58,279 nt of DNA from Helicobacteraceae bacterium (GTDB lineage Bacteria; Campylobacterota; Campylobacteria; Campylobacterales; Sulfurimonadaceae), in contig CANMJR010000015.1 of NCBI GenBank assembly GCA_947498025.1, forward strand, positions 1-58,279, read 5' to 3'. Numbering within the stretch: position 1 is the first letter of the stretch; each line of letters opens with the position of its first letter. The translations under genes and the position numbers were made by a program. Below the pieces are notes generated by a model. It ran no database searches. It was not told where the DNA came from and was given only the letters and a program-made list of their open reading frames with translations. Shown here one piece after another: positions 1 through 58,279 of this stretch.

Positions 1-1
1 A

Positions 2-706
2 AATAAAGCGGCTGATGATTCGGCAGGTTTGGCAATTGCGAATAAACTCTCCTCTCAGTCACAAGGTTTAGGTCAGGCTATTAAAAATGCAAATGATAGT
101 ATTGGTATGGTTCAAACAGTTGATGGAGCATTGGCAGAATATAGCAATATCTTACAAAGAGTTCGTACTCTTGCCGTTCAAGGTGCCAATGATACGCAAG
201 ATACTGATTCTCGTGCTTTTATCGGTAAAGAGATGGTAAGACTTCAAAGTGAGCTTAATCATATCGCTTCTGAGACTAAATTCAACGGTAAACAACTTTT
301 AAGTACTACGACAACTTACACTTTCCAAGTCGGTGCTTATAAAGGGGATACAACTACGGTTGCGATTAGCGGTATGAAAACAGCTTCATTGTTAGCAAAC
401 CAAATTACAACTCTTTCTTCACAGGCAAGTGCTGCAACTATCATATCTATGATGGATAGTGCTATTAAAACAACGGATACACTTAGAGCAACTCTAGGTG
501 CGGCTCAAAATCAACTTGAATCAACGGTTAGAAATATTTCTGTAACGCAAGTGAATGTGGCAGCTGCCGAATCAAATATCAGAGATATTGACTTCGCAGC
601 CGAATCAGCAAACTTTGCAAAACATAATATTCTTGCACAATCGGGCTCTTATGCCATGAGCCAAGCAAATGCTGTTCAGCAGAATGTGTTAAGATTGCTT
701 CAATAG
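2..706 (+). CDS. Flagellin 1 (5'-truncated by window edge)
   Basis: This is the C-terminal 234 codons of a flagellin, the polymer subunit of the flagellar filament. The reading frame is open from base 2 and matches residues 39-272 of the complete copy that follows, so the start lies outside the window. It has the conserved D1 motif [11 protein letters not shown] and the D0 C-terminal helix ending in NVLRLLQ. It is almost identical to flagellin 2; the clearest differences are a Val/Ile exchange and the segment TTLSSQ versus AGLSAQ. Near identity of tandem copies suggests recent duplication or gene conversion. A strong hairpin terminator follows. Confidence 0.95.
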
Positions 707-733
707 AGTAGTGTAAAAGATTTTTAATTTTCA

Positions 734-766
734 AAAGCCAAAGAGATTTTCTCTTTGGCTTTTTTT
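734..766 (+). terminator. Intrinsic terminator after flagellin 1
   Basis: A 13-bp perfect stem (734-746 with 750-762, arms reading AAAGCCAAAGAGA and its complement) with a 3-nt loop runs into a T-tract. It separates flagellin 1 from the promoter of flagellin 2, so each flagellin is probably its own transcript. Confidence 0.85.
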
Positions 767-778
767 CGTTACAATGGT

Positions 779-805
779 TAAAGTTATTTTTTTAGCTGAC
801 GATAT
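779..805 (+). promoter_or_regulatory. Sigma-28 (FliA) promoter of flagellin 2
   Basis: TAAAGTTA at 779-786, an 11-nt spacer, then GACGATAT at 798-805. This fits the FliA consensus TAAAGTTT-N11-GCCGATAA closely in sequence and exactly in spacing. Start codon is about 70 nt downstream, leaving a leader with a small hairpin (AAGAG/CTCTT near 840-862) and an AAGGAT ribosome site. Confidence 0.85.
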
Positions 806-877
806 AATTGATGTATCAGCAAGGAAGCTGAGCAAAATTAAAGAGGGCGCAAGGCTCTTACCCGAAAAGGATTTAAA

Positions 878-1696
878 ATGGGATTTAGAATAAATACAAA
901 TGTGGGTGCGATGAATGCACACATGCAAGCTACAATGAATAATGTTGGACTTGATAAAAGTCTTAATGCATTGAGCTCAGGTCTAAGAATAAATAAAGCG
1001 GCTGATGATTCGGCAGGTTTGGCAATTGCGGATAAACTCTCCTCTCAATCACAAGGTTTGGGTCAGGCTATTAAAAATGCAAATGATAGTATTGGTATGG
1101 TTCAAACAGTTGATGGAGCATTGGCAGAATATAGCAATATCTTACAAAGAATTCGTACTCTTGCCGTTCAAGGTGCCAATGATACGCAAGATACTGATTC
1201 TCGTGCTTTTATCGGTAAAGAGATGGTAAGACTTCAAAGTGAACTTAACCACATTGCTTCTGAGACTAAATTCAACGGTAAACAACTTTTAAGTACTACG
1301 ACAACTTACACTTTCCAAGTCGGTGCTTATAAAGGGGATACAACTACGGTTGCGATTAGCGGTATGAAAACAGCTTCATTGTTAGCAAATCAAATTGCCG
1401 GATTAAGCGCTCAGGCGAGTGCTGCGACTATTATATCTATGATGGACAGTGCTATTAAAACAACGGATACACTTAGAGCAACTCTAGGGGCGGCTCAAAA
1501 TCAACTTGAATCAACAGTCAGAAATATTTCTGTAACGCAAGTGAATGTGGCAGCTGCCGAATCAAATATCAGAGATATTGACTTCGCAGCCGAATCAGCA
1601 AACTTTGCAAAACATAATATTCTTGCACAATCGGGTTCTTATGCCATGAGCCAAGCAAATGCTGTTCAGCAGAATGTATTGAGATTGCTACAGTAA
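878..1696 (+). CDS. Flagellin 2
   Basis: A complete 272-residue flagellin. It begins MGFRINTNVGAMNAH, the usual D0 N-terminus, and ends NVLRLLQ. At 272 residues it consists of little more than the D0/D1 helices and lacks the D2/D3 outer domains of the ~570-residue Campylobacter FlaA. The central Ser/Thr-rich stretch (about residues 135-175) is the likely exposed and O-glycosylated part, which fits the adjacent Maf and legionaminic-acid genes. An AAGGAT ribosome site precedes the ATG. Its sigma-28 promoter makes it the FlaA-type, late-class copy. Confidence 0.96.
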   Translation: MGFRINTNVGAMNAHMQATMNNVGLDKSLNALSSGLRINKAADDSAGLAIADKLSSQSQGLGQAIKNANDSIGMVQTVDGALAEYSNILQRIRTLAVQGANDTQDTDSRAFIGKEMVRLQSELNHIASETKFNGKQLLSTTTTYTFQVGAYKGDTTTVAISGMKTASLLANQIAGLSAQASAATIISMMDSAIKTTDTLRATLGAAQNQLESTVRNISVTQVNVAAAESNIRDIDFAAESANFAKHNILAQSGSYAMSQANAVQQNVLRLLQ

Positions 1697-1718
1697 TAAC
1701 AATCGTTAGAGCTTCGTA

Positions 1719-1779
1719 ATTCTGAATTTAACTCAGAATCTATTTAATAGATGTCAAAAAGTTTATTCTTTGGCATCTA
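1719..1779 (+). terminator. Hairpins after flagellin 2
   Basis: Two inverted repeats follow the stop codon: a 7-bp AT-rich stem (1719-1725 with 1733-1739) and an 11-bp stem with one G-T pair (1748-1758 with 1769-1779). Neither has a long T-tract, so termination is plausible but not certain. Confidence 0.45.
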
Positions 1780-1810
1780 CCTCCTTCAAATAACTTTCAT
1801 TCTTAATTTT

Positions 1811-1824
1811 GGAACACTATTTGC
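1811..1824 (+). promoter_or_regulatory. Sigma-54 (RpoN) promoter of flagellin 3
   Basis: TTGGAACACTATTTGCT carries GG at 1811-1812 and GC at 1823-1824 with exactly 10 nt between them, the diagnostic -24/-12 spacing of RpoN promoters. It lies about 37 nt upstream of the start codon. No good sigma-28 match is seen here, so flagellin 3 is probably in the RpoN/FlgR class. Confidence 0.75.
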
Positions 1825-1861
1825 TTTAGTTTGACAAATAGTCAATCGTAAGGAATCTGTT

Positions 1862-2680
1862 ATGGGATTTAGAATAAATACAAATGTGGGTGCAATGAAT
1901 GCACACATGCAAGCTACGATGAATAATGTTGGACTTGATAAAAGTCTTAATGCATTGAGCTCAGGTCTAAGAATAAATAAGGCGGCTGATGATTCGGCAG
2001 GTTTGGCAATCGCAAATAAACTTTCAGCACAGGCGAATGGCTTAGGGCAAGCCATAAAAAATGCAAATGATGGTATTGGTATGATTCAAACGACGGATGG
2101 AGCGTTGCAAGAGTATGGAAATATCTTGCAAAGAATTCGTACTCTTGCAATTCAAGGTGCCAATGATACTCAAGATAGTGGTTCTCGAAGCTATATTTCT
2201 AAAGAGATGATAAGACTTCAAAGTGAACTGAACCATATCGCTTCTGAGACTAAATTCAACGGTAAACAACTTTTAAGTACTACCGGAACATATACATTTC
2301 AAGTTGGCGCATTTAGAGGCGATACTACAATTACAACAGTAAGTAGTATGAAAACTACAGCTTTACTTGCAAATCAACTAGCTACTTTCTCAACTCAGGC
2401 TAGTTCTGCAACCATTATATCTATGATGGATAGTTCACTTAAATTAGTTGATGGATTAAGAGCAACATTGGGTGCTGCACAAAACCAACTAGAGTCAACC
2501 ATAAGAAATATATCAATCACTCAAGTGAATGTTTCAGCCGCAGAATCAAATATCAGGGATGTTGACTTTGCAGCGGAGAGTGCAAGTTTTGCAAAACATA
2601 ATATTCTGGCACAATCAGGCTCTTATGCTATGAGCCAAGCAAATGCTGTTCAGCAGAATGTTCTCAAGCTGCTCCAATAA
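1862..2680 (+). CDS. Flagellin 3
   Basis: A third 272-residue flagellin with the same D0/D1 ends as flagellin 2 (identical for about the first 50 residues). It differs through the middle, for example QTTDGALQEYGN and SGSRSYISKEM in place of [12 protein letters not shown] and [11 protein letters not shown]. An AAGGA ribosome site lies 8 nt before the ATG. The sigma-54 promoter and greater divergence suggest a FlaB-type subunit, perhaps forming the hook-proximal part of the filament; that role is inference from Campylobacter FlaA/FlaB. Confidence 0.96.
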   Translation: MGFRINTNVGAMNAHMQATMNNVGLDKSLNALSSGLRINKAADDSAGLAIANKLSAQANGLGQAIKNANDGIGMIQTTDGALQEYGNILQRIRTLAIQGANDTQDSGSRSYISKEMIRLQSELNHIASETKFNGKQLLSTTGTYTFQVGAFRGDTTITTVSSMKTTALLANQLATFSTQASSATIISMMDSSLKLVDGLRATLGAAQNQLESTIRNISITQVNVSAAESNIRDVDFAAESASFAKHNILAQSGSYAMSQANAVQQNVLKLLQ

Positions 2681-2701
2681 TATAAACTTCTTACATAACT
2701 A

Positions 2702-2803
2702 AGATTGCCCCCATCGGTTCTTTGCCATAAGAACCGTAACCAAACATCTTGCAATGGTGTTTGGAGGTGATGGCTGCCTTCTCCTCTGAGGTCAAAGCAA
2801 TCT
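2702..2803. ncRNA. Branched structured element between convergent genes
   Basis: This 102-nt segment lies between flagellin 3 and the convergent maf gene. An outer 7-bp stem (AGATTGC 2702-2708 with GCAATCT 2797-2803) encloses a CCATC/GATGG stem (2711-2715 with 2769-2773), which encloses two hairpins: GGTTCTT/AAGAACC (2716-2722, 2729-2735) and CCAAACA/TGTTTGG (2740-2746, 2758-2764). A short CCT/AGG hairpin (2777-2791) follows. A T-tract follows on the plus strand. It could be an independent small RNA, a structured flagellin 3'UTR or an elaborate terminator; I do not recognise the family. The strand is not settled. Confidence 0.45.
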
Positions 2804-4829
2804 ATTTTTCTGCTACAAAACTTAAATAATCTTTCAAATTAACTTTAAAATAGACTATAACTCTTATAATTTGAGGAATAATAACTTTATCTAAATGCTT
2901 AATAAGTCTCTCTTCATCTTCTATCTCTTTTGTATTTATAAGGTCAAATATAAATCCTGAAACAAATTGCAGATAGAGGGTAATCGCACGGTTTATGTCA
3001 GAGCTCTCAATTTGCCCCTCATCTGTTAAGATATTATAAAATACCCCCAGCAGATTGTAATGGTATTGGTTGATATTTTGATGATTGCTGTTTGCATGTC
3101 TGTTGAGAATATTTATTATATTGTCACAATACTCGACTCTCAATCTTATATTATGCAGCTCCTCAGCGTTTAAGAAGTTTTCGGCTTTGGAGTTCAGAGT
3201 GGAGAGAAATTTACTGTTTGCACTCTTTTTATCTAAAGCATCTAAAGATGAGATTTGGTCGTCATCAGCCTTAAGTGCGATGGTCTCATCTATATAGGCA
3301 CCGTCACTGAGGTTATACACATGTTCATTCTCCTCACTCCTGTAACTTCTCGCTACAGCGTTGCACTCCTCCTTCCAGTCGTTAAACATAAGCGTAGTAA
3401 AAACTTCATCTCTAAAATTGCCCTTTGTTTTAATGATAGCACTATTAAAAACAAGTCCGCCGCCTATTGTTTCATCCTCTTGAAGCTCTACATTTCTAAC
3501 ATAATTATGTGTTAATGAGTGTGTACTGCCACTCTCTTGGTCGGGAGCAAAATCAAGACCTAGCAGATAAATTTCTTTTGTCTGCAGCATAAGCAACAAT
3601 CCATAAGAGATAGAACCGATATTTGAAGATGTTAAACCTGTGTTCCATCGTTTGTATCTTGAGCTTCCCTCAAAAAAGAAAACATTTTCTTGTCTAAAAT
3701 ATTTTGCAAACTCAGAAGATGTAAAGCCACCAAATATGCAGACGGTTTTATCAAAAAATGAGATATCTTTCACTTTCTGCACATGGGGCATGGCATCGGC
3801 AAAGCCGTGAACATGCGTGATGATGTCGGGTTGGATGTTCAACTCCTCTAACTTTGCAAGAAGAGGAGTAACTGCGACAATTATAAACTTATGGTGATTT
3901 TCACACAGCCACTCTATATTTTTTCCAAAAGATGGGCCGGCACCTAAAAGTAAGAATGGTTTGTCTGTGAAGATACTCTCTTTGTAGGATGCACTGATAT
4001 CCAAAAGTTTATAACCGTTTTTTAGATGTACAAGCGGTCTTAAGAGACTATTGCTCAGTGCTGAATAGTTGAAAGTAAGATAATTCTGCCCAACGATAAT
4101 GCTCTGAATAGTTCTTAACTTTTTTTCTTTGTGGCTGAGAAGATAGAAAAATTTAATGTAGTGATTGTAGATAAAATGCTCTTTCAAAAAGAGGTTGGTG
4201 GCGTTTCTAAAAGCGTCCTCCTCATCAAAAATGGAAAAAATAAGCATGGCACCGTTTTGAGTAAGTGCCTGATAATCCGTGACAAAAAGAGAGAGTCTAA
4301 AAAGCTCTAAATCATCCTCTACGATAAAATAGATATTTGAGTTCAGCTTTTCATGTATGGCAGTCAGATGCAGCCCAAGACCGACACCCATGAAGATAAA
4401 CTTATAAAGCTTTTTCATAGAAGTTTTTTCTTTATCTGCATACTTGTTTGAATAGTTTATAAGCCTTGCTGCACCTGAATAGCTATTCTGGGAAATATCC
4501 ATCTCCTCAAGCTCTTTGGCATAGACATCATCTATAGTGACATCCGCAAAGGTCTCATATACATTTTCTGTTTTTGAATAGTTTATACTTTCTGCTGCCA
4601 TTTCCGCATGCGTTTTACTGTTTGCACCATATAGCCAGTTTCCTGTTGCAGGTTCCAAAACATCAAAATACCCATCTTTGTACTCAAGTGAGTATTTTTC
4701 TTGATAATATTCTTGTTCTATGGCATAGGCTAATGCGTAAATTTTTTCACATAACCTTGGGTCAATATCTTCTAAAAATAGTAAATTTTTATTATAGGTT
4801 TCTATAGCTTTTAGCTCAATATTTTCCAC
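2802..4829 (-). CDS. Maf-type flagellin glycosyltransferase 1 (MptE-like, DUF115)
   Basis: Motility-associated factor of about 675 residues. Family members transfer nonulosonic acids (pseudaminic or legionaminic) to Ser/Thr of flagellin in the cytoplasm before export. The central MptE-like core has LLLGAGPSFGKNIEWL and PDIITHVHG, shared with the paralogue at 12434-14476. The open frame extends 14 codons further, to 4871, but I start at the GTG at 4829. GAGGG sits 6 nt before it, and its first residues (xENIELKAIETYN) align with the start of the paralogue (MQEIEEKALQTYN). It converges on flagellin 3 and is divergent from ptmE. Confidence 0.9.
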   Translation of the reverse strand: MENIELKAIETYNKNLLFLEDIDPRLCEKIYALAYAIEQEYYQEKYSLEYKDGYFDVLEPATGNWLYGANSKTHAEMAAESINYSKTENVYETFADVTIDDVYAKELEEMDISQNSYSGAARLINYSNKYADKEKTSMKKLYKFIFMGVGLGLHLTAIHEKLNSNIYFIVEDDLELFRLSLFVTDYQALTQNGAMLIFSIFDEEDAFRNATNLFLKEHFIYNHYIKFFYLLSHKEKKLRTIQSIIVGQNYLTFNYSALSNSLLRPLVHLKNGYKLLDISASYKESIFTDKPFLLLGAGPSFGKNIEWLCENHHKFIIVAVTPLLAKLEELNIQPDIITHVHGFADAMPHVQKVKDISFFDKTVCIFGGFTSSEFAKYFRQENVFFFEGSSRYKRWNTGLTSSNIGSISYGLLLMLQTKEIYLLGLDFAPDQESGSTHSLTHNYVRNVELQEDETIGGGLVFNSAIIKTKGNFRDEVFTTLMFNDWKEECNAVARSYRSEENEHVYNLSDGAYIDETIALKADDDQISSLDALDKKSANSKFLSTLNSKAENFLNAEELHNIRLRVEYCDNIINILNRHANSNHQNINQYHYNLLGVFYNILTDEGQIESSDINRAITLYLQFVSGFIFDLINTKEIEDEERLIKHLDKVIIPQIIRVIVYFKVNLKDYLSFVAEK

Positions 4830-4938
4830 GTAATACCCTCTATCTAGTTGTTTAGTTGAAGCAAAAATCATACCTAAAATAATTACAAAATATCACTCTT
4901 TAACCGATTTAGATACAATAAATGAAAAAGAAGTTTTA

Positions 4939-5997
4939 ATGAAAAGCATAGATAAAATCAGACTGAAATCCGGTTCAACAGTGCGGGAGGCGATGATAGC
5001 CATTGATGACGGCGCCATGAAAATAGCGGTAGTCGTGGATGAAGAGGGAAAGCTTGTCGGAATATTGACCGATGGAGATATTAGAAGAGGTCTGATTGAC
5101 GGCATGACGCTCAGCAGCTCCATAGAAAGAATCATACAGATTAATCCTATCGTCTGCTTCGTGAATGATTCTAAAGAGGATATTCTGGCAAAATCTTTAG
5201 GCAAAAAAATCTACCATGTGCCGGTTTTAGATGCTAACAACAGAGTTATCGGGATAGAAGATATAGACAGCCTTTTAGCATCGCAGACCAAAATCAACAA
5301 GGTGGTTCTCATGGTGGGCGGTCTTGGCTCGCGTCTGAGACCACTGACGGAAGAGACTCCAAAACCGATGCTTAAAGTCGGGAATAAGCCGATATTAGAG
5401 ACTATTATAAATAATTTTAAGCAGTATGGATTCAAAGATATTATTCTGAGTGTGAACTACAAGGCAGATATTGTAAAAGAGTATTTTGGCGACGGCAAAA
5501 AGTTTGGCGTAAATATAGAGTATATTCATGAAGCCAAACGCATGGGAACAGCAGGAGCTTTGAGCCTCATGCGAGGCAAGTTTGATGAACCGTTTTTTGT
5601 CATGAACGGCGATTTGCTCACCAATGTTAATTTTGAACATTTCTTGAATTTTCATAAAGAGAACGGTTCACATGCTACTATGGCGGTGCGGGAGTATGAG
5701 TATCAAGTTCCTTTTGGTGTGATAAATCAGGAAGAGGGAAGGATTACCTCAATTATTGAAAAACCGATGCAGAGATTTTATGTCAATGCCGGCATCTATA
5801 TTTTAAATCCGGAGGTTATAGAGATGATAGAAGATAATACTTTTTATGACATGCCGACACTTTTTGATGATTTAATCAAAAGCGACAAAGCACCAATCTC
5901 TTTTCCTGTACATGAGTATTGGTTGGATATCGGTCAGATGAATGAGCTAAAACAGGCAAGAGACGAGTATGCGAGCGTGTTTGAGGAATCCCTGTGA
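4939..5997 (+). CDS. ptmE: CBS-domain sugar-1-phosphate nucleotidyltransferase (PtmE-like)
   Basis: A 352-residue protein with a CBS pair at about residues 1-115 and an NTP-transferase domain from residue 121. The signature GGLGSRLRP (127-135) is followed by PKPML and by the metal-site Asp in FFVMNGDLL. This order is that of Campylobacter jejuni PtmE, a glucosamine-1-phosphate guanylyltransferase that supplies GDP-sugar for legionaminic-acid synthesis. The CBS pair may sense nucleotide, as inference. It is first in a plus-strand operon; the next gene overlaps its stop by 4 bp. Confidence 0.82.
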   Translation: MKSIDKIRLKSGSTVREAMIAIDDGAMKIAVVVDEEGKLVGILTDGDIRRGLIDGMTLSSSIERIIQINPIVCFVNDSKEDILAKSLGKKIYHVPVLDANNRVIGIEDIDSLLASQTKINKVVLMVGGLGSRLRPLTEETPKPMLKVGNKPILETIINNFKQYGFKDIILSVNYKADIVKEYFGDGKKFGVNIEYIHEAKRMGTAGALSLMRGKFDEPFFVMNGDLLTNVNFEHFLNFHKENGSHATMAVREYEYQVPFGVINQEEGRITSIIEKPMQRFYVNAGIYILNPEVIEMIEDNTFYDMPTLFDDLIKSDKAPISFPVHEYWLDIGQMNELKQARDEYASVFEESL

Positions 5998-6830
5998 AAA
6001 AAAAAGTAAATTTTGATATCTGTACATTTTGTAATCATAAGTGTACATTCTGCTCAAACTCAGACCCAAGAACCATAAAAGAGCAGACGACTTTGGAAGA
6101 TTTCAAAAAAGTGATGGCGAATGTTGCCCGCCATATGGAAATTACAGAGTTAGGACTCTCGGCGAAGGGCGAAGTGCTTGTAAACAGAGAGTTTGCAAAG
6201 ATTGTGGAGTCCTCCAAAAAAGAGTTCAACATTCCCTATGTCTATTTTAGTACAAACGGGGCATTGCTTACTCAAAAGAAGGCTGCAGAACTTTTAGAAG
6301 CCGGCATTAACAGTATCAAATTCTCTATCAATGCACTTGATGCGTCAACTTATAAAAGCGTTCATTTAGTAGATGATTTTGAGTGTGTCATACAAAATTT
6401 CAGAGATTTATTGCAGCTTAAATCTGAGAAATATCCAAACCTGAGAATTTTTATTTCTTCTGTGATTGACATCGATAAAGAGAGTCTGACAAAAAAGTTT
6501 GAAGCAATTTTCGGTGCAGATTTTGCACTTGTTAACGGCGTATCTGTTTACGCTTTGGGATATACGCCGAAGTTTGAAGTTACATCCCAAAAAACGGTAA
6601 CCAAAAAATGTAAAATTCCTTTTGATGAACTTTACATTAACTCGGACGGAACGCTCGGGCTTTGCTGCAAAGACTACTTTGATTCAATCAATTTCGGCTC
6701 TTTGATAGCGCATGATTTTTTAGATATTTATAATTCCAAAGAGTTTGCAGCGGTTAGAGAGATGCATGAAAAAAGTGAATTTCCAGAGAACCATTTGTGT
6801 AAAAACTGCCTTTTATATGGAGAAGCGTAA
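5994..6830 (+). CDS. Radical SAM/SPASM protein 1
   Basis: A 278-residue radical SAM enzyme. The cluster-binding CX3CX2C is at C13, C17 and C20, unusually close to the N-terminus. A C-terminal SPASM-like region has paired cysteines in LGLCCKDY and HLCKNC for further Fe-S cluster(s). The start is a GTG overlapping the ptmE stop, with GAGG 8 nt upstream. The stop overlaps the next ATG (TAATG). Translational coupling to ptmE and the CMP-sugar synthetase points to a role in nonulosonate or flagellin modification, but the substrate cannot be read from sequence. Confidence 0.85.
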   Translation: MKKKVNFDICTFCNHKCTFCSNSDPRTIKEQTTLEDFKKVMANVARHMEITELGLSAKGEVLVNREFAKIVESSKKEFNIPYVYFSTNGALLTQKKAAELLEAGINSIKFSINALDASTYKSVHLVDDFECVIQNFRDLLQLKSEKYPNLRIFISSVIDIDKESLTKKFEAIFGADFALVNGVSVYALGYTPKFEVTSQKTVTKKCKIPFDELYINSDGTLGLCCKDYFDSINFGSLIAHDFLDIYNSKEFAAVREMHEKSEFPENHLCKNCLLYGEA

Positions 6831-7528
6831 TGTTTAACGGTAAAAAGATTTTAGCAATTATTTTGGCTCGCGGCGGAAGCAAAAGATTGCCGAATAAAAA
6901 TATACTTCCTCTCGGCGGAAAGCCTCTGATAGCATGGAGCATCGATGAGGCAAAGAAGTCCAAATACATAGACACCGTAATGGTTACGACCGACTCTTTG
7001 GAGATTTACGATGTGGCTTTAAAACATGGCGCAGAGTTGCCGTTTTTGCGACCTGCGGAACTGGCTCAAGATGAGACAAAATCCATAGATGTAATCCTTC
7101 ATGCACTCGATTTTTATAAAGATGAGAAGTTTGATGATGTGATTATATTTCAGCCCACTTCACCGTTGCGGGATGTGGATGACATTGACGGGGCTATTGA
7201 GTTCTTTTACGCCAAAAATGCGACATCGGTCGTAGGAGTTTGCGAGGTAGAACACTCGCCATTGTGGAGCAATACTCTGGATGAGAATTTTAGCATGGAG
7301 AACTTTTTGGATGATAAATACAACAATTTCCGCTCTCAGGATTTGCCGGTTTACTACAGAATAAACGGTGCTTTTTACATGTCAAAGATAGACTCTGTCA
7401 TAGAGAAGAAGAGTTTTTTCATAAAGCAGAATATTTACGCGTATGTTATGAGCCAAGAGCATTCTGCCGATATAGATACAAAGTTAGATTTTATAATAGC
7501 TGAAGCACTACTAAATGCTACACACTAA
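6830..7528 (+). CDS. legF: CMP-nonulosonate cytidylyltransferase (LegF/NeuA-like)
   Basis: A 232-residue acylneuraminate cytidylyltransferase. It activates the nonulosonic acid with CTP to a CMP-sugar, the donor for Maf transferases. The nucleotide-binding ILARGGSKRLPNKN is at residues 10-23, followed by PLGGKPLIAW and FQPTSPLR. LegF is preferred over PseF because legB, legC, legH, legI and legG are all nearby and no pseudaminic-acid pathway gene is seen. The start overlaps the previous stop. Confidence 0.82.
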   Translation: MFNGKKILAIILARGGSKRLPNKNILPLGGKPLIAWSIDEAKKSKYIDTVMVTTDSLEIYDVALKHGAELPFLRPAELAQDETKSIDVILHALDFYKDEKFDDVIIFQPTSPLRDVDDIDGAIEFFYAKNATSVVGVCEVEHSPLWSNTLDENFSMENFLDDKYNNFRSQDLPVYYRINGAFYMSKIDSVIEKKSFFIKQNIYAYVMSQEHSADIDTKLDFIIAEALLNATH

Positions 7529-7651
7529 AACGAACAAGTCCGTTTTAGTGGCAGGGACAAATTGTCCCTACAACCCCCTAAAGCTACGAAAAACTTTGTT
7601 TTTCGAGAATTTCAAGGTAGCTTACAAACTTTTTTAAAAAGTGTGTAAGCT
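7524..7651. repeat. Cluster of four adjacent inverted repeats
   Basis: Starting at the legF stop codon: ACTAAAACG/CGTTTTAGT (7524-7532, 7541-7549); AGGGACAA/TTGTCCCT (7553-7560, 7562-7569); a nested pair AAGCTAC/GTAGCTT (7581-7587, 7617-7623) around CGAAAAAC/GTTTTTCG (7587-7594, 7598-7605); and a long hairpin 7619-7651 with arms AGCTTACA/TGTAAGCT around ACTTTTTTAAAAAGT. It looks like a REP/MITE-type palindromic cluster that may also stop or stabilise the legF transcript. Confidence 0.65.
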
Positions 7652-7670
7652 CAAATAAAAGGATTTATAG

Positions 7671-8699
7671 ATGTCAGGACAACACATAGAAAAGAAAGAG
7701 GAAGAGGTAAACTACAACGCCAATGAAATAGTCTTCTCAAAAAATTGGGAGAGTTTTAAGGGCGAGGAGTATGCCGAGTACAGAGCAAACTGGAGTAAAT
7801 ATCCCAAAGAGAGATTTGTTTCTCACTTTCCGCTTAACTTAGATATTGAGACGACAGACCTCTGTAACCTCAAATGCCCGATGTGTGCGAGAACTATGAA
7901 GGATGCGGACAAAGAGCATCATGTGGCAAAAAGCCGTTACATAGACAAAGAGGCCTACATGAATATCATAGACCAAGCGGTGGAGCATGGCGTAAAGGCT
8001 ATCAAACTTCAATATTTGGGAGAGCCGCTTCTTCATAAAGATGTTGCATTTCAAGTGGAGTATGCGAAGCAAAAAGGGGTACTTGATGTGATGTTTAACA
8101 CAAATGCCGTATTGCTTACGCCTGATTTATCGCTCAAACTTCTTGAAGCAGGTCTGGATAAACTTTTTATCTCTTTTGATGCAGTCAATCCTAAACTCTA
8201 TGCGCAACAACGCGTCGGAACGACCATTGGAGTTGTTATAGATAATATTTATGAGTTTATAAAACTCCGTGATATGTTCTACCCAAAAACGCATATCCGC
8301 CTCTCCATGGTTATGTATGACGACCCAATATGGCGCCGTCAGTTTGATGCTATGAAAGTGATGTGGGAAGGGCTTGTTGACTCGCTTGGATATGGAATAT
8401 TTAACGAAAGAAATCCAGATAAAAGACATGAATACGCTCCGGTGGAAGGCTTTGCATGCGAGCAACTTTTTCAGAGAATGTTCTTAAAATGCAATGGAAA
8501 TGTAACGGTTTGCTGTGTGGATGATTCGGATGAGTACATTGTCGGGAACTGGAAAGAGCAAAAACTCATAGACATCTGGAACGCACCGAAATATAGAGAG
8601 ATAAGAGATGCACATGCCAACGGTGACTACTACAAAATTCCGATGTGCCGAAAATGTTTCTTGCCTGATTTGTATAAAAAAACTTATTTGGATAAATAA
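7671..8699 (+). CDS. Radical SAM/SPASM protein 2
   Basis: A 342-residue radical SAM enzyme. CX3CX2C lies at C65, C69 and C72 (TTDLCNLKCPMCA), preceded by a ~55-residue N-terminal extension. The C-terminal SPASM region has cysteines in FACEQLFQ, FLKCNGNVTVCC and MCRKCFLPD. An AAAAGGA ribosome site precedes the ATG. It shares architecture, but little sequence, with radical SAM protein 1 just upstream and is separated from legF only by the palindrome cluster. The substrate is unknown; a role in modifying a nonulosonate or the flagellin is inferred from position. Confidence 0.85.
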   Translation: MSGQHIEKKEEEVNYNANEIVFSKNWESFKGEEYAEYRANWSKYPKERFVSHFPLNLDIETTDLCNLKCPMCARTMKDADKEHHVAKSRYIDKEAYMNIIDQAVEHGVKAIKLQYLGEPLLHKDVAFQVEYAKQKGVLDVMFNTNAVLLTPDLSLKLLEAGLDKLFISFDAVNPKLYAQQRVGTTIGVVIDNIYEFIKLRDMFYPKTHIRLSMVMYDDPIWRRQFDAMKVMWEGLVDSLGYGIFNERNPDKRHEYAPVEGFACEQLFQRMFLKCNGNVTVCCVDDSDEYIVGNWKEQKLIDIWNAPKYREIRDAHANGDYYKIPMCRKCFLPDLYKKTYLDK

Positions 8700-8868
8700 T
8701 CAGACCATTTCAAAGCATTTCATTTTTTTCTTTTAGAAAGAAGTGATTTGCTTTAATTCTTTAGAAGAGTTCACTATTTTGTGTCAGCATCGGATAACTC
8801 CTAAGACGGTATCATAATTTTGAAAGTAAAAATATATAAGAACGCAAAAAGAAAGAGAGGTTATATTT

Positions 8869-9969
8869 ATGGAATATCCGACACTGTTTATAGCTGCATT
8901 ATTTGATTTAAGCAATGCAATGGCTCCGTATATACTTTTTGGTCTAATTTTTGCAGGGATTCTGCATGAAGTAGTTCCTGCGAGTATCGTTACAAAGCAT
9001 TTGGGCAAAGAGAATATATTGTCAGTCGTCAAAGCGACACTTTTTGGTATTCCTCTTCCTGTCTGTTCATGCGGAGTGATTCCTCTGGCTACAAGCATCA
9101 AAAAAAGTGGTGCGAGCAAAGGAGCTACCCTCTCTTTTTTGATATCCACCCCGATAACAGGAGTGGATTCAATCTTGGCGACATACGGAATATTCGGTTG
9201 GATTTTTACACTTTACCGTGTCTTTAGTTCTATAATTATTGCTATGGCGGCAGGAGTGTTGACAAATGTTTTTGATAAAGAGGATATTGCAGAAAAGACC
9301 CAAAGTATGAGTTGGGTAAAACAGGAGACTAAAAGCTGCTGTGTTTCATCTTCTGCACCAAAAGGAAATTTGTCATTTCACTCCGGCACATGCGAAAGCC
9401 AAACTGTTCAAAAAAAGTTTTCTCTCTCAAAAGCGCTTAAATATGGTTTTATAACTTTGCTTGGCGATATTGCAAAACCCCTGCTTTGGGGTTTGATGTT
9501 GGGTGCTCTTATTACGACTGTAATCCCTCAAAATTTGAGTGCCATTTTAATTGAGTACTCTTGGCTTTCCTATATCATCGTGATTGCGATTGCGGTACCT
9601 ATGTATATCTGTGCCACTGCATCTCTGCCGATAGCGGCAGCACTTATGATGTCGGGAGTGAGTGCGGGAGCCGCTTTTGTTTTTTTAAGTGCAGGACCGG
9701 CTACAAATACCGTGACAATAGGAGTAGTGAAAAAGATGCTTGGTACCAGAGCTCTTTACATCTATTTGGGAAGTATTATTATCGGCAGTATCTTGTTTGG
9801 GTTGGCTTTAGATTATATTTTTAAAATATCAGAAATTAATCCAAAATCACTTCTTCATTTGCATGAAGAGGCAGGAATACTCTCTATTTTCAGCAGTGCG
9901 GTTTTATGGAGTTTAGTTCTTTACTCTATTATGAAACCATTGTTTTCTAGGCTCTCACAAACCTCTTAA
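8869..9969 (+). CDS. SO_0444-type Cu/Zn efflux permease (ArsP/DUF318 family)
   Basis: A 366-residue inner-membrane permease with about 8-10 hydrophobic segments in two halves. The family motif PLPVCSCGVIPL (C66, C68) sits in the first half. A soluble loop at about residues 140-185 holds further possible metal ligands (C157, C158, H171, C175). The Cys-x-Cys-Gly form fits the SO_0444 Cu/Zn export group better than ArsP. No metalloregulator is visible beside it. Its 3' end overlaps the convergent epimerase gene by 23 bp. Confidence 0.8.
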   Translation: MEYPTLFIAALFDLSNAMAPYILFGLIFAGILHEVVPASIVTKHLGKENILSVVKATLFGIPLPVCSCGVIPLATSIKKSGASKGATLSFLISTPITGVDSILATYGIFGWIFTLYRVFSSIIIAMAAGVLTNVFDKEDIAEKTQSMSWVKQETKSCCVSSSAPKGNLSFHSGTCESQTVQKKFSLSKALKYGFITLLGDIAKPLLWGLMLGALITTVIPQNLSAILIEYSWLSYIIVIAIAVPMYICATASLPIAAALMMSGVSAGAAFVFLSAGPATNTVTIGVVKKMLGTRALYIYLGSIIIGSILFGLALDYIFKISEINPKSLLHLHEEAGILSIFSSAVLWSLVLYSIMKPLFSRLSQTS

Positions 9970-11119
9970 ACATAAGTCTCTCTTTCGTGAGAGAGGCATC
10001 TTCTATAATCTCTCTGAGTATTTTTGTGCTCTTTCCGAAGCCGAAAATACCTCTGTTTGCTTCACATGCCGTTTTAATCTCTTCGTAATTTTGAAGTATG
10101 TAGCCCAGTTTTTCTTCTATCTCTTTTTTGTCCAAGTTGACATCCAAAACATTGTTTGCTTTTTTTCTGTTGCCCTGTCTGTCGCCGATGTTGAGCGTTG
10201 GGGTTTTGTACAAACATGTCTCCAAAAGTCCGCTGCTTGAGTTGCCTGCTACGATTGTGTTAAAATTTTTGTAGAGGCTCAGCATAGTGAGCGTGCCTAG
10301 ATTTTTTACAAGTGCGATGTTCTTTGCAAATTGCGTGTTCTCTAAAAACTCTATGATTTCTTCAGAACCTGTGTCGTTATTTGGGTAGGTTAAAATAGTG
10401 TTTAAATTAAACTCACTAAGTATCTCTAGCAGATTTTTGAAATCCAAATAGTTTGCATGTGGAGTTTTATATTGGGTTGCATGGTAGGTCACGATGAGTG
10501 TTTTTTGGGTGAAATCGAAGAGCGGAAATTTTGCCTCAATCTCTCCTATTGTCGGAAGCAGATTTAATCTGTCATAGTCATAAGTAGAGATTCCCACATT
10601 TTTAACTCGCCACTCCTCTTCGCCGAGCTGCTCTACAACGCTCTTTGAATTCTCTGAGAGTGTGAGATGGAGGTGCGCCATTTTGGTTATTACATGTCGG
10701 ATATTTGAGTCCAGATAAGCGTTGTCGGTTACATCTCCTCCAGCGTAGTGGATAAGCGGTGTATTGTGTAAAAACACGGCAGAGGCAAAAGCAAAACTCT
10801 CCGGTCTGTCACCCAAAACAAAAGCGTAGTCATAGCTCTTTTCTTTGAGAATATCGACCGATTTTTGATGGATGAGGGCAAAAGAGTCTATGTGTGCATT
10901 TGGAATATTGGGTATGGGAATGTTTATCAGATTGACGCTCAAGTTATGTTTGCACATACTCTCTTCTATCTCTGCGATTGTATTCCATGGCGGGAGCAGA
11001 TGGGTGCCGGAGATGATGAAGTCGATTGCATGGTGCGTATTCAGCTCTATTAAAAAAGGCAGAAGATACCCGAACTCTGCACGGTTTCCGCTAAAAAAAA
11101 GGATTCTATTTCTCTTCAT
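9947..11119 (-). CDS. Divergent NeuC/LegG-like UDP-sugar 2-epimerase
   Basis: About 390 residues with the GT-B fold of hydrolysing UDP-GlcNAc 2-epimerases: N-terminal FFSGNRAEFGYL, LGDRPESF, and C-terminal GNSSSGLLETCL followed by NIGDRQGNRK. Where the LegG protein in this operon has HGGESTEG and DEAIRH, this one has AGGDVTDN and DSNIRH, so two acidic positions usually linked to catalysis have changed. Activity or substrate may differ. The open frame extends to 11197, but the ATG at 11119 starts the fold and overlaps the methyltransferase gene by 14 bp. It is last in the nine-gene operon. Confidence 0.78.
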   Translation of the reverse strand: MKRNRILFFSGNRAEFGYLLPFLIELNTHHAIDFIISGTHLLPPWNTIAEIEESMCKHNLSVNLINIPIPNIPNAHIDSFALIHQKSVDILKEKSYDYAFVLGDRPESFAFASAVFLHNTPLIHYAGGDVTDNAYLDSNIRHVITKMAHLHLTLSENSKSVVEQLGEEEWRVKNVGISTYDYDRLNLLPTIGEIEAKFPLFDFTQKTLIVTYHATQYKTPHANYLDFKNLLEILSEFNLNTILTYPNNDTGSEEIIEFLENTQFAKNIALVKNLGTLTMLSLYKNFNTIVAGNSSSGLLETCLYKTPTLNIGDRQGNRKKANNVLDVNLDKKEIEEKLGYILQNYEEIKTACEANRGIFGFGKSTKILREIIEDASLTKERLMFKRFVRA

Positions 11120-11738
11120 AGCCGCTTCTTGTTGCCCAGTCGTGCTTATATAAATAGAGTGTAAAATCGTTTGGAAGGTAGTCTTGGCGTACAACACTAA
11201 AAGGTGTGAGTTTTTTTGTCATCTCCATCACTTTTGAGAGTTCATAACCGTAAATATGTTCTGCTAAAGAGTTTTCGTATGTTTTGTTTATCATGTTCGT
11301 TGCAACGCCGAAGTTGCAAAGTTCAAACATTTTAGCAAGCACTCTCTCCAAAAGTTCATCGTTTTTTTCAACCTTTATATTGTGAATGCCGGAGCCAAAA
11401 ACATAGTCATGTTTGTCTATCTTTTCACTCAATATATCAAGTTTTAAAATATTGAGCACAGGATGTCTTTCTTTTGCCTGTGCAACAATTTTTGACGAGA
11501 TGTCAACGCCAGTATATCTGACATTTAATCCCAGAGTAGTGTTTAAAAAATCAAAAAAATCTCCAAATCCACAACCGACATCAAGTACGGATTTGTTCTC
11601 TAGCGAAGCAATCTCGCTAAAGATATGAAACCGAATCTGCTGCGTTCTTTTGCTTCCCCAATCGAGGGATTTGATGCTGTAGCCGTTTAGCCGGGTTTTT
11701 TCATTAAAAAAGTTTTCTATAGTCTGTAAATCATCCAT
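11106..11738 (-). CDS. Class I SAM-dependent methyltransferase
   Basis: A 210-residue Rossmann-fold methyltransferase. Motif I is SVLDVGCGFGDF, followed by GVDISSKIV, the ribose-binding acidic strand. The frame is open to a GTG at 11747, but the ATG at 11738 has AGGTG 6 nt upstream and is preferred. Within a legionaminic-acid operon it may O- or N-methylate the sugar; N-methylated acetimidoyl legionaminic acid is known from Campylobacter flagellin. The exact substrate is inference. Confidence 0.75.
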   Translation of the reverse strand: MDDLQTIENFFNEKTRLNGYSIKSLDWGSKRTQQIRFHIFSEIASLENKSVLDVGCGFGDFFDFLNTTLGLNVRYTGVDISSKIVAQAKERHPVLNILKLDILSEKIDKHDYVFGSGIHNIKVEKNDELLERVLAKMFELCNFGVATNMINKTYENSLAEHIYGYELSKVMEMTKKLTPFSVVRQDYLPNDFTLYLYKHDWATRSGYEEK

Positions 11739-11747
11739 GTTTTGCAC

Positions 11748-12437
11748 CTATATGTAGTTGTGAGCCAAATTCTTGCCGACATTAAAAAGCAAGTCCAAAG
11801 AGGATAAACCCTCTGTAAATGAGCTGTTTTTATACTGCTCATACGGCATTTGTTTAAAATCCTGATAAAAGAGTTTAATACTATTTTGTTCAAACTCTTC
11901 TTCACTTTGATAGCTTTTTGCTCCCACTCCTGAGAGATAATTTTTTGAATTACTGCATTTTAGCAGCTCAAAAATCAAATCACTCTTTTTACTCTCTTTG
12001 TTATAGAGTAAATCCGATTGCAAAATGATTTGCGTCTCTATCTTAAAGAGTTTACAACAAAGCGTCATGGAGTCTATGAGAACATCCGACAGAAAGTTAT
12101 ACTCTTTTGTATAGAGAGGCTCAACCTCCTCTAAAATTTCTCCAAAATAAGGGTGTCTATTGTAGTTTTGCATTAAAAATCTGAGATGTTTTTTTTGCCA
12201 TCTTTTGTCTGCGATACGCATCTCTTTTATGGTTTTGTCAAAGTAATTTTTCTTCTCAACAGCAATTGTGAGCATGTGAACATTCAAATTTTTATCTAAA
12301 AAGATGTTTCTGTTTTGATACCCGCCGTCCAAAAACTGCACCCCGTCCATGACTATGAATTTTTTGCTTTTCTGTATCTTGTTTAATAACCCCTGCCATG
12401 GGAGATAAGATGGTTGATGGATGGAGGTTAAGTTCAT
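11748..12437 (-). CDS. WbqC-like family protein
   Basis: A 229-residue protein of the WbqC family (PF08889). It opens with SIHQPSYLPWQGLLNK and VMDGVQFLDGGYQNRN, the hallmark His-Gln-Pro and Asp/Asn-Arg motifs. Members occur in O-antigen and glycan operons and have been proposed to be sugar-modifying enzymes; the biochemistry is poorly defined. Its ATG overlaps the stop of maf2 by 4 bp and the next gene follows at once, so it is translationally coupled within the operon. Confidence 0.82.
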   Translation of the reverse strand: MNLTSIHQPSYLPWQGLLNKIQKSKKFIVMDGVQFLDGGYQNRNIFLDKNLNVHMLTIAVEKKNYFDKTIKEMRIADKRWQKKHLRFLMQNYNRHPYFGEILEEVEPLYTKEYNFLSDVLIDSMTLCCKLFKIETQIILQSDLLYNKESKKSDLIFELLKCSNSKNYLSGVGAKSYQSEEEFEQNSIKLFYQDFKQMPYEQYKNSSFTEGLSSLDLLFNVGKNLAHNYI

Positions 12438-14476
12438 CCTTGAGCACTTTTATTACTATCTGTAAAATCTACATACTCTTGAAGTCTCTCTTTGTAGTGT
12501 GTAATGATTTTTGTGAGTTGCCCAATAAAGAGTTTATTCAAATCTTTCATTAATTTTTTTGGATTCTTTATCTCTTTTGTATTGATAATATCAAAAATAT
12601 ACCCTGAAGTAAACTGAAAATAGAGCGTTAAAATATGCGGTAAGTCCTGATTCTCTACACCTTTTTGAGAGCTCAAACATGCTTGAAACATCCTTAAAAC
12701 ATTGCCTTGGTAAGAGTCTAAATCTTGATGATTTTTCTTTTTAAACGCATTTAAAATATTGATTTTTATATCGCACTCTTCTATATCTGTTTGAATCCTA
12801 TGAAGTTCGTTTGCAGTCAAAAAATTTTCTGAATTCTCACGAAGAAGAGATTTAAGTGCATCATGGAACAAATCTTTATCGATACATTCAAATTTAGAAT
12901 AGTCTCTATCCTCCACTCTTAAAGGGAGTGTATTTTCTATATACGCGCCATTGCTCAAATTGTAGATTTTCTTTGTATGCATAGTTGCAAAGGAGTGATA
13001 AATTTTGCTAAGTTCAAAGGTTTGATTTCTATAAAGAATTGTTGAATAGACTTCATCCAAAAAATTACCGGGCACTTTTACAACCGCCATCTCATAATCT
13101 AAAGCTCCTCCAAGGTTTTCATCTTCTTCAAGTTTTGCTGTTTTAAGGTGTTCATGCGACTCTATATGCGTTGCACCCGTCTCTTGGTCAAGGGCAAAGT
13201 CAATGCCGAGCATATAAAACTCTTCGACTTGGAGTTGCAATAGTAATTTATAGGAGGTAGAACCAACATTTTCGGTGACTAAATTTCCGAAATTATCTTT
13301 ATAGCCGCTGTTGTTTTCAAAGATAAAAACATTCTCTTTCTTGAAATGTTCCGTAAACTCCATAAAAGCCATACTTGCAAAAATGGCAATCGATTTGTCA
13401 AAAAAGGAGATATCTTTTACCTTTTGTATGTGTGGCAATGCTTGATAATCCCCATGTATATGCGTTATGATGTCCGGTTTTATGTTGTGCTTTTCTAATT
13501 CGTAGAGTATTGTACTGATGGATATAATTATGAATTTATCCTGATTTTTTTTGACCCAATCTATGTTTCTGCCTAAAGACGGACCGGCACCGAGGAGTAA
13601 AACAGGCTTGTTTTTGATAAGTTGTTTGTTGGATAAGCTATTTAAATTCAAAATTGGATAGCCGCATTTAAGGTAATCCAAGGGTCGTAAAAAGCTTTTG
13701 GTCATGACAGCAAAATTAAATGAAAGATAGCCCTGAGAGACAATAATCTCTTGAATTGCTTTTAATTTTTTTTCGTCATTTACAGATAAATTGAGAAATT
13801 TTATATAATGATTGTAAATAAAGAGTGTTTCTAAAAACTTTTGTGTATTTTGCTGAAACTCATTTGCATCATCAAATATTGAAAATAGTATTTCTGAACC
13901 GCCCGCATGTATTTTGCTATAGTTTGTAACAAAAAGCGAGAGTTTGAATAGCTCTAAATCATCTTCTACTATATAGTACGCAACGGACTGAACTTTTTGG
14001 TGAATTGCTTCAATATGCAGCCCAAGACCCGTTCCGATAAAAATAAATTTGTATATCTTTTTCATAGATGTATTTTGATGATTTGCATATTTATTTGAGT
14101 AGTGTAACAGATGCGCAGAGGCGGAGAGGGCACTCTCTTCAGTACTCGCATCTTCCTGCATAGCAACATTTTCCTCATTAATATCAAAGTGGAGGTAAGT
14201 CTCATAGACATTATCTTTTTTATTAAAGTTGATTAATTTAGTAATCTCCTTTGCATGCTGGGTGCTGTTTGTGTCATAAAACCACTTTTTGGACTCCATA
14301 TCCATAACATCAAAATATCCGTCTTTGTACTCCAGAGAGTATCTCTCTTGATGGTATCCATTATTGATAGCATTCTCAAAAGCCGTTAATTTATGAAAGA
14401 CACTCGGATGGTACATCTGTAAAAAGAGTATATTTTCGTTGTAAGTTTGGAGTGCTTTTTCTTCGATTTCCTGCAT
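12434..14476 (-). CDS. Maf-type flagellin glycosyltransferase 2 (MptE-like, DUF115)
   Basis: A 680-residue paralogue of the Maf at 2802-4829, similar over its whole length: HIEAIHQKVQ, YYIVEDDLELFKLSLFVT, LLLGAGPSLGRNIDWV and PDIITHIHG. Expected to transfer the nonulosonate made by the surrounding operon to flagellin in the cytoplasm. The AAGGAT ribosome site lies at the end of the legG/PIG-L gene. The two Maf proteins may use different sugars or different flagellins; sequence alone does not tell. Confidence 0.9.
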   Translation of the reverse strand: MQEIEEKALQTYNENILFLQMYHPSVFHKLTAFENAINNGYHQERYSLEYKDGYFDVMDMESKKWFYDTNSTQHAKEITKLINFNKKDNVYETYLHFDINEENVAMQEDASTEESALSASAHLLHYSNKYANHQNTSMKKIYKFIFIGTGLGLHIEAIHQKVQSVAYYIVEDDLELFKLSLFVTNYSKIHAGGSEILFSIFDDANEFQQNTQKFLETLFIYNHYIKFLNLSVNDEKKLKAIQEIIVSQGYLSFNFAVMTKSFLRPLDYLKCGYPILNLNSLSNKQLIKNKPVLLLGAGPSLGRNIDWVKKNQDKFIIISISTILYELEKHNIKPDIITHIHGDYQALPHIQKVKDISFFDKSIAIFASMAFMEFTEHFKKENVFIFENNSGYKDNFGNLVTENVGSTSYKLLLQLQVEEFYMLGIDFALDQETGATHIESHEHLKTAKLEEDENLGGALDYEMAVVKVPGNFLDEVYSTILYRNQTFELSKIYHSFATMHTKKIYNLSNGAYIENTLPLRVEDRDYSKFECIDKDLFHDALKSLLRENSENFLTANELHRIQTDIEECDIKINILNAFKKKNHQDLDSYQGNVLRMFQACLSSQKGVENQDLPHILTLYFQFTSGYIFDIINTKEIKNPKKLMKDLNKLFIGQLTKIITHYKERLQEYVDFTDSNKSAQG

Positions 14477-14478
14477 AA

Positions 14479-16299
14479 CTATCCTTTGCTTATCTCTTTT
14501 AAGAGCATAAAACTCTCCGCATGTTTACAACCCGAAGAAGCACCTCTAAAAGTTGCCAATGCTCTGATATTTGTCGTGCTTCTCGGAAAAGGGGGTTCTT
14601 GAATCTCGCTTTTATATATTTTCATTATATCTATTTTTCTATCGATATATTTGTCTATATTTACAAACATGTTAGGTATAAAAATATCATCTTTAAAGAC
14701 CGGAGCAAACTCCGTTTCGCTCAGAGTCTCCATCATGTAGAGCTTTTCTATAAAGGGGTACCGAAAAGATTTTGTACAGCTGTATGTGGCATCAAAGATT
14801 ACTCTGTGGTCGCTATGCACATCGCCTCTGAAGGGCAGATAGATTATAGTTGGTTCTACATCTTTGATAACCTGCGAAATTTTTTGCACAAGCTCACTCA
14901 TACTGTACTCGTCCACCCGCATGGTATCGAGCATTAAATTTGTAACCGAATCAAATTGATAACTCTTTGAAACCTCTTTAATCTCCTCGTCGCGAACGGC
15001 TGAGAACTCTCTGTTGTTGTTGACATGTGTGCAGATGAGCCAGTGCGTTTCATCTCCTGCATCTTTATATTTTAGGAGTGTACCGCCGCATCCCAGCGTT
15101 TCATCGTCGGGATGGACTGAAACAACCAAAACCCTGTTTATTTTTGGCGTAAGGTTGTAGAATGATTTTTTGAGCAGGTTTGTAAGCTCTGTTGATTTGA
15201 GAAGCTCTTTTATCTTATAGCTTGTATCTCTTCCCTGATAGGGATTTACATTTTCTTTGAGAATACTTTTAAATTCGGGTGTGTAGATAGAGTGAATTGC
15301 ATGGAGTATCTCCTTTTTTGAAGCACTCACATCTATTATGCTTTTTGCTCTCTCCCGCCCCTTTTGTCTATCCCCGATATTGATAGTGGCTATGTTAAAA
15401 CTCGGTGCTTCTATAATTCCGCTTGAGCTGTTTCCGACAACTCCGTCCATAAATTGCAGGGCACTCAAATATCTGAGCTGTCCTAAAGAGGTGTGGCATG
15501 TGGCGCGGAACGGGTGCTCTGAAACATAGGCGTCAATCATGCTGTTTATTGTTTTTCCGTTCGTGTCTGCATTTGCTTTTGTAAAAATAAGAATCGTATC
15601 TTCGAGCAAATCAAGCGCATCCAATATCTCTTGAAACGGCTCTGCGGAGTTTTGAGACTCGAGCGTAGTCGGATGAAAAGTTATCAGCAGGTTCTTTTTG
15701 CCCAACTTAAAACCGATAGCTTCCTCAAAGACGTCTTTTGATAGCAGCTTCGTATTTTTGATGTTTTCAACACCGAGCGAGCCGACATTATGCACAGTTT
15801 GCGGATTCTCTCCGAGCTGAATGATTCTCTCTCTGTAGATTCTAGTCGCACAAAAATGGATGTGGGACATTTTGGTTATAGAGTGCCGGATAGCTTCATC
15901 CTGCGCCCCCTCCGTACTCTCGCCGCCATGGATATGCGCTATGGGAATATTGAGCAGCATGGCGGAGATGGCGACTGAAAGCATCTCATACCTGTCGCCG
16001 AGTATTACGACAATATCGGGCTGAAGCTCTACAAACGCGGCACTCATATCTGCTTGGAGTTTTGCCATAGACTCAGAGATGACGATAGGTGTGTCTTTTG
16101 ACAAATCCATACCAATCTTCTTGTCGATTTTAAACTTTTTTTCTATCTCTTCATAAGTATTTCCAAACTCCTGTGAGAGGTGCGTTCCGGTCACAATAAG
16201 CTGAAGCGTTAAATCTTTGTCACTCTCTATCTGTTCTATCAAAGGCTCTAATAACCCATAATCCGCTCTTGTTGAGGTTATTACGCATATTTTTCTCAT
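14479..16299 (-). CDS. legG: LegG-PIG-L fusion: hydrolysing UDP-sugar 2-epimerase + deacetylase
   Basis: A 606-residue two-domain protein. Residues 1 to about 375 are a NeuC/LegG epimerase: STRADYGLLEPL, GDRYEML (101-107), HGGESTEGAQDE, ITFHPTT and GNSSSGIIEAPSF. LegG hydrolyses the UDP-2,4-diacetamido sugar to 2,4-diacetamido-2,4,6-trideoxymannose. Residues about 388-606 are a PIG-L/LmbE N-deacetylase with the zinc motif HPDDE (396-400) and a second His motif HSDH (495-498). LegG proteins normally stop at about 370-385 residues. The fusion suggests that a step of the pathway removes an acetyl group, perhaps to re-acylate it. The start overlaps the legI stop by 4 bp. Confidence 0.88.
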   Translation of the reverse strand: MRKICVITSTRADYGLLEPLIEQIESDKDLTLQLIVTGTHLSQEFGNTYEEIEKKFKIDKKIGMDLSKDTPIVISESMAKLQADMSAAFVELQPDIVVILGDRYEMLSVAISAMLLNIPIAHIHGGESTEGAQDEAIRHSITKMSHIHFCATRIYRERIIQLGENPQTVHNVGSLGVENIKNTKLLSKDVFEEAIGFKLGKKNLLITFHPTTLESQNSAEPFQEILDALDLLEDTILIFTKANADTNGKTINSMIDAYVSEHPFRATCHTSLGQLRYLSALQFMDGVVGNSSSGIIEAPSFNIATINIGDRQKGRERAKSIIDVSASKKEILHAIHSIYTPEFKSILKENVNPYQGRDTSYKIKELLKSTELTNLLKKSFYNLTPKINRVLVVSVHPDDETLGCGGTLLKYKDAGDETHWLICTHVNNNREFSAVRDEEIKEVSKSYQFDSVTNLMLDTMRVDEYSMSELVQKISQVIKDVEPTIIYLPFRGDVHSDHRVIFDATYSCTKSFRYPFIEKLYMMETLSETEFAPVFKDDIFIPNMFVNIDKYIDRKIDIMKIYKSEIQEPPFPRSTTNIRALATFRGASSGCKHAESFMLLKEISKG

Positions 16300-17294
16300 A
16301 TCAGCTCATCTTCTCTATAATCTTTTGAAGCAACTTTACCGATTATCTCATCCCATTTCATTGGACTTATTCCGGTTCCCGGTCTTTTTACCGTTATATT
16401 TTCTTCGCTGAAAATCTCGCCCTTTTTTATCTCTTTTTTTGCGACAATTGATTTTCTTGAGATATTTATATTTTTGCTCTCGCTCTTACTTGGAGTTTTT
16501 ATGCCGCTGCCTAGAGCTTTTTCTATATTTCGGATTGCTTTGACCATGGCTATCAGTTCATGCGGTTCGAGAGAGGCTTTATGGTCGGGACCTTCCATGG
16601 TGTTGTCGAGGGTAAAATGTTTTTCGATGCACTCCGCACCGAGTGCAACCGCGGCAATATCGACCTCTATTCCCAAAGTATGGTCGCTGTATCCGCATGC
16701 CACGCCTAGAGTATCTCTTATGGTTACCATTGCGTTAAGATTCACATCCTCCATCGGGGTCGGGTACTCCGTGTTTGCATGAAGCACGGTAATATTCTCT
16801 TTCTTTGTGCCAGAGTAGGTTAGTATAGCCAGAGCGTCCGCAATCTCATCCATATTTGCCATACCTGTTGATAAAATCACTTTTTTATTCAAAGCGCCGA
16901 TTTTTCGTAAATAAGGGAGGTTTGTTATTTCTCCGCTTGGAATTTTAAATATCTTTAATCCCAAATTATGAAGCAAATCCACACTGTCCAAATCAAAGGG
17001 GGTGGAGAGAAACATTATATTTTTTTCTTCGCAGTAGGCCATCAGTTCATGGTGTGTTGAAACGCCCAGTTCCAGCTTTTTTATCATCTCAAACTGGCTC
17101 TCATTCGCATCTGTTGTACTTTTTTGGTACTCGGCTTTCTGCGCTGTTTTGCTCACAAGATTTTCTGTTTTAAAAGTCTGAAATTTTACGGCATCCGCAC
17201 CGGCAAGAGCTGCTACATCGATGAGTTTTTTGGCTAACTCGGTGCTGCCGTTATGGTTCACTCCTGCCTCTGCAATGATAAACACTCTTTTCAT
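16296..17294 (-). CDS. legI: N,N'-diacetyllegionaminate synthase (NeuB family)
   Basis: A 332-residue NeuB-type synthase that condenses the 2,4-diacetamido-trideoxymannose with phosphoenolpyruvate. The TIM-barrel part starts FIIAEAGVNHNGS with GADAVKFQTF, IPSGEITN and GYSDHTLG. The C-terminal SAF (antifreeze-like) domain is residues ~270-332, beginning RKSIVAKKEIKKGE. Legionaminate rather than sialate or pseudaminate synthase is favoured by the adjacent legB, legC, legH and legG. It overlaps legH at the start and legG at the end. Confidence 0.87.
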   Translation of the reverse strand: MKRVFIIAEAGVNHNGSTELAKKLIDVAALAGADAVKFQTFKTENLVSKTAQKAEYQKSTTDANESQFEMIKKLELGVSTHHELMAYCEEKNIMFLSTPFDLDSVDLLHNLGLKIFKIPSGEITNLPYLRKIGALNKKVILSTGMANMDEIADALAILTYSGTKKENITVLHANTEYPTPMEDVNLNAMVTIRDTLGVACGYSDHTLGIEVDIAAVALGAECIEKHFTLDNTMEGPDHKASLEPHELIAMVKAIRNIEKALGSGIKTPSKSESKNINISRKSIVAKKEIKKGEIFSEENITVKRPGTGISPMKWDEIIGKVASKDYREDELI

Positions 17295-17863
17295 TTCAGA
17301 ACACTCCCCGCTTTTATAAATCCATGCGCCGTAGCATACTCCCGCATCACCGCGCCGCTTCCAAAAAAACTGTTCTCTTTTACGGTTGCTCCGCCGTTTA
17401 TAATCGCACCCGTGGAGATATGAACGAAATCTTCAATAACCGCGTCATGTTCAATCAAAGCCTTAGAATTTATAATACAGTTTTTGCCGACTTTGGCATG
17501 TGGATTTATAAGAACATGGTGCATAATCACGCTTCCTTCATCCACAAATGCATGTTTTGAGACATACGCCAAAGGTGAGATAATAGTCGGCATGTGGAAA
17601 TTCAACTCTTTTAAAAGTTGAAAAAGTTTTACTCTTATTTCGTTCGATTTTATATGCCCGACAGTGATGATTGCATGTGAAAATTTTTGTCTTAAATCTT
17701 TCAAATCTTCGTCGCAACCGATGATTTTATAGCCCAAAACTTCGCTGCCTATAAGCTCTCTTTTATCGATTACTCCGGCAATTTTGTATCTTTTTTCCTG
17801 TTCAATCACATCAATAACGCTTTTGCAGTGACCGCCGCCGCCGATGAGTAAAATCTCTTCCAT
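17291..17863 (-). CDS. legH: N-acetyltransferase, LegH/PglD/NeuD family
   Basis: A 190-residue acetyltransferase. An N-terminal Rossmann-like sugar-nucleotide domain (LLIGGGGHCKSVIDVI) is followed by a left-handed beta-helix of hexapeptide repeats from about residue 90. The catalytic His is probably within IEHDAVIEDFVHIS. It is expected to acetylate the 4-amino group made by LegC. Its start overlaps the legC stop (TAATG) and its end overlaps legI. Confidence 0.82.
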   Translation of the reverse strand: MEEILLIGGGGHCKSVIDVIEQEKRYKIAGVIDKRELIGSEVLGYKIIGCDEDLKDLRQKFSHAIITVGHIKSNEIRVKLFQLLKELNFHMPTIISPLAYVSKHAFVDEGSVIMHHVLINPHAKVGKNCIINSKALIEHDAVIEDFVHISTGAIINGGATVKENSFFGSGAVMREYATAHGFIKAGSVLK

Positions 17864-19002
17864 TATATCCTCACACTGCTAGGGATATTCACAACTTTCT
17901 CTTCTAAATATTTTGAGTTACTTAAATCAAAATATTGACATGTTTTAAACATCTCAAGCTCATTCATAAGCCGCCAGATTGGGCGTGTCATAACGCCTTT
18001 TTTGTTCGTAAACTTCAAAAATGCATCTCTCTCTTTTTTATCTTTGAGCAGAACTGCCTGAAGCCAGTAGTTTGACTGTGCATCTTTTGGCTCTTCTATA
18101 AATTTTATATCGGCAGATTTTCTGAAAAACTCCGCATATTCACATGATAGAGCTCTTTTATTTTCTAAAAAACTATCCAGTTGTTCAAGTTGAGCAACAA
18201 GCAGTGCGGCGTTTAGATTCGGCATGCGGTAGTTGTAACCGATTGCATCATGAACAAACTCATAGGCATGTGGAATTTTTGCGGTTGTCGTGAGATGTTT
18301 TGCTCTTTTTGCCAAGAGTTCATCATCGGTAACTATCACTCCGCCGCCGCCTGAAGTGATGATTTTATTGCCGTTAAAACTAAAAGCCCCAAGCTTGCCG
18401 AAAGTGCCTGTGTGCTTCTTTTTATAGTAGCTACCAAGGCTCTCCGCCGCGTCTTCAATCAGTTCGATATGCCAAGTGTCGCAGATATTTTTGATTTGCT
18501 CAATGCGGCATGGATGACCGAAAGTGTGCATCGGCACACACGCTTTTATGGTTTTGCCTGTCGTTTTATTGATACATTTATTATCTCTAATTTCGCCATG
18601 CATTTTCAAAAAATTCTCTAAAGAAGCAGGGCTTAACCCCATCGTATCCAAATCCACATCCACAAAAACCGGTTTTGCACCGCAGTAGCTTATGGCGTTG
18701 CATGTGGCTATAAAAGTGAGCGGCTGCGTTATCACTTCATCGCCATGTTCCACACCTGCCAAAATGAGTGCAATGTGCAATGCTGCCGTGCCGTTTACCG
18801 TAGCAACTGCATATTTTGAGCCTACTTTGAGGGCAAACTCTTTTTCAAAACTATCCACAAATTTCCCCACACTTGAGACAAAAGTAGAGTCGATGCAGTC
18901 GTTGAGATACTTCTTTTCATTCCCAAAAAAACGGGGTTCATGCAGGGGAATAAACTCTTTGGTGTTAAAAGTTTTTTGAATGAAATCTACTATTTTTTGC
19001 AT
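17863..19002 (-). CDS. legC: Sugar aminotransferase LegC (DegT/DnrJ/EryC1)
   Basis: About 379 residues. A PLP-dependent aminotransferase that puts the 4-amino group on the 4-keto sugar from LegB. The internal-aldimine Lys is in AFSFNGNKIITSGGGG; EDAAESLGSYY and NYRMPNLNAAL are family motifs. I start at the ATG at 19002, one base after the legB stop; the frame is open to 19041 but that would lie inside legB. The N-terminus HEPRFFGNEKKYL matches the LegC type. Confidence 0.86.
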   Translation of the reverse strand: MQKIVDFIQKTFNTKEFIPLHEPRFFGNEKKYLNDCIDSTFVSSVGKFVDSFEKEFALKVGSKYAVATVNGTAALHIALILAGVEHGDEVITQPLTFIATCNAISYCGAKPVFVDVDLDTMGLSPASLENFLKMHGEIRDNKCINKTTGKTIKACVPMHTFGHPCRIEQIKNICDTWHIELIEDAAESLGSYYKKKHTGTFGKLGAFSFNGNKIITSGGGGVIVTDDELLAKRAKHLTTTAKIPHAYEFVHDAIGYNYRMPNLNAALLVAQLEQLDSFLENKRALSCEYAEFFRKSADIKFIEEPKDAQSNYWLQAVLLKDKKERDAFLKFTNKKGVMTRPIWRLMNELEMFKTCQYFDLSNSKYLEEKVVNIPSSVRI

Positions 19003-19003
19003 C

Positions 19004-20191
19004 TTACATCTTTCCATCAAGATATTTGCCGGTTTCCACATGCCCGAAGTTCGGAATTAGAGCGAAAAATTCTCGTACAATATCCTCTTTTGTCCATTCA
19101 AGGATTCGTTTATAGTAATGCATCGTATCTTGAAAATCATTGAGCTTCTCTTCATTAAAAACAGCTTCGTTTTTTATAACTCCGATGGACTCAAATCTGT
19201 CCATATCCAAAACCTCTTTTTCTGTAAAAAACTCTTCAAAATCTTTTTCGCCTGTTGTATCACTCGAAGTAAACAAACAAGGCCATTTTTTTTCATCGGG
19301 CAGTGTGTGACAAAGCTCTCTCGCTTCATCCTCGTCTTTGCACAAATAAGGCTCATATCCCAAATCTTTTAAATACTGAACTGCTATGTCGGCAAATGAG
19401 ATAAGGTGCAGGCTATCGTCGAGTTTTGGAAAAAATATATCACGGTTTTGTCCAAAAATGCAGCTCATCAGGCATAACTCTCCGCTCTCCTGAGGGGTTA
19501 TAAAGTAGCGTTTTATATCGTTTGGTGCGACAATCGGCTGTCTTTTTTGAATGCGCTGATTGAAGCTATGCAGAAGCGAGCCGTCACTAAAGGCGACATT
19601 GGCAAATCTGGCGGTTGAGATGTTAATTTGCAAAGAGCGACGCATCAAAAACATCTCCATGATTCTTTTACTTGCACCCATCATGTTTACGGGGTTTGCG
19701 GCTTTGTCCGTGCTTACACAAAAATATTTTTTAGTGCCATTGTTTATGGAGTGTTGCAGAGTTTTATCTGTGTTGAAAATATTTACATCAATCATCCGCA
19801 TCAGAGTAAAAGCATCTTTTTCGCTTCTTACATGTTTAAGTGCCGAGAGGTTTAAGACAAAGTCATATTTGCCGTCACCTTTTATAAAAGCGTCATATTC
19901 AACACTTCCAACATCAAGTGCGAAAGTGGCAAAATCTCCGTCAATATAACCGATTGAGCTTCGTATGTCACGCACCAATTCGACCATGTTGTTCTCAGAA
20001 ATATCAACAACATGGAGCTTTTTCGGGTTTCGTTTAAATATCTCTTTAGTAACTGCCTGCCCGATAGTTCCTGCACCGCCGATGACTAAAAAAGTGGATG
20101 AAGAGACAACCGAGAAAAGCTCTTTTTCCTTTGTTTTCATATCATCATAAAAAAGCTCTCTGTTTCTACCAATTAAATGTAATATATTCAC
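19004..20191 (-). CDS. legB: NAD-dependent UDP/GDP-GlcNAc 4,6-dehydratase LegB
   Basis: A 395-residue extended short-chain dehydrogenase. The N-terminal NAD motif is VIGGAGTIGQAV. The active-site stretch STDKAANPVNMMGASKR has Met where classical members have Tyr (the S-M-K type of FlaA1-like dehydratases). It makes the 4-keto-6-deoxy sugar that starts the legionaminic-acid route. The start codon is GTG with AGAGAG 5 nt upstream. It is the first gene of the nine-gene minus-strand operon and is divergent from fliD. Confidence 0.86.
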   Translation of the reverse strand: MNILHLIGRNRELFYDDMKTKEKELFSVVSSSTFLVIGGAGTIGQAVTKEIFKRNPKKLHVVDISENNMVELVRDIRSSIGYIDGDFATFALDVGSVEYDAFIKGDGKYDFVLNLSALKHVRSEKDAFTLMRMIDVNIFNTDKTLQHSINNGTKKYFCVSTDKAANPVNMMGASKRIMEMFLMRRSLQINISTARFANVAFSDGSLLHSFNQRIQKRQPIVAPNDIKRYFITPQESGELCLMSCIFGQNRDIFFPKLDDSLHLISFADIAVQYLKDLGYEPYLCKDEDEARELCHTLPDEKKWPCLFTSSDTTGEKDFEEFFTEKEVLDMDRFESIGVIKNEAVFNEEKLNDFQDTMHYYKRILEWTKEDIVREFFALIPNFGHVETGKYLDGKM

Positions 20192-20268
20192 GATAGCTCT
20201 CTTATAAAAAATAGTATTTGTATATCTGATAGTAGCAAATTAAGTACCATTAAATTTTTGCATGTTAT

Positions 20269-20295
20269 TCAAAAATTAATGAAATTTACCGATAT
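20269..20295 (+). promoter_or_regulatory. Likely sigma-28 promoter of fliD
   Basis: ACCGATAT at 20288-20295 is a close match to the FliA -10 box. The -35 region at the correct distance (20269-20276) is only a moderate match to TAAAGTTT. The gap to fliD is about 43 nt. The call rests mainly on the -10 box and on fliD being a late flagellar gene. Confidence 0.55.
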
Positions 20296-20337
20296 AATAT
20301 TTAATAAAAATAATAGTTATGAGAAAAAGGATTTATT

Positions 20338-21720
20338 ATGGGTATCAGTTCACTTGGCGTGGGTTCAAGTATTTTAACACAGGATGTTTTAGACCAGTTA
20401 AGAAAGGCTGACGATGCTAAGTTTGTTACGCCCGTGACTTTAAATATAGCGAACGAGGGTGATAAAAAAGGCGTCTTGGAAACCGTCAAGGCTAGTATGA
20501 AAAATCTTATAGATAGTCTTACTGAGATTAAAAGCCAAACTCTTTATGATGAGAGAAAATCTGTAGTTACAGGTACTTCTGTGGCTGTTACTACTAGTGC
20601 AAATACCGATCTTCAGGATTTTAGCTTGGAAGTTGTAAATTTGGCTACAAAACAGATAGAACAATCGGGTTCGTTTGCATCCAATACAACTACCATCGCA
20701 ACCGGTGCGGGGAGTATGAACATGAATATTGATGGACAAAATTTTGCTATAGCTTATGATGCAACGACAACTTTGGATGGTTTTAAAAAGCTTATCAATG
20801 ATGCTGCCGGCGATAAAGTGGATGCAACGGTAGTTCAGATAGCTAGCGGTGACTATCGTCTTTTTATAAGTTCGGTAGGCACAGGTACAACGCAAAATAT
20901 TACAATGACAGACACTACAGGTAATCTTTCACCTGCTGCTTCTACCGCCCTGACTACTGCTTTTGACGGGGCTCCGATTCAAACGGGTGTTGCGGCAAAC
21001 CTAAAATTTAATGGGCAGGCGATAACGCGGCAGAGCAATACGGTAGATGACTTAATAACGGGGCTAAAAATAACTCTAAAAGAGGTCGGGACATCGAGTG
21101 TAAGCGTGCAACAAAATCGTGATACAATCTTAACTAAGATGGATAGTTTTGTAAGCAAGTATAATGAAACGATTACAGAACTCGGTAAGGTGACTAAGCA
21201 AAGTACAGACTCTAAAGTAAGAGGTATATTTGCAAGTGAGAGCACCATAAAGGGCATGAGCAGAGTAGTTTCTGATATGTTTGCTTCTATCAGCGGCACT
21301 TCCGGAACGATGAATGATTATGGGTTTGATGTAGATAAAAGCGGAAAACTGTCTCTGAATAAAACTACTTTTGGGGCGAAGATGGATGCAAGTGCTGCAA
21401 ATGTTGAGGCATTTTTCGCAGGTGGAACTTTTACAAATGCAGATGCAAGCACGGTTGAAGTGACCGGAGCATTTGATGCATATGCTACACAAATAGAGGG
21501 ATATACTAATTTTAACAACACTCTAGATCAGTTAAAAACTTCGATAACGGATAAAATTAAAACATTAGAAACTAGAAAAACCTCGGAAACAAAAAGATTA
21601 GATGATAGATATGCGATAATGAAAAAACAGTATACTGCTTATGATTCGATTATCAGCAAGATTAATTCAGCATCATCTATGTTTACGCAGATGGCTAATT
21701 CTAACAGTTCTAGTAATTAA
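20338..21720 (+). CDS. fliD: Flagellar filament cap protein FliD (HAP2)
   Basis: A 460-residue filament cap protein. The N-terminus MGISSLGVGSSILTQDVLDQL is the FliD D0 helix. The middle is Ser/Thr/Gly-rich beta structure. The C-terminal helix (about residues 385-460, DQLKTSITDKIKTLETRK and onward) is coiled-coil. It caps the growing filament and folds flagellin outside the cell. The AAAGGA ribosome site is 9 nt upstream. fliS follows, the usual fliD-fliS order. Confidence 0.93.
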   Translation: MGISSLGVGSSILTQDVLDQLRKADDAKFVTPVTLNIANEGDKKGVLETVKASMKNLIDSLTEIKSQTLYDERKSVVTGTSVAVTTSANTDLQDFSLEVVNLATKQIEQSGSFASNTTTIATGAGSMNMNIDGQNFAIAYDATTTLDGFKKLINDAAGDKVDATVVQIASGDYRLFISSVGTGTTQNITMTDTTGNLSPAASTALTTAFDGAPIQTGVAANLKFNGQAITRQSNTVDDLITGLKITLKEVGTSSVSVQQNRDTILTKMDSFVSKYNETITELGKVTKQSTDSKVRGIFASESTIKGMSRVVSDMFASISGTSGTMNDYGFDVDKSGKLSLNKTTFGAKMDASAANVEAFFAGGTFTNADASTVEVTGAFDAYATQIEGYTNFNNTLDQLKTSITDKIKTLETRKTSETKRLDDRYAIMKKQYTAYDSIISKINSASSMFTQMANSNSSSN

Positions 21721-21812
21721 AGTTTTAGTAAAAGAAAGCTAAAGAAAAAGGTTTAGATGTCGATGTACATGGCATGAATAAATCTAATCAAAACAATAAA
21801 AAAGGGTCCCAA

Positions 21813-22187
21813 ATGTATGGCAATGTAGCTCATGATATTTACGCGCAAAACAATCTTGGAATAGAATCTCCGGCTAAACTTATAGAAATGTTATATGAGG
21901 GTGTTCTTCGTTTTAATGCGCAGGCAAAAAAATCAATCAAAGATGAAAACATTGAAAAAAGAGTCTATTGGATAAACCGTTCTATTTCAATTATTACAGA
22001 GCTTATTTCCATTTTAGATATTTCTCAGGGCAGAGTGGCCGAGTATTTGGAAGGTCTTTATAATTATGAGATACAGCTTTTGAACAGTGCGGGATTTACA
22101 AACGATGTAACAAAGATTGACGAAGTAAGTAATGTATTTAAAGGTCTTTTAGACGCATGGCGAGAAAGCACGAATGTGGCTAACTAA
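21813..22187 (+). CDS. fliS: Flagellin export chaperone FliS
   Basis: A 124-residue cytoplasmic chaperone that binds the C-terminal helix of flagellin. The four-helix family pattern is visible in SPAKLIEMLYEGVLRF and the helix around ISIITELISILD. The frame is open from 21774, but the ATG at 21813 has AAGGG about 7 nt upstream, begins MYGNVAHDIYAQN like other FliS proteins, and gives the usual length. Confidence 0.9.
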   Translation: MYGNVAHDIYAQNNLGIESPAKLIEMLYEGVLRFNAQAKKSIKDENIEKRVYWINRSISIITELISILDISQGRVAEYLEGLYNYEIQLLNSAGFTNDVTKIDEVSNVFKGLLDAWRESTNVAN

Positions 22188-22428
22188 ACTTAAAATAGCC
22201 ATAATAGAGAAGAATGCAGAGTCGTTAGATAAGCTTTTGGATGCTATTCCAGAGCTTACAGAAAAAACAGAAATAGAAGAGGCAATCTATCTTTTGGAAG
22301 AAGCTCGTCGAACATTTAGCGGATTAAAAGATGAGGTGCTCAAATCTATGAATCAGATTCAAAAAAACCTGCAATTCTTACGCTCAACCGATATTCCGAC
22401 ATCACGTAACCTTGACATGATGTCATAG
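22174..22428 (+). CDS. Small helical protein downstream of fliS (FliT-like position)
   Basis: An 84-residue protein predicted to be nearly all helix and rich in Glu/Lys (LEEARRTFSGLKDEVLKSMNQ). It overlaps fliS by 14 bp, so it is co-translated. Size, helicity and place match a FliT-type chaperone for FliD, but I see no diagnostic sequence, so this is positional inference. Its stop overlaps the convergent SDR gene by 6 bp. Confidence 0.7.
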   Translation: MWLTKLKIAIIEKNAESLDKLLDAIPELTEKTEIEEAIYLLEEARRTFSGLKDEVLKSMNQIQKNLQFLRSTDIPTSRNLDMMS

Positions 22429-23118
22429 CTTTTTTTTAGAAATCCCGAAATTTAAACTTCTGATGGTATAGTCGCTCACAACTGCACCCTTTCTCATGCT
22501 AATTATATGTTCTACCGCGTCGGCAATATCTGAGACCAAGAGTTTCTCCTCCTCTTTAATACTTGTTTCAAATCTGAGTTCATTATAAAATGCGGTCTCA
22601 GTCATGTCGGGATTTATATTGCTTATGCTGAGTCCGCTTTTTCTTGTCTCTTCAAAGAGAGAATCACTAAATGCTTTTAATCCAGCCTTTGTTGCGCTGT
22701 AAACACCGGCAAATTTACTCGCTCTTATCGCTTCAATAGAGTTGATATTGATGAGATAGCCACAGTTTTGTTTCAAATCTCTTAAAAGTGCATTTGTAAG
22801 AAGCATCGGCGCAGTTAGATTTAAAAAGGTCATGTCGGAGATAATTCTTGTACTTAGCTCCTCATGCGGTTCAAACTTACCGAATCCGGCGCAGTTGATG
22901 AGCATGCAAACACTCTCTTTTTTCAGAGCGTCACATGCTAAAAGTGTTGAAACTTCATCCGATAAATCTGCTTGCAACGGAGTAAAATTTTCACTCTCAA
23001 ACGACTCTTTCTTTACGCTTCTGCTGATACCGATAACTCTATATCCAAGCGACAAAAGTCGCAAAGAAATTTCTCTTCCCATGCCGCTGCTAGCACCCGT
23101 AACTACTGCTGTTTTCAC
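22423..23118 (-). CDS. Short-chain dehydrogenase/reductase
   Basis: A 231-residue classical SDR. The cofactor motif TGASSGMGREI is at residues 7-17. INCAG and the active-site Ser followed by YSATKAG (Tyr-x-x-x-Lys) are intact. The basic residues after the second strand (ISRSVKK) suggest NADP. The start is a GTG with AAGG upstream. The substrate is unknown. It stands alone, divergent from the HAD gene. Confidence 0.85.
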   Translation of the reverse strand: MKTAVVTGASSGMGREISLRLLSLGYRVIGISRSVKKESFESENFTPLQADLSDEVSTLLACDALKKESVCMLINCAGFGKFEPHEELSTRIISDMTFLNLTAPMLLTNALLRDLKQNCGYLININSIEAIRASKFAGVYSATKAGLKAFSDSLFEETRKSGLSISNINPDMTETAFYNELRFETSIKEEEKLLVSDIADAVEHIISMRKGAVVSDYTIRSLNFGISKKKL

Positions 23119-23175
23119 TCTAAAACCTTATAAAAAATTACTTCTTACGCATTATACTTTAGATATACTTTCAAC

Positions 23176-23994
23176 ATGAAAAACATATACATAACAGACC
23201 TTGACCACACATTTTTGAGAAATGATTTATCTCTAAGCGATTATACTAAAACTATTTGGAATGCAAAAGCGGACTCCGCACTGCTTAGTGTTGCAACTGC
23301 CAGAACTTATAAAAAAACAGTGCAGTTTTTAAGGGGCATCCATGTAAATACTCCTATGATTCTTCTTGACGGTGCATTAATTGCTACGATAGAGGGAAAG
23401 ATAATAGAGACAAAGTTTATAACGCAAGAGGTTGCAGACACCATTATAGACGAGGGCGGCAAGTTTGGAATTTACCCTTTTGTTTTGGCTTTGGCTGACC
23501 AAAATCTGAATGAAGCTTTCCTTTACTCTTCTATTTTAAATGAGCATCAAAAGAGTGTTTTAACTAGATACTCTCAGGATGACAACCTTCAAGAGTGCCA
23601 AAATCTCAGAGCGATGCGTGACAACTTTAAGATTGTTTACATGGGAGAAGAGCAGTTATTACGAAATCTTGAAAAACATTTAAAGCAGATGTTTGGTGAT
23701 ACTCTCAAGTTTATTTTGGCACCCGAGGCGTATGTTGGATGTTACTTTTTGACAGTTCTACATAAAAATGCGGATAAGTCGCATGGTATTTTGAGCGTAA
23801 GCGAGCAGAGCAATTTTGAGCTCACAAATCTTACGGTTTTTGGAGATAACTTCAATGATTTGGGAATGTTTGAGTTGGCACAAACTGCGGTAGCTGTGGC
23901 AAATGCCCAAGAAGAGGTGAAAAAGTTTGCCGATATTGTTCTGCCACACACAAACGATGAAGACGGCGTGGCTAAATATTTAGAAGGAGTATAG
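23176..23994 (+). CDS. HAD-superfamily hydrolase (Cof/IIB type)
   Basis: A 272-residue HAD phosphatase. The nucleophile motif DLDHTFLRN (Asp8, Asp10) and the distal metal motif GDNFNDLGMF are both present. The large C2 cap between them, beginning near residue 80, is that of Cof-type sugar-phosphate or cofactor phosphatases. It is followed at once by a sugar transporter and a mutarotase, so a sugar phosphate is the likely substrate. Confidence 0.83.
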   Translation: MKNIYITDLDHTFLRNDLSLSDYTKTIWNAKADSALLSVATARTYKKTVQFLRGIHVNTPMILLDGALIATIEGKIIETKFITQEVADTIIDEGGKFGIYPFVLALADQNLNEAFLYSSILNEHQKSVLTRYSQDDNLQECQNLRAMRDNFKIVYMGEEQLLRNLEKHLKQMFGDTLKFILAPEAYVGCYFLTVLHKNADKSHGILSVSEQSNFELTNLTVFGDNFNDLGMFELAQTAVAVANAQEEVKKFADIVLPHTNDEDGVAKYLEGV

Positions 23995-23995
23995 T

Positions 23996-25261
23996 TTGAG
24001 CGAAAAGTCAACAATCCTGCCGATGGTTATTATCGGTACGCTCTTTTTTATATTCGGTTTTGTCACATGGCTCAATGGTTCGTTAATACCCTTTTTAAAT
24101 GTTATATGCGATTTAACAGAGTTTCAATCGCTCTTTGTTACCTTCGCTTTTTACATAGCATACACTGTTATGGCCCTGCCGATGTCCTTTGTTTTAGAAA
24201 AAATGGGATACAAAAATGCGATGGCAATCGGTTTGGGCATAATGGTCATTGGGAGTCTCCTCTTTATTCCTGCTGCTTTGGGCGCAAACTATGCACTCTT
24301 TTTGTTGGCACTTTTTACTCTCGGAACAGGACTCACAACGCTACAAACTGCTTCAAACCCTTATGTGGTTTTGACAGGTCCAATAGAGAGTGCTGCCATG
24401 CGAATAAGCATTATGGGGCTTATAAACAAGAGTGCCGGGGTTTTGGTTCCTTTAGTTTTTACGGCTCTGATTCTCTCCGATATTCCAAATCTTTTGTATG
24501 TTGAACTTTCAGCAGCAGATATTGAAGCCTTGGCACATAGATTGATTGTGCCCTATCTTCTTATGGCAGTTGTACTTAGTTTTCTGATTCTTTTGATAAA
24601 GTTTTCATCGCTTCCAGAACTTGAGTGCCATGAGGAGCATGAAGATAAAGAGAGCATCTTTCACTTTCCACGGGTAATTTTAGGTGCAGCAGCACTCTTT
24701 TTTTATGTAGGCATAGAAGTCATTGCAGGTGATACAATAGGGCTTTACGGGCAGAGTTTAGGAGTAGAAAATGCGACGGCTCTCACCTCCTACACTATGG
24801 CTTTTATGGTTTCCGGTTATCTCATCGGGGTTTTATTTATACCCAAATTTCTCTCACAAAAAACGGCATTAATGGGTTCTGCTATTTTTGGAATTTTATT
24901 TTTGCTGGGAGTCGCTTTTAGCTCAAGCAGCAGCAGTGAGGTTTCAGAAATTTTATGGGGATGGAGCGGAATTCCCACTCTTCCAAACAGTGTGGCTTTT
25001 GTGGCACTTTTGGGCTTTGCAAATGCCCTCGTTTGGCCGACTATCTGGCCCTTAGCACTCGAAGGCTTAGGAAAATATACTGCACAAGGAAGCGCCCTCC
25101 TCATTATGGCAATAGCCGGAGGGGCAGTTCTCCCGCTTTTATTTGGAAAAATTTCCCAACTGAGCGGAGACATGCAGTTCACCTATCTTATTGGCGTAGT
25201 CAGCTATCTCTTTATATTTATGTATGCTTTCAAATGGCACAAAATGAGCTCGTGGAGCTGA
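23996..25261 (+). CDS. MFS sugar symporter (FucP/GluP family)
   Basis: A 421-residue 12-TM transporter of the fucose/glucose-galactose MFS group. Signs are the N-terminal FIFGFVTWLNGSLIPF, with the family's Asn-Gly in TM1, and LGTGLTTLQTASNPYV in TM4. The start is a TTG with GGAG 6-7 nt upstream, one base after the HAD stop. It takes up a hexose or related sugar with protons. The operon with a HAD phosphatase and mutarotase suggests sugar uptake and processing, unusual in mostly autotrophic Campylobacterota. Confidence 0.85.
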   Translation: MSEKSTILPMVIIGTLFFIFGFVTWLNGSLIPFLNVICDLTEFQSLFVTFAFYIAYTVMALPMSFVLEKMGYKNAMAIGLGIMVIGSLLFIPAALGANYALFLLALFTLGTGLTTLQTASNPYVVLTGPIESAAMRISIMGLINKSAGVLVPLVFTALILSDIPNLLYVELSAADIEALAHRLIVPYLLMAVVLSFLILLIKFSSLPELECHEEHEDKESIFHFPRVILGAAALFFYVGIEVIAGDTIGLYGQSLGVENATALTSYTMAFMVSGYLIGVLFIPKFLSQKTALMGSAIFGILFLLGVAFSSSSSSEVSEILWGWSGIPTLPNSVAFVALLGFANALVWPTIWPLALEGLGKYTAQGSALLIMAIAGGAVLPLLFGKISQLSGDMQFTYLIGVVSYLFIFMYAFKWHKMSSWS

Positions 25262-25262
25262 C

Positions 25263-26096
25263 ATGGTAGAGTTTAAAAAATTTGAAAACGGGTTTGAGTA
25301 TGTAGAGGTGAGCAACAGTTCTGCAAGGGTGAGAATTGCGCTCCAAGGTGCACATGTTTTTCACTTTGCACGCATCAATGAGGAGCCGATTTTGTGGCTC
25401 AGCGATACGAGCGATTTTGAGACAGGCAAAGCAATTAGGGGCGGTGTGCCAATCTGCTGGCCCTCTTTTGGGATGAATAATCCAGAGTTACCGCAACATG
25501 GGTTTGCGAGAGTCTGCATGTGGAGAGTAGAAAATTACAGAGAGATAGATAAAAAAACAACACAAATTATATTTACACTCAAGGATACACAAGAGAGCAG
25601 AGAACTTTGGAATTACAGCTTTTTATTAGAGCTGAAAGTGACAATATCTGAGACATTAGTTATGGAACTTATAACCACAAATCTTGATGATAAACCCTTT
25701 ATAATTACGCAGGCGTTCCACACCTATTTTCAAATATCCGATATCTCAAATGTAGCAATTGGAGGGCTGAGTGATAAACCTTATTTAGACGCCCTTACAG
25801 ATAAGCACCATGTGCAAAAGGGTGACATTACATTTAGTGGAGAGTTTGATTGCGTTTTTCAAGAGGTAGAGAGCGAGATTTTACTTATTGACAAAAACTG
25901 TACCATACGCATTAAAAATGAGGGTTCGTCCTCTGTTGTAGTTTGGAATCCATGGATTGAAAAATGCAAAAGAATGAGCGGAATGCGAGACGATGCCTAC
26001 AAAGAGTTTGTCTGCATCGAGTCGGCAAATGCTTTTGAAGATTTTAAAATTTTGGAGCCTAAAGAGTTTCACACTCTAAAAGCTACGATTTGCTAA
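25263..26096 (+). CDS. Aldose/hexose-6-phosphate mutarotase (YeaD-like)
   Basis: A 277-residue galactose-mutarotase-fold protein. GVPICWPSFGMNNPELPQHGFAR carries the YeaD-group Cys-Trp-Pro-x-Phe-Gly and HGFAR motifs; the second conserved His is in TQAFHTYFQ. It interconverts alpha and beta anomers of a hexose or hexose-6-phosphate. It starts right after the transporter stop with GGAG upstream, and its end overlaps the convergent transglycosylase gene by 14 bp. Confidence 0.83.
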   Translation: MVEFKKFENGFEYVEVSNSSARVRIALQGAHVFHFARINEEPILWLSDTSDFETGKAIRGGVPICWPSFGMNNPELPQHGFARVCMWRVENYREIDKKTTQIIFTLKDTQESRELWNYSFLLELKVTISETLVMELITTNLDDKPFIITQAFHTYFQISDISNVAIGGLSDKPYLDALTDKHHVQKGDITFSGEFDCVFQEVESEILLIDKNCTIRIKNEGSSSVVVWNPWIEKCKRMSGMRDDAYKEFVCIESANAFEDFKILEPKEFHTLKATIC

Positions 26097-27060
26097 GCCC
26101 TAGGTGCGCATTGTAGGCAAGTTTCAAAATTTCAAGAGCATAATCTGAAGAGTTGTTGAAGCTCATAAGTTTTTTTGCATACTCTTTGACATAAGCTGTT
26201 TCGCCGGTTTCACTTCTGAAGTAGCTATAATCTTTACTCTCTTTCTCGCTTTTCTCATAAACAAAAGAGCTATTTTTATGAGTTGCACTAAACTTTTTCC
26301 AAGCTTTCTCAGTCTCTGCTATTTTTGGTGTTTTATCCCAATCTATCAGTTTCTTAAATGAACCTCTTTTGTTGAGATAATTACTTGTTGAAACTATAGC
26401 ATCTTCCATTCTCGTCAAATCACCGACTTTTGTTTCATAACCGGCAATGTAGCTGAAACTCTCCGGCATAAACTGCGGTATTCCGACTGCTCCGGAGTGA
26501 GAGCTAGGAAAGTTACACTCCTCCGGCTCAATTCCCTTTTTATAGCAGTAGGTAATTATATTTACCAAATTTGTTTTGCCGCTATCAACGACCTCCGTCT
26601 GTTTTGTGTTCTCAGGACTCTTTTTTGTAGCCATAGAGTTGAAAACTGTTAAAGCATTGTTTGTGAGTTTTGTTTTGCCGAGTTTCGATTCTTTGAGCAA
26701 AATTATTGCGACAATTTCACGATTTACGCCATACTTTTTCTCAGCATAATCATAAACTTCTTTGTATTCCTGCAGGTGGGCGACGATTTCACTCGTATGT
26801 TTGGATGACTTTTTCTTAACTTTTTTTCCGTTTTTTGCATCAACTTTGGCATGCTTCTTTGGCATGTTTTTAATTCCGGTTCCATCAGGCTTCTGTGAGT
26901 TAAAGTTTGTAACGAGAAACTCATTTGCATAAGCGGAAGAAACTCCATTCACAACCACTTTCTGGCAAATCTCTTTATAATTTCTGTTTTCAAAATTACA
27001 TTTCTTGAGATTTGCCCAGATTTGTGTTGTAATTAACAGTAGTAAAATTACTCTTATCAT
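26083..27060 (-). CDS. Lytic murein transglycosylase (MltB-like)
   Basis: A 325-residue exported transglycosylase. A signal peptide covers residues 1-16 (MIRVILLLLITTQIWA). A basic linker at about 65-90 leads to the catalytic domain with the Glu in IILLKESKLGK and the MltB signature SGAVGIPQFMPESF. It cleaves glycan strands to 1,6-anhydroMurNAc products in the periplasm. It is downstream of and contiguous with murU and amgK, linking wall cleavage to recycling. Confidence 0.85.
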   Translation of the reverse strand: MIRVILLLLITTQIWANLKKCNFENRNYKEICQKVVVNGVSSAYANEFLVTNFNSQKPDGTGIKNMPKKHAKVDAKNGKKVKKKSSKHTSEIVAHLQEYKEVYDYAEKKYGVNREIVAIILLKESKLGKTKLTNNALTVFNSMATKKSPENTKQTEVVDSGKTNLVNIITYCYKKGIEPEECNFPSSHSGAVGIPQFMPESFSYIAGYETKVGDLTRMEDAIVSTSNYLNKRGSFKKLIDWDKTPKIAETEKAWKKFSATHKNSSFVYEKSEKESKDYSYFRSETGETAYVKEYAKKLMSFNNSSDYALEILKLAYNAHLGLSKS

Positions 27061-27061
27061 A

Positions 27062-27721
27062 TCAGACCTGCCTATTTATGAATTGAAGTCTTTGCGGAGT
27101 GCCTATGTCGTGCCAAATGCCGTCATATAACTCACCACTCACCTTTTCTTTGTCGATAGCGTCACGAATAATGGGAGCCAATGCCCGCTTCCCATAATAT
27201 ATTTTATCGAAAATTTCTGGATTATAGTACCCAATTCCGGAAAATGTGTAATTTGTTAAGGAATTGTTTAGAACTGAAAACTCTTTTAGACCAAAATCTC
27301 CTTGCGGATTATGGTCTGGATTGGGCACTAGAATGAGATGTGCGAGTTTGTCTTGAAGCTCAAAATTTGCATCAAATGCGTAGTCGCAAAAGACATCACC
27401 ATTAACTACCAAGAAAGGTTCGCTCCCCAGCAGAGGAAGTGCTTTTATGATCCCGCCACCGCTCTCCAGTGCGCCTTCATTCTGCTCATCAGAGTATTTT
27501 ATCTCAACACCCCAAGCTCTCCCGTCGCCTAGCAACTCAGGAATTTTATAGCCCAAATGGGCGATATTTATAATAATCTCTTTAAATCCGCAAGAGGCTA
27601 GTTTTTCTACATGCCAGACAATGAGAGGCTTACCTTTAACCTCCAAAAGAGGCTTGGGAAGAGTATCCGTGAGCGGACGCATTCGCTCTCCCCGACCGGC
27701 TGCCAAAATCATCGCTTTCAT
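27062..27721 (-). CDS. murU: N-acetylmuramate-1-phosphate uridylyltransferase MurU
   Basis: A 219-residue nucleotidyltransferase with AAGRGERMRPLTDTLPKPLL at residues 7-26 and the metal Asp in VVNGDVF. Together with AmgK it converts recycled MurNAc to UDP-MurNAc, bypassing MurA/MurB and giving intrinsic fosfomycin tolerance where known. The assignment leans on the 4-bp overlap with amgK, the standard arrangement; related mannose-1-P or glucose-1-P enzymes look similar. Confidence 0.83.
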   Translation of the reverse strand: MKAMILAAGRGERMRPLTDTLPKPLLEVKGKPLIVWHVEKLASCGFKEIIINIAHLGYKIPELLGDGRAWGVEIKYSDEQNEGALESGGGIIKALPLLGSEPFLVVNGDVFCDYAFDANFELQDKLAHLILVPNPDHNPQGDFGLKEFSVLNNSLTNYTFSGIGYYNPEIFDKIYYGKRALAPIIRDAIDKEKVSGELYDGIWHDIGTPQRLQFINRQV

Positions 27722-28656
27722 TGCATTTCTTTTAAAAACTTTGCCAACTCTTTTGTCTCATCATATCTGAGAGCCGTATCAAGTACATATTTGAGAGTGA
27801 GCGGAATATCTTTGAGGTACCCGTCTTTGCCATCACGCAAAAAGAGGCGTGAGAATATTCCAAGTACTTTGATATGTCTCTGCAAGCCCATAAAATCAAA
27901 CCACTTTATGAAAGTTTTATCATCTGTTTTCAGTCTCTTTTTATCACGAAATTCTAAAACCAGTTTTTCAACTTCTTCTCTAGGAAATTCAATATAACAA
28001 TCCTTCAAAAGTGAAACTAAATCATAAGTAATAGCCCCGTTCATGGCATCTTGATAATCAATAACACCGATTTCATCTTCACTCGTGATCATGATATTTC
28101 GTGAGTGAAAGTCGCGGTGCACAAAGACATCTTGAGGCTGCGCAAGAACAATATTCGAAATAGTGTCGAGTGAAGTTTGAATCAGCTCTTTTTGGGCTTG
28201 TGAGAGTGTGTAATTCAGCAGTTTTTCTAAGTACCACTCCCGCATCAAATCCATCTCCACATGCAGAAATTTTTTGTCATAAAGTGGCAATCCTGCGACT
28301 TCCGCCTTTTGCATTGTCACAATCGTATCCATCGCATCGCTATAAAGTGTTTTATAATTATCGTCATTTAAAACATTCAAATAGTGAACATTTCCAAAAT
28401 CTTTGAGTAGCAAAAAACCTTCTTCAAGGTTTTGCTCCAACACCAAAGGAGCATTGACCCCAGCCACAACAAGCCTCGAAGTTACATCCAAAAATGGAGA
28501 TAATGAGTGTTTCTCAAGCGAAGAATCCATCAACAAAATAGTCTCATTTTCAAACGAAAGTCTATAGTACTTTCTAAAACTAGCATCCGCCGAAGCCACC
28601 GTCACACTATGATTTTTATACGCTGTTGTTTGTAACCATTTACTAAATTTATACAT
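27718..28656 (-). CDS. amgK: MurNAc/GlcNAc anomeric kinase AmgK
   Basis: A 312-residue aminoglycoside-phosphotransferase-fold kinase. The Brenner-type catalytic loop is VHRDFHSRNIM and the metal motif GVIDYQDA. AmgK phosphorylates MurNAc at C1 for MurU, whose gene overlaps its stop (ATGA). It is the first gene of a three-gene operon with murU and the lytic transglycosylase. Confidence 0.85.
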   Translation of the reverse strand: MYKFSKWLQTTAYKNHSVTVASADASFRKYYRLSFENETILLMDSSLEKHSLSPFLDVTSRLVVAGVNAPLVLEQNLEEGFLLLKDFGNVHYLNVLNDDNYKTLYSDAMDTIVTMQKAEVAGLPLYDKKFLHVEMDLMREWYLEKLLNYTLSQAQKELIQTSLDTISNIVLAQPQDVFVHRDFHSRNIMITSEDEIGVIDYQDAMNGAITYDLVSLLKDCYIEFPREEVEKLVLEFRDKKRLKTDDKTFIKWFDFMGLQRHIKVLGIFSRLFLRDGKDGYLKDIPLTLKYVLDTALRYDETKELAKFLKEMQ

Positions 28657-28736
28657 ATATTTTTCCAGTCAAAGATGATATATTCATTTTTAACATTGTA
28701 ACCTTATTGGCATGTGGAAATATTTAAATACCAACA

Positions 28737-29597
28737 CTATTTACTCTGACGGGAAAGCCAGTTATATATGCCTGTTCCGACAATCAGCAATGTAACCCCG
28801 ATGACTAAATAAAAAGCATTGATAAGTTTGCTGTAATCATCCAAAACGATTTTAAATACCGCCAGCAACGACTCGATTGACAAAGCGATGATGATAGATG
28901 TCAAAAATTTACTTAAAGTTTTACTTTGCAAATCAGTGCCATAGTTAAATGTTTTAAAAAGAATATCATTTTCTATAATGGTTTTTGCCAAGTCGTAGAT
29001 GGCAAGTCCGATAGTAATAGAGATAATGGAAGTAAATATCTCATGCATTACATTCTGCGTTGAATTTTGAGAAACTAGCATGTGGAAAAATATATACCCG
29101 CCATAAAGAATCAAAAAAACAGACACGATTCCTAGCAGTATTCCACCGGCACCCATGATATAGGTATTTACTCTCTCAAAAGCACTGTTATGCTCAATAA
29201 GGCGAAGTTCCTCAAGAAGTTTTAACAAATCAAAATCAACAACAATATACTCATCATTATCGCGTTTTACCGCCGTAAGCGTAGGTAATCCTGTAACATG
29301 ATGAAGATACGGATTGCTAATATGAATAGACTCTTCCTCAAAACTTACCCATTTAAAATAAAATGATTTATCAGTTCTATTACGACTTTCATCTCTATAT
29401 TTTCTGCCAATAGATGAAGTGGACTGAACAAAAGAAGCATTGACATAGTAAATGATTTCAGCGGCTTTTTCAAAGTCGAAAATACGATGTAAATCTTTTT
29501 CATCATTTGAAAGAGGATGGAAATTTTCCATTGTATTACGAACATAGTATTGAACACTATTTTTATTCTCGCTATAAATACTGATAACTCGTTTCAT
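28737..29597 (-). CDS. Membrane protein with N-terminal Cache/PDC-like region
   Basis: A 286-residue protein of unknown function. Residues 1 to about 140 are soluble and have no signal peptide. They contain SFYFKW, ISNPYLHHVTGLPTLT (93-108) and a following beta pair, the layout of a Cache/PDC ligand-binding domain. Four membrane segments follow at about 149-171, 187-207, 232-251 and 260-281. There is no kinase, GGDEF or MCP output domain. Cache domains normally sit outside the membrane between two helices, so this topology is odd. A GGAGG ribosome site precedes the start. Confidence 0.75.
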   Translation of the reverse strand: MKRVISIYSENKNSVQYYVRNTMENFHPLSNDEKDLHRIFDFEKAAEIIYYVNASFVQSTSSIGRKYRDESRNRTDKSFYFKWVSFEEESIHISNPYLHHVTGLPTLTAVKRDNDEYIVVDFDLLKLLEELRLIEHNSAFERVNTYIMGAGGILLGIVSVFLILYGGYIFFHMLVSQNSTQNVMHEIFTSIISITIGLAIYDLAKTIIENDILFKTFNYGTDLQSKTLSKFLTSIIIALSIESLLAVFKIVLDDYSKLINAFYLVIGVTLLIVGTGIYNWLSRQSK

Positions 29598-29804
29598 AAG
29601 AATCCTCCTATAAATAAATTTTCGTATATTTTATAGCACCCATAGGATTAAGAACACTCTAAGAAATAGAGATAATAGTTATATTTAAGAATGTAAAATT
29701 AAGCTTTTAATCGTATTGTAAACCGGTTCATTGATTCGTAGGCAATATGAATCTTGTTTTGCTGCTGGTTTAATATATCGATATCTTGTATAAAGTTACA
29801 CTTA

Positions 29805-31067
29805 TTAGTAGGTTGCATGATTATAAACTAAAAAACCTCTTAAAAGAATTTCAAGTTCCTCTTTAATCTGCACTTGAAAGGGGATGTTTTTTATGTCATC
29901 CAAAACATCGCAGATTTTATGTGCAATAAGAATAAACTCTTCTTCCTTCATCCCCAATGTTGTCAATGCGGCAGAACCTATGCGCACTCCTGAAGTAGAC
30001 GAAGAGGAGCGAGAATCTGATGGAATCGTATTTTTGTTAACGGTGATACCGGCATTTTCTAATGCTACGCTTGCCTCTTCACCTGAAAAATCTTTGTCTA
30101 TCAGTGATACGAGTATCAGATGGTTATCGGTTCCTCCGCTAACAAGCTCATAACCTCTTTGTATCAACACATCGCCTAAAACTTTTGCATTGGCTTTGAC
30201 CGCTTTAGCATATTCTTTCCACGAAGGGTGTAAAACTTCACCAAACGCCACCGCTTTTGCGGCGATGACATGCACTAGCGGTCCTCCTTGCGTTCCGGGA
30301 AAGATAGCGCTGTCGATTTTTTTGGCAATCTCTTCATGGTTGGTCATAATGATACCGCCACGAGGTCCTCTGAGTGTTTTGTGTGTTGTGGAGGTGACGA
30401 CATCAGCATACGGAAATGGACTCATGTGCTCTCCTGCCGCGACCAATCCAGCGATATGAGCGATGTCGGCAAAAAGTATCGCACCCACCGAATCAGCGAT
30501 ATCACGAAATTTTTTAAAATTAATCTCTCTCGAATAGGCACTCGCCCCACATACAATAATCTTTGGCTTAACAATTTCTGCAATCTGAGCAATCTTCGTA
30601 TAATTCATTCTGCCATCAGCCTCTACACCGTAGGTAAACGAATGGTAGTTTTTCCCAGAAAAACTGGGTTTCGCACCGTGCGTCAAATGTCCTCCGTGGC
30701 GTAAATCCATTCCAAGCAGTTTATCTCCGGCTTGCAGCAACGCTGCATAAACGGCTCCGTTTGCTTGACTGCCAGAATGGGGTTGTACATTTGCAAAACT
30801 ACATCCGAAAATTTTGCAAAGTCTATCTTTCGCCAACTGTTCTACCTCATCCGCAAATTGACATCCTCCGTAGTATCGTTTGTTCGGGTACCCTTCTGCA
30901 TATTTGTTGGTAAAAACACTCCCCATCGCTTCCATAACGGCCGGAGAGGTAAAGTTCTCACTCGCAATCATTTCCAAATGCTTTGACTGTCGGTTAAACT
31001 CATTTTCAATGATGGCGAAAACTTCCGCATCTGCAACCGATAAACGCTCTTCATGTATAAAACTCAT
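29805..31067 (-). CDS. glyA: Serine hydroxymethyltransferase
   Basis: A 420-residue PLP enzyme interconverting serine and glycine with tetrahydrofolate. Motifs: [21 protein letters not shown], and the PLP Lys in [15 protein letters not shown]. The frame is open to 31160, but the ATG at 31067 begins the family N-terminus ([15 protein letters not shown]) and has AAGGAT 6 nt upstream, so the extra 31 codons are left out. Confidence 0.95.
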
Positions 31068-31152
31068 TATGTATCCTTTGTGAATAGTTCGTAAAAGTTT
31101 ATCTATCCTGATAGCTATTTGCAATCCAAATATTGCTCTAATACAGGACATA

Positions 31153-31356
31153 ATGAGCAATTTTTGGATTGATTTTGATGATTTTCTGAACTATAATTTA
31201 CCAAAAGAAATTATTAAACATGGGACACAGAACCAAGACATATCTGCTGACACAAGCATAGGTAGAAGCATGGAAGAGTTATCTGCCAATATGATTAACT
31301 CGACTGCTGTAATAAGAATCGATATTGCAAAATGTATAGGTAGATATTATAAATAA
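31153..31356 (+). CDS. Possible small hypothetical protein (67 residues)
   Basis: An open frame starting [17 protein letters not shown] with AGGA 5 nt before the ATG. It runs divergently from glyA. No domain is recognised. It has no membrane segment or signal peptide. Length is close to what chance gives in AT-rich DNA, so this is a weak call resting on the ribosome site and position in an otherwise empty gap. Confidence 0.3.
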
Positions 31357-31384
31357 GCACAACAATGTTTATCATCTCACTCAC

Positions 31385-31415
31385 CAACATTCACCTCTTT
31401 AAGAGGTGAATGTTG
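31385..31415. repeat. Perfect 15-bp inverted repeat
   Basis: CAACATTCACCTCTT (31385-31399) is followed after one T by its exact complement (31401-31415). No T-tract follows on either strand, so it is not a standard terminator. It lies downstream of the AraC-MGMT-GNAT gene and of the doubtful 67-codon frame. A bidirectional 3'-end stabiliser or a protein-binding palindrome are both possible. Confidence 0.7.
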
Positions 31416-31447
31416 CCAAATAATCATCATAACTCCTACGGTTTTTT

Positions 31448-32734
31448 TTACGGTTGAATTCGAAATGGAATCATTGCTGATTTTGAAAATCCCATACTTT
31501 CGTAAAATCGGTGTGCCAAGAGATTATCCGCATCTGTAAGAAGAGTAATTCTTTGAATCCCTTTTTCTTTGCTGCAGGTAAGGGCGTATTCGAGTAAAGC
31601 CGAACCTATATCCTCTCCTCGGTGTTTCTCATCAATAATCATGTCTTCAAGCATGGCAACGCTCTCTCCCAACGCCGTAGAGACTGTGTACAAAAGGTTG
31701 ACCATTCCAACAATTTCATCTTCTTTGGATGCGATGTATATCTCCCCAATCTCTTTGTTTTCAATAATCTTTTTTAGCGCTTTTGTCTGTCGTACACAAT
31801 CGGGTGTAAACTCAGCTTCTTGGGAAAAAAGTTGATGCAAAAGTTGACACAATTTTGGAATTTCCTCAGTCGTTGCTACGCGGTAACTTGTTAAGTTCTC
31901 TTTGGAAGCTAATTCATAGGCGATGAGAATCTTTTTTCGCTCTATGCCCCATCTGTATCCGCTCATCGCTCCACTTTTTGCGATAACACGATGACAGGGG
32001 ATGAGATAGCCTACATGATTTTTGCCAATAGCACTTGCAACTGCACGAACAGATTTTGGCTTATCAAGAAAATTTGCCATATCTTGATAAGTTGCAACTA
32101 CTCCGTTTGGAAGATTTAAAAGTGCCTTCCATACATTTACCTGAAAGTTTGTTCCTTTTACCAAAAGGTTGTATTTTTTATTTTTAATAAAGATGTTTTC
32201 TAGGTATTCACATGCTTTTGCATCATCATAAAGCAGGTTTGCATTTTCCCAAAGCTCTTTAAATTTGCCAAATATCAGATCTTTGTTGTTGTCGATAAAT
32301 CCCAAATAACAGATACCTTTGTCGGTATATGCGATTAAAGCTTCACCAAAAAGAGTCCGTCCGTAACCATAGGTAATAAGAACATCTTTACCTTTTTCTC
32401 TCCATTCTTTTGGAGTCACGCCTATGAGATTTACAAAAAGCTCATGCAGACGACTAGAACTAGAAAGCCCTATGTCCAGACTGCTGTCTAATATGGATTT
32501 TGACTGTTTAATATGTTCTTTAGCATAATTGAGTGTGACGGAGTGTAAAAACTGTTTTGGAGTTACACCCACATACTCTTTAAAAATGCGGATAAAATGA
32601 AATTTGCTCATACCAATATTTTTGGCAATTTCATCTATTGAGGGCTGGTCTTTAAAGTTGTCATCGATATAACGGATAGCTTTTTCTATATGTCTATAAT
32701 TATCTGATAAATCAAAGTTAGACAAAGAGCTCAT
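31448..32734 (-). CDS. AraC regulator - O6-methylguanine methyltransferase - GNAT fusion (Ada-like)
   Basis: A 428-residue three-domain protein. Residues ~12-112 are an AraC double HTH (SIDEIAKNIGMSKFHFIRIF). Residues ~120-275 are a methylated-DNA-protein cysteine methyltransferase with active site IPCHRV (Cys247). Residues ~283-428 are a GNAT acetyltransferase (IDEKHRGEDIGSALLEYA, HRFYESMGF). The first two parts equal Ada without its N-terminal zinc domain; the acetyltransferase is an unusual addition. Upstream on the same strand are a PNPOx-like gene and alkC. It may repair and sense alkylated DNA. Confidence 0.85.
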   Translation of the reverse strand: MSSLSNFDLSDNYRHIEKAIRYIDDNFKDQPSIDEIAKNIGMSKFHFIRIFKEYVGVTPKQFLHSVTLNYAKEHIKQSKSILDSSLDIGLSSSSRLHELFVNLIGVTPKEWREKGKDVLITYGYGRTLFGEALIAYTDKGICYLGFIDNNKDLIFGKFKELWENANLLYDDAKACEYLENIFIKNKKYNLLVKGTNFQVNVWKALLNLPNGVVATYQDMANFLDKPKSVRAVASAIGKNHVGYLIPCHRVIAKSGAMSGYRWGIERKKILIAYELASKENLTSYRVATTEEIPKLCQLLHQLFSQEAEFTPDCVRQTKALKKIIENKEIGEIYIASKEDEIVGMVNLLYTVSTALGESVAMLEDMIIDEKHRGEDIGSALLEYALTCSKEKGIQRITLLTDADNLLAHRFYESMGFSKSAMIPFRIQP

Positions 32735-32819
32735 TTACAAACCTTCACTTAATTTTGTAAAAGTATAACTCAAAGATGAGACAGACACAATCCAGAAGTT
32801 GCTAACTTCAAGTTCATAT

Positions 32820-33350
32820 TTATATACTTCTCAAATCAACAGGTACAAAATGCTTCTCTTTATATTCTTTAAGATTACCCTTTTCATCCATACTTACTGC
32901 CCAGTCTCTTAGTGCATTTCTGTCGCTTTTGTACTCCATAAACGGAACTGATTCACCACAACTAGACTCCACAGCATAGATACTAAACTCAAAAAAATCT
33001 CTTACAATACTCTCTTTTTCTGAAAAAAGTTCAACATATTCATAAAATTTTTCACTTTGAGATTCGATAGCTTTTGCTTTACAAAAAAGTCTGAGTATCT
33101 TTGCCACGCCCTCGTAAGCATTAAAAACAAGAGTAAATTCACCATCATTTAGAGCATCTGAGTAAGTACGATTTCCACTTCCGGGGTAGTTTAAAAACAC
33201 TAAAGTTTTTTCATCTATTACTCTTAGTGTGTCATACCCTTTTGGAGAAAGGTTTACCTCTTTACCTGAACAACTAGCGATATAAAATAGTTTTTGTTCT
33301 TTTATAAACTCTCTATCATCGTCTGTTAAACTTTTATATTGTTTTCCCAT
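32820..33350 (-). CDS. Pyridoxamine 5'-phosphate oxidase-family flavin-binding protein
   Basis: A 176-residue split-barrel protein: FYIASCSGKEVNLSPKGYD, then VFLNYPGSGNRTYSDAL and a central RLFCKAKAI strand. This is the FMN-binding PNPOx-like group seen in many bacteria, mostly without a known substrate. It is 10 bp after alkC on the same strand and 85 bp before the Ada-like fusion, so it may belong to an alkylation-response set; that is inference. Confidence 0.8.
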   Translation of the reverse strand: MGKQYKSLTDDDREFIKEQKLFYIASCSGKEVNLSPKGYDTLRVIDEKTLVFLNYPGSGNRTYSDALNDGEFTLVFNAYEGVAKILRLFCKAKAIESQSEKFYEYVELFSEKESIVRDFFEFSIYAVESSCGESVPFMEYKSDRNALRDWAVSMDEKGNLKEYKEKHFVPVDLRSI

Positions 33351-33360
33351 TTTTAAACCT

Positions 33361-34437
33361 TTATAATTTCAGTAAAAATTCGCTTCTTACTTTTTCTTCT
33401 CCATTGATAAGAATGGAAATATAATGTTTCCCAACATAATACTTTCGTGTTGTCATATTTTTAAAACTCTGTTTTTTTAAAAAACTTTTTGACGATGATT
33501 TTATCTCATTTTGACTTATCATAAAAACTTTTTTATTATGATTTTTATTCGATTTGAGATACTCGATCAAGTATTCAACCCTTACATTGCCGATTGCCTC
33601 TTTTGCTCTGAGTTCAAATGAAAAAGTAAGCACATCCTCTAAATTTACTACTTCATCATGTCTGAAATTTATGATATTCACATGCTCTGATTTTCCAAAA
33701 TTAAAAAGTTTGAAGATAGTTTTGTTCCCTTGTTTTAGCAAAGTTCGAGAGCCATGTTTGCAAATCCAATCCAACTCTTTTGATACACCGAGATTATTTT
33801 TGACAAATTCCTGTACCAAAACAGGGTTGTCTTTTGAAATATCATTAAGATTATTTGCTACCGATTTTCTAACATAAAGGCTTGTGTCATTTTTCAAAAG
33901 CTCTATTATCTCAAATACTTTTGAAGGATTTTTTTTAAATTTTGTAAGTGCAATAGCCCAAGGAAGTTTTGGACGACACCCTTCAGATGCAAGTCTTCGC
34001 AGATGTTCATTTTGACTTTTTGCCCAAACTTTCATTTGATACATAGTTTGTTCTTCATACTTTAAAATAAATTGTCGTACAGCAAATTCACTGCTTGATT
34101 CAATGGTAAAAACTTCTAAAGCACGCATCGAGTTTTCAAAATCATTAAGTCCAAACACTTCCACAAAATCCTGAAAAAACATTGCTTCATAGGAGTGAAA
34201 ATTTTTTGAAATAGATTTGAGTACAGCCAGTTGTTCTTCATACGCAAAGGGTAAAAATTCGCCCAATTTTAGGGCAATATGTCGCATCCGCCCTTTAAGC
34301 TCCAACTGATTCCATATGCCATGAAAGATAGATTTAATAAAATTTGTATCATCAAAATTTTCATAGTTCTCTTTGATTTTAAGAGCTAAATTTTGTATAT
34401 ATTCTTTTGTATAAACATTTTTCAGTAGTTCTGCCAT
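33361..34437 (-). CDS. alkC: AlkC-type DNA alkylation repair protein with C-terminal Ig-like domain
   Basis: About 358 residues. The N-terminal KNVYTKEYIQNLA and GRMRHIALKLGEFLP are AlkC-like. ALK/HEAT repeats follow, with GCRPKLPWA and LDWICKHGSRTLLKQGN as the probable DNA-lesion surface. Residues from about 265 are beta-rich and end like an Ig-like domain, as in the AlkC subgroup with that extension. It removes N3-alkylpurines. The ATG at 34437 has GAGGA 8 nt upstream; the open frame to 34467 uses a GTG inside anmK and is less likely. Confidence 0.8.
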   Translation of the reverse strand: MAELLKNVYTKEYIQNLALKIKENYENFDDTNFIKSIFHGIWNQLELKGRMRHIALKLGEFLPFAYEEQLAVLKSISKNFHSYEAMFFQDFVEVFGLNDFENSMRALEVFTIESSSEFAVRQFILKYEEQTMYQMKVWAKSQNEHLRRLASEGCRPKLPWAIALTKFKKNPSKVFEIIELLKNDTSLYVRKSVANNLNDISKDNPVLVQEFVKNNLGVSKELDWICKHGSRTLLKQGNKTIFKLFNFGKSEHVNIINFRHDEVVNLEDVLTFSFELRAKEAIGNVRVEYLIEYLKSNKNHNKKVFMISQNEIKSSSKSFLKKQSFKNMTTRKYYVGKHYISILINGEEKVRSEFLLKL

Positions 34438-34450
34438 CAAAAGTCCTCTA

Positions 34451-35533
34451 TCAGAGATATACTCCACCCAAAACTGAATTTTCCCTAGCTCCTGTCACAG
34501 AACTTAGTTCCACTTTTTCATTATGCACTCTTTTATACGCCAACCATGCAAATGCCATGGCTTCTAGGAAGTCGCTGCTTACTCCGTAGTCATCACTTTT
34601 TGCCACTTCTATTTTGCAAAGTTCTTGTAATCTTTGCATTAAGAAGCTATTTTTTGCTCCGCCACCGCAGACTATGAGTAAATCTGTTGGAGTGTTTGTG
34701 AGCTCATTTGCGATACTTTTTGCGGTGAGTTCTAAGAGTGTTCTTTGAATATCTTCGTCATTTATAGTTTGAAAAATCTGCAGATGTGATGCGAGCCAAG
34801 TTGCGTTAAAATACTCTCTTCCTGTGCTTTTTGGAGGGAGTTTTTGGAAATATTCATCACTCAAAAAGCTATTCAAAAGTTCTTCGTTTACACTTCCACA
34901 TGCCGCAAACTCTCCGTTTTTATCAAAGGATAGATTTTTGCATTGTTGCATCCAATAATCCATCAAAATATTGCCGACCCCAGTGTCATACCCTCGAAGT
35001 TTGCCGTCTAAAAATGTGATATTTGCCATTCCGCCTATGTTTACGACTGCTGTTTTTCGCCCGAGTGAGCTAAAAATTTCTTTATGAAATGCAGGGGCAA
35101 ACGGTGCGCCTTGACCGCCGTTAGCGATGTCTTTGCGTCTAAAGTCACAGACAACACTTATTCCGGTTTTTGCAGTGAGAACATTCGGATTTCCAAGTTG
35201 CATGGAAAAGGGAAAATCGCCACCCGGTTGATGCCAGAGCGTTTGCCCATGTAAGCCGATAGCAGTTACTTCATCAGGAGAGAGATTTTTTTCTTCTATA
35301 AAAGAGTTGATTGCGTTGGCAAAAAGTTCGCCTAAACGGGTGTCGAGATGACCTATAAATTCAAGCGTAATCGGTGCATTGATTGCATGTAAAACATCCT
35401 CTTTGAGCTTTTTATCAAAAGGATATTCCGAGGAGAAAAGAAGTCTGCAACTTTTTGAATTAATTTCACAAAGTACAACATCAATGCCGTCAAGGCTTGT
35501 TCCGCTCATCACCCCAATATATTTTTCACTCAT
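34451..35533 (-). CDS. anmK: Anhydro-N-acetylmuramic acid kinase
   Basis: A 360-residue sugar kinase of the ASKHA fold. GVMSGTSLDGID at the N-terminus, GLHGQTLWHQP, VNIGGMANIT and DTGVGN are AnmK hallmarks. It opens and phosphorylates 1,6-anhydroMurNAc to MurNAc-6-phosphate. Two adjacent ATGs exist; the second (35533) is better placed relative to AGGAG. It overlaps the SSS transporter gene upstream by 8 bp. Confidence 0.92.
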   Translation of the reverse strand: MSEKYIGVMSGTSLDGIDVVLCEINSKSCRLLFSSEYPFDKKLKEDVLHAINAPITLEFIGHLDTRLGELFANAINSFIEEKNLSPDEVTAIGLHGQTLWHQPGGDFPFSMQLGNPNVLTAKTGISVVCDFRRKDIANGGQGAPFAPAFHKEIFSSLGRKTAVVNIGGMANITFLDGKLRGYDTGVGNILMDYWMQQCKNLSFDKNGEFAACGSVNEELLNSFLSDEYFQKLPPKSTGREYFNATWLASHLQIFQTINDEDIQRTLLELTAKSIANELTNTPTDLLIVCGGGAKNSFLMQRLQELCKIEVAKSDDYGVSSDFLEAMAFAWLAYKRVHNEKVELSSVTGARENSVLGGVYL

Positions 35534-36995
35534 CATTTGCTCCTAACTGCATTACGCTAAATGCGACAATTGTCCCTATAACTATCTGCCAAGAAAAATC
35601 CATTGTAATCCCAAAAGTGTAGGGTTGCAGAGCCAAAACACTCAAAAATCCTGCAGACAACGCCCATAGAACTGTTTTTGCATTTCCGCGGCTTGTAAAA
35701 ATCGCCGAAAAGTAAACCCCTAAAAGCCCTGTGTAGGCAAAAGCCATCACGCCCAGTGCAAAGCTGATGAGTGAAAGGTCGCTATATCTCTGCCAAAAGT
35801 AACTAGCCATAGCCATGAGCGAAAGAGCAAGAGCAAAGAAAAGCACTGCAACCCTTGAGGCTTTTACAAAGTGCATTTCCTCAACGAAACCTTTTTTTAG
35901 CTTCCACGGTTTATAAATATCCTCAACCGCAACGGATGCCATCGCACCCAAAACAGAGTTTGTGCTTGAGAGTGTTACGGCAATCGCCCCGATTGTGACA
36001 ACTGCACGCATGCCATCGGGCATTTCATTCAGAATGTAGTACATGAAGATAGTGATTTTTTCACCTTCAAAACTCTGTGCAACTGCGCCTTGCATGTAGA
36101 AAAGATAGAGCAAAACCCCGATGGTTAAAAAAACAAGAACAACAGGAATGGTGAGCAGAATGGAGAGAATAAGCGATTTTGCCGCCTCTTTTTTATTTTC
36201 ACAACAAAGTACCCTTTGCGTCATATCTTGATCAAGACCGAATGCAGCAATATTGAGAAGTAATACACCCGTAAAAAGACCAAAAATATTGAACTTTCCA
36301 TCGAAGGATGTGTCTATAAATTTGAGCTTATCATGCGCATTGAGTGTCTCCAATATGTTCACATGTTCGAGAGAATTGAAGAGAAAAATCATCACTGCAA
36401 TTGCCGCACCGATATAAACTATGCCCTGAATAACATCGCTGATAATTATAGACTTTATTCCGCCGAAGTAGGTGTAGCCCAAAGCTCCTAACATCAAAAG
36501 AGAGATGGAAAAAGCGACATGTAAAAAGAGAATATCTCCAAAAAGTATCATGCTGATTGCGATGGAACCTATATAGAGTCTCGCTCCGCTGGCAAAAATC
36601 CGCCCTATTAAAAACATAACTCCTGCCTGTTTCTTTGCACTCTCTCCGTAGCGTATCTGCAAAAGTTCATAGACCGTAACAGCCTTCATTGCATAAAATT
36701 TCGGAACAAGTACAAAGGCTACAAAAATGACAGCGAGCAGTGCTGAAAAGTAAAACCCTATAAAGGTGAAATTATTTGCATAGGAGTACTCCGGAACTCC
36801 CAAAAAGGTTGCGGCTGATTGAGATGTGGTCAGTACCGAGATGGCAACGGCGAGCATCGGCATCGAGTTTGAACCGATAAAATAGTCTCTTGAAGAGGTG
36901 ATTTTAACACGGCTTAAAATGATAGATGAGACGCCGAGAACTAAAAAGTAGGCTGCAAAAATTACCCAGTCAAGAGAAGAAAAAGCGCTGTTCAC
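35526..36995 (-). CDS. Sodium:solute symporter (SSS family)
   Basis: A 489-residue membrane protein with about 13 hydrophobic helices. Family features include YFIGSNSMPMLAVAISVLTTSQSAATFLG in outline (residues 38-66) and a sodium-site-like GAIAVTLSSTNSVLGA. It sits between nagZ and anmK with 4- and 8-bp overlaps, so its solute is probably a cell-wall sugar such as anhydroMurNAc or a product of NagZ. The substrate is inferred from context only. Confidence 0.83.
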   Translation of the reverse strand: MNSAFSSLDWVIFAAYFLVLGVSSIILSRVKITSSRDYFIGSNSMPMLAVAISVLTTSQSAATFLGVPEYSYANNFTFIGFYFSALLAVIFVAFVLVPKFYAMKAVTVYELLQIRYGESAKKQAGVMFLIGRIFASGARLYIGSIAISMILFGDILFLHVAFSISLLMLGALGYTYFGGIKSIIISDVIQGIVYIGAAIAVMIFLFNSLEHVNILETLNAHDKLKFIDTSFDGKFNIFGLFTGVLLLNIAAFGLDQDMTQRVLCCENKKEAAKSLILSILLTIPVVLVFLTIGVLLYLFYMQGAVAQSFEGEKITIFMYYILNEMPDGMRAVVTIGAIAVTLSSTNSVLGAMASVAVEDIYKPWKLKKGFVEEMHFVKASRVAVLFFALALSLMAMASYFWQRYSDLSLISFALGVMAFAYTGLLGVYFSAIFTSRGNAKTVLWALSAGFLSVLALQPYTFGITMDFSWQIVIGTIVAFSVMQLGANDE

Positions 36996-38092
36996 TCTTT
37001 TGTACTCTTCTTGAACATCTGCTCAATCCGTTTGTTTGACTCTTTTATTCTCGCCTCTGGAATCTCTCCGCTTTTGACCTGTGTCAGTATCACATCCACA
37101 AGTTCATCAATATCCTGGGTAGCTAACTGATTGCCAAAAAGAAGCATGTCAACGCCCGAATTAATCGCTAACGCAACACTCTCTTTTACGGAGTAGTTTT
37201 GAGAAATCGCCTTCATCTGCATGTCATCGCTCACTATGACACCCCTGTAGTTCATCTGCTCTCTTAGGAGTTTTGTATTGATTTTGTAGGAGAGTGTGGC
37301 AGGGTACTTTTTATCTAAATGAGAGTTGAAAACATGTGCCGTCATTATCATCTCAACATCTTTTGAATCTATAAGGGTTTGATAGGGTTCCAGCTCTTTT
37401 TTACTCCAGCTATCACTTATATCTACATATCCTTGATGCGAATCTCCGAGTGATGAGCCATGTCCTGGGAAGTGTTTGAGCACGCCTATGACACCTTCTC
37501 TTTTTTGTGCATCTAAGAGAATCTTTGCGTAACTGCTTACCTGCTCATGTGAGCTTCCGTAAGAGCGTTCAAGTCCTACAATAACGCTATTTTTTGGATT
37601 AAGCGCCAAGTCAACAATCGGGGCGAAGTTGCAGTTTATGCCGTTTGTTTTTAACATTTTTGCCATTTTTGCATATGTTTGTTTGGCATGTTGGGTGCCC
37701 TCTTTGGATACTTTGAGAGCGGATGGAATTTCATCAAATCCGTAGGCGGGTTTTAATCTTGCGACCCTCCCTCCCTCTTGATCCACCGAAATTAAAAGCG
37801 GTTTAGCAGAGAGTGATTTTAGTTTTTCTGTAAGCTCTTGAAGCTGTTTTGGCGAGCTAATGTTTTTAGTTTTTGTTTTGTCGCTGTAAAAACGGTCAAA
37901 AAGAATTACACCGCCCAACTCATACTCGTTTATCTGTTTTACTATTTTACTTTTTTTATCGATTTTTTCATCTTCAAACCCTACAATGAGCATTCTTCCT
38001 ATCATCTTTTTAAGTTTTATATCCTCTTTGTTTCCATCGTTTGCACTAAGAGAATGGGTAAGAAGCAGAAAAAGTAGAATAATAAATTTCAA
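36992..38092 (-). CDS. nagZ: Beta-N-acetylglucosaminidase NagZ (GH3)
   Basis: A 366-residue GH3 enzyme. The NagZ loop KHFPGHGSSLGDSH contains the general acid/base His; VSDDMQMKA holds the catalytic Asp. The N-terminus (MKFIILLFLLLTHSLSA) is a signal peptide, so this enzyme is exported, unlike cytoplasmic E. coli NagZ. With an adjacent importer and kinase, the route would be: trim GlcNAc in the periplasm, import the product, phosphorylate it. It overlaps the phosphorylase-like gene upstream by 4 bp. Confidence 0.88.
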   Translation of the reverse strand: MKFIILLFLLLTHSLSANDGNKEDIKLKKMIGRMLIVGFEDEKIDKKSKIVKQINEYELGGVILFDRFYSDKTKTKNISSPKQLQELTEKLKSLSAKPLLISVDQEGGRVARLKPAYGFDEIPSALKVSKEGTQHAKQTYAKMAKMLKTNGINCNFAPIVDLALNPKNSVIVGLERSYGSSHEQVSSYAKILLDAQKREGVIGVLKHFPGHGSSLGDSHQGYVDISDSWSKKELEPYQTLIDSKDVEMIMTAHVFNSHLDKKYPATLSYKINTKLLREQMNYRGVIVSDDMQMKAISQNYSVKESVALAINSGVDMLLFGNQLATQDIDELVDVILTQVKSGEIPEARIKESNKRIEQMFKKSTKE

Positions 38093-38643
38093 GATTTAGC
38101 CTTAGTAAAAATTATATTGTTGATAGCGTCTATCACATTGAAAATAAGTGATTTTGTGCCATCCTTTGTAACTTTATGAGGTTCAAAATGGTCGGATACA
38201 ACCTTGAAAATATAGCTACTCTTGATGGCAGGAGAGTGAATGACTGCGTCATAAAAACCAAAAGATTCCATGTCAACAATCTCATATTTCTCTTCACTTG
38301 ACTCTTCATCGAGGCACTCGATAGCTGTTGTACTATCTTTATGGAGTGTGTATGTTTTGTTTTTATAGTTTATTGCATCTATCTGCAAAAGCTCGCCTAT
38401 TTTATACTTTTGACTTGCCCCGCATATGCCGACATTAACATAGACATCATAGTCCGTAATATCAAAGTGATTGATGAGAGTTTGTGTTGCAAGTGCCGCA
38501 TTTTTAACGCCAAGACCACTCACAATCAGAGTTATATCTTTGTTTGTAAATATATTGAAATCACCCAATTTACTCTTTTGAAGTTTGGATCTGTCAATGA
38601 ATGCTTGAGCTTCAGGTTTGAGTGCGGTTATAATATATAGCAT
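38089..38643 (-). CDS. Small nucleoside-phosphorylase/MTAN-like protein
   Basis: About 184 residues with features of the nucleoside-phosphorylase fold: MLYIITALKPEAQAF, LIVSGLGVKNAALATQ, VNVGICGAS and EIVDMESFGFYDA. The Glu-Ser-x-Gly and final Asp (VVSDHFEP) resemble the MTA/SAH nucleosidase active site, but the protein is ~45 residues shorter than typical MTAN. I start at the ATG at 38643 rather than the TTG at 38658. The substrate is unknown. It is first in the nagZ-SSS-anmK operon. Confidence 0.75.
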   Translation of the reverse strand: MLYIITALKPEAQAFIDRSKLQKSKLGDFNIFTNKDITLIVSGLGVKNAALATQTLINHFDITDYDVYVNVGICGASQKYKIGELLQIDAINYKNKTYTLHKDSTTAIECLDEESSEEKYEIVDMESFGFYDAVIHSPAIKSSYIFKVVSDHFEPHKVTKDGTKSLIFNVIDAINNIIFTKAKS

Positions 38644-38687
38644 TTGTAATTGTATCAAAATAGTTTTGTAATTTTAGCTTTTTTGGC

Positions 38688-38693
38688 TATAAT
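38688..38693 (+). promoter_or_regulatory. -10 box of the SRP RNA promoter
   Basis: A perfect TATAAT, preceded by GGC, lies about 7 nt before the predicted 5' end of the SRP RNA. The -35 region is a T-rich stretch, as is common in Campylobacterota. Confidence 0.65.
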
Positions 38694-38700
38694 TCTATCG

Positions 38701-38803
38701 CTTCTCTTTAGACCTGTGCAATGGCAGTTTGAGATATTGTGTCAGGGTAGGAATACAGCAGCACACCTTTAACCGTTATGTGCCGCAGGTATCTGGAGAG
38801 AAG
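38701..38803 (+). ncRNA. ffs: Signal recognition particle RNA (small type)
   Basis: A ~103-nt RNA. The conserved domain IV apex reads GTCAGGGTAGGAATACAGCA, with the GGAA-type loop and the asymmetric A/C-rich bulge that bind Ffh. The ends pair (CTTCTC at 38701 with GAGAAG at 38803) and GACCTG pairs with the CAGGTA region further in. There is no Alu domain. It directs Ffh-mediated membrane targeting. It is divergent from the phosphorylase-like gene. Confidence 0.9.
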
Positions 38804-38826
38804 TACTCTTTCTTAAAATGTTTCTT

Positions 38827-39054
38827 TTAATCTTCCCTATATTTTGAAATTCCACATGGCTGATTTGGTTTTGGCGGATTATTCTTTAAATATGTTAAAT
38901 CTTCTAACGTTTGAGTCAGAACTCTTTTTTGCTGAAGAATCGGAAGCATTAAATTATCTTTTTCATTGAGCGGAATACTCCAATCAAGCAACATCTCTTG
39001 AACCTCTTTATCTAACTCTGCAAGTGCATTTTCTATGTGTTTTATTGAATTCAT
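38827..39054 (-). CDS. Conserved-looking small hypothetical protein
   Basis: A 75-residue protein, mostly helical (NSIKHIENALAELDKEVQEM), then a Pro-rich tail with one Cys (PPKPNQPCGISKY). No known domain and no membrane segment. It is bounded by the SRP RNA and the rpmI promoter, is divergent from rpmI and fills its gap neatly, which supports it being real. Function unknown. Confidence 0.6.
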   Translation of the reverse strand: MNSIKHIENALAELDKEVQEMLLDWSIPLNEKDNLMLPILQQKRVLTQTLEDLTYLKNNPPKPNQPCGISKYRED

Positions 39055-39089
39055 AAAGCTATTGTATCAAAATTTTATAATAATTCGGG

Positions 39090-39095
39090 TATAAT
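39090..39095 (+). promoter_or_regulatory. -10 box of the rpmI-rplT promoter
   Basis: TATAAT preceded by GGG lies 39 nt before the rpmI ATG. An AAAGGAG ribosome site follows further down. infC, usually first in this operon, is not next to it, so this promoter probably serves rpmI-rplT alone. Confidence 0.65.
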
Positions 39096-39134
39096 CCGCG
39101 CCTCTATAATGAGAATTTTACAAAGGAGTTATCG

Positions 39135-39326
39135 ATGCCAAAAATGAAATCTGTTAAAGGCGCTGTAAAGCGTTTTAAAGTTAAGAAAAATGGTACTGTT
39201 AAGCGCGGAACAGCGTTTAGAAGCCATATTCTAACTAAACAAGATGCAGGCACTCGTCGCAAGCAAAATGCACCTAAAGTGATTGCTAAAGTAGATGAGA
39301 AAAATGTAAAGGCTATGATTAACTAA
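39135..39326 (+). CDS. rpmI: Large-subunit ribosomal protein bL35
   Basis: A 63-residue basic protein beginning MPKMKSVKGAVKRFKVKKNG with RGTAFRSHILTKQ, typical of bL35. Preceded by AAAGGAG. It is followed by rplT after about 100 nt. Confidence 0.97.
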   Translation: MPKMKSVKGAVKRFKVKKNGTVKRGTAFRSHILTKQDAGTRRKQNAPKVIAKVDEKNVKAMIN

Positions 39327-39346
39327 TTTTAGTTGATTATAAATCT

Positions 39347-39383
39347 CCAATTATTTAATTGGGCAAGACCACAAAAGTTGTGG
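39347..39383 (+). promoter_or_regulatory. Hairpins between rpmI and rplT
   Basis: Two small stem-loops: CCAATT/AATTGG (39347-39352, 39357-39362) and CCACAA/TTGTGG (39369-39374, 39378-39383). In other bacteria L20 binds its own mRNA in this operon; whether these hairpins do so here is inference. Confidence 0.4.
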
Positions 39384-39428
39384 CACCTCTGAGACAAAAA
39401 GTATCACGGGTAAAGAAAAAGGAAAAAT

Positions 39429-39788
39429 ATGCCAAGAGTAAAAACAGGTGTTGTTCGTAGAAGAAGACACAAAAAGATATTAAAATTAGCGAAAGGTTTT
39501 TACAGCGGACGCCGTAAGCATTTCAGAAAAGCTAAAGAGCAAATTGAACGTTCATACTACTATGCGTTCCGTGACCGTAAGCAAAATAAACGCGAATTCC
39601 GTAAATTATGGATTGTTCGTATTAATGCTGCTTGTCGTTTAAATGGAATGAACTATTCAACTTTCATAAATGGACTTCATAAATCTGGTATCGAACTTGA
39701 CCGTAAAATTCTTGCTGATATGGCGATGAATGATGCAGCCGCATTTACTGCAGTTGCAGAAGCTTCAAAAGCAGCACTTAGCAAATAA
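39429..39788 (+). CDS. rplT: Large-subunit ribosomal protein bL20
   Basis: A 119-residue protein beginning [20 protein letters not shown], with [14 protein letters not shown] and [11 protein letters not shown], all diagnostic of bL20. It binds 23S rRNA early in assembly and often represses its own operon. GGA-type ribosome site upstream. Confidence 0.97.
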
Positions 39789-39816
39789 AGCTAAAGACCT
39801 TTTGGTCTTTAGCTTT
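39787..39816 (+). terminator. Hairpin after rplT
   Basis: A 13-bp perfect stem (39787-39799 with 39804-39816, AAAGCTAAAGACC and complement) with a TTTT loop begins at the rplT stop. The T-run after it is short, so it may be a weaker terminator. Confidence 0.7.
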
Positions 39817-39931
39817 GCTAAATCTTTCTAATCTTCATTATATTAAATCCATTTAGAAATATATTTTTTAACTTAATAACCCTGTTTCCACATACCGTGA
39901 CATGCACGGAATGAAGAGGAGTTTTTGAATA

Positions 39932-41908
39932 TTAAACTTTAAATTTATGCAGGGTATTTTGAAGTTTTTGTGAATCTGAAGAGAGTGTTTTAGCAGTATC
40001 TTCTACCGTCACTCTTAGTTTTGTATTTTTAGAACTTATCTCTATGACTTCGTCCATATCAGCGATTAGCTCTTTAGTTTTTGTAGCTATGTATGTACTT
40101 TGGTGCATAACATCAGTTGATTTGTCTCGTGTAATAGATAAATTATTTTTTGTTTCTTGTGAGGAAGCGATTAGCTCCTGAGCTGAATCTGCAATGTTGT
40201 GCATATTTTGTGAAGTTTTATCGGTTTCGCCAGAAATCTCTATAACATTCTGCGTGATGAGGTTTACATTTGCGCTTATCTCACTTAAACTTTTTTGTGT
40301 TCTCTCTGCCAGTTTACGCACTTCATCTGCTACAACTGCAAATCCTCTTCCGTGTTCGCCGGCTCTAGCTGCTTCAATTGCGGCATTCAGTGCCAGAAGA
40401 TTTGTCTGCTCCGCAATATCGGAGATAATGCTTAAAACCTCTTTGATGTTTTTAGCCTGTTCGGTTAAGGATGAAACCTTATGTGCTAATTCCTCCTGAT
40501 GAATACTCCCTCTTTCTATAGAGCTTACTACCAAGTCTAGTTTACCTATAAATCCATCTAAGACATTATATGTTTTTTCTAAATCCTCAGTTACTGTTAT
40601 AGAAGATTCTTCAACATTATCCAATCTGCTTCCGACTTCAGATACTAAAATATTAATACTTGCTATTTTGCTTTCTGTAATTTTGCTATTGACAGTCAAC
40701 TCATTTACGACTTCATTTAACTTGCTACTTTCAGAAGAGGTTGAAGAGGCGACTTCTATAGAATCATTTACGCTCTGCTTAAATGCGATTATCATAACAT
40801 GTATGGCTTTTGAAATTTGTGATATTTCATCTTTACCGGGGACTATGATGTCACATGTTAAATCTAAATCACGGGAAACGCATTCAATTTTTTCTAAGCT
40901 AGATTGAACACTTTTGTTCACCCCTCTGCTTATAACTAAAATTATAATAAATATCAGAATAGTAAAAATAGTATAGCTTGTGAGTATTATAGTTGTTCTA
41001 ATTTGTGAAGCTGATTTTAATTGCCCAAGCAGGAGAGAATTCTGCTTAGAAATCTCATCATCAACTTCCTTTAATAAATTAATTTTTGTAGAGATTGTTT
41101 TAAACCAAGTAACACTATCCACTCCAAATTCACCTGTAAAGGCTTTGCTTTTTGCAATTTCTCTCATCTTATTAACTTCTTCTATCGAAGGATCGTTAAG
41201 TTTATTTTTGTAAAAAGCTTTTGTGCTATCATTTGCCATAACAAAAGCTGCGTCTAGATAGCTATCTTGTTCTGCAACAAGAGTTATCCATTTAGCAAAC
41301 ATTCCTTCTCCAAATTTATCTGCTGCAAAAGTTCCACTTAGCACAGCTCTTTCTATTCCTGCTCTCTCTTTAGATTTTAAAAAGTTAGTGTATGTGCCCA
41401 ATGCTTTTACAAGCTCTGGAGTATTTGCCAGTTTCGCTGTCAAAGAGACGATATTTAAAATTTTACTATTCATATTTGTGTAATAAGCCACCGCATCTTT
41501 AGCGCTTATACTAAGTGCATCCACTTGTGTACGAATGGTGTCAATTTTGCCCATTTCTGTTCCAAGGGCTGAAACTTCTGATTTTAGCTCATCAGGAAAA
41601 GAGTTTAAATTAAGAGTTGCAATATAGGCGTTTAGCTCTCTGCTCATTTGCGTCGTTAAAGGTCTCTGCTTCGGTAAAATCTCAGTAAACTCTTTGCCTT
41701 TAGAACTAATAAAACCGGCACTCGCCCCTCTCTCTTTTTGAGTTTCATGTATAAGAAGACTTAGTTTTTGAGAAAGAACATTCAGCTCTTCAGCTTGAGC
41801 TATAAAAGTTCTATCAGATACTGCATTTTTTATGCTCAATCCTATAATAACTAAAGAAAAAGCTAAAACCATTGTCAAGATGATATTTAATTTATATTTT
41901 ATAGTCAT
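39932..41908 (-). CDS. Methyl-accepting chemotaxis protein with NIT sensor domain
   Basis: A 658-residue chemoreceptor. TM1 is residues ~7-27. The periplasmic part holds a nitrate/nitrite-sensing (NIT) domain: [15 protein letters not shown] early and a matching [16 protein letters not shown] later. TM2 is ~305-325, then a HAMP-like linker. The signalling tip is [20 protein letters not shown] with [12 protein letters not shown]. It probably biases swimming to a nitrogen oxyanion or related ligand. It is 3 bp after a STAS gene, so the two are coupled. Confidence 0.88.
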
Positions 41909-41910
41909 AA

Positions 41911-42198
41911 TTAAACCTTCTTGAGGTTAAAAACAGAGGTGAGATTTAAATCATCTAAAAGCTCATAAAGTTGTTTGTCTCCAACATTTACCTGCATGCT
42001 TATTCTGTCTTTTAAGATAAGTTTATTAAAGTAACCTATCACGGCAGAAGTAAGCGATAAAGAATTTTTAATATCTATAACTATGCTCGTGTTGCTAGCA
42101 ATTACAGAGTCAATACTGCTTTTTATACTCTGGAAATCACCGATTGTTTTGATATTCCCCTCTATCGTGATTCTATTCGAGCTTGTAGATATATTCAT
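41911..42198 (-). CDS. STAS-domain protein
   Basis: A 95-residue single-domain protein with the beta-alpha alternation of STAS/anti-anti-sigma proteins: [38 protein letters not shown], then a last helix [14 protein letters not shown]. The usual phospho-acceptor Ser lies in the SLSLTS stretch. STAS proteins form switches with serine kinases; none is beside it. Its coupling to the NIT-type chemoreceptor is unusual. Confidence 0.75.
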
Positions 42199-42270
42199 AA
42201 TATAAATCCTACTGTTAATTTAAAATGCGCCTATATTATCTAAACTTCACTCTTTTTTTCTTGACTAATG

Positions 42271-43470
42271 TCAAGATTTATCAAATACTATATCCATCCA
42301 CTCTTTCATTTTTTTTTCATAACCGATACTTTTTAGTGCAACAAACTTGAGCGGTTTTGAGAGATACTGCTGCTCTACATAACCACCAAAGTCATGCGGA
42401 TAGAGATAATTTTGATGGTTGTTTGTAATATTTTTTGGAATTTCTAACATAATTCCATCATTAACTGCTTGAAGTGCTGTATTTATTGCCAGATATGCAG
42501 AGTTAGATTTCGGAGAAGCGCACAGATAAATAACTGCTTGAGCCAAAATAATTCTGGCTTCTGGGTAACCAATTTTTGAGACGCTTGTCATGGCAGAAGT
42601 GCAGAGAGTGAGAGCCTGCGGGTTTGCGTTCCCGATATCTTCGCTGGCTAAAATCACTAGCCTTCTTGCGATAAATTCTGCACTCTCTCCGCCGTCAATC
42701 AATCTTGCCAAATAGTAGATACCGGCGTCCATGTCAGAGCCTCTTATGGACTTAATCATGGCACTTGCTAAATCATAATGGACACCCGCTTCGCTGCTTC
42801 CTGCACTGAGTGCATTTGGTCGGAGTGATTTTAATAATTCAATTGTTAGGTGAGTATCTATATTTGAAGCAAATTCCAAAAGTTTCAGCATCGCCCTTGC
42901 ATCACCGCCACTGCTCGCTACAAGATATTCTTTTGCTTCCTCATCTAAAGTTATTGCACTCTTCCCAGCCGAGGCACTTTCGCATGCTAAGAAGAGAAGA
43001 TTTTTAAGTGCATCATTTGTTATATGCTTTATTTCAAAAAGCATGGAGCGGGAGCGAATAGCAGAGGTAAGCGAAAAGAAAGGGTTTTCTGTGGATGCAC
43101 CAATAACCAAAACTGAGTTGTTTTCCATCACAGGAAGAAGAACCTCTTGCTGGTTTTTAGCAAGTCTGTGGACTTCATCTATGAAAATAAGAGGTTTTTC
43201 CAGAGTGTTTTTGTACTGGTCAAAGATTTTTCGCAGTTGTTCAATTTTGATGGAGGTGGCGTTGAACTCGTAAAACGGGAGTTGCATGCTTTTTGCAATG
43301 ACTCTGGCAATTGTTGTTTTTCCGCATCCGGCAGGTCCATAAAAAAAGCTGTGTCCTAAAACACCCTTCTCGCAAAGGAGACGAAGAGGAGCATTTTCTG
43401 AGCACAAATGCTCTTGCCCGACTATCTCATCAAAATTTTTTGGTCGCAGCAGTAAAGTAAAATCTCGCAA
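42271..43470 (-). CDS. rarA: Replication-associated recombination ATPase RarA (MgsA)
   Basis: A 399-residue AAA+ ATPase related to clamp loaders. Walker A GPAGCGKTT (45-53), Walker B PLIFIDEVHR (~93-102), sensor GASTENPFFSLTSAIRSR. It acts at stalled forks. It starts with TTG two bases after the stop of the pseudouridine synthase gene. Confidence 0.92.
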   Translation of the reverse strand: MRDFTLLLRPKNFDEIVGQEHLCSENAPLRLLCEKGVLGHSFFYGPAGCGKTTIARVIAKSMQLPFYEFNATSIKIEQLRKIFDQYKNTLEKPLIFIDEVHRLAKNQQEVLLPVMENNSVLVIGASTENPFFSLTSAIRSRSMLFEIKHITNDALKNLLFLACESASAGKSAITLDEEAKEYLVASSGGDARAMLKLLEFASNIDTHLTIELLKSLRPNALSAGSSEAGVHYDLASAMIKSIRGSDMDAGIYYLARLIDGGESAEFIARRLVILASEDIGNANPQALTLCTSAMTSVSKIGYPEARIILAQAVIYLCASPKSNSAYLAINTALQAVNDGIMLEIPKNITNNHQNYLYPHDFGGYVEQQYLSKPLKFVALKSIGYEKKMKEWMDIVFDKS

Positions 43471-43472
43471 AT

Positions 43473-44261
43473 TTACTTTACTCCCCTCTCTTTTGCTTTC
43501 TTATTTTCTTCTTTCATAAATGTAAAAAGAGCTGAATATTCGCTTCTTGTTAAAAATCTTGTTTTGCCTGTCGGAAGATTGTTTAACTCAACCTCCGCAA
43601 AACTGATTCGCTTGAGGTCGGCTACTTCCGCACCGAAATGTGCAAAGAATCTTCTGATTTCACGGTTTTGACCCTCAGCGATAGCTATTTTTAAAATAGA
43701 GTAGTTGTGTTCGCTTTTTTGTATTTTATAGCCCAAAAAAGGTGCGAAAGTCATAGATGTAATTGTGCTATGAGAGTGCCCTCCGGCAGATGCATCTTCA
43801 AGTTCTAAGCCGTTTTGCATCGCTCCCTCCATTTCGTTGGTAACAGGACCTTTTATTTTTACCTTGTAGATTCTTTCTAAGTTGGAAGTCATGAGAGCAG
43901 TTGCAATTTTTGAAGCATCTGTCAGAAGCAAAACTCCCTCGGTTGCATAGTCAAGTCTTCCAACCGGAACAAAGTGTTTGTACTGTTTGTCGAGTGTATC
44001 GTAAATTGTTCTTCTCCCTTTTGGGTCTGTTTTTGTTACAAGCTCGCCCTTTGGTTTGTTATAAACAATAACCGTGTATTTATCCTGTGGGGTTACCGGC
44101 TTTCCGCTTATGTAAACCACATCTTTTTTTTCATCCACTTGCGTTGCCGGATTGTCCTGTATTTCGCCGTTTATTCTTACATAACCGCTCTGGATAGCAG
44201 CGTCTGCTTCGCGTCTTGAGTAGCTCGAATTGTGAGCAATATATTTGTTTAATCGCATCAT
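43473..44261 (-). CDS. rRNA pseudouridine synthase, RsuA/RluB family
   Basis: A 262-residue pseudouridine synthase. An N-terminal S4 RNA-binding domain (RLNKYIAHNSSYSRREAD, residues 3-50) precedes the catalytic domain with Asp104 in VGRLDYATEGVLLLT. RluB (23S rRNA) is the most likely member; RluE/F and RsuA cannot be excluded. The start overlaps the kdsD stop (TAATG). Confidence 0.88.
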   Translation of the reverse strand: MMRLNKYIAHNSSYSRREADAAIQSGYVRINGEIQDNPATQVDEKKDVVYISGKPVTPQDKYTVIVYNKPKGELVTKTDPKGRRTIYDTLDKQYKHFVPVGRLDYATEGVLLLTDASKIATALMTSNLERIYKVKIKGPVTNEMEGAMQNGLELEDASAGGHSHSTITSMTFAPFLGYKIQKSEHNYSILKIAIAEGQNREIRRFFAHFGAEVADLKRISFAEVELNNLPTGKTRFLTRSEYSALFTFMKEENKKAKERGVK

Positions 44262-45223
44262 TATGATATGCCTTTTTCGATTAAAGTGTGAATATGAAGC
44301 ACACCTTTTATCTTTTTATTTTTATCTGTAATTACTAAAAGTTGTATTTTTTTCTCTTCTATAAGAACCAGTGCTTCGCTTGCTAACATGTTTTCATCTT
44401 CGCATGTCGTAGGATTTTTTGTTGCATACTCCAAAACATTCGCTTCTAGGGAGAAGTCATCTCTCAAAAGTGCGCGGCGAATATCGCCGTCACTTATCAG
44501 TGCCACAAGTCTCTCTTGTTCATCTACGACCAAAACTGTACCTAGACGCCCATGACTTATTTCAAGAATCGCATCTTTTACTTTAGTTTCTCTACCGACA
44601 ATCGGTAAATCTTTGGTTCGCATGAGGTTACTTACTTTTACAAACAATTTTTTACCCAAAGCTCCACCGGGATGAAATGAGGCAAAATCACTCTTCTTAA
44701 AATCTTTTGCCCGCATGAGACAAACCGCAAGAGCATCGCCTAAAGCCAAAGTAAGAGTGGTGGAACTTGTTGGCGCAATATCTAGGGGACAAGCCTCTTT
44801 TTCAACCACCACAGCAATAACCAAATCGCTAAATCTGCCAAGCGTAGAGTTTGAATCTCTTGTCATGCCGATAATCGGAGTGCCAAATCTTTTGATGTGA
44901 GGCAAAATGGAGCTGAGCTCTTCACTCTCTCCGCTGTAGCTGATGGCAATCACTGCGTCATCCTTGCTAATCATCCCCAAATCGCCATGAAGTGCCTCTG
45001 TAGGGTGAAGAAAAAAGCTGGGAGTTCCGGTAGAAGCAAAAGTTGCAGCCATCTTTGCACCGATAAGCCCACTCTTTCCAACACCGGTAACTATAAGTTT
45101 ACCTTTGCATGAGAGTATAAGCTCCACGACATCTGCAAAAACATCATTCATGTTTTTTGAGGCATTAAGTAGAGCCGATGCTTCAATATTTAAAGTTTCT
45201 TGTGCAATCTCTTTGTAATTCAT
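44261..45223 (-). CDS. kdsD: Arabinose-5-phosphate isomerase (KdsD/KpsF) with CBS pair
   Basis: A 320-residue SIS-CBS protein. The SIS domain (about 1-190) has VTGVGKSGLIGAKMAATFASTG and HPTEALHGDLG. Two CBS motifs follow, e.g. LVALISDGDIRRALLRDD. It makes arabinose-5-phosphate for Kdo, needed for LPS. A three-gene run with the pseudouridine synthase and rarA follows. Confidence 0.92.
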   Translation of the reverse strand: MNYKEIAQETLNIEASALLNASKNMNDVFADVVELILSCKGKLIVTGVGKSGLIGAKMAATFASTGTPSFFLHPTEALHGDLGMISKDDAVIAISYSGESEELSSILPHIKRFGTPIIGMTRDSNSTLGRFSDLVIAVVVEKEACPLDIAPTSSTTLTLALGDALAVCLMRAKDFKKSDFASFHPGGALGKKLFVKVSNLMRTKDLPIVGRETKVKDAILEISHGRLGTVLVVDEQERLVALISDGDIRRALLRDDFSLEANVLEYATKNPTTCEDENMLASEALVLIEEKKIQLLVITDKNKKIKGVLHIHTLIEKGIS

Positions 45224-45339
45224 AGCGAAATTATATCTTTTTTAGCTTCATATTTATCGTTTTTATCGTTAGATAGAACATACATTTGATTAGAAAAATC
45301 AATAGAGATAGAATGTTTGTTAAAAATTAATTCGATATC

Positions 45340-45367
45340 ATAACCGTGCTCAAATTGTCACGGTTAT
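45340..45367. terminator. Hairpin downstream of the outer-membrane protein gene
   Basis: ATAACCGTG (45340-45348) pairs with CACGGTTAT (45359-45367), a 9-bp stem. On the minus strand it follows the gene at 45419-46480. There is no immediate T-tract, so it is a possible terminator only. Confidence 0.4.
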
Positions 45368-45418
45368 TATAGCTTGCGCCAAAAACTTGGTTATACGCAC
45401 AAAAGTTGAGTAATACTA

Positions 45419-46480
45419 TTAATATCCTCTCAAATAATATCTGATCCCGACACCGATAGAAGTTTTATCCTCATGCTTGATTTCAGACCTTGCTCCCGCT
45501 GATGCAAGATTCGTTACAAAACCAAATTTTTGATAAGAAAGGACAGATACAACACTCCAATTTTTATATATGTGATGTTCTATTCCCGATTCGATTCCAT
45601 ACATCACAGATGATAATGCCGTATCTTTGGCTTGAGAAATTAGAAGCGGATCTTCCTGCCAATTCAAATTACTTATACCGAAAGAGACTCCTATAAAAGG
45701 ATTTAAATACGTCTTAAATTGATAATCCAAATTCATGTATAAGCTGTCTAACGCAATATCATCCAGATTCACCCTTTCATAATCGGCAGATAGAATATAG
45801 TCATCTATTTTCATCCCTATTTCGAATGAGCCGGATAATGCGCTTTTGTCCGGTTCTGAGTTTAAAGTCATTAAACCTATGTTGTCTTTTTTATTGACAC
45901 CGAGTGCATTATAAGCTAATTTAGCACCTATGAAAGAGGCAAATCCCTCTTCTACCCTAGGAACTGTTACTTCATTATTAGCGTTCGTATCATCTTTTTG
46001 TATAGAATCTATTTGCGAACTTACGAGAACTTCGGTCTGTTTATCCTGAGCAATGATGATGTTTGTATCTATGTTTTCAACATGTACTTCATCTTGTATT
46101 TGCGGATTCTCTTTTAATGAATCTTTTGTTTCTATCTTTTTTTCTGTTTTTTCATTTATCTTTGGACTATCTGCATGAACAGGCATTAAATTTTCATACT
46201 TTTTTTTACTTTTTTTACTAAAATCCAAATATTCGCACAAGACATATCCCCTTGATGTTTCACACCATGACGAACCCTTGATATTTATCCGACGAATCAC
46301 ATCAATATCCTCTCCTTTTACAAGCGTACCCACGAGATCGCTTTTATTGGAGGGACTTACTCTAACCTTGGCATTTCCTTTAGAAATAGCAACGGATGAC
46401 TTTTCCGATTTTATGGCAGCTTGCATGCTGCCGACTGCAAAGATTAAAACAAAACCGACTTTTACTAAACTTTTAAACAT
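45419..46480 (-). CDS. SH3-domain outer-membrane beta-barrel protein
   Basis: A 353-residue exported protein. Signal peptide 1-22 (ending SMQAAIKS). Residues ~28-85 are a bacterial SH3-like domain (NAKVRVSPSNKSDLVGTLVKG) that usually binds peptidoglycan or peptides. A charged linker follows (~90-175). The C-terminal ~175 residues alternate polar and hydrophobic residues like an eight-stranded barrel and end in IRYYLRGY. It could tether the outer membrane to the wall, as OmpA does; that is inference. Confidence 0.75.
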   Translation of the reverse strand: MFKSLVKVGFVLIFAVGSMQAAIKSEKSSVAISKGNAKVRVSPSNKSDLVGTLVKGEDIDVIRRINIKGSSWCETSRGYVLCEYLDFSKKSKKKYENLMPVHADSPKINEKTEKKIETKDSLKENPQIQDEVHVENIDTNIIIAQDKQTEVLVSSQIDSIQKDDTNANNEVTVPRVEEGFASFIGAKLAYNALGVNKKDNIGLMTLNSEPDKSALSGSFEIGMKIDDYILSADYERVNLDDIALDSLYMNLDYQFKTYLNPFIGVSFGISNLNWQEDPLLISQAKDTALSSVMYGIESGIEHHIYKNWSVVSVLSYQKFGFVTNLASAGARSEIKHEDKTSIGVGIRYYLRGY

Positions 46481-46534
46481 TTCCTTCTCTCCTTATTTTT
46501 AAACCCAAAACTTAAATTTAAAAGATAGTTATCC

Positions 46535-46780
46535 CTACTTTTTTTCAAGTGTTGCCGTTCCTTTTATAAGTTTTGCTACTCTTGATCCGTCTTCAAATAT
46601 AAGCGTTAAAGTTACATTTGCATCTTCCGAAGTAGGGGTGATGATATCACCGCCGCTTACCGTATAGTTTTGGTCTATGACCATATGTATCGTTTTGTCA
46701 AAACTGCCTTCTCCGTTCCCACAGCCGATAAATGCTATAGATCCCAAAACAATCAGTAATTTAGTTATTATGTTTTTCAT
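46535..46780 (-). CDS. Small lipoprotein
   Basis: An 81-residue protein. Signal peptide with lipobox FIGC (Cys20) then GNGEGSFDKT. The mature part is beta-rich with no known domain (VTLTLIFEDGSRVAKLIKG). It lies between the giant NHL/Ig protein and the beta-barrel protein on the same strand, so it may be part of the same surface system. Confidence 0.72.
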   Translation of the reverse strand: MKNIITKLLIVLGSIAFIGCGNGEGSFDKTIHMVIDQNYTVSGGDIITPTSEDANVTLTLIFEDGSRVAKLIKGTATLEKK

Positions 46781-46846
46781 TTTTATTTTCCTTTTTTAAT
46801 TGCATGTTGCTCTCAATCCTTGCTAACGCGTTGCGCTTGGTTGGTA

Positions 46847-49800
46847 CTAGGATCCCATGTTACTGATATCACTAGCCTGCTGTTTGGTGTTCGGAATTAT
46901 GAAAGACTGCCCGTTAGGAATGGTGCTAGTCACACCCCTAGTTGTAACTACTACCGAGTTTCCGGATACAGAGGTTGATATACTGCCGTTTGTATAAGTA
47001 CAAATCATTTCCAAATCAGTAGGATCTGTAGTAACAGTTACTCTACAATTTAATGTCCCCATGGTAGAATAAGTATTGGTCTGGGCCGTAACTGTAGTGC
47101 TAGTACCTTCAATAGTTGTTGTTGTCCCAGGTATTTGAGAAGTTATAACGGCTGTGCTGTTGTTTGTAACAGTCGTAGTCTGATCTGCGGTTATTGTTGC
47201 AGTAGTAGTACCCTGAGTTAAAGATACGCCGGTATTATTTACAACAGCATTCCCTCCGTTTGTAGATTGTGACGTTGTAGCCGTACCGCCCGCACTTTGG
47301 CTAATTTGCGTAAAACCGGAGTCGGCTTGTGTTGCGGTTGCAGTTGTCGGCAAATTATCACTTCCCACTGTAGTAGCCGTAATTTTAGTTGTGCCGTTAT
47401 TACTTGTTTGTGAAACAGCCACACTAGCCGTGAGAGTTCCTTTTGGCGTCGTAACGGTAGTCGATGACGGCACACTGTCATTAACACTCAAATTAAAAGT
47501 TTGTTCCACTTCATTTGTGCCGTCACCGGCAACAAGCGTGATAAAGTAACTTCCGACCGCATTGACCGTACCGCTAAGTTTTAATGTTTGGTAGTATTTT
47601 TTAATAGCATGATTTTCTGTATCAGCAATATAAACATTGCCGCTCTTATCTACTGCTATTCCTTGAGGGAAATTTAAACCACTGCCAACCAGAGTGCTCA
47701 CACTCGTTCCGTCAAACTTTTTTATTGCTTTGTTAACTGTATCAGCGATATAAACATTGCCGTTGTTATCAACTGCTACTCCTCTAGGATATCCTAAACC
47801 ACTGCCAACCAGAGTGCTCACACTCGTTCCGTCAAACTTTTTAATTGTATTCTTATCTTTATCAGCGATATAAACATTGCCGCTATTATCAACTGCTACT
47901 CCTCTAGGATATCCTACATCACTGCCAGCCAGAATGCTCACAATACCACTCGTTCCGTCAAACTTTTTTATTACTTCGTCATCTTCATCAGCGATATAGA
48001 CATTGCCGCTCTTATCTACTGCTACTCCTGTAGGGAATTTTAAACCACTGCCAATCAGAGTGCTCACACTCGTTCCGTCAAACTTTTTTATTGCTTTGTT
48101 ACCTGTATCAGCGATATAGACATTACCGCTCTTATCTACTGCTACTCCTAGAGGGGAGTTTAAACCACTGCCAACCAGAGTGCTCACGCTCGTTCCGTCA
48201 AACTTTTTTATTGCATCGTTATTTGAATCAGCGATATAGACATTACCGCTGTCATCTACGGCTACTCCTCTAGGATAGCTTAAGCCGCTCACTATCGTCT
48301 CAATATTATTCGCCGACTGCAAAGTAATACCGTCCGGTAAAGTTGTTCCCTCTTTTACTTTCCAAGTGATAGTTTTACCGGTTCTACTTTTTGCGAGAGG
48401 AAAATAAAGATACGGTGAATCGACCGCCATACTCAAAACAGGTGTGCTGGTTATCTCAATTTCTACGGTTTTTACCGTAATCGTAAAGTCATGGATTGTT
48501 GAGAGTGCTCCATCGCTTACACTGAGAGAGACGGTATTTGAGCCCACATCAGAGCTTGTCGGTTTGCCTGAAAGTTTGGTTATTCCATTTGTTGTCGTAA
48601 GTTTTAGCCAGCTAGGCAGTGTGCTGCTCCATGTGAGAGTATCGCCGTTACTGTCTATTGCTCCTAGGATATATTCATATTCCACCGCCGTATTTGCCGT
48701 TGTGATAGCCGTGCTTGTAACAATCGGTGCTACATTCGTAACAATCGCAGGGACAGTCAGTGTAAATGTTTGCTCATCGCTTCCGCCTTTGTCGTCGCTT
48801 ACTACTAAAGTGATAGAGTAAACTCCGGCTTTTGTAGGTGTACCGCTTAGTTGAGGGGTCGGAGTAAACTTTTTAATTGCTTTATTATCTGTATCAGCTA
48901 TATAAACATTGCCGTTCTTATCTACTGCTACACCATAAGGATGTAGTAAACCACTGTCAACCAGAGTGCTCATACTATTAGTAAGTATGTCAAACTTTTT
49001 AATGGCATTATTCTGTGAATCAGCGATATAAACATTGCCGCTTTTATCTACTGCTACACCAAAAGAGCGTTGCAAATCACTTCCAACCAGAGTGCTCGCA
49101 CTTTTAGTAAGTATGTCAAACTTTTTTATTGCATTGTTCCTTGTATCTGCAATATAGACATTGCCGCTTTTATCTACTGCTACACCCATAGGGAGCTGTA
49201 AACCACGGTCAACCAGAGTACTAATAGTATTAGTAAGTATGTCGTACTTTTTAATGGCATTATTATGTGAATCAGCGATATAAACATTACCGCTGTTATC
49301 TACTGCTGCACCATAAGGCGTATTTAAACCACTTTCAACCAGAGTGCTTATAGTATTGGTAAGTATGTCAAACTTTTTAACTGTATTAGCAGCTGCATCA
49401 ACGATATAAATGTGACCGCTGTTATCTACTGCTATACCAAAAGGAGTAATAGTTGAATCGCTAACCAAAGTACTACTTTGTCCATTCGATAATGTAACTC
49501 CTGCAGGTAAAACAGTTCCCTCTTTTAGACTCCATGTGAGAGCGTCACCGTCTGAATCTATTGCACTTAGCATATACTGATAGAGCGTATCTATGGTACC
49601 TTTTGTAACTGCCGTACTTGTAATAACAGGGGCATCATTGGCACCGATAATAGAGATATTGAAATATTTACTCACCGGGTCGGTAGTTGAGTTACTAGCG
49701 ATACAAATGTTATACGAAGATTTGCTTTCATAATCAAACACGCCGTTGGCTACTAGCTGTACTCCATCCATGTGAATGCTAAAGTTGGCATCATCGCTCC

Positions 49801-50647
49801 CGCCGCAAAAGGTGTATCGGTTAGTAAGTCCGTCGGTTGTAGAAAATGTTCCTATGATTGCACCTTGTAGGTTGTTCTCAGCTAGAGTGCTTTTTGAGAG
49901 GTTTATATCTGTTTTGCTGAATTTTACGGATTTTGAATCGGTAGCAGAAGTTACTTTTGTTCCGATATTTCCGGCCATGTCGCTATAGTCGATGCTAAAT
50001 GAAAGGTCTCCCTCTATATCGGCATCCGTTAGCGTATAAATAGCCATATAATTTCCTTGAGCCATTGTCGCAGTTACCGCATGCCCTGCTATCGTGACTG
50101 TCGGGGTCTGAATTGTTTCACTTGCCGTCAAGCTGACATAAACTTTTTCGCCTGTCTTGAGTTTGTAAATAGTAGTGCTATTTTGCAAACCGAAAATGGT
50201 TACCGGATTTAAAGTCGGAGCCGTCTTATCGAATGATACAGAGGAAGAATTGGTAGTAGCCGATGCGGCTGTTCCGGCATTTTCTGCACTATCTTTATAC
50301 GAGATGTTAAAAGCTACTGTGCCTTCCGTATCCGCGCTCGTAAGCTTATAACTTGCCGAATAATTTCCGCTTAGCGTAGCAGTTCTTCCTGCTATCGTGA
50401 CTGTCGGAGTCTGAATTGTTTCACTTGCCGTAAAACTAACCGTAACGGTATCTCCTACTTTTGCTTTGGAGGTGTTATTATTATCTGAAGATATCGCTAC
50501 CGAAGTAAGTGTCGGGCTTGTGTTATCCACAGGTGCTGCCGATGCTGCCGGCGGTGAATAAGAATAATCATAACCATAAACTCCCATGCCGTAAAGCAAG
50601 ACAAAAGGTGCTACAACTCTTTTAAAAAAAAACGCTATTTTGAACAT
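46847..50647 (-). CDS. Large secreted NHL/Ig-domain protein
   Basis: A 1266-residue exported protein (signal peptide ~1-26). In order: two Ig-like bacterial repeats (~43-245, both with ETIQTPTVTIAG); a cadherin-like module (LSKSTLAENNLQG); a putative-Ig (He_PIG) module from APVITST; five NHL repeats (~399-594); a closing He_PIG strand LSGTPTKAGVYSITLV; another Ig module; a further He_PIG opening (LPDGITLQS); six NHL repeats (~786-1017); closing LSGTVNAVGSYFITLV; then a Thr/Ser-rich tail. NHL arrays form beta-propellers that bind ligands. No sorting signal is seen. It starts with GAGGG before the ATG. Confidence 0.85.
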   Translation of the reverse strand: MFKIAFFFKRVVAPFVLLYGMGVYGYDYSYSPPAASAAPVDNTSPTLTSVAISSDNNNTSKAKVGDTVTVSFTASETIQTPTVTIAGRTATLSGNYSASYKLTSADTEGTVAFNISYKDSAENAGTAASATTNSSSVSFDKTAPTLNPVTIFGLQNSTTIYKLKTGEKVYVSLTASETIQTPTVTIAGHAVTATMAQGNYMAIYTLTDADIEGDLSFSIDYSDMAGNIGTKVTSATDSKSVKFSKTDINLSKSTLAENNLQGAIIGTFSTTDGLTNRYTFCGGSDDANFSIHMDGVQLVANGVFDYESKSSYNICIASNSTTDPVSKYFNISIIGANDAPVITSTAVTKGTIDTLYQYMLSAIDSDGDALTWSLKEGTVLPAGVTLSNGQSSTLVSDSTITPFGIAVDNSGHIYIVDAAANTVKKFDILTNTISTLVESGLNTPYGAAVDNSGNVYIADSHNNAIKKYDILTNTISTLVDRGLQLPMGVAVDKSGNVYIADTRNNAIKKFDILTKSASTLVGSDLQRSFGVAVDKSGNVYIADSQNNAIKKFDILTNSMSTLVDSGLLHPYGVAVDKNGNVYIADTDNKAIKKFTPTPQLSGTPTKAGVYSITLVVSDDKGGSDEQTFTLTVPAIVTNVAPIVTSTAITTANTAVEYEYILGAIDSNGDTLTWSSTLPSWLKLTTTNGITKLSGKPTSSDVGSNTVSLSVSDGALSTIHDFTITVKTVEIEITSTPVLSMAVDSPYLYFPLAKSRTGKTITWKVKEGTTLPDGITLQSANNIETIVSGLSYPRGVAVDDSGNVYIADSNNDAIKKFDGTSVSTLVGSGLNSPLGVAVDKSGNVYIADTGNKAIKKFDGTSVSTLIGSGLKFPTGVAVDKSGNVYIADEDDEVIKKFDGTSGIVSILAGSDVGYPRGVAVDNSGNVYIADKDKNTIKKFDGTSVSTLVGSGLGYPRGVAVDNNGNVYIADTVNKAIKKFDGTSVSTLVGSGLNFPQGIAVDKSGNVYIADTENHAIKKYYQTLKLSGTVNAVGSYFITLVAGDGTNEVEQTFNLSVNDSVPSSTTVTTPKGTLTASVAVSQTSNNGTTKITATTVGSDNLPTTATATQADSGFTQISQSAGGTATTSQSTNGGNAVVNNTGVSLTQGTTTATITADQTTTVTNNSTAVITSQIPGTTTTIEGTSTTVTAQTNTYSTMGTLNCRVTVTTDPTDLEMICTYTNGSISTSVSGNSVVVTTRGVTSTIPNGQSFIIPNTKQQASDISNMGS
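47598..48294 (-). repeat. NHL-coding tandem repeat array B (six units of ~120 bp)
   Basis: Six near-identical units coding for a PxGVAVDxSGNVYIADxxN pattern followed by IKKFDGTSVSTL. DNA identity between units is high, so the number of units may vary by slippage or recombination. One unit has a two-residue insertion. Confidence 0.85.
48868..49470 (-). repeat. NHL-coding tandem repeat array A (five units of ~126 bp)
   Basis: Five units in which IKKFDILTNTISTLV replaces the IKKFDGTSVSTL linker of array B. Within the array the linkers are alike, and between arrays they differ, so each array expanded separately. Confidence 0.82.
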
Positions 50648-50964
50648 CTAACCCTCGTGTGTTTTTATTTTATTAACTTTACCACTATAAGCCCAAAGCC
50701 CATAGTTTTTTTTTCATTTTTAACATCTTGAAAGTACATAGTTGTAATTAGTGAAAGTTAAAATAAAACTATAACAATTTATGTTTCTGTGAAAAAAATG
50801 ACTATTATAATATCAAATCTTTGTTGCAAAACACTCTTTAATATAAATATTTAGAATTCGATGTGATGTTTATAAAAAATATGAGATAACGACACAAGTT
50901 ACCACACATAAAGTTAAAGAAACTTAGAGATATAATAACCACTAAAAAAATTTCGGAGAAAATT
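50648..50964. other. 317-bp divergent intergenic region
   Basis: Very AT-rich DNA between the NHL protein gene (minus) and the P-loop gene (plus). On the plus strand there is TATAAT at 50931-50936 and CGGAG at 50954-50958 before the ATG. I see no RNA gene or repeat. TAAAGTTA at 50909 resembles a sigma-28 -35 box but the spacing to AGATAT is 2 nt short. Confidence 0.55.
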
Positions 50965-51699
50965 ATGAGAAATGTTATAGGAAAATTTGAGAGTAGTATA
51001 AATGCACTGAAACTTGAAGAGCGAGCGCTTCGTTATAATACTCTGATTTTGGCAGAAGAGGGTGCAGGCAAAACGAACCTGGCATGTAAAATAAGAAACT
51101 ATGTTGTTGATAGCGGCGTTGCGACTTTGTACCTTGATTTTGCGGATTCTAATGTGGATGAGATAGAGTCAAGATACAAAGATAAGCATTTTAATTATAT
51201 AAGATTTGATGAGAGTGATGCGTTTAAAATAGAGCTGGATAAATTGATAGCAGATAGAAAACACATTTACATGGCGGTTGATCCTCGCCACTTCTCGAAC
51301 AAAAGAGATATTACAAGTAAACTCACACAAACGCTTCAAACGCAGGGGCTTTTAGAAAATTACTACTACTTTTTTCATGATATAAAAAATTTGGATGGTT
51401 TTTATACAAAATTTGAGGACTTTTTACTTTACATGCTTGGATTCTTAAATCTCAAAAAATATGGTTTTACATTTTTGGCACAGCCGCATGAGATTTTTGA
51501 AAACCCGCAACTCAAACTCCTTTTCACATTTTTGTATCTCGGTAAATGCTCAAACTTGGAGTATTACAACACGGCGCAGCTAAAAACTTTAGCAAAAAAT
51601 GAGTTTTTTCATCAGTACCGAACATCCCACCGTACGCTTCTTTTCAATAATATCATAAGCAATTTAGTCAAAATTGATGAGTATGTCGCAAAAGATTAA
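50965..51699 (+). CDS. P-loop ATPase-like protein of unknown function
   Basis: A 244-residue protein. LILAEEGAGKTNLACKI (residues 27-43) is a Walker A loop with Ala in place of the first Gly. YLDFADSN and IYMAVDPRHFS may be further core strands, the latter ending like a Walker B. The C-terminal half is aromatic-rich and resembles no family I know. It lies 2 bp before the NAD(P)HX repair gene, so co-expressed. It could be an AAA-type regulator or a DNA-associated ATPase. Confidence 0.7.
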   Translation: MRNVIGKFESSINALKLEERALRYNTLILAEEGAGKTNLACKIRNYVVDSGVATLYLDFADSNVDEIESRYKDKHFNYIRFDESDAFKIELDKLIADRKHIYMAVDPRHFSNKRDITSKLTQTLQTQGLLENYYYFFHDIKNLDGFYTKFEDFLLYMLGFLNLKKYGFTFLAQPHEIFENPQLKLLFTFLYLGKCSNLEYYNTAQLKTLAKNEFFHQYRTSHRTLLFNNIISNLVKIDEYVAKD

Positions 51700-51701
51700 A
51701 G

Positions 51702-53093
51702 ATGCAAAAGCTTTTTGATGAGGTTTCATCGCTAGATAAAAGATGCTACGAAAAGTTTGCTTTGAACGAAGATATTTTGATGGAACATGCCGCCAATGGA
51801 ATGGCGGAATTTATCCGTAAAAACTTTGCAAAAGGGTCGTCGGTTATTGTGGCATGTGGAAGTGGCAATAATGGAGCAGACGGTTTGGCATGCGGAAGAA
51901 TTTTGCATGGAGAGTATGCCGTTTCAATCTTCTATGTAAAAGAGCCAAAGTCAAAGATGGCAATTTTGCAAGATAAAAGAGCCAGAAGTGTCGGCATACA
52001 TGAGTGTTTTGAACTTGCAGACTGCGATATTTTAGTCGATGCAGTCGTTGGCACCGGATATGACGGCGAATTCAGTGATGCACTGAAAACTCTTATGGCT
52101 CAACTTAACTCTTTGAAAGCTTTTAAAATAGCCTGCGATATTCCCTCAGGGCTAAAACAAAACGGTGAATGTGCCGATGCATGCTTTACAGCCGATGTGA
52201 CTCTCACAATGGGTGCTTTGAAAAAAAGAATGTTTCTTGACGCCGCAAAAGAGTTTGTCGGCAAAATAGAAGTTTTGGATTTGGGTGTTTCAAGAGCTGT
52301 ATATGAGACAGATAGCTCTTGGAATCTGCTTGATTTGAATGATTTAAAACTTCCTTATCGAACCAAAAAAGATTCTCACAAGGGAAGTTTCGGGCATCTG
52401 GCTCTTATTTGTGGAGATAAATCCGGCGCGAGTATCATGAGTGCAGAGGCTGCTCTGAGATTTGGAGCGGGATTAGTAACTCTTGTAGGTTATGAAGATG
52501 TGCAGGTTCCGCATGCAATAATGTATTCACATGAAACACCTCATAACACAACGGCATTGGCACTTGGCATGGGCTTGGGAGAGGAGTTTAGTGACAAAGA
52601 GTTGAATAAATTTTTAGACAATAATCTTCCTCTCTTGGTGGATGCAGATATTTTTCACATGCCGATACTTACAGATATTTTAAAAAGAGAGAATGTAGTA
52701 TTGACTCCGCATGCCAAAGAGTTTACGGCACTGTTAAAGCAGACAGAAATCGCAGATATAGGCGTTGATGTTTTACAAAAAAACCGTTTCAAATATGTAG
52801 AGCTCTTTTGTCAGAAATTTCCACATGTCACGCTTTTACTCAAAGGTGCAAATGTTATTATTGCAAAAGATGGTGCATTTTTTATAAATCCTCACGGAAC
52901 ACAAGCCTTGGCGAAGGGTGGAAGCGGCGATGTTCTAAGTGGCTTAATCGGCTCACTATTGGCTCAAGGCTATACTCCGCTCGAAGCTGCAAAAAATGGT
53001 TCACTCACACATGTGAGCTTGGCAAGTAAATACAGCGGTGCGGATTTTTCACTTACACCTTATGATTTGATTGACGGCATTGCAAAGTTATAA
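51702..53093 (+). CDS. nnrD: Bifunctional NAD(P)HX epimerase/dehydratase
   Basis: A 463-residue repair enzyme for hydrated NAD(P)H. The N-terminal epimerase (NnrE/YjeF_N, ~1-205) has [16 protein letters not shown] and [10 protein letters not shown]. The C-terminal ADP/ATP-dependent dehydratase (NnrD, ~215-463) has [24 protein letters not shown] and [19 protein letters not shown]. It is preceded closely by the P-loop gene and followed by thiG. Confidence 0.92.
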
Positions 53094-53116
53094 AATTTAA
53101 AATATCAGGATATAAA

Positions 53117-53896
53117 ATGGACACAAAATTAAAAATCGGAAAATATGAGTTAGGTTCTCGTTTAATAGTAGGAAGCGGAAAATATAAAGATTTTGAGACA
53201 ACAAAACAGGCAACGCTTTTGAGCGGAAGTGAGCTAATCACAGTTGCAGTTCGCCGCCTTAACATTACAAACCCTGACCAAGAGAATCTTCGCGATACTT
53301 TTAAAGGAACAAATGTAAAGTTCTTACCAAACTCTGCAGGATGTACAACTGCCGAAGAGGCGATAACGACATTTCGTCTCACGCGTGAAGCAACGGGGAT
53401 TGATTTGATAAAATTAGAAGTTATCGGAGATACGCAAAAAACCCTCTATCCCGATGTTTTGGAGACTATTAGAGCATGTGAAATCTTATCAAAAGAGGGT
53501 TTTACAATTATGGCTTACACTTCGGATGACCCGATTATGGCAAAAAGACTTGAAGATGCCGGTGCACATGCCATCATGCCTTTGGCCGCACCCATCGGAA
53601 GCGGTTTAGGGATTCAAAACCCTTACAACATCGTTTTCATCCGTGAGGCTGTAAGCGTTCCTGTAATTGTTGATGCGGGAATTGGATGTGCGAGTGATGC
53701 CGCATATGCGATGGAGTTGGGTGCGCATGGGGTTTTAACAAACACGGCAATCGCCTGTGCGCAAAATCCGATGATTATGGCTGAGGCTATGAAACATGCG
53801 GTAATCGCAGGAAGAATGAGCTATTTATCCGGAAGAATTCCTAAGCGACCTTATGCGACTGCCTCTTCGCCGATTGACGGAATGATACAGTTTTAA
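53117..53896 (+). CDS. thiG: Thiazole synthase ThiG
   Basis: A 259-residue TIM-barrel enzyme that forms the thiazole phosphate of thiamine from deoxyxylulose phosphate, dehydroglycine and ThiS-thiocarboxylate. Motifs: [29 protein letters not shown], the Schiff-base Lys in [10 protein letters not shown] and [13 protein letters not shown]. No thiS, thiF or thiH is next to it. Its end overlaps the convergent cyclase gene by 4 bp. Confidence 0.95.
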
Positions 53897-55506
53897 TAAG
53901 TTACCACTCTATTTCTGCCGCTTTGTTTGGCGTCATAGAGTGCTTTATCAACTCTATCTGTTAAGCTCTCTCTGCTTTCATTATGGATGTATTCTGTCAC
54001 ACCAAGAGATATCGCCTGTTTACCCGCACTTTTAAAAGTATGCCCTTCTACTTTTTTTCTGATTTTCTCTGCTAAAGTTGTTGCCTGTGCTTTATTCGTA
54101 CTTTGAAGCGTTATAATAAACTCTTCACCGCCCCATCTTGCCACAAAATCACCTTCCCTAACAGTAGAGGATATAATTTTAGCTATCTCCACTAAAACTT
54201 CATCACCTACATTATGCCCAAGCGTGTCATTCACAGTTTTGAAGTGGTCTATATCCAAAAATATTATCGACAGAGGAGATAAGGTTGTTTGGCTAAGCAC
54301 TATAGATTGAGCTAAAACATCGTTAAATTTACCTCTGTTGAAGAGTTTTGTTAAGGTATCTCTTGCAGCTTCCTCTTTGAGCTGTTGAATTTTTTCGTAA
54401 TGTTTTGTTATATCATTAAATATAATCAGGTAAAGTGTTTCATTTTCAACTGATATTTTTTTGGCATGCGGTTTAAAGTATCGATTTTGGGTGTCTTTTT
54501 TTATTAATACTTTTAGCTCTTTAGCATGTTGTTTTTGCAAATAATCTATCCAATATTGACCATCTATATATTGCTGTAAGAAATCTTTTTTATCTGTTTT
54601 TTCAAAAATATCTGAAATGTGTTGAAATTTATCTTTGAACTCTTCTAATGAATTTAGTCCAAAAAAATCAAGGGCAGTCTTATTTGTAAAAACAAGGTTG
54701 TCCCCATCTGTCACTATGAGTAAACTGAGGTCGGCATCTAAAATTTGTTGAAGAAGCTCCTGAGTCAGTTTTATCTCTTTTGTTCTTTTTTCAACTTCTA
54801 ATTTGAGATATTCATTGTTTGCAATCTGTTTTTTTATCAAAAATGTGATTGCTGACAAAAAGATTAAAATTAACGAAATACTTAGAAACGATTTGTTTCT
54901 TGTGTCTGTAACAAATTGATTATATTCGCTGCTGTCTAGGCTGACACTAATTCCACCTCTAATATCACCAACTTTATATCCTTGAACTTCATGACAGACT
55001 AAACAATCTTTTGTCGTTATGAGAGAACCCATGTAGTTGAATTGATTATTTTCGGATAACTCATAATATTCGTTTTCTCTTGTTTTTTCAATATATTCAA
55101 GTGCTTTTTTTTCAAATGGTGTTGCTTTATTATTCGGATTTATAGGATTAAGACTTGTAATGCGAAAGTGGAAATCTTTTATATTTGAAATTTCAGAGAG
55201 CTGTCTTGTCATCCAAGCCGGATTTATTTTGATAAGAGTTCTATTGTCATCAGTTTTTAAAGTATTGTTTTTGAGATAGGGATTTGGTTCTTCCCCGACC
55301 TTAGCAAAAGCATATACACCGCCGTAAGAGGCATTCCACTTTCTTGTATTTATTTGGTCAAAGTAGTGAGTTTGAGCCTGTTTAACAAGTATCTGCTTTT
55401 GAAATTCTATACTTTGCGTAGAAAATTGATAAACAGCATAAGAAAGTCCAACCAGCGTTACGAAAGCAATAACATAGAGCGTAACATATTTTGATAAATT
55501 ATTCAT
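53893..55506 (-). CDS. Diguanylate cyclase with periplasmic haem-type (DUF3365) sensor and PAS
   Basis: A 537-residue membrane cyclase. TM1 ~7-27, then a DUF3365/Tll0287-like periplasmic domain with a c-type haem motif CLVCH (~169-173) and [11 protein letters not shown]2 ~205-225, a PAS-like domain (~245-365) and a GGDEF domain (~370-537) with the active motif RWGGEEF. It should make c-di-GMP in response to redox, NO or another haem ligand. An RxxD inhibitory site is not obvious before the GGEEF motif. Confidence 0.87.
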
Positions 55507-55547
55507 AAAAATATTTTATCAGATATTTATAGCTAAATGACTTAAAA

Positions 55548-55817
55548 TTATATTTTTTCTGAGAGATGTGTCATTAATAATAGTTGACCCATTCCTTCGA
55601 AAAATCTATCAATGCCCATTTCTTTAGCATCTAATGATTTTTCTAGGGCAGTGAAAAAAACAGTTTGTGATTCATCTGAGGCTTGCATGAATGTCTCGAT
55701 AATATAAAGAAAGCTGAGTGTATAAACCTTTCCATTTACATCAAAATCTACTTCCGAATTTATATCTATGCCCTCTTGAGTTAAAAGTTTTTTGCATCTA
55801 TCTTCTGTATTATTCAT
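55548..55817 (-). CDS. Small hypothetical protein upstream of the cyclase
   Basis: An 89-residue acidic protein, helical, with no signal or membrane segment: VDFDVNGKVYTLSFLYIIETFMQAS is the most hydrophobic part. It precedes the cyclase gene on the same strand by 41 bp and has AGGAG upstream of the ATG. Function unknown; a partner of the cyclase is possible from position only. Confidence 0.65.
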   Translation of the reverse strand: MNNTEDRCKKLLTQEGIDINSEVDFDVNGKVYTLSFLYIIETFMQASDESQTVFFTALEKSLDAKEMGIDRFFEGMGQLLLMTHLSEKI

Positions 55818-55942
55818 ATATAAACTCCTGAAAAAATCGATGTAATCTTATAGAATATGCTTTTTTAGTAACTCACAATCCATTTATATTGAAGTCATTA
55901 TACTTAAAATCGTAAATATAAAAAAGAATTGGCAAAAAAGTA

Positions 55943-55971
55943 TTGACATTCTAAAAGTTATTGACTATAAT
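55943..55971 (+). promoter_or_regulatory. Consensus sigma-70 promoter of the tRNA operon
   Basis: TTGACA (55943-55948), a 17-nt spacer, and TATAAT (55966-55971). A perfect -35 is rare in Campylobacterota, in keeping with a strong stable-RNA promoter. It is about 45 nt before tRNA-Pro. Confidence 0.9.
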
Positions 55972-56015
55972 TTCGCCTCATTAATCAGCTGTTTGCTTGA
56001 TTAATTGTGATAGGT

Positions 56016-56093
56016 CGGGGTGTAGCTCAGTATGGTTAGAGTACCTGGTTTGGGACCAGGGGGCCGAAGGTTCGAGTCCTTTCACCCCGACCA
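56016..56093 (+). tRNA. tRNA-Pro (TGG)
   Basis: Acceptor CGGGGTG/CACCCCG, D-arm GTAGCTCAG, anticodon stem CCTGG/CCAGG with loop TTTGGGA giving anticodon TGG, T-arm GGTTCGAGTCC, encoded CCA. Confidence 0.95.
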
Positions 56094-56130
56094 CTTTTAA
56101 AATAATTTTAAGTTTTATATTTTTTAGCAT

Positions 56131-56208
56131 GGTGGGATTAGCTCAGTTGGTTAGAGCACTGGTTTGTGGTGCCGGGGGTCACGGGTTCGAGCCCCGCATC
56201 CCACCCCA
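56131..56208 (+). tRNA. tRNA-His (GTG)
   Basis: Acceptor GTGGGAT/ATCCCAC with the extra G at -1 opposite C73, the mark of tRNA-His. Loop TTGTGGT gives anticodon GTG. The anticodon stem (CTGGT/GCCGG) contains two G-T pairs. CCA is encoded. Confidence 0.94.
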
Positions 56209-56252
56209 TAATATAGAAATATAATACTTAATGAAAATAATAAACTATAGTA

Positions 56253-56329
56253 GCGTTCGTGGCTCAACTGGATAGAGTTTCGGATTTCGGCTCCGAGGGT
56301 TATAGGTTCGAATCCTATCGGGCGTACCA
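56253..56329 (+). tRNA. tRNA-Arg (TCG)
   Basis: Anticodon stem TCGGA/TCCGA with loop TTTCGGC gives anticodon TCG. T-arm AGGTTCGAATCCT; CCA encoded. The acceptor stem (GCGTTCG/CGGGCGT) has three G-T pairs, including the first pair, which is unusual. Confidence 0.92.
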
Positions 56330-56366
56330 TTTGATTTAAACGATAAATGAACTAAGTCCATTTATC

Positions 56367-56420
56367 TACGCTAGACGCTTGGTCACTAAAGCTTTGATTT
56401 TTTATGAAATCAAAAATTAA
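56367..56420 (+). repeat. Intergenic hairpin element, copy 1
   Basis: Between the two tRNA-Arg genes. Shares CTAxxCGCTxxGG and TAAAGCTTT with the copy at 56533-56584. Its stem is TTTGATTT/AAATCAAA (56393-56400, 56407-56414). Confidence 0.6.
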
Positions 56421-56443
56421 TCATGTTTAATTGATTAAAATTT

Positions 56444-56520
<77 letters not shown>

Positions 56521-56532
56521 CTTTTATTTTTT

Positions 56533-56584
56533 ATAAGCTAGCCGCTGAGGCATTAAAGCTTTAACTTTTTAAAGTTAAGAAATT
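56533..56584 (+). repeat. Intergenic hairpin element, copy 2
   Basis: Between tRNA-Arg (TCT) and tRNA-Leu. Same framework as copy 1, but the stem is TTAACTTT/AAAGTTAA (56561-56568, 56571-56578): the sequence has changed on both arms so that pairing is kept. Confidence 0.6.
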
Positions 56585-56613
56585 GAAATATTCAGAAACA
56601 TACAAAATAGTGT

Positions 56614-56698
56614 GCGGATGTGGTGAAATTGGTATACACGCCAGACTTAGGATCTGGTGCCGCAAGGTGTGGGAGTTCGAGTCTCCCCATCCGCACCA
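56614..56698 (+). tRNA. tRNA-Leu (TAG)
   Basis: An 85-nt class II tRNA with a variable arm (TGCCGCAAGGTGT). Acceptor GCGGATG/CATCCGC, anticodon stem CCAGA/TCTGG with loop CTTAGGA giving anticodon TAG, encoded CCA. It ends the operon, and its 3' end borders DNA that looks like an integrated element, so it may be an attachment site. Confidence 0.95.
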
Positions 56699-56761
56699 CC
56701 CTTTAAAATAGGGCTTTACAAGACTTCTTCAATGAAAAAACTTCAAAATTTAAAAAACCTT

Positions 56762-56782
56762 GGGTACGGTCTAGGGTACGGT
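56762..56782 (+). repeat. Direct repeat GGGTACGGT x2 near tRNA-Leu
   Basis: GGGTACGGT at 56762-56770 and 56774-56782, a 12-nt period. GGGTAC-type direct repeats are often found beside tRNA attachment sites of tyrosine-integrase islands as arm-type sites. No integrase gene is within the window. Confidence 0.5.
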
Positions 56783-57019
56783 TTTAGATTTTAAACTTCA
56801 CTTCTTAAAATTAAATTCTTTTTCAAACTAATCAAAAAAATTAAGCAAAATTATTATAAAAATAGAAAAATTACACCGCTATATAACTTCATATAATTTG
56901 GTATATGTAAAACTCTCACTTTTAACACTCAGGCAAAAAATTTCAAAAATTATTATACTGCTACATACAAAGAGAACTATGAAAATTAGGGATTTTTGAT
57001 GTGGTAGATTGAAGAACTC

Positions 57020-57061
57020 TATAAGTTTTTTCCTTGATTAAGACACCTGGAAAAACTTATA
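57020..57061 (+). promoter_or_regulatory. Inverted repeat in the replicase leader
   Basis: TATAAGTTTTTTCC (57020-57033) and GGAAAAACTTATA (57049-57061) pair over 13 bp with one bulged T and a 15-nt loop. It lies about 95 nt before the rep start. In ColE2-type plasmids an antisense RNA and leader hairpin limit Rep translation; the same role here is inference. Confidence 0.45.
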
Positions 57062-57156
57062 AAGCGAAGACTTTTAAAAAAAGTTAGCGTAATTGTACAC
57101 TTACTTACTTTAAAGTTTCTTTATCTCCTACAAAATCAATACAAAGATTATGTAAG

Positions 57157-58279
57157 ATGAAAGATTTTCAAAACGAACTTAACAAAACACTTGACCGCTT
57201 TAACAAGATAAGACTATTCCATACTCATGGATGGATGAACATCTTGCCGATGAAGTACCTCAAAAAAAACCCTCAGAGATATAATCAAATACAACTAAAT
57301 ACAGATGACCACTTCAACGCTATTATCATGGATATAGACGATGAAGAACTGCTCACAGAGTGGAACGCTGTCGGCTTGCCTACTCCTACAATCCAAACAT
57401 TAAATAAACATAACAACAAAGCCCATCTGATATGGCTTTTAAATGTACCGGTAAGCAAAAAGAACCGCAAAGCTGTCAAGTACTACAAAGATATTGTTAA
57501 TAGCATTAAGCAACTAATAGGAGCAGATAAAGCATATCAGAACCACCAGACAAAAAACTTTTTAAATGAAGAGCTTTTTCGAGTGACTCATAATGATTTT
57601 GCTTATGATTTAGGCGATTTTAAAGATTTTATAATTAAAGATGAAAGATATCAATATACTCAACATAAGCCAAAAAGTACAGGAAGTAGACATATTGATC
57701 TATTTAACGAGCTTAGATTCTATGGCTATACAATCGCAAAGCATAGAGACCTCGAAGAGAAACTAATAAAGAGAGCAGAGCTCATCAACGAGCAATTTGA
57801 TTCTCCAATTAAGCCTAAATCTATCATTAAGTCTGTTCTACAATATTGTGAAGAAAATGCAAACAGCTTCTCAAAAAAAAGAGGCGCGATGAATTTCGGA
57901 AAAATAAAGAATTTATCGCAAGAACAATACAAAAAAGAAGTGTACAGACGACAAAGCAAATCAGCAGCAAGAACGGCAGACATAAAGCGTTTAAAAGCCT
58001 CTGCACGCATCAAAGCCACAGTTGAAACACTACTACGCAAAAAAATCAAACTAACCTACGCAAACATCGCAAAACAAGCAAAAATGGCACTCAGAACAGT
58101 TAAAAATCACACAAAGATAATCAAGCTTTTTACTCAAAATATCAATGGTGCAACTAGCTCTTTAAGGGTAATAGCACTTGGGGCGGGCGTAGCCTGCACT
58201 TATCCTCTAGAGTGCTTTGTAGGTGATGTTATGCGTTTAAATTTACAGAACAAAGGAGAAATAACATGTTATCAACATC
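57157..58279 (+). CDS. ColE2-type replicase/primase RepA (runs off window end)
   Basis: The frame is open from the ATG at 57157 to the window end (374 codons, no stop). Residues ~50-130 match the Replicase family: NAIIMDIDD, then NKAHLIWLLNVPV and GADKAYQNHQTKNF. A PriCT-like segment GSRHIDLFNELRFYGY follows (~177-192). Near residue 305 is a helix-turn-helix LTYANIAKQAKMALRTVKNH. Such proteins prime and start plasmid replication at a nearby origin. Its place in a chromosome right after tRNA-Leu suggests an integrated plasmid or island. Only GTAAG precedes the ATG, a weak ribosome site. Confidence 0.8.
   Translation, partial: MKDFQNELNKTLDRFNKIRLFHTHGWMNILPMKYLKKNPQRYNQIQLNTDDHFNAIIMDIDDEELLTEWNAVGLPTPTIQTLNKHNNKAHLIWLLNVPVSKKNRKAVKYYKDIVNSIKQLIGADKAYQNHQTKNFLNEELFRVTHNDFAYDLGDFKDFIIKDERYQYTQHKPKSTGSRHIDLFNELRFYGYTIAKHRDLEEKLIKRAELINEQFDSPIKPKSIIKSVLQYCEENANSFSKKRGAMNFGKIKNLSQEQYKKEVYRRQSKSAARTADIKRLKASARIKATVETLLRKKIKLTYANIAKQAKMALRTVKNHTKIIKLFTQNINGATSSLRVIALGAGVACTYPLECFVGDVMRLNLQNKGEITCYQH

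What the first reader, a model, noticed from the sequence alone, without database searches (positions are those of the whole stretch)
14479..16299. LegG fused to a PIG-L deacetylase inside a legionaminic-acid operon
One 606-residue frame joins a full hydrolysing 2-epimerase (GDRYEML, HGGESTEG, GNSSSGIIEA) to a complete PIG-L domain with zinc motifs HPDDE and HSDH. Standard LegG/NeuC proteins end near residue 380. Fusion suggests the deacetylase acts on the LegG substrate or product, giving a free amine that could be re-acylated, amidinated or methylated. That would be a new branch of nonulosonate chemistry on flagellin. The fusion is seen directly; the chemistry is inference.
Basis: partly seen in the sequence, partly recalled or inferred. 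Interest (0 to 1): 0.72.

Follow-up and report, generated by a model that had tools for sequence, protein, structure and literature searches.

The report
Fused enzyme swapping a sugar's tag
A Sulfurimonas flagellin-sugar operon fuses a sugar epimerase to an enzyme that should strip an acetyl group, and relatives of that acetyl-stripping enzyme sit beside varied acyl-adding genes in similar clusters of many bacteria, which suggests a previously unassigned way of making non-standard legionaminic acids.

Summary
Observation confirmed: one 606-aa frame (minus strand, 14479-16299) joins a complete LegG/NeuC epimerase to a complete PIG-L deacetylase with intact motifs. Three other genomes of the genus carry it at 88-93% identity, so it is no sequencing error.

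The fusion is a local form of a wider module. PIG-L relatives occur as separate genes in legionaminic-type clusters of many phyla. An acyl-installing gene (formyltransferase, GNAT, ATP-grasp or WbqC) lies within three genes in 30 of 33 Campylobacterota loci and 70 of 79 loci from named records, against 6 of 40 control LegG loci. Formyltransferases beside PIG-L form a different clade from those in the LegH slot. On 46 shared loci only the epimerase tree tracks acyl type.

Best reading: PIG-L removes the GlcNAc-derived C2 N-acetyl (future N5) and a partner re-acylates it; in the window probably WbqC, whose predicted fold best matches BshC, putative ligase after the deacetylase BshB in bacillithiol synthesis.

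The chemistry is inferred. N5-variant legionaminic acids are known; my searches found no paper assigning PIG-L to them.

The parts
14479..16299 (-). LegG-PIG-L fusion gene, 606 aa
15148..16299 (-). LegG (hydrolysing 2-epimerase) domain, residues 1-384
   Evidence: TIGR03568 residues 2-367, 471.6 bits; 5zlr/5xvs match residues 1-383
15919..15930 (-). HGGE, residues 124-127; Glu127 is Asp in most epimerases that accompany GNAT, ATP-grasp or WbqC elsewhere
14482..15138 (-). PIG-L deacetylase domain, residues 388-606
   Evidence: PF02585 83.9 bits; alignment A1
15100..15114 (-). HPDDE zinc/catalytic motif, residues 396-400
   Evidence: role of the motif recalled
14806..14817 (-). HSDH zinc motif, residues 495-498
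   Evidence: role of the motif recalled
11748..12437 (-). WbqC-family protein, predicted amide-forming partner
   Evidence: PF08889 203.9 bits; AF2 pLDDT 94.1; best match is BshC 4wbd, Z 13.6
11106..11747 (-). SAM-dependent methyltransferase next to WbqC
9947..11197 (-). second, divergent NeuC-type epimerase (AGGD in place of HGGE); start codon uncertain
   Evidence: TIGR03568 265.3 bits
12434..14476 (-). Maf-type flagellin glycosyltransferase
   Evidence: MptE-like and Maf_flag10_N
16296..17294 (-). LegI (NeuB-type synthase)
17291..17863 (-). LegH-slot acetyltransferase (NeuD/PglB/VioB family)
17863..19041 (-). LegC aminotransferase (TIGR04181, 570.1 bits)
19004..20191 (-). LegB-type 4,6-dehydratase
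   Evidence: Polysacc_synt_2; the name LegB is by context
4939..5997 (+). PtmE-type nucleotidyltransferase with CBS domain
   Evidence: name by context
6830..7528 (+). LegF-type CMP-sugar synthetase
   Evidence: CTP_transf_3; name by context

Best explanation
The protein is a bifunctional enzyme of an N-acyl-exchange branch of the legionaminic acid pathway. Its PIG-L half removes the N-acetyl group that the sugar inherits from GlcNAc (C2 nitrogen, which becomes N5 of legionaminic acid). Its LegG half carries out the neighbouring hydrolysing 2-epimerisation. The free amine is then given a different acyl group by a cluster-specific installer. In the window this is most likely the WbqC-family protein (11748-12437), an amide-forming enzyme with a BshC-like fold, probably followed by methylation by the adjacent methyltransferase (11106-11747). 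The expected product is a legionaminic acid with a non-acetyl, possibly N-methylated, acyl group at N5 and acetyl at N7, placed on flagellin by the Maf enzymes. Shown here: the domains, motifs, conservation of the fusion, gene association, the two formyltransferase clades, the tree test and the predicted WbqC fold. Inferred: the reaction, its position (N5), its order relative to LegG, the partner and the identity of the acyl group.
For: (1) Both units are complete; HPDDE is intact in 32 of 33 PIG-L domains compared (one HYDDE) and HSDH in 32 of 33 (one HTDH). (2) An acyl-installing gene lies within three genes of PIG-L in 30 of 33 Campylobacterota PIG-L loci against 6 of 40 control LegG loci with no PIG-L in the fetched stretch (Fisher 2.7e-11); immediately adjacent in 14 of 33 against 0 of 40. 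In loci from named records, 70 of 79 (no matched control there). (3) Five of the six positive controls have the formyltransferase in the LegH slot with no LegH found (the sixth, L067, has one beside LegH), so the C4 amine made by LegC needs no deacetylase. (4) 68 formyltransferases split cleanly, support 1.0: one clade of 13 has all 6 LegH-slot members and no PIG-L-adjacent one, the rest include all 48 PIG-L-adjacent ones. (5) The PIG-L-adjacent formyltransferase type was found in 12 of 298 phylum genomes at E<=1e-60, and all 12 are among the 21 with the PIG-L relative; see the limits in the Against line. (6) On 46 loci sharing six genes, acyl type needs 3 changes on the epimerase tree but 13-15 on the PIG-L, LegI, LegC, LegF and PtmE trees, with shuffled means of 15.3-15.6. 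(7) Window WbqC: AF2 pLDDT 94.1, best VIA-align match BshC, Z 13.6 over 218 residues, next 7.9. (8) Outside the fused group, the best relatives in the genus search of both the window PIG-L (70%) and the window WbqC (50%) lie in one locus, G299:C199, as PIG-L, epimerase, WbqC (L061). (9) Products of the predicted kind are in print: 5-N-formyl-legionaminic acid with a formyltransferase gene next to legG in Halorubrum sp. PV6 (PMC6137143, section 15 read and passages), and Leg5GluNMe7Ac (PMC5207245, passage).
Against: No enzyme activity or glycan of this organism was measured. The window departs from the general pattern: in 34 of 35 readable GNAT, ATP-grasp or WbqC loci the epimerase has Asp at the HGGE site, whereas the fused LegG has Glu like formyl-type and ordinary LegG; the separate second epimerase has Asp but is not in the PIG-L-associated clade. 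PIG-L tree support for grouping the window with the WbqC loci is weak, 0.73 with L061 and 0.25 with L033, and a formyl locus (L062) joins next at 0.90. WbqC and BshC show no detectable sequence relation (HHalign probability 0.3%, no better than controls), and Foldseek gave nothing at E<=0.001. The epimerase-acyl link reflects essentially one deep split (41 tips, some present twice, support 1.0), not many independent events; on its larger own set (70 loci) the LegC tree also shows some signal, 16 changes against a shuffled mean of 23.6 and minimum of 17. Point 5 is weaker than its count: five of the 12 genomes supplied the alignment, five are partial matches (about 181-192 of 293 positions), and six of the 12 genes are not next to PIG-L, lying about 4-10 kb away or, once, on another contig. 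The HMMs were built from PIG-L loci, and controls were chosen by LegG similarity. One paper writes the Clostridium sugar as Leg5Ac7NMeGlu, which would put the unusual acyl at N7 (PMC2674064, passage).
Confidence: 0.7

Rival explanations
1. The PIG-L half acts at another point: on the C4 (future N7) acetyl, or late, on free or CMP-activated legionaminic acid.
For: The position was not measured, and one paper names the Clostridium sugar Leg5Ac7NMeGlu. In some PIG-L loci there is no NeuC, or only a low-scoring or distant one, and the NeuB-type gene nearest PIG-L mostly scores low (L034, L038, L040, L045, L059, L109).
Against: A C4 acyl change needs no deacetylase: five control loci simply have a formyltransferase in place of LegH. 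On the shared loci acyl type tracks the epimerase and not LegI or LegF, which points to a step at or before the epimerase.
Confidence: 0.18
2. The PIG-L half acts on an unrelated sugar, is structural, or is inactive in vivo, and flagellin carries plain Leg5Ac7Ac.
For: No biochemical data; fusions can be by-products of gene order. PIG-L frames are broken in two related loci (G308, G324).
Against: Zinc motifs are conserved, the fusion is kept in four genomes, and the PIG-L relatives sit in nonulosonate clusters: 73 of 79 loci from named records hold a LegI or NeuC hit.
Confidence: 0.08
3. The freed amine is amidinated, as in the acetamidino legionaminic acids of Campylobacter.
For: Acetamidino and N-methylacetimidoyl legionaminic acids occur in the same phylum (PMC3958885, passages).
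Against: No amidotransferase family among the nine island proteins scanned. For Campylobacter a figure legend names PtmG a CMP-Leg5Am7Ac acetamidino-synthase, and the word deacetylase does not occur in that paper's main text (PMC13317340, passages).
Confidence: 0.03
4. Sequencing or assembly error joining two genes.
For: The two domains are separate genes in nearly all other loci seen.
Against: Same joined frame, 88-93% identical, in G405, G352 and G322.
Confidence: 0.01

Closest known systems
Bacillithiol pathway, BshB (PIG-L deacetylase) followed by BshC (putative Cys ligase)
   Same: A deacetylase converts GlcNAc-malate to GlcN-malate, and a Rossmann-type enzyme is thought to add Cys to it (PMC4360819, passages). 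The window WbqC model best matches BshC (Z 13.6). A methyltransferase, NmbA, can then methylate bacillithiol (PMC12719100, abstract start and passages).
   Different: The sugar pathway, the acceptor and the acyl donor differ; the PIG-L domain scores 53 bits on the BshB1 model against a cut-off of 182.5; WbqC has no detectable sequence relation to BshC. BshC activity itself was reported in that 2015 review as never shown in vitro.
LegG of the Campylobacter GDP-legionaminic acid pathway
   Same: The N-terminal domain, its motifs and the surrounding LegB-C-H-I genes.
   Different: Ordinary LegG is a separate protein of about 385-405 aa with no deacetylase.
5-N-formyl-legionaminic acid genes of Halorubrum sp. 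PV6
   Same: legG next to a formyltransferase gene, and an N5-variant product inferred by mass spectrometry (PMC6137143, section 15 read and passages).
   Different: No deacetylase is described there; HrrPV6_1052 has no mention in the main text. Another haloarchaeon, Halorussus caseinilyticus, has formyltransferase, neuB, PIG-L and neuC together, but its PIG-L is only 31.7% identical to the window's.
Aeromonas pseudaminic flagellar glycosylation islands with 'deacetylase' genes
   Same: A gene annotated as deacetylase lies among nonulosonate genes (PMC7874193, passages).
   Different: Pseudaminic, not legionaminic; no specific role proposed in the passages seen; relation to this PIG-L not tested.

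Membership tests
NeuC/LegG hydrolysing 2-epimerase (TIGR03568) | Score over the curated cut-off | tested here: met
   471.6 bits against 235.9
NeuC/LegG hydrolysing 2-epimerase (TIGR03568) | Hydrolysing 2-epimerase activity on NDP-diNAcBac | not testable with these tools
   needs an assay
PIG-L deacetylase (PF02585) | Score over the gathering cut-off | tested here: met
   83.9 bits against 28.2
PIG-L deacetylase (PF02585) | HPDDE and HSDH motifs intact | tested here: met
PIG-L deacetylase (PF02585) | Zinc-dependent deacetylation | not testable with these tools
   needs an assay; the AF2 model of this half failed
BshB1 (TIGR04001) | Score over the equivalog cut-off | tested here: not met
   53 bits against 182.5
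WbqC family (PF08889), window 11748-12437 | Score over the gathering cut-off | tested here: met
   203.9 bits against 21.3
BshC (PF10079), for the WbqC protein | Sequence membership | tested here: not met
   no PF10079 hit at E<=0.001; HHalign against 7 BshC proteins, probability 0.3%
BshC (PF10079), for the WbqC protein | BshC-like core fold | tested here: inconclusive
   VIA-align Z 13.6, rmsd 3.3, 218 residues, well above rank 2 at 7.9; Foldseek no match at E<=0.001

The most novel reading that the evidence does not exclude
Legionaminic-type clusters across many bacterial phyla carry a plug-in N5 module: a generic PIG-L deacetylase, one of four interchangeable acyl installers (formyltransferase, GNAT, ATP-grasp ligase, WbqC), and an epimerase type matched to the acyl group; a haloarchaeal plasmid has a similar set with a more distant PIG-L. 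WbqC, a Pfam family for which I know of no assigned function, would be a BshC-like amide ligase for amino sugars. The Sulfurimonas fusion joins two consecutive steps of this module.
Probability: 0.55. Interest if true: 0.82.

Novelty: new variant of a known kind. Interest (0 to 1): 0.7.

Why it matters
Nonulosonic acids on bacterial surfaces vary in their N-acyl groups, and N5-variant legionaminic acids have been seen without an assigned route that I could find. If right, gene content next to PIG-L predicts the N5 group from sequence (formyl, or an amide-linked acid), gives a testable role to WbqC proteins, and supplies enzymes for making legionaminic acid analogues. The order of steps (acyl exchange at or before the epimerase) is directly testable.

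Tried and rejected
Sequencing error: rejected, three other genomes carry the joined frame. G161 first looked like a second fusion, but ORF calling shows two adjacent genes (L053); G124 (L052, epimerase-PIG-L, 624 aa) is another fusion. A weak full-length match in G372 (24% identity, one stop) resolved into separate NeuC- and PIG-L-labelled ORFs (L065) and was not pursued. Amidination: no family hit. Role of the window's second epimerase: not resolved; it is outside the PIG-L-associated clade. Fusion structure: the mixed alignment A4 gave LegG rows only 23-31% identity to the window, a misalignment (not used); A5 gave a mostly good LegG half but block pLDDT of about 20-50 for the PIG-L half, so domain arrangement is unknown. 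HHalign WbqC-BshC: negative. Sequence search of solved structures with WbqC: none at E<=1. VIA-align cannot show folds that Foldseek missed, so absence of other families means little. Plasmid search: 144 records matched PIG-L, only two were opened (the second had no annotation).

Literature searches and what was seen: 'legionaminic' + 'PIG-L' 1 paper (listing only); 'WbqC' + 'flagellin' 1 (listing only); 'legionaminic acid' + 'deacetylase' 8 (listing and abstract starts only); 'WbqC' 12 (listing only); 'legionaminic' + 'formyltransferase' 8 (four opened for passages); 'nonulosonic' + 'deacetylase' + 'flagellin' 3 (two opened for passages); for the Clostridium and bacillithiol papers, passages only; 'pseudaminic' + 'PIG-L' 0. 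I could not check HrrPV6_1052 or the gene list of the C. botulinum glycosylation island.

Rows dropped before counts: L066 had no centre; the 33 PIG-L loci (L033-L065) include three of the Sulfurimonas fusion (L054-L056), the other fusion (L052) and two divergent ones (L060, L065). Controls are defined by the fetched stretch; at least one control genome (G186) has a distant PIG-L elsewhere. In one search those six, the window and fused loci were left out, giving 91 loci, 46 with all six genes. In one search the six duplicates were left out; one formyl-locus epimerase and two without an acyl gene had a gap at the site. One WbqC fragment (G312) of 28 further WbqC matches was not fetched.

Full report
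What is there. The 606-aa frame lies on the minus strand at 14479-16299. Residues 2-367 are a NeuC/LegG hydrolysing 2-epimerase (471.6 bits, cut-off 235.9) whose best solved relatives are GDP/UDP-diNAcBac 2-epimerases. Residues 391-507 match PIG-L (83.9 bits), with HPDDE and HSDH intact. It sits downstream of LegI, LegH-slot, LegC and LegB-type genes and is followed by a Maf gene, a WbqC-family gene, a methyltransferase and a second, divergent NeuC-type gene. It is the only PIG-L hit in the genome.

The fusion is real but local. In 135 genomes of the genus, four carry it: the window's genome and G405, G352 and G322 at 93, 93 and 88% identity. A record title names the G405 contig (L107) as Sulfurimonas. 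In 298 genomes of the phylum, one further fusion joins PIG-L to a different epimerase (G124, L052). The fused LegG clade is sister (support 0.992) to ordinary LegG of four same-genus loci that lack PIG-L in the fetched stretch (L081, L089, L096, L098), so the PIG-L half was probably added later.

The wider module. I fetched loci around these and others and 40 control LegG loci, called ORFs, and labelled them with HMMs built from the PIG-L loci, with Pfam on representatives. Frequent orders are LegI-NeuC-formyltransferase-PIG-L (22 loci), ATP-grasp-HAD-NeuC-PIG-L (15), GNAT-NeuC-PIG-L and WbqC-NeuC-PIG-L (these tallies include loci present twice). An acyl-installing gene lies within three genes in 30 of 33 PIG-L loci and 6 of 40 controls (Fisher 2.7e-11); the misses are L056 (contig end), L060 and L065. 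Ten unlabelled neighbours were scanned by Pfam, seven of them from controls: none hit an acyltransferase family. This was a part only; one search lists 63 unlabelled control neighbours.

Across phyla. A scan of named genomes gave 80 loci whose titles span Campylobacterota, Bacteroidota, clostridia, bacilli, several proteobacterial groups, candidate phyla and an archaeal MAG. Of 79 with a PIG-L ORF, 73 hold a LegI or NeuC hit and 70 an acyl-installing gene within three genes: formyltransferase 39, ATP-grasp 14, WbqC 9, GNAT 8. No control set was made for these. A Halorussus plasmid has formyltransferase, neuB, PIG-L and neuC in one run, its PIG-L 31.7% identical to the window's.

Which nitrogen. 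In five controls a formyltransferase simply replaces LegH (L082, L083, L087, L088, L093). LegC makes a free C4 amine, so no deacetylase is needed there; this step rests on established knowledge of the pathway. The C2 nitrogen arrives already acetylated. The two kinds of formyltransferase are distinct clades with support 1.0: 0 of 48 PIG-L-adjacent sequences fall in the 13-member clade that holds all 6 LegH-slot ones. The PIG-L-adjacent kind was found in 12 of 298 genomes at E<=1e-60, all 12 with the PIG-L relative, but five of these supplied the alignment (A2), five are partial matches, and six are not next to PIG-L, one of them on another contig. N5 is therefore the best position, by inference.

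Order of steps. On 46 loci that share six genes, formyl versus other acyl type needs 3 changes on the epimerase tree against 13-15 on the other five trees (shuffled means 15.3-15.6). On larger sets, one per gene, the epimerase needs 5 (shuffled mean 27.1), LegC 16 (mean 23.6, minimum 17), and PIG-L, LegI, LegF, PtmE, LegH and LegB lie no lower than the shuffled minimum. The epimerase residue aligned with Glu127 is Glu in 34 of 34 readable formyl loci and Asp in 34 of 35 others after removing duplicates. PIG-L, although just as close, does not track. The simple reading is that the epimerase meets the exchanged acyl group. This rests on one main split in the epimerase tree, so cassette inheritance remains possible.

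The window's own partner. Window PIG-L and window WbqC both find their best relative outside the fused group, in the genus search, in one locus (G299:C199, L061; 70% and 50%). The WbqC model (pLDDT 94.1) matches BshC at Z 13.6, far above rank 2, though not by sequence or Foldseek E-value. In 27 further WbqC loci of the genus, by my reading, three have PIG-L next door, 17 have a LegC-like (DegT-type) aminotransferase within two genes, and seven have neither; this fits an enzyme that needs a free amine, but no background rate was computed. The window breaks one general rule: its fused LegG is of the Glu type, and its Asp-bearing epimerase is not from the module's clade. How the two epimerases divide the work is unresolved.

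Known chemistry. 5-N-formyl-legionaminic acid and its legG-formyltransferase neighbourhood are described in Halorubrum sp. PV6 (PMC6137143, section 15 and passages). A Clostridium flagellin carries Leg5GluNMe7Ac (PMC5207245, passage; PMC13317340, passage), although PMC2674064 writes Leg5Ac7NMeGlu (passage). BshB-BshC is the closest working parallel (PMC4360819, passages). My searches found no paper that assigns a PIG-L enzyme to legionaminic acid; the library holds open-licence papers only, and most hits were seen as listings.

Limits. Loci are not independent, HMMs were trained on the positive loci, controls were picked by LegG similarity, ORF calling was simple, and the named set is the top of a longer list. 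No activity was measured.

Noticed in passing
L054 4951-5835; L074 7024-7827; L101 7696-9399; L103 8478-9356: ORF6N or KilA-N domain genes (phage antirepressor-like by recall) sit inside legionaminic operons near LegI/LegG/LegC, including one next to the fusion gene in G405.
   Followed up: no
G308:C1:1846027-1846690 (L063); G324:C92:5916-6616 (L062): The separate PIG-L gene is broken by stops or frame changes beside an open formyltransferase and LegG; decay or phase variation is possible.
   Followed up: no
L196, L197, L198: A more distant PIG-L (about 30% identical) lies directly next to WbqC in other NeuB-containing clusters of the same genus, a second PIG-L-WbqC pairing.
   Followed up: partly
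L199-L222: 17 of the 24 other WbqC genes fetched here lie within two genes of a LegC-like (DegT-type) aminotransferase.
   Followed up: partly
L034, L038, L040, L045, L059, L109: PIG-L loci with no NeuC, or only a low-scoring or distant one, and mostly a low-scoring NeuB-type synthase near PIG-L; possibly a different nonulosonate.
   Followed up: no
L038 10296-11492: A MaoC-like domain joined to a GNAT domain sits next to PIG-L, which hints at a hydroxyacyl donor.
   Followed up: no
L082, L083, L087, L088, L093: A formyltransferase replaces LegH between LegC and LegI, predicting a 7-N-formyl legionaminic acid.
   Followed up: partly
window 5994-6830 and 7671-8699, + strand; 29-4871: Two radical-SAM-like proteins (named by eye, not scanned) lie in the glycosylation island beside PtmE and LegF; three flagellin-like ORFs (named by eye) and a second Maf gene lie at 29-4871.
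   Followed up: no
G000:C22:20103-20804: A second NeuB-family domain in a 633-aa open frame elsewhere in the genome.
   Followed up: no
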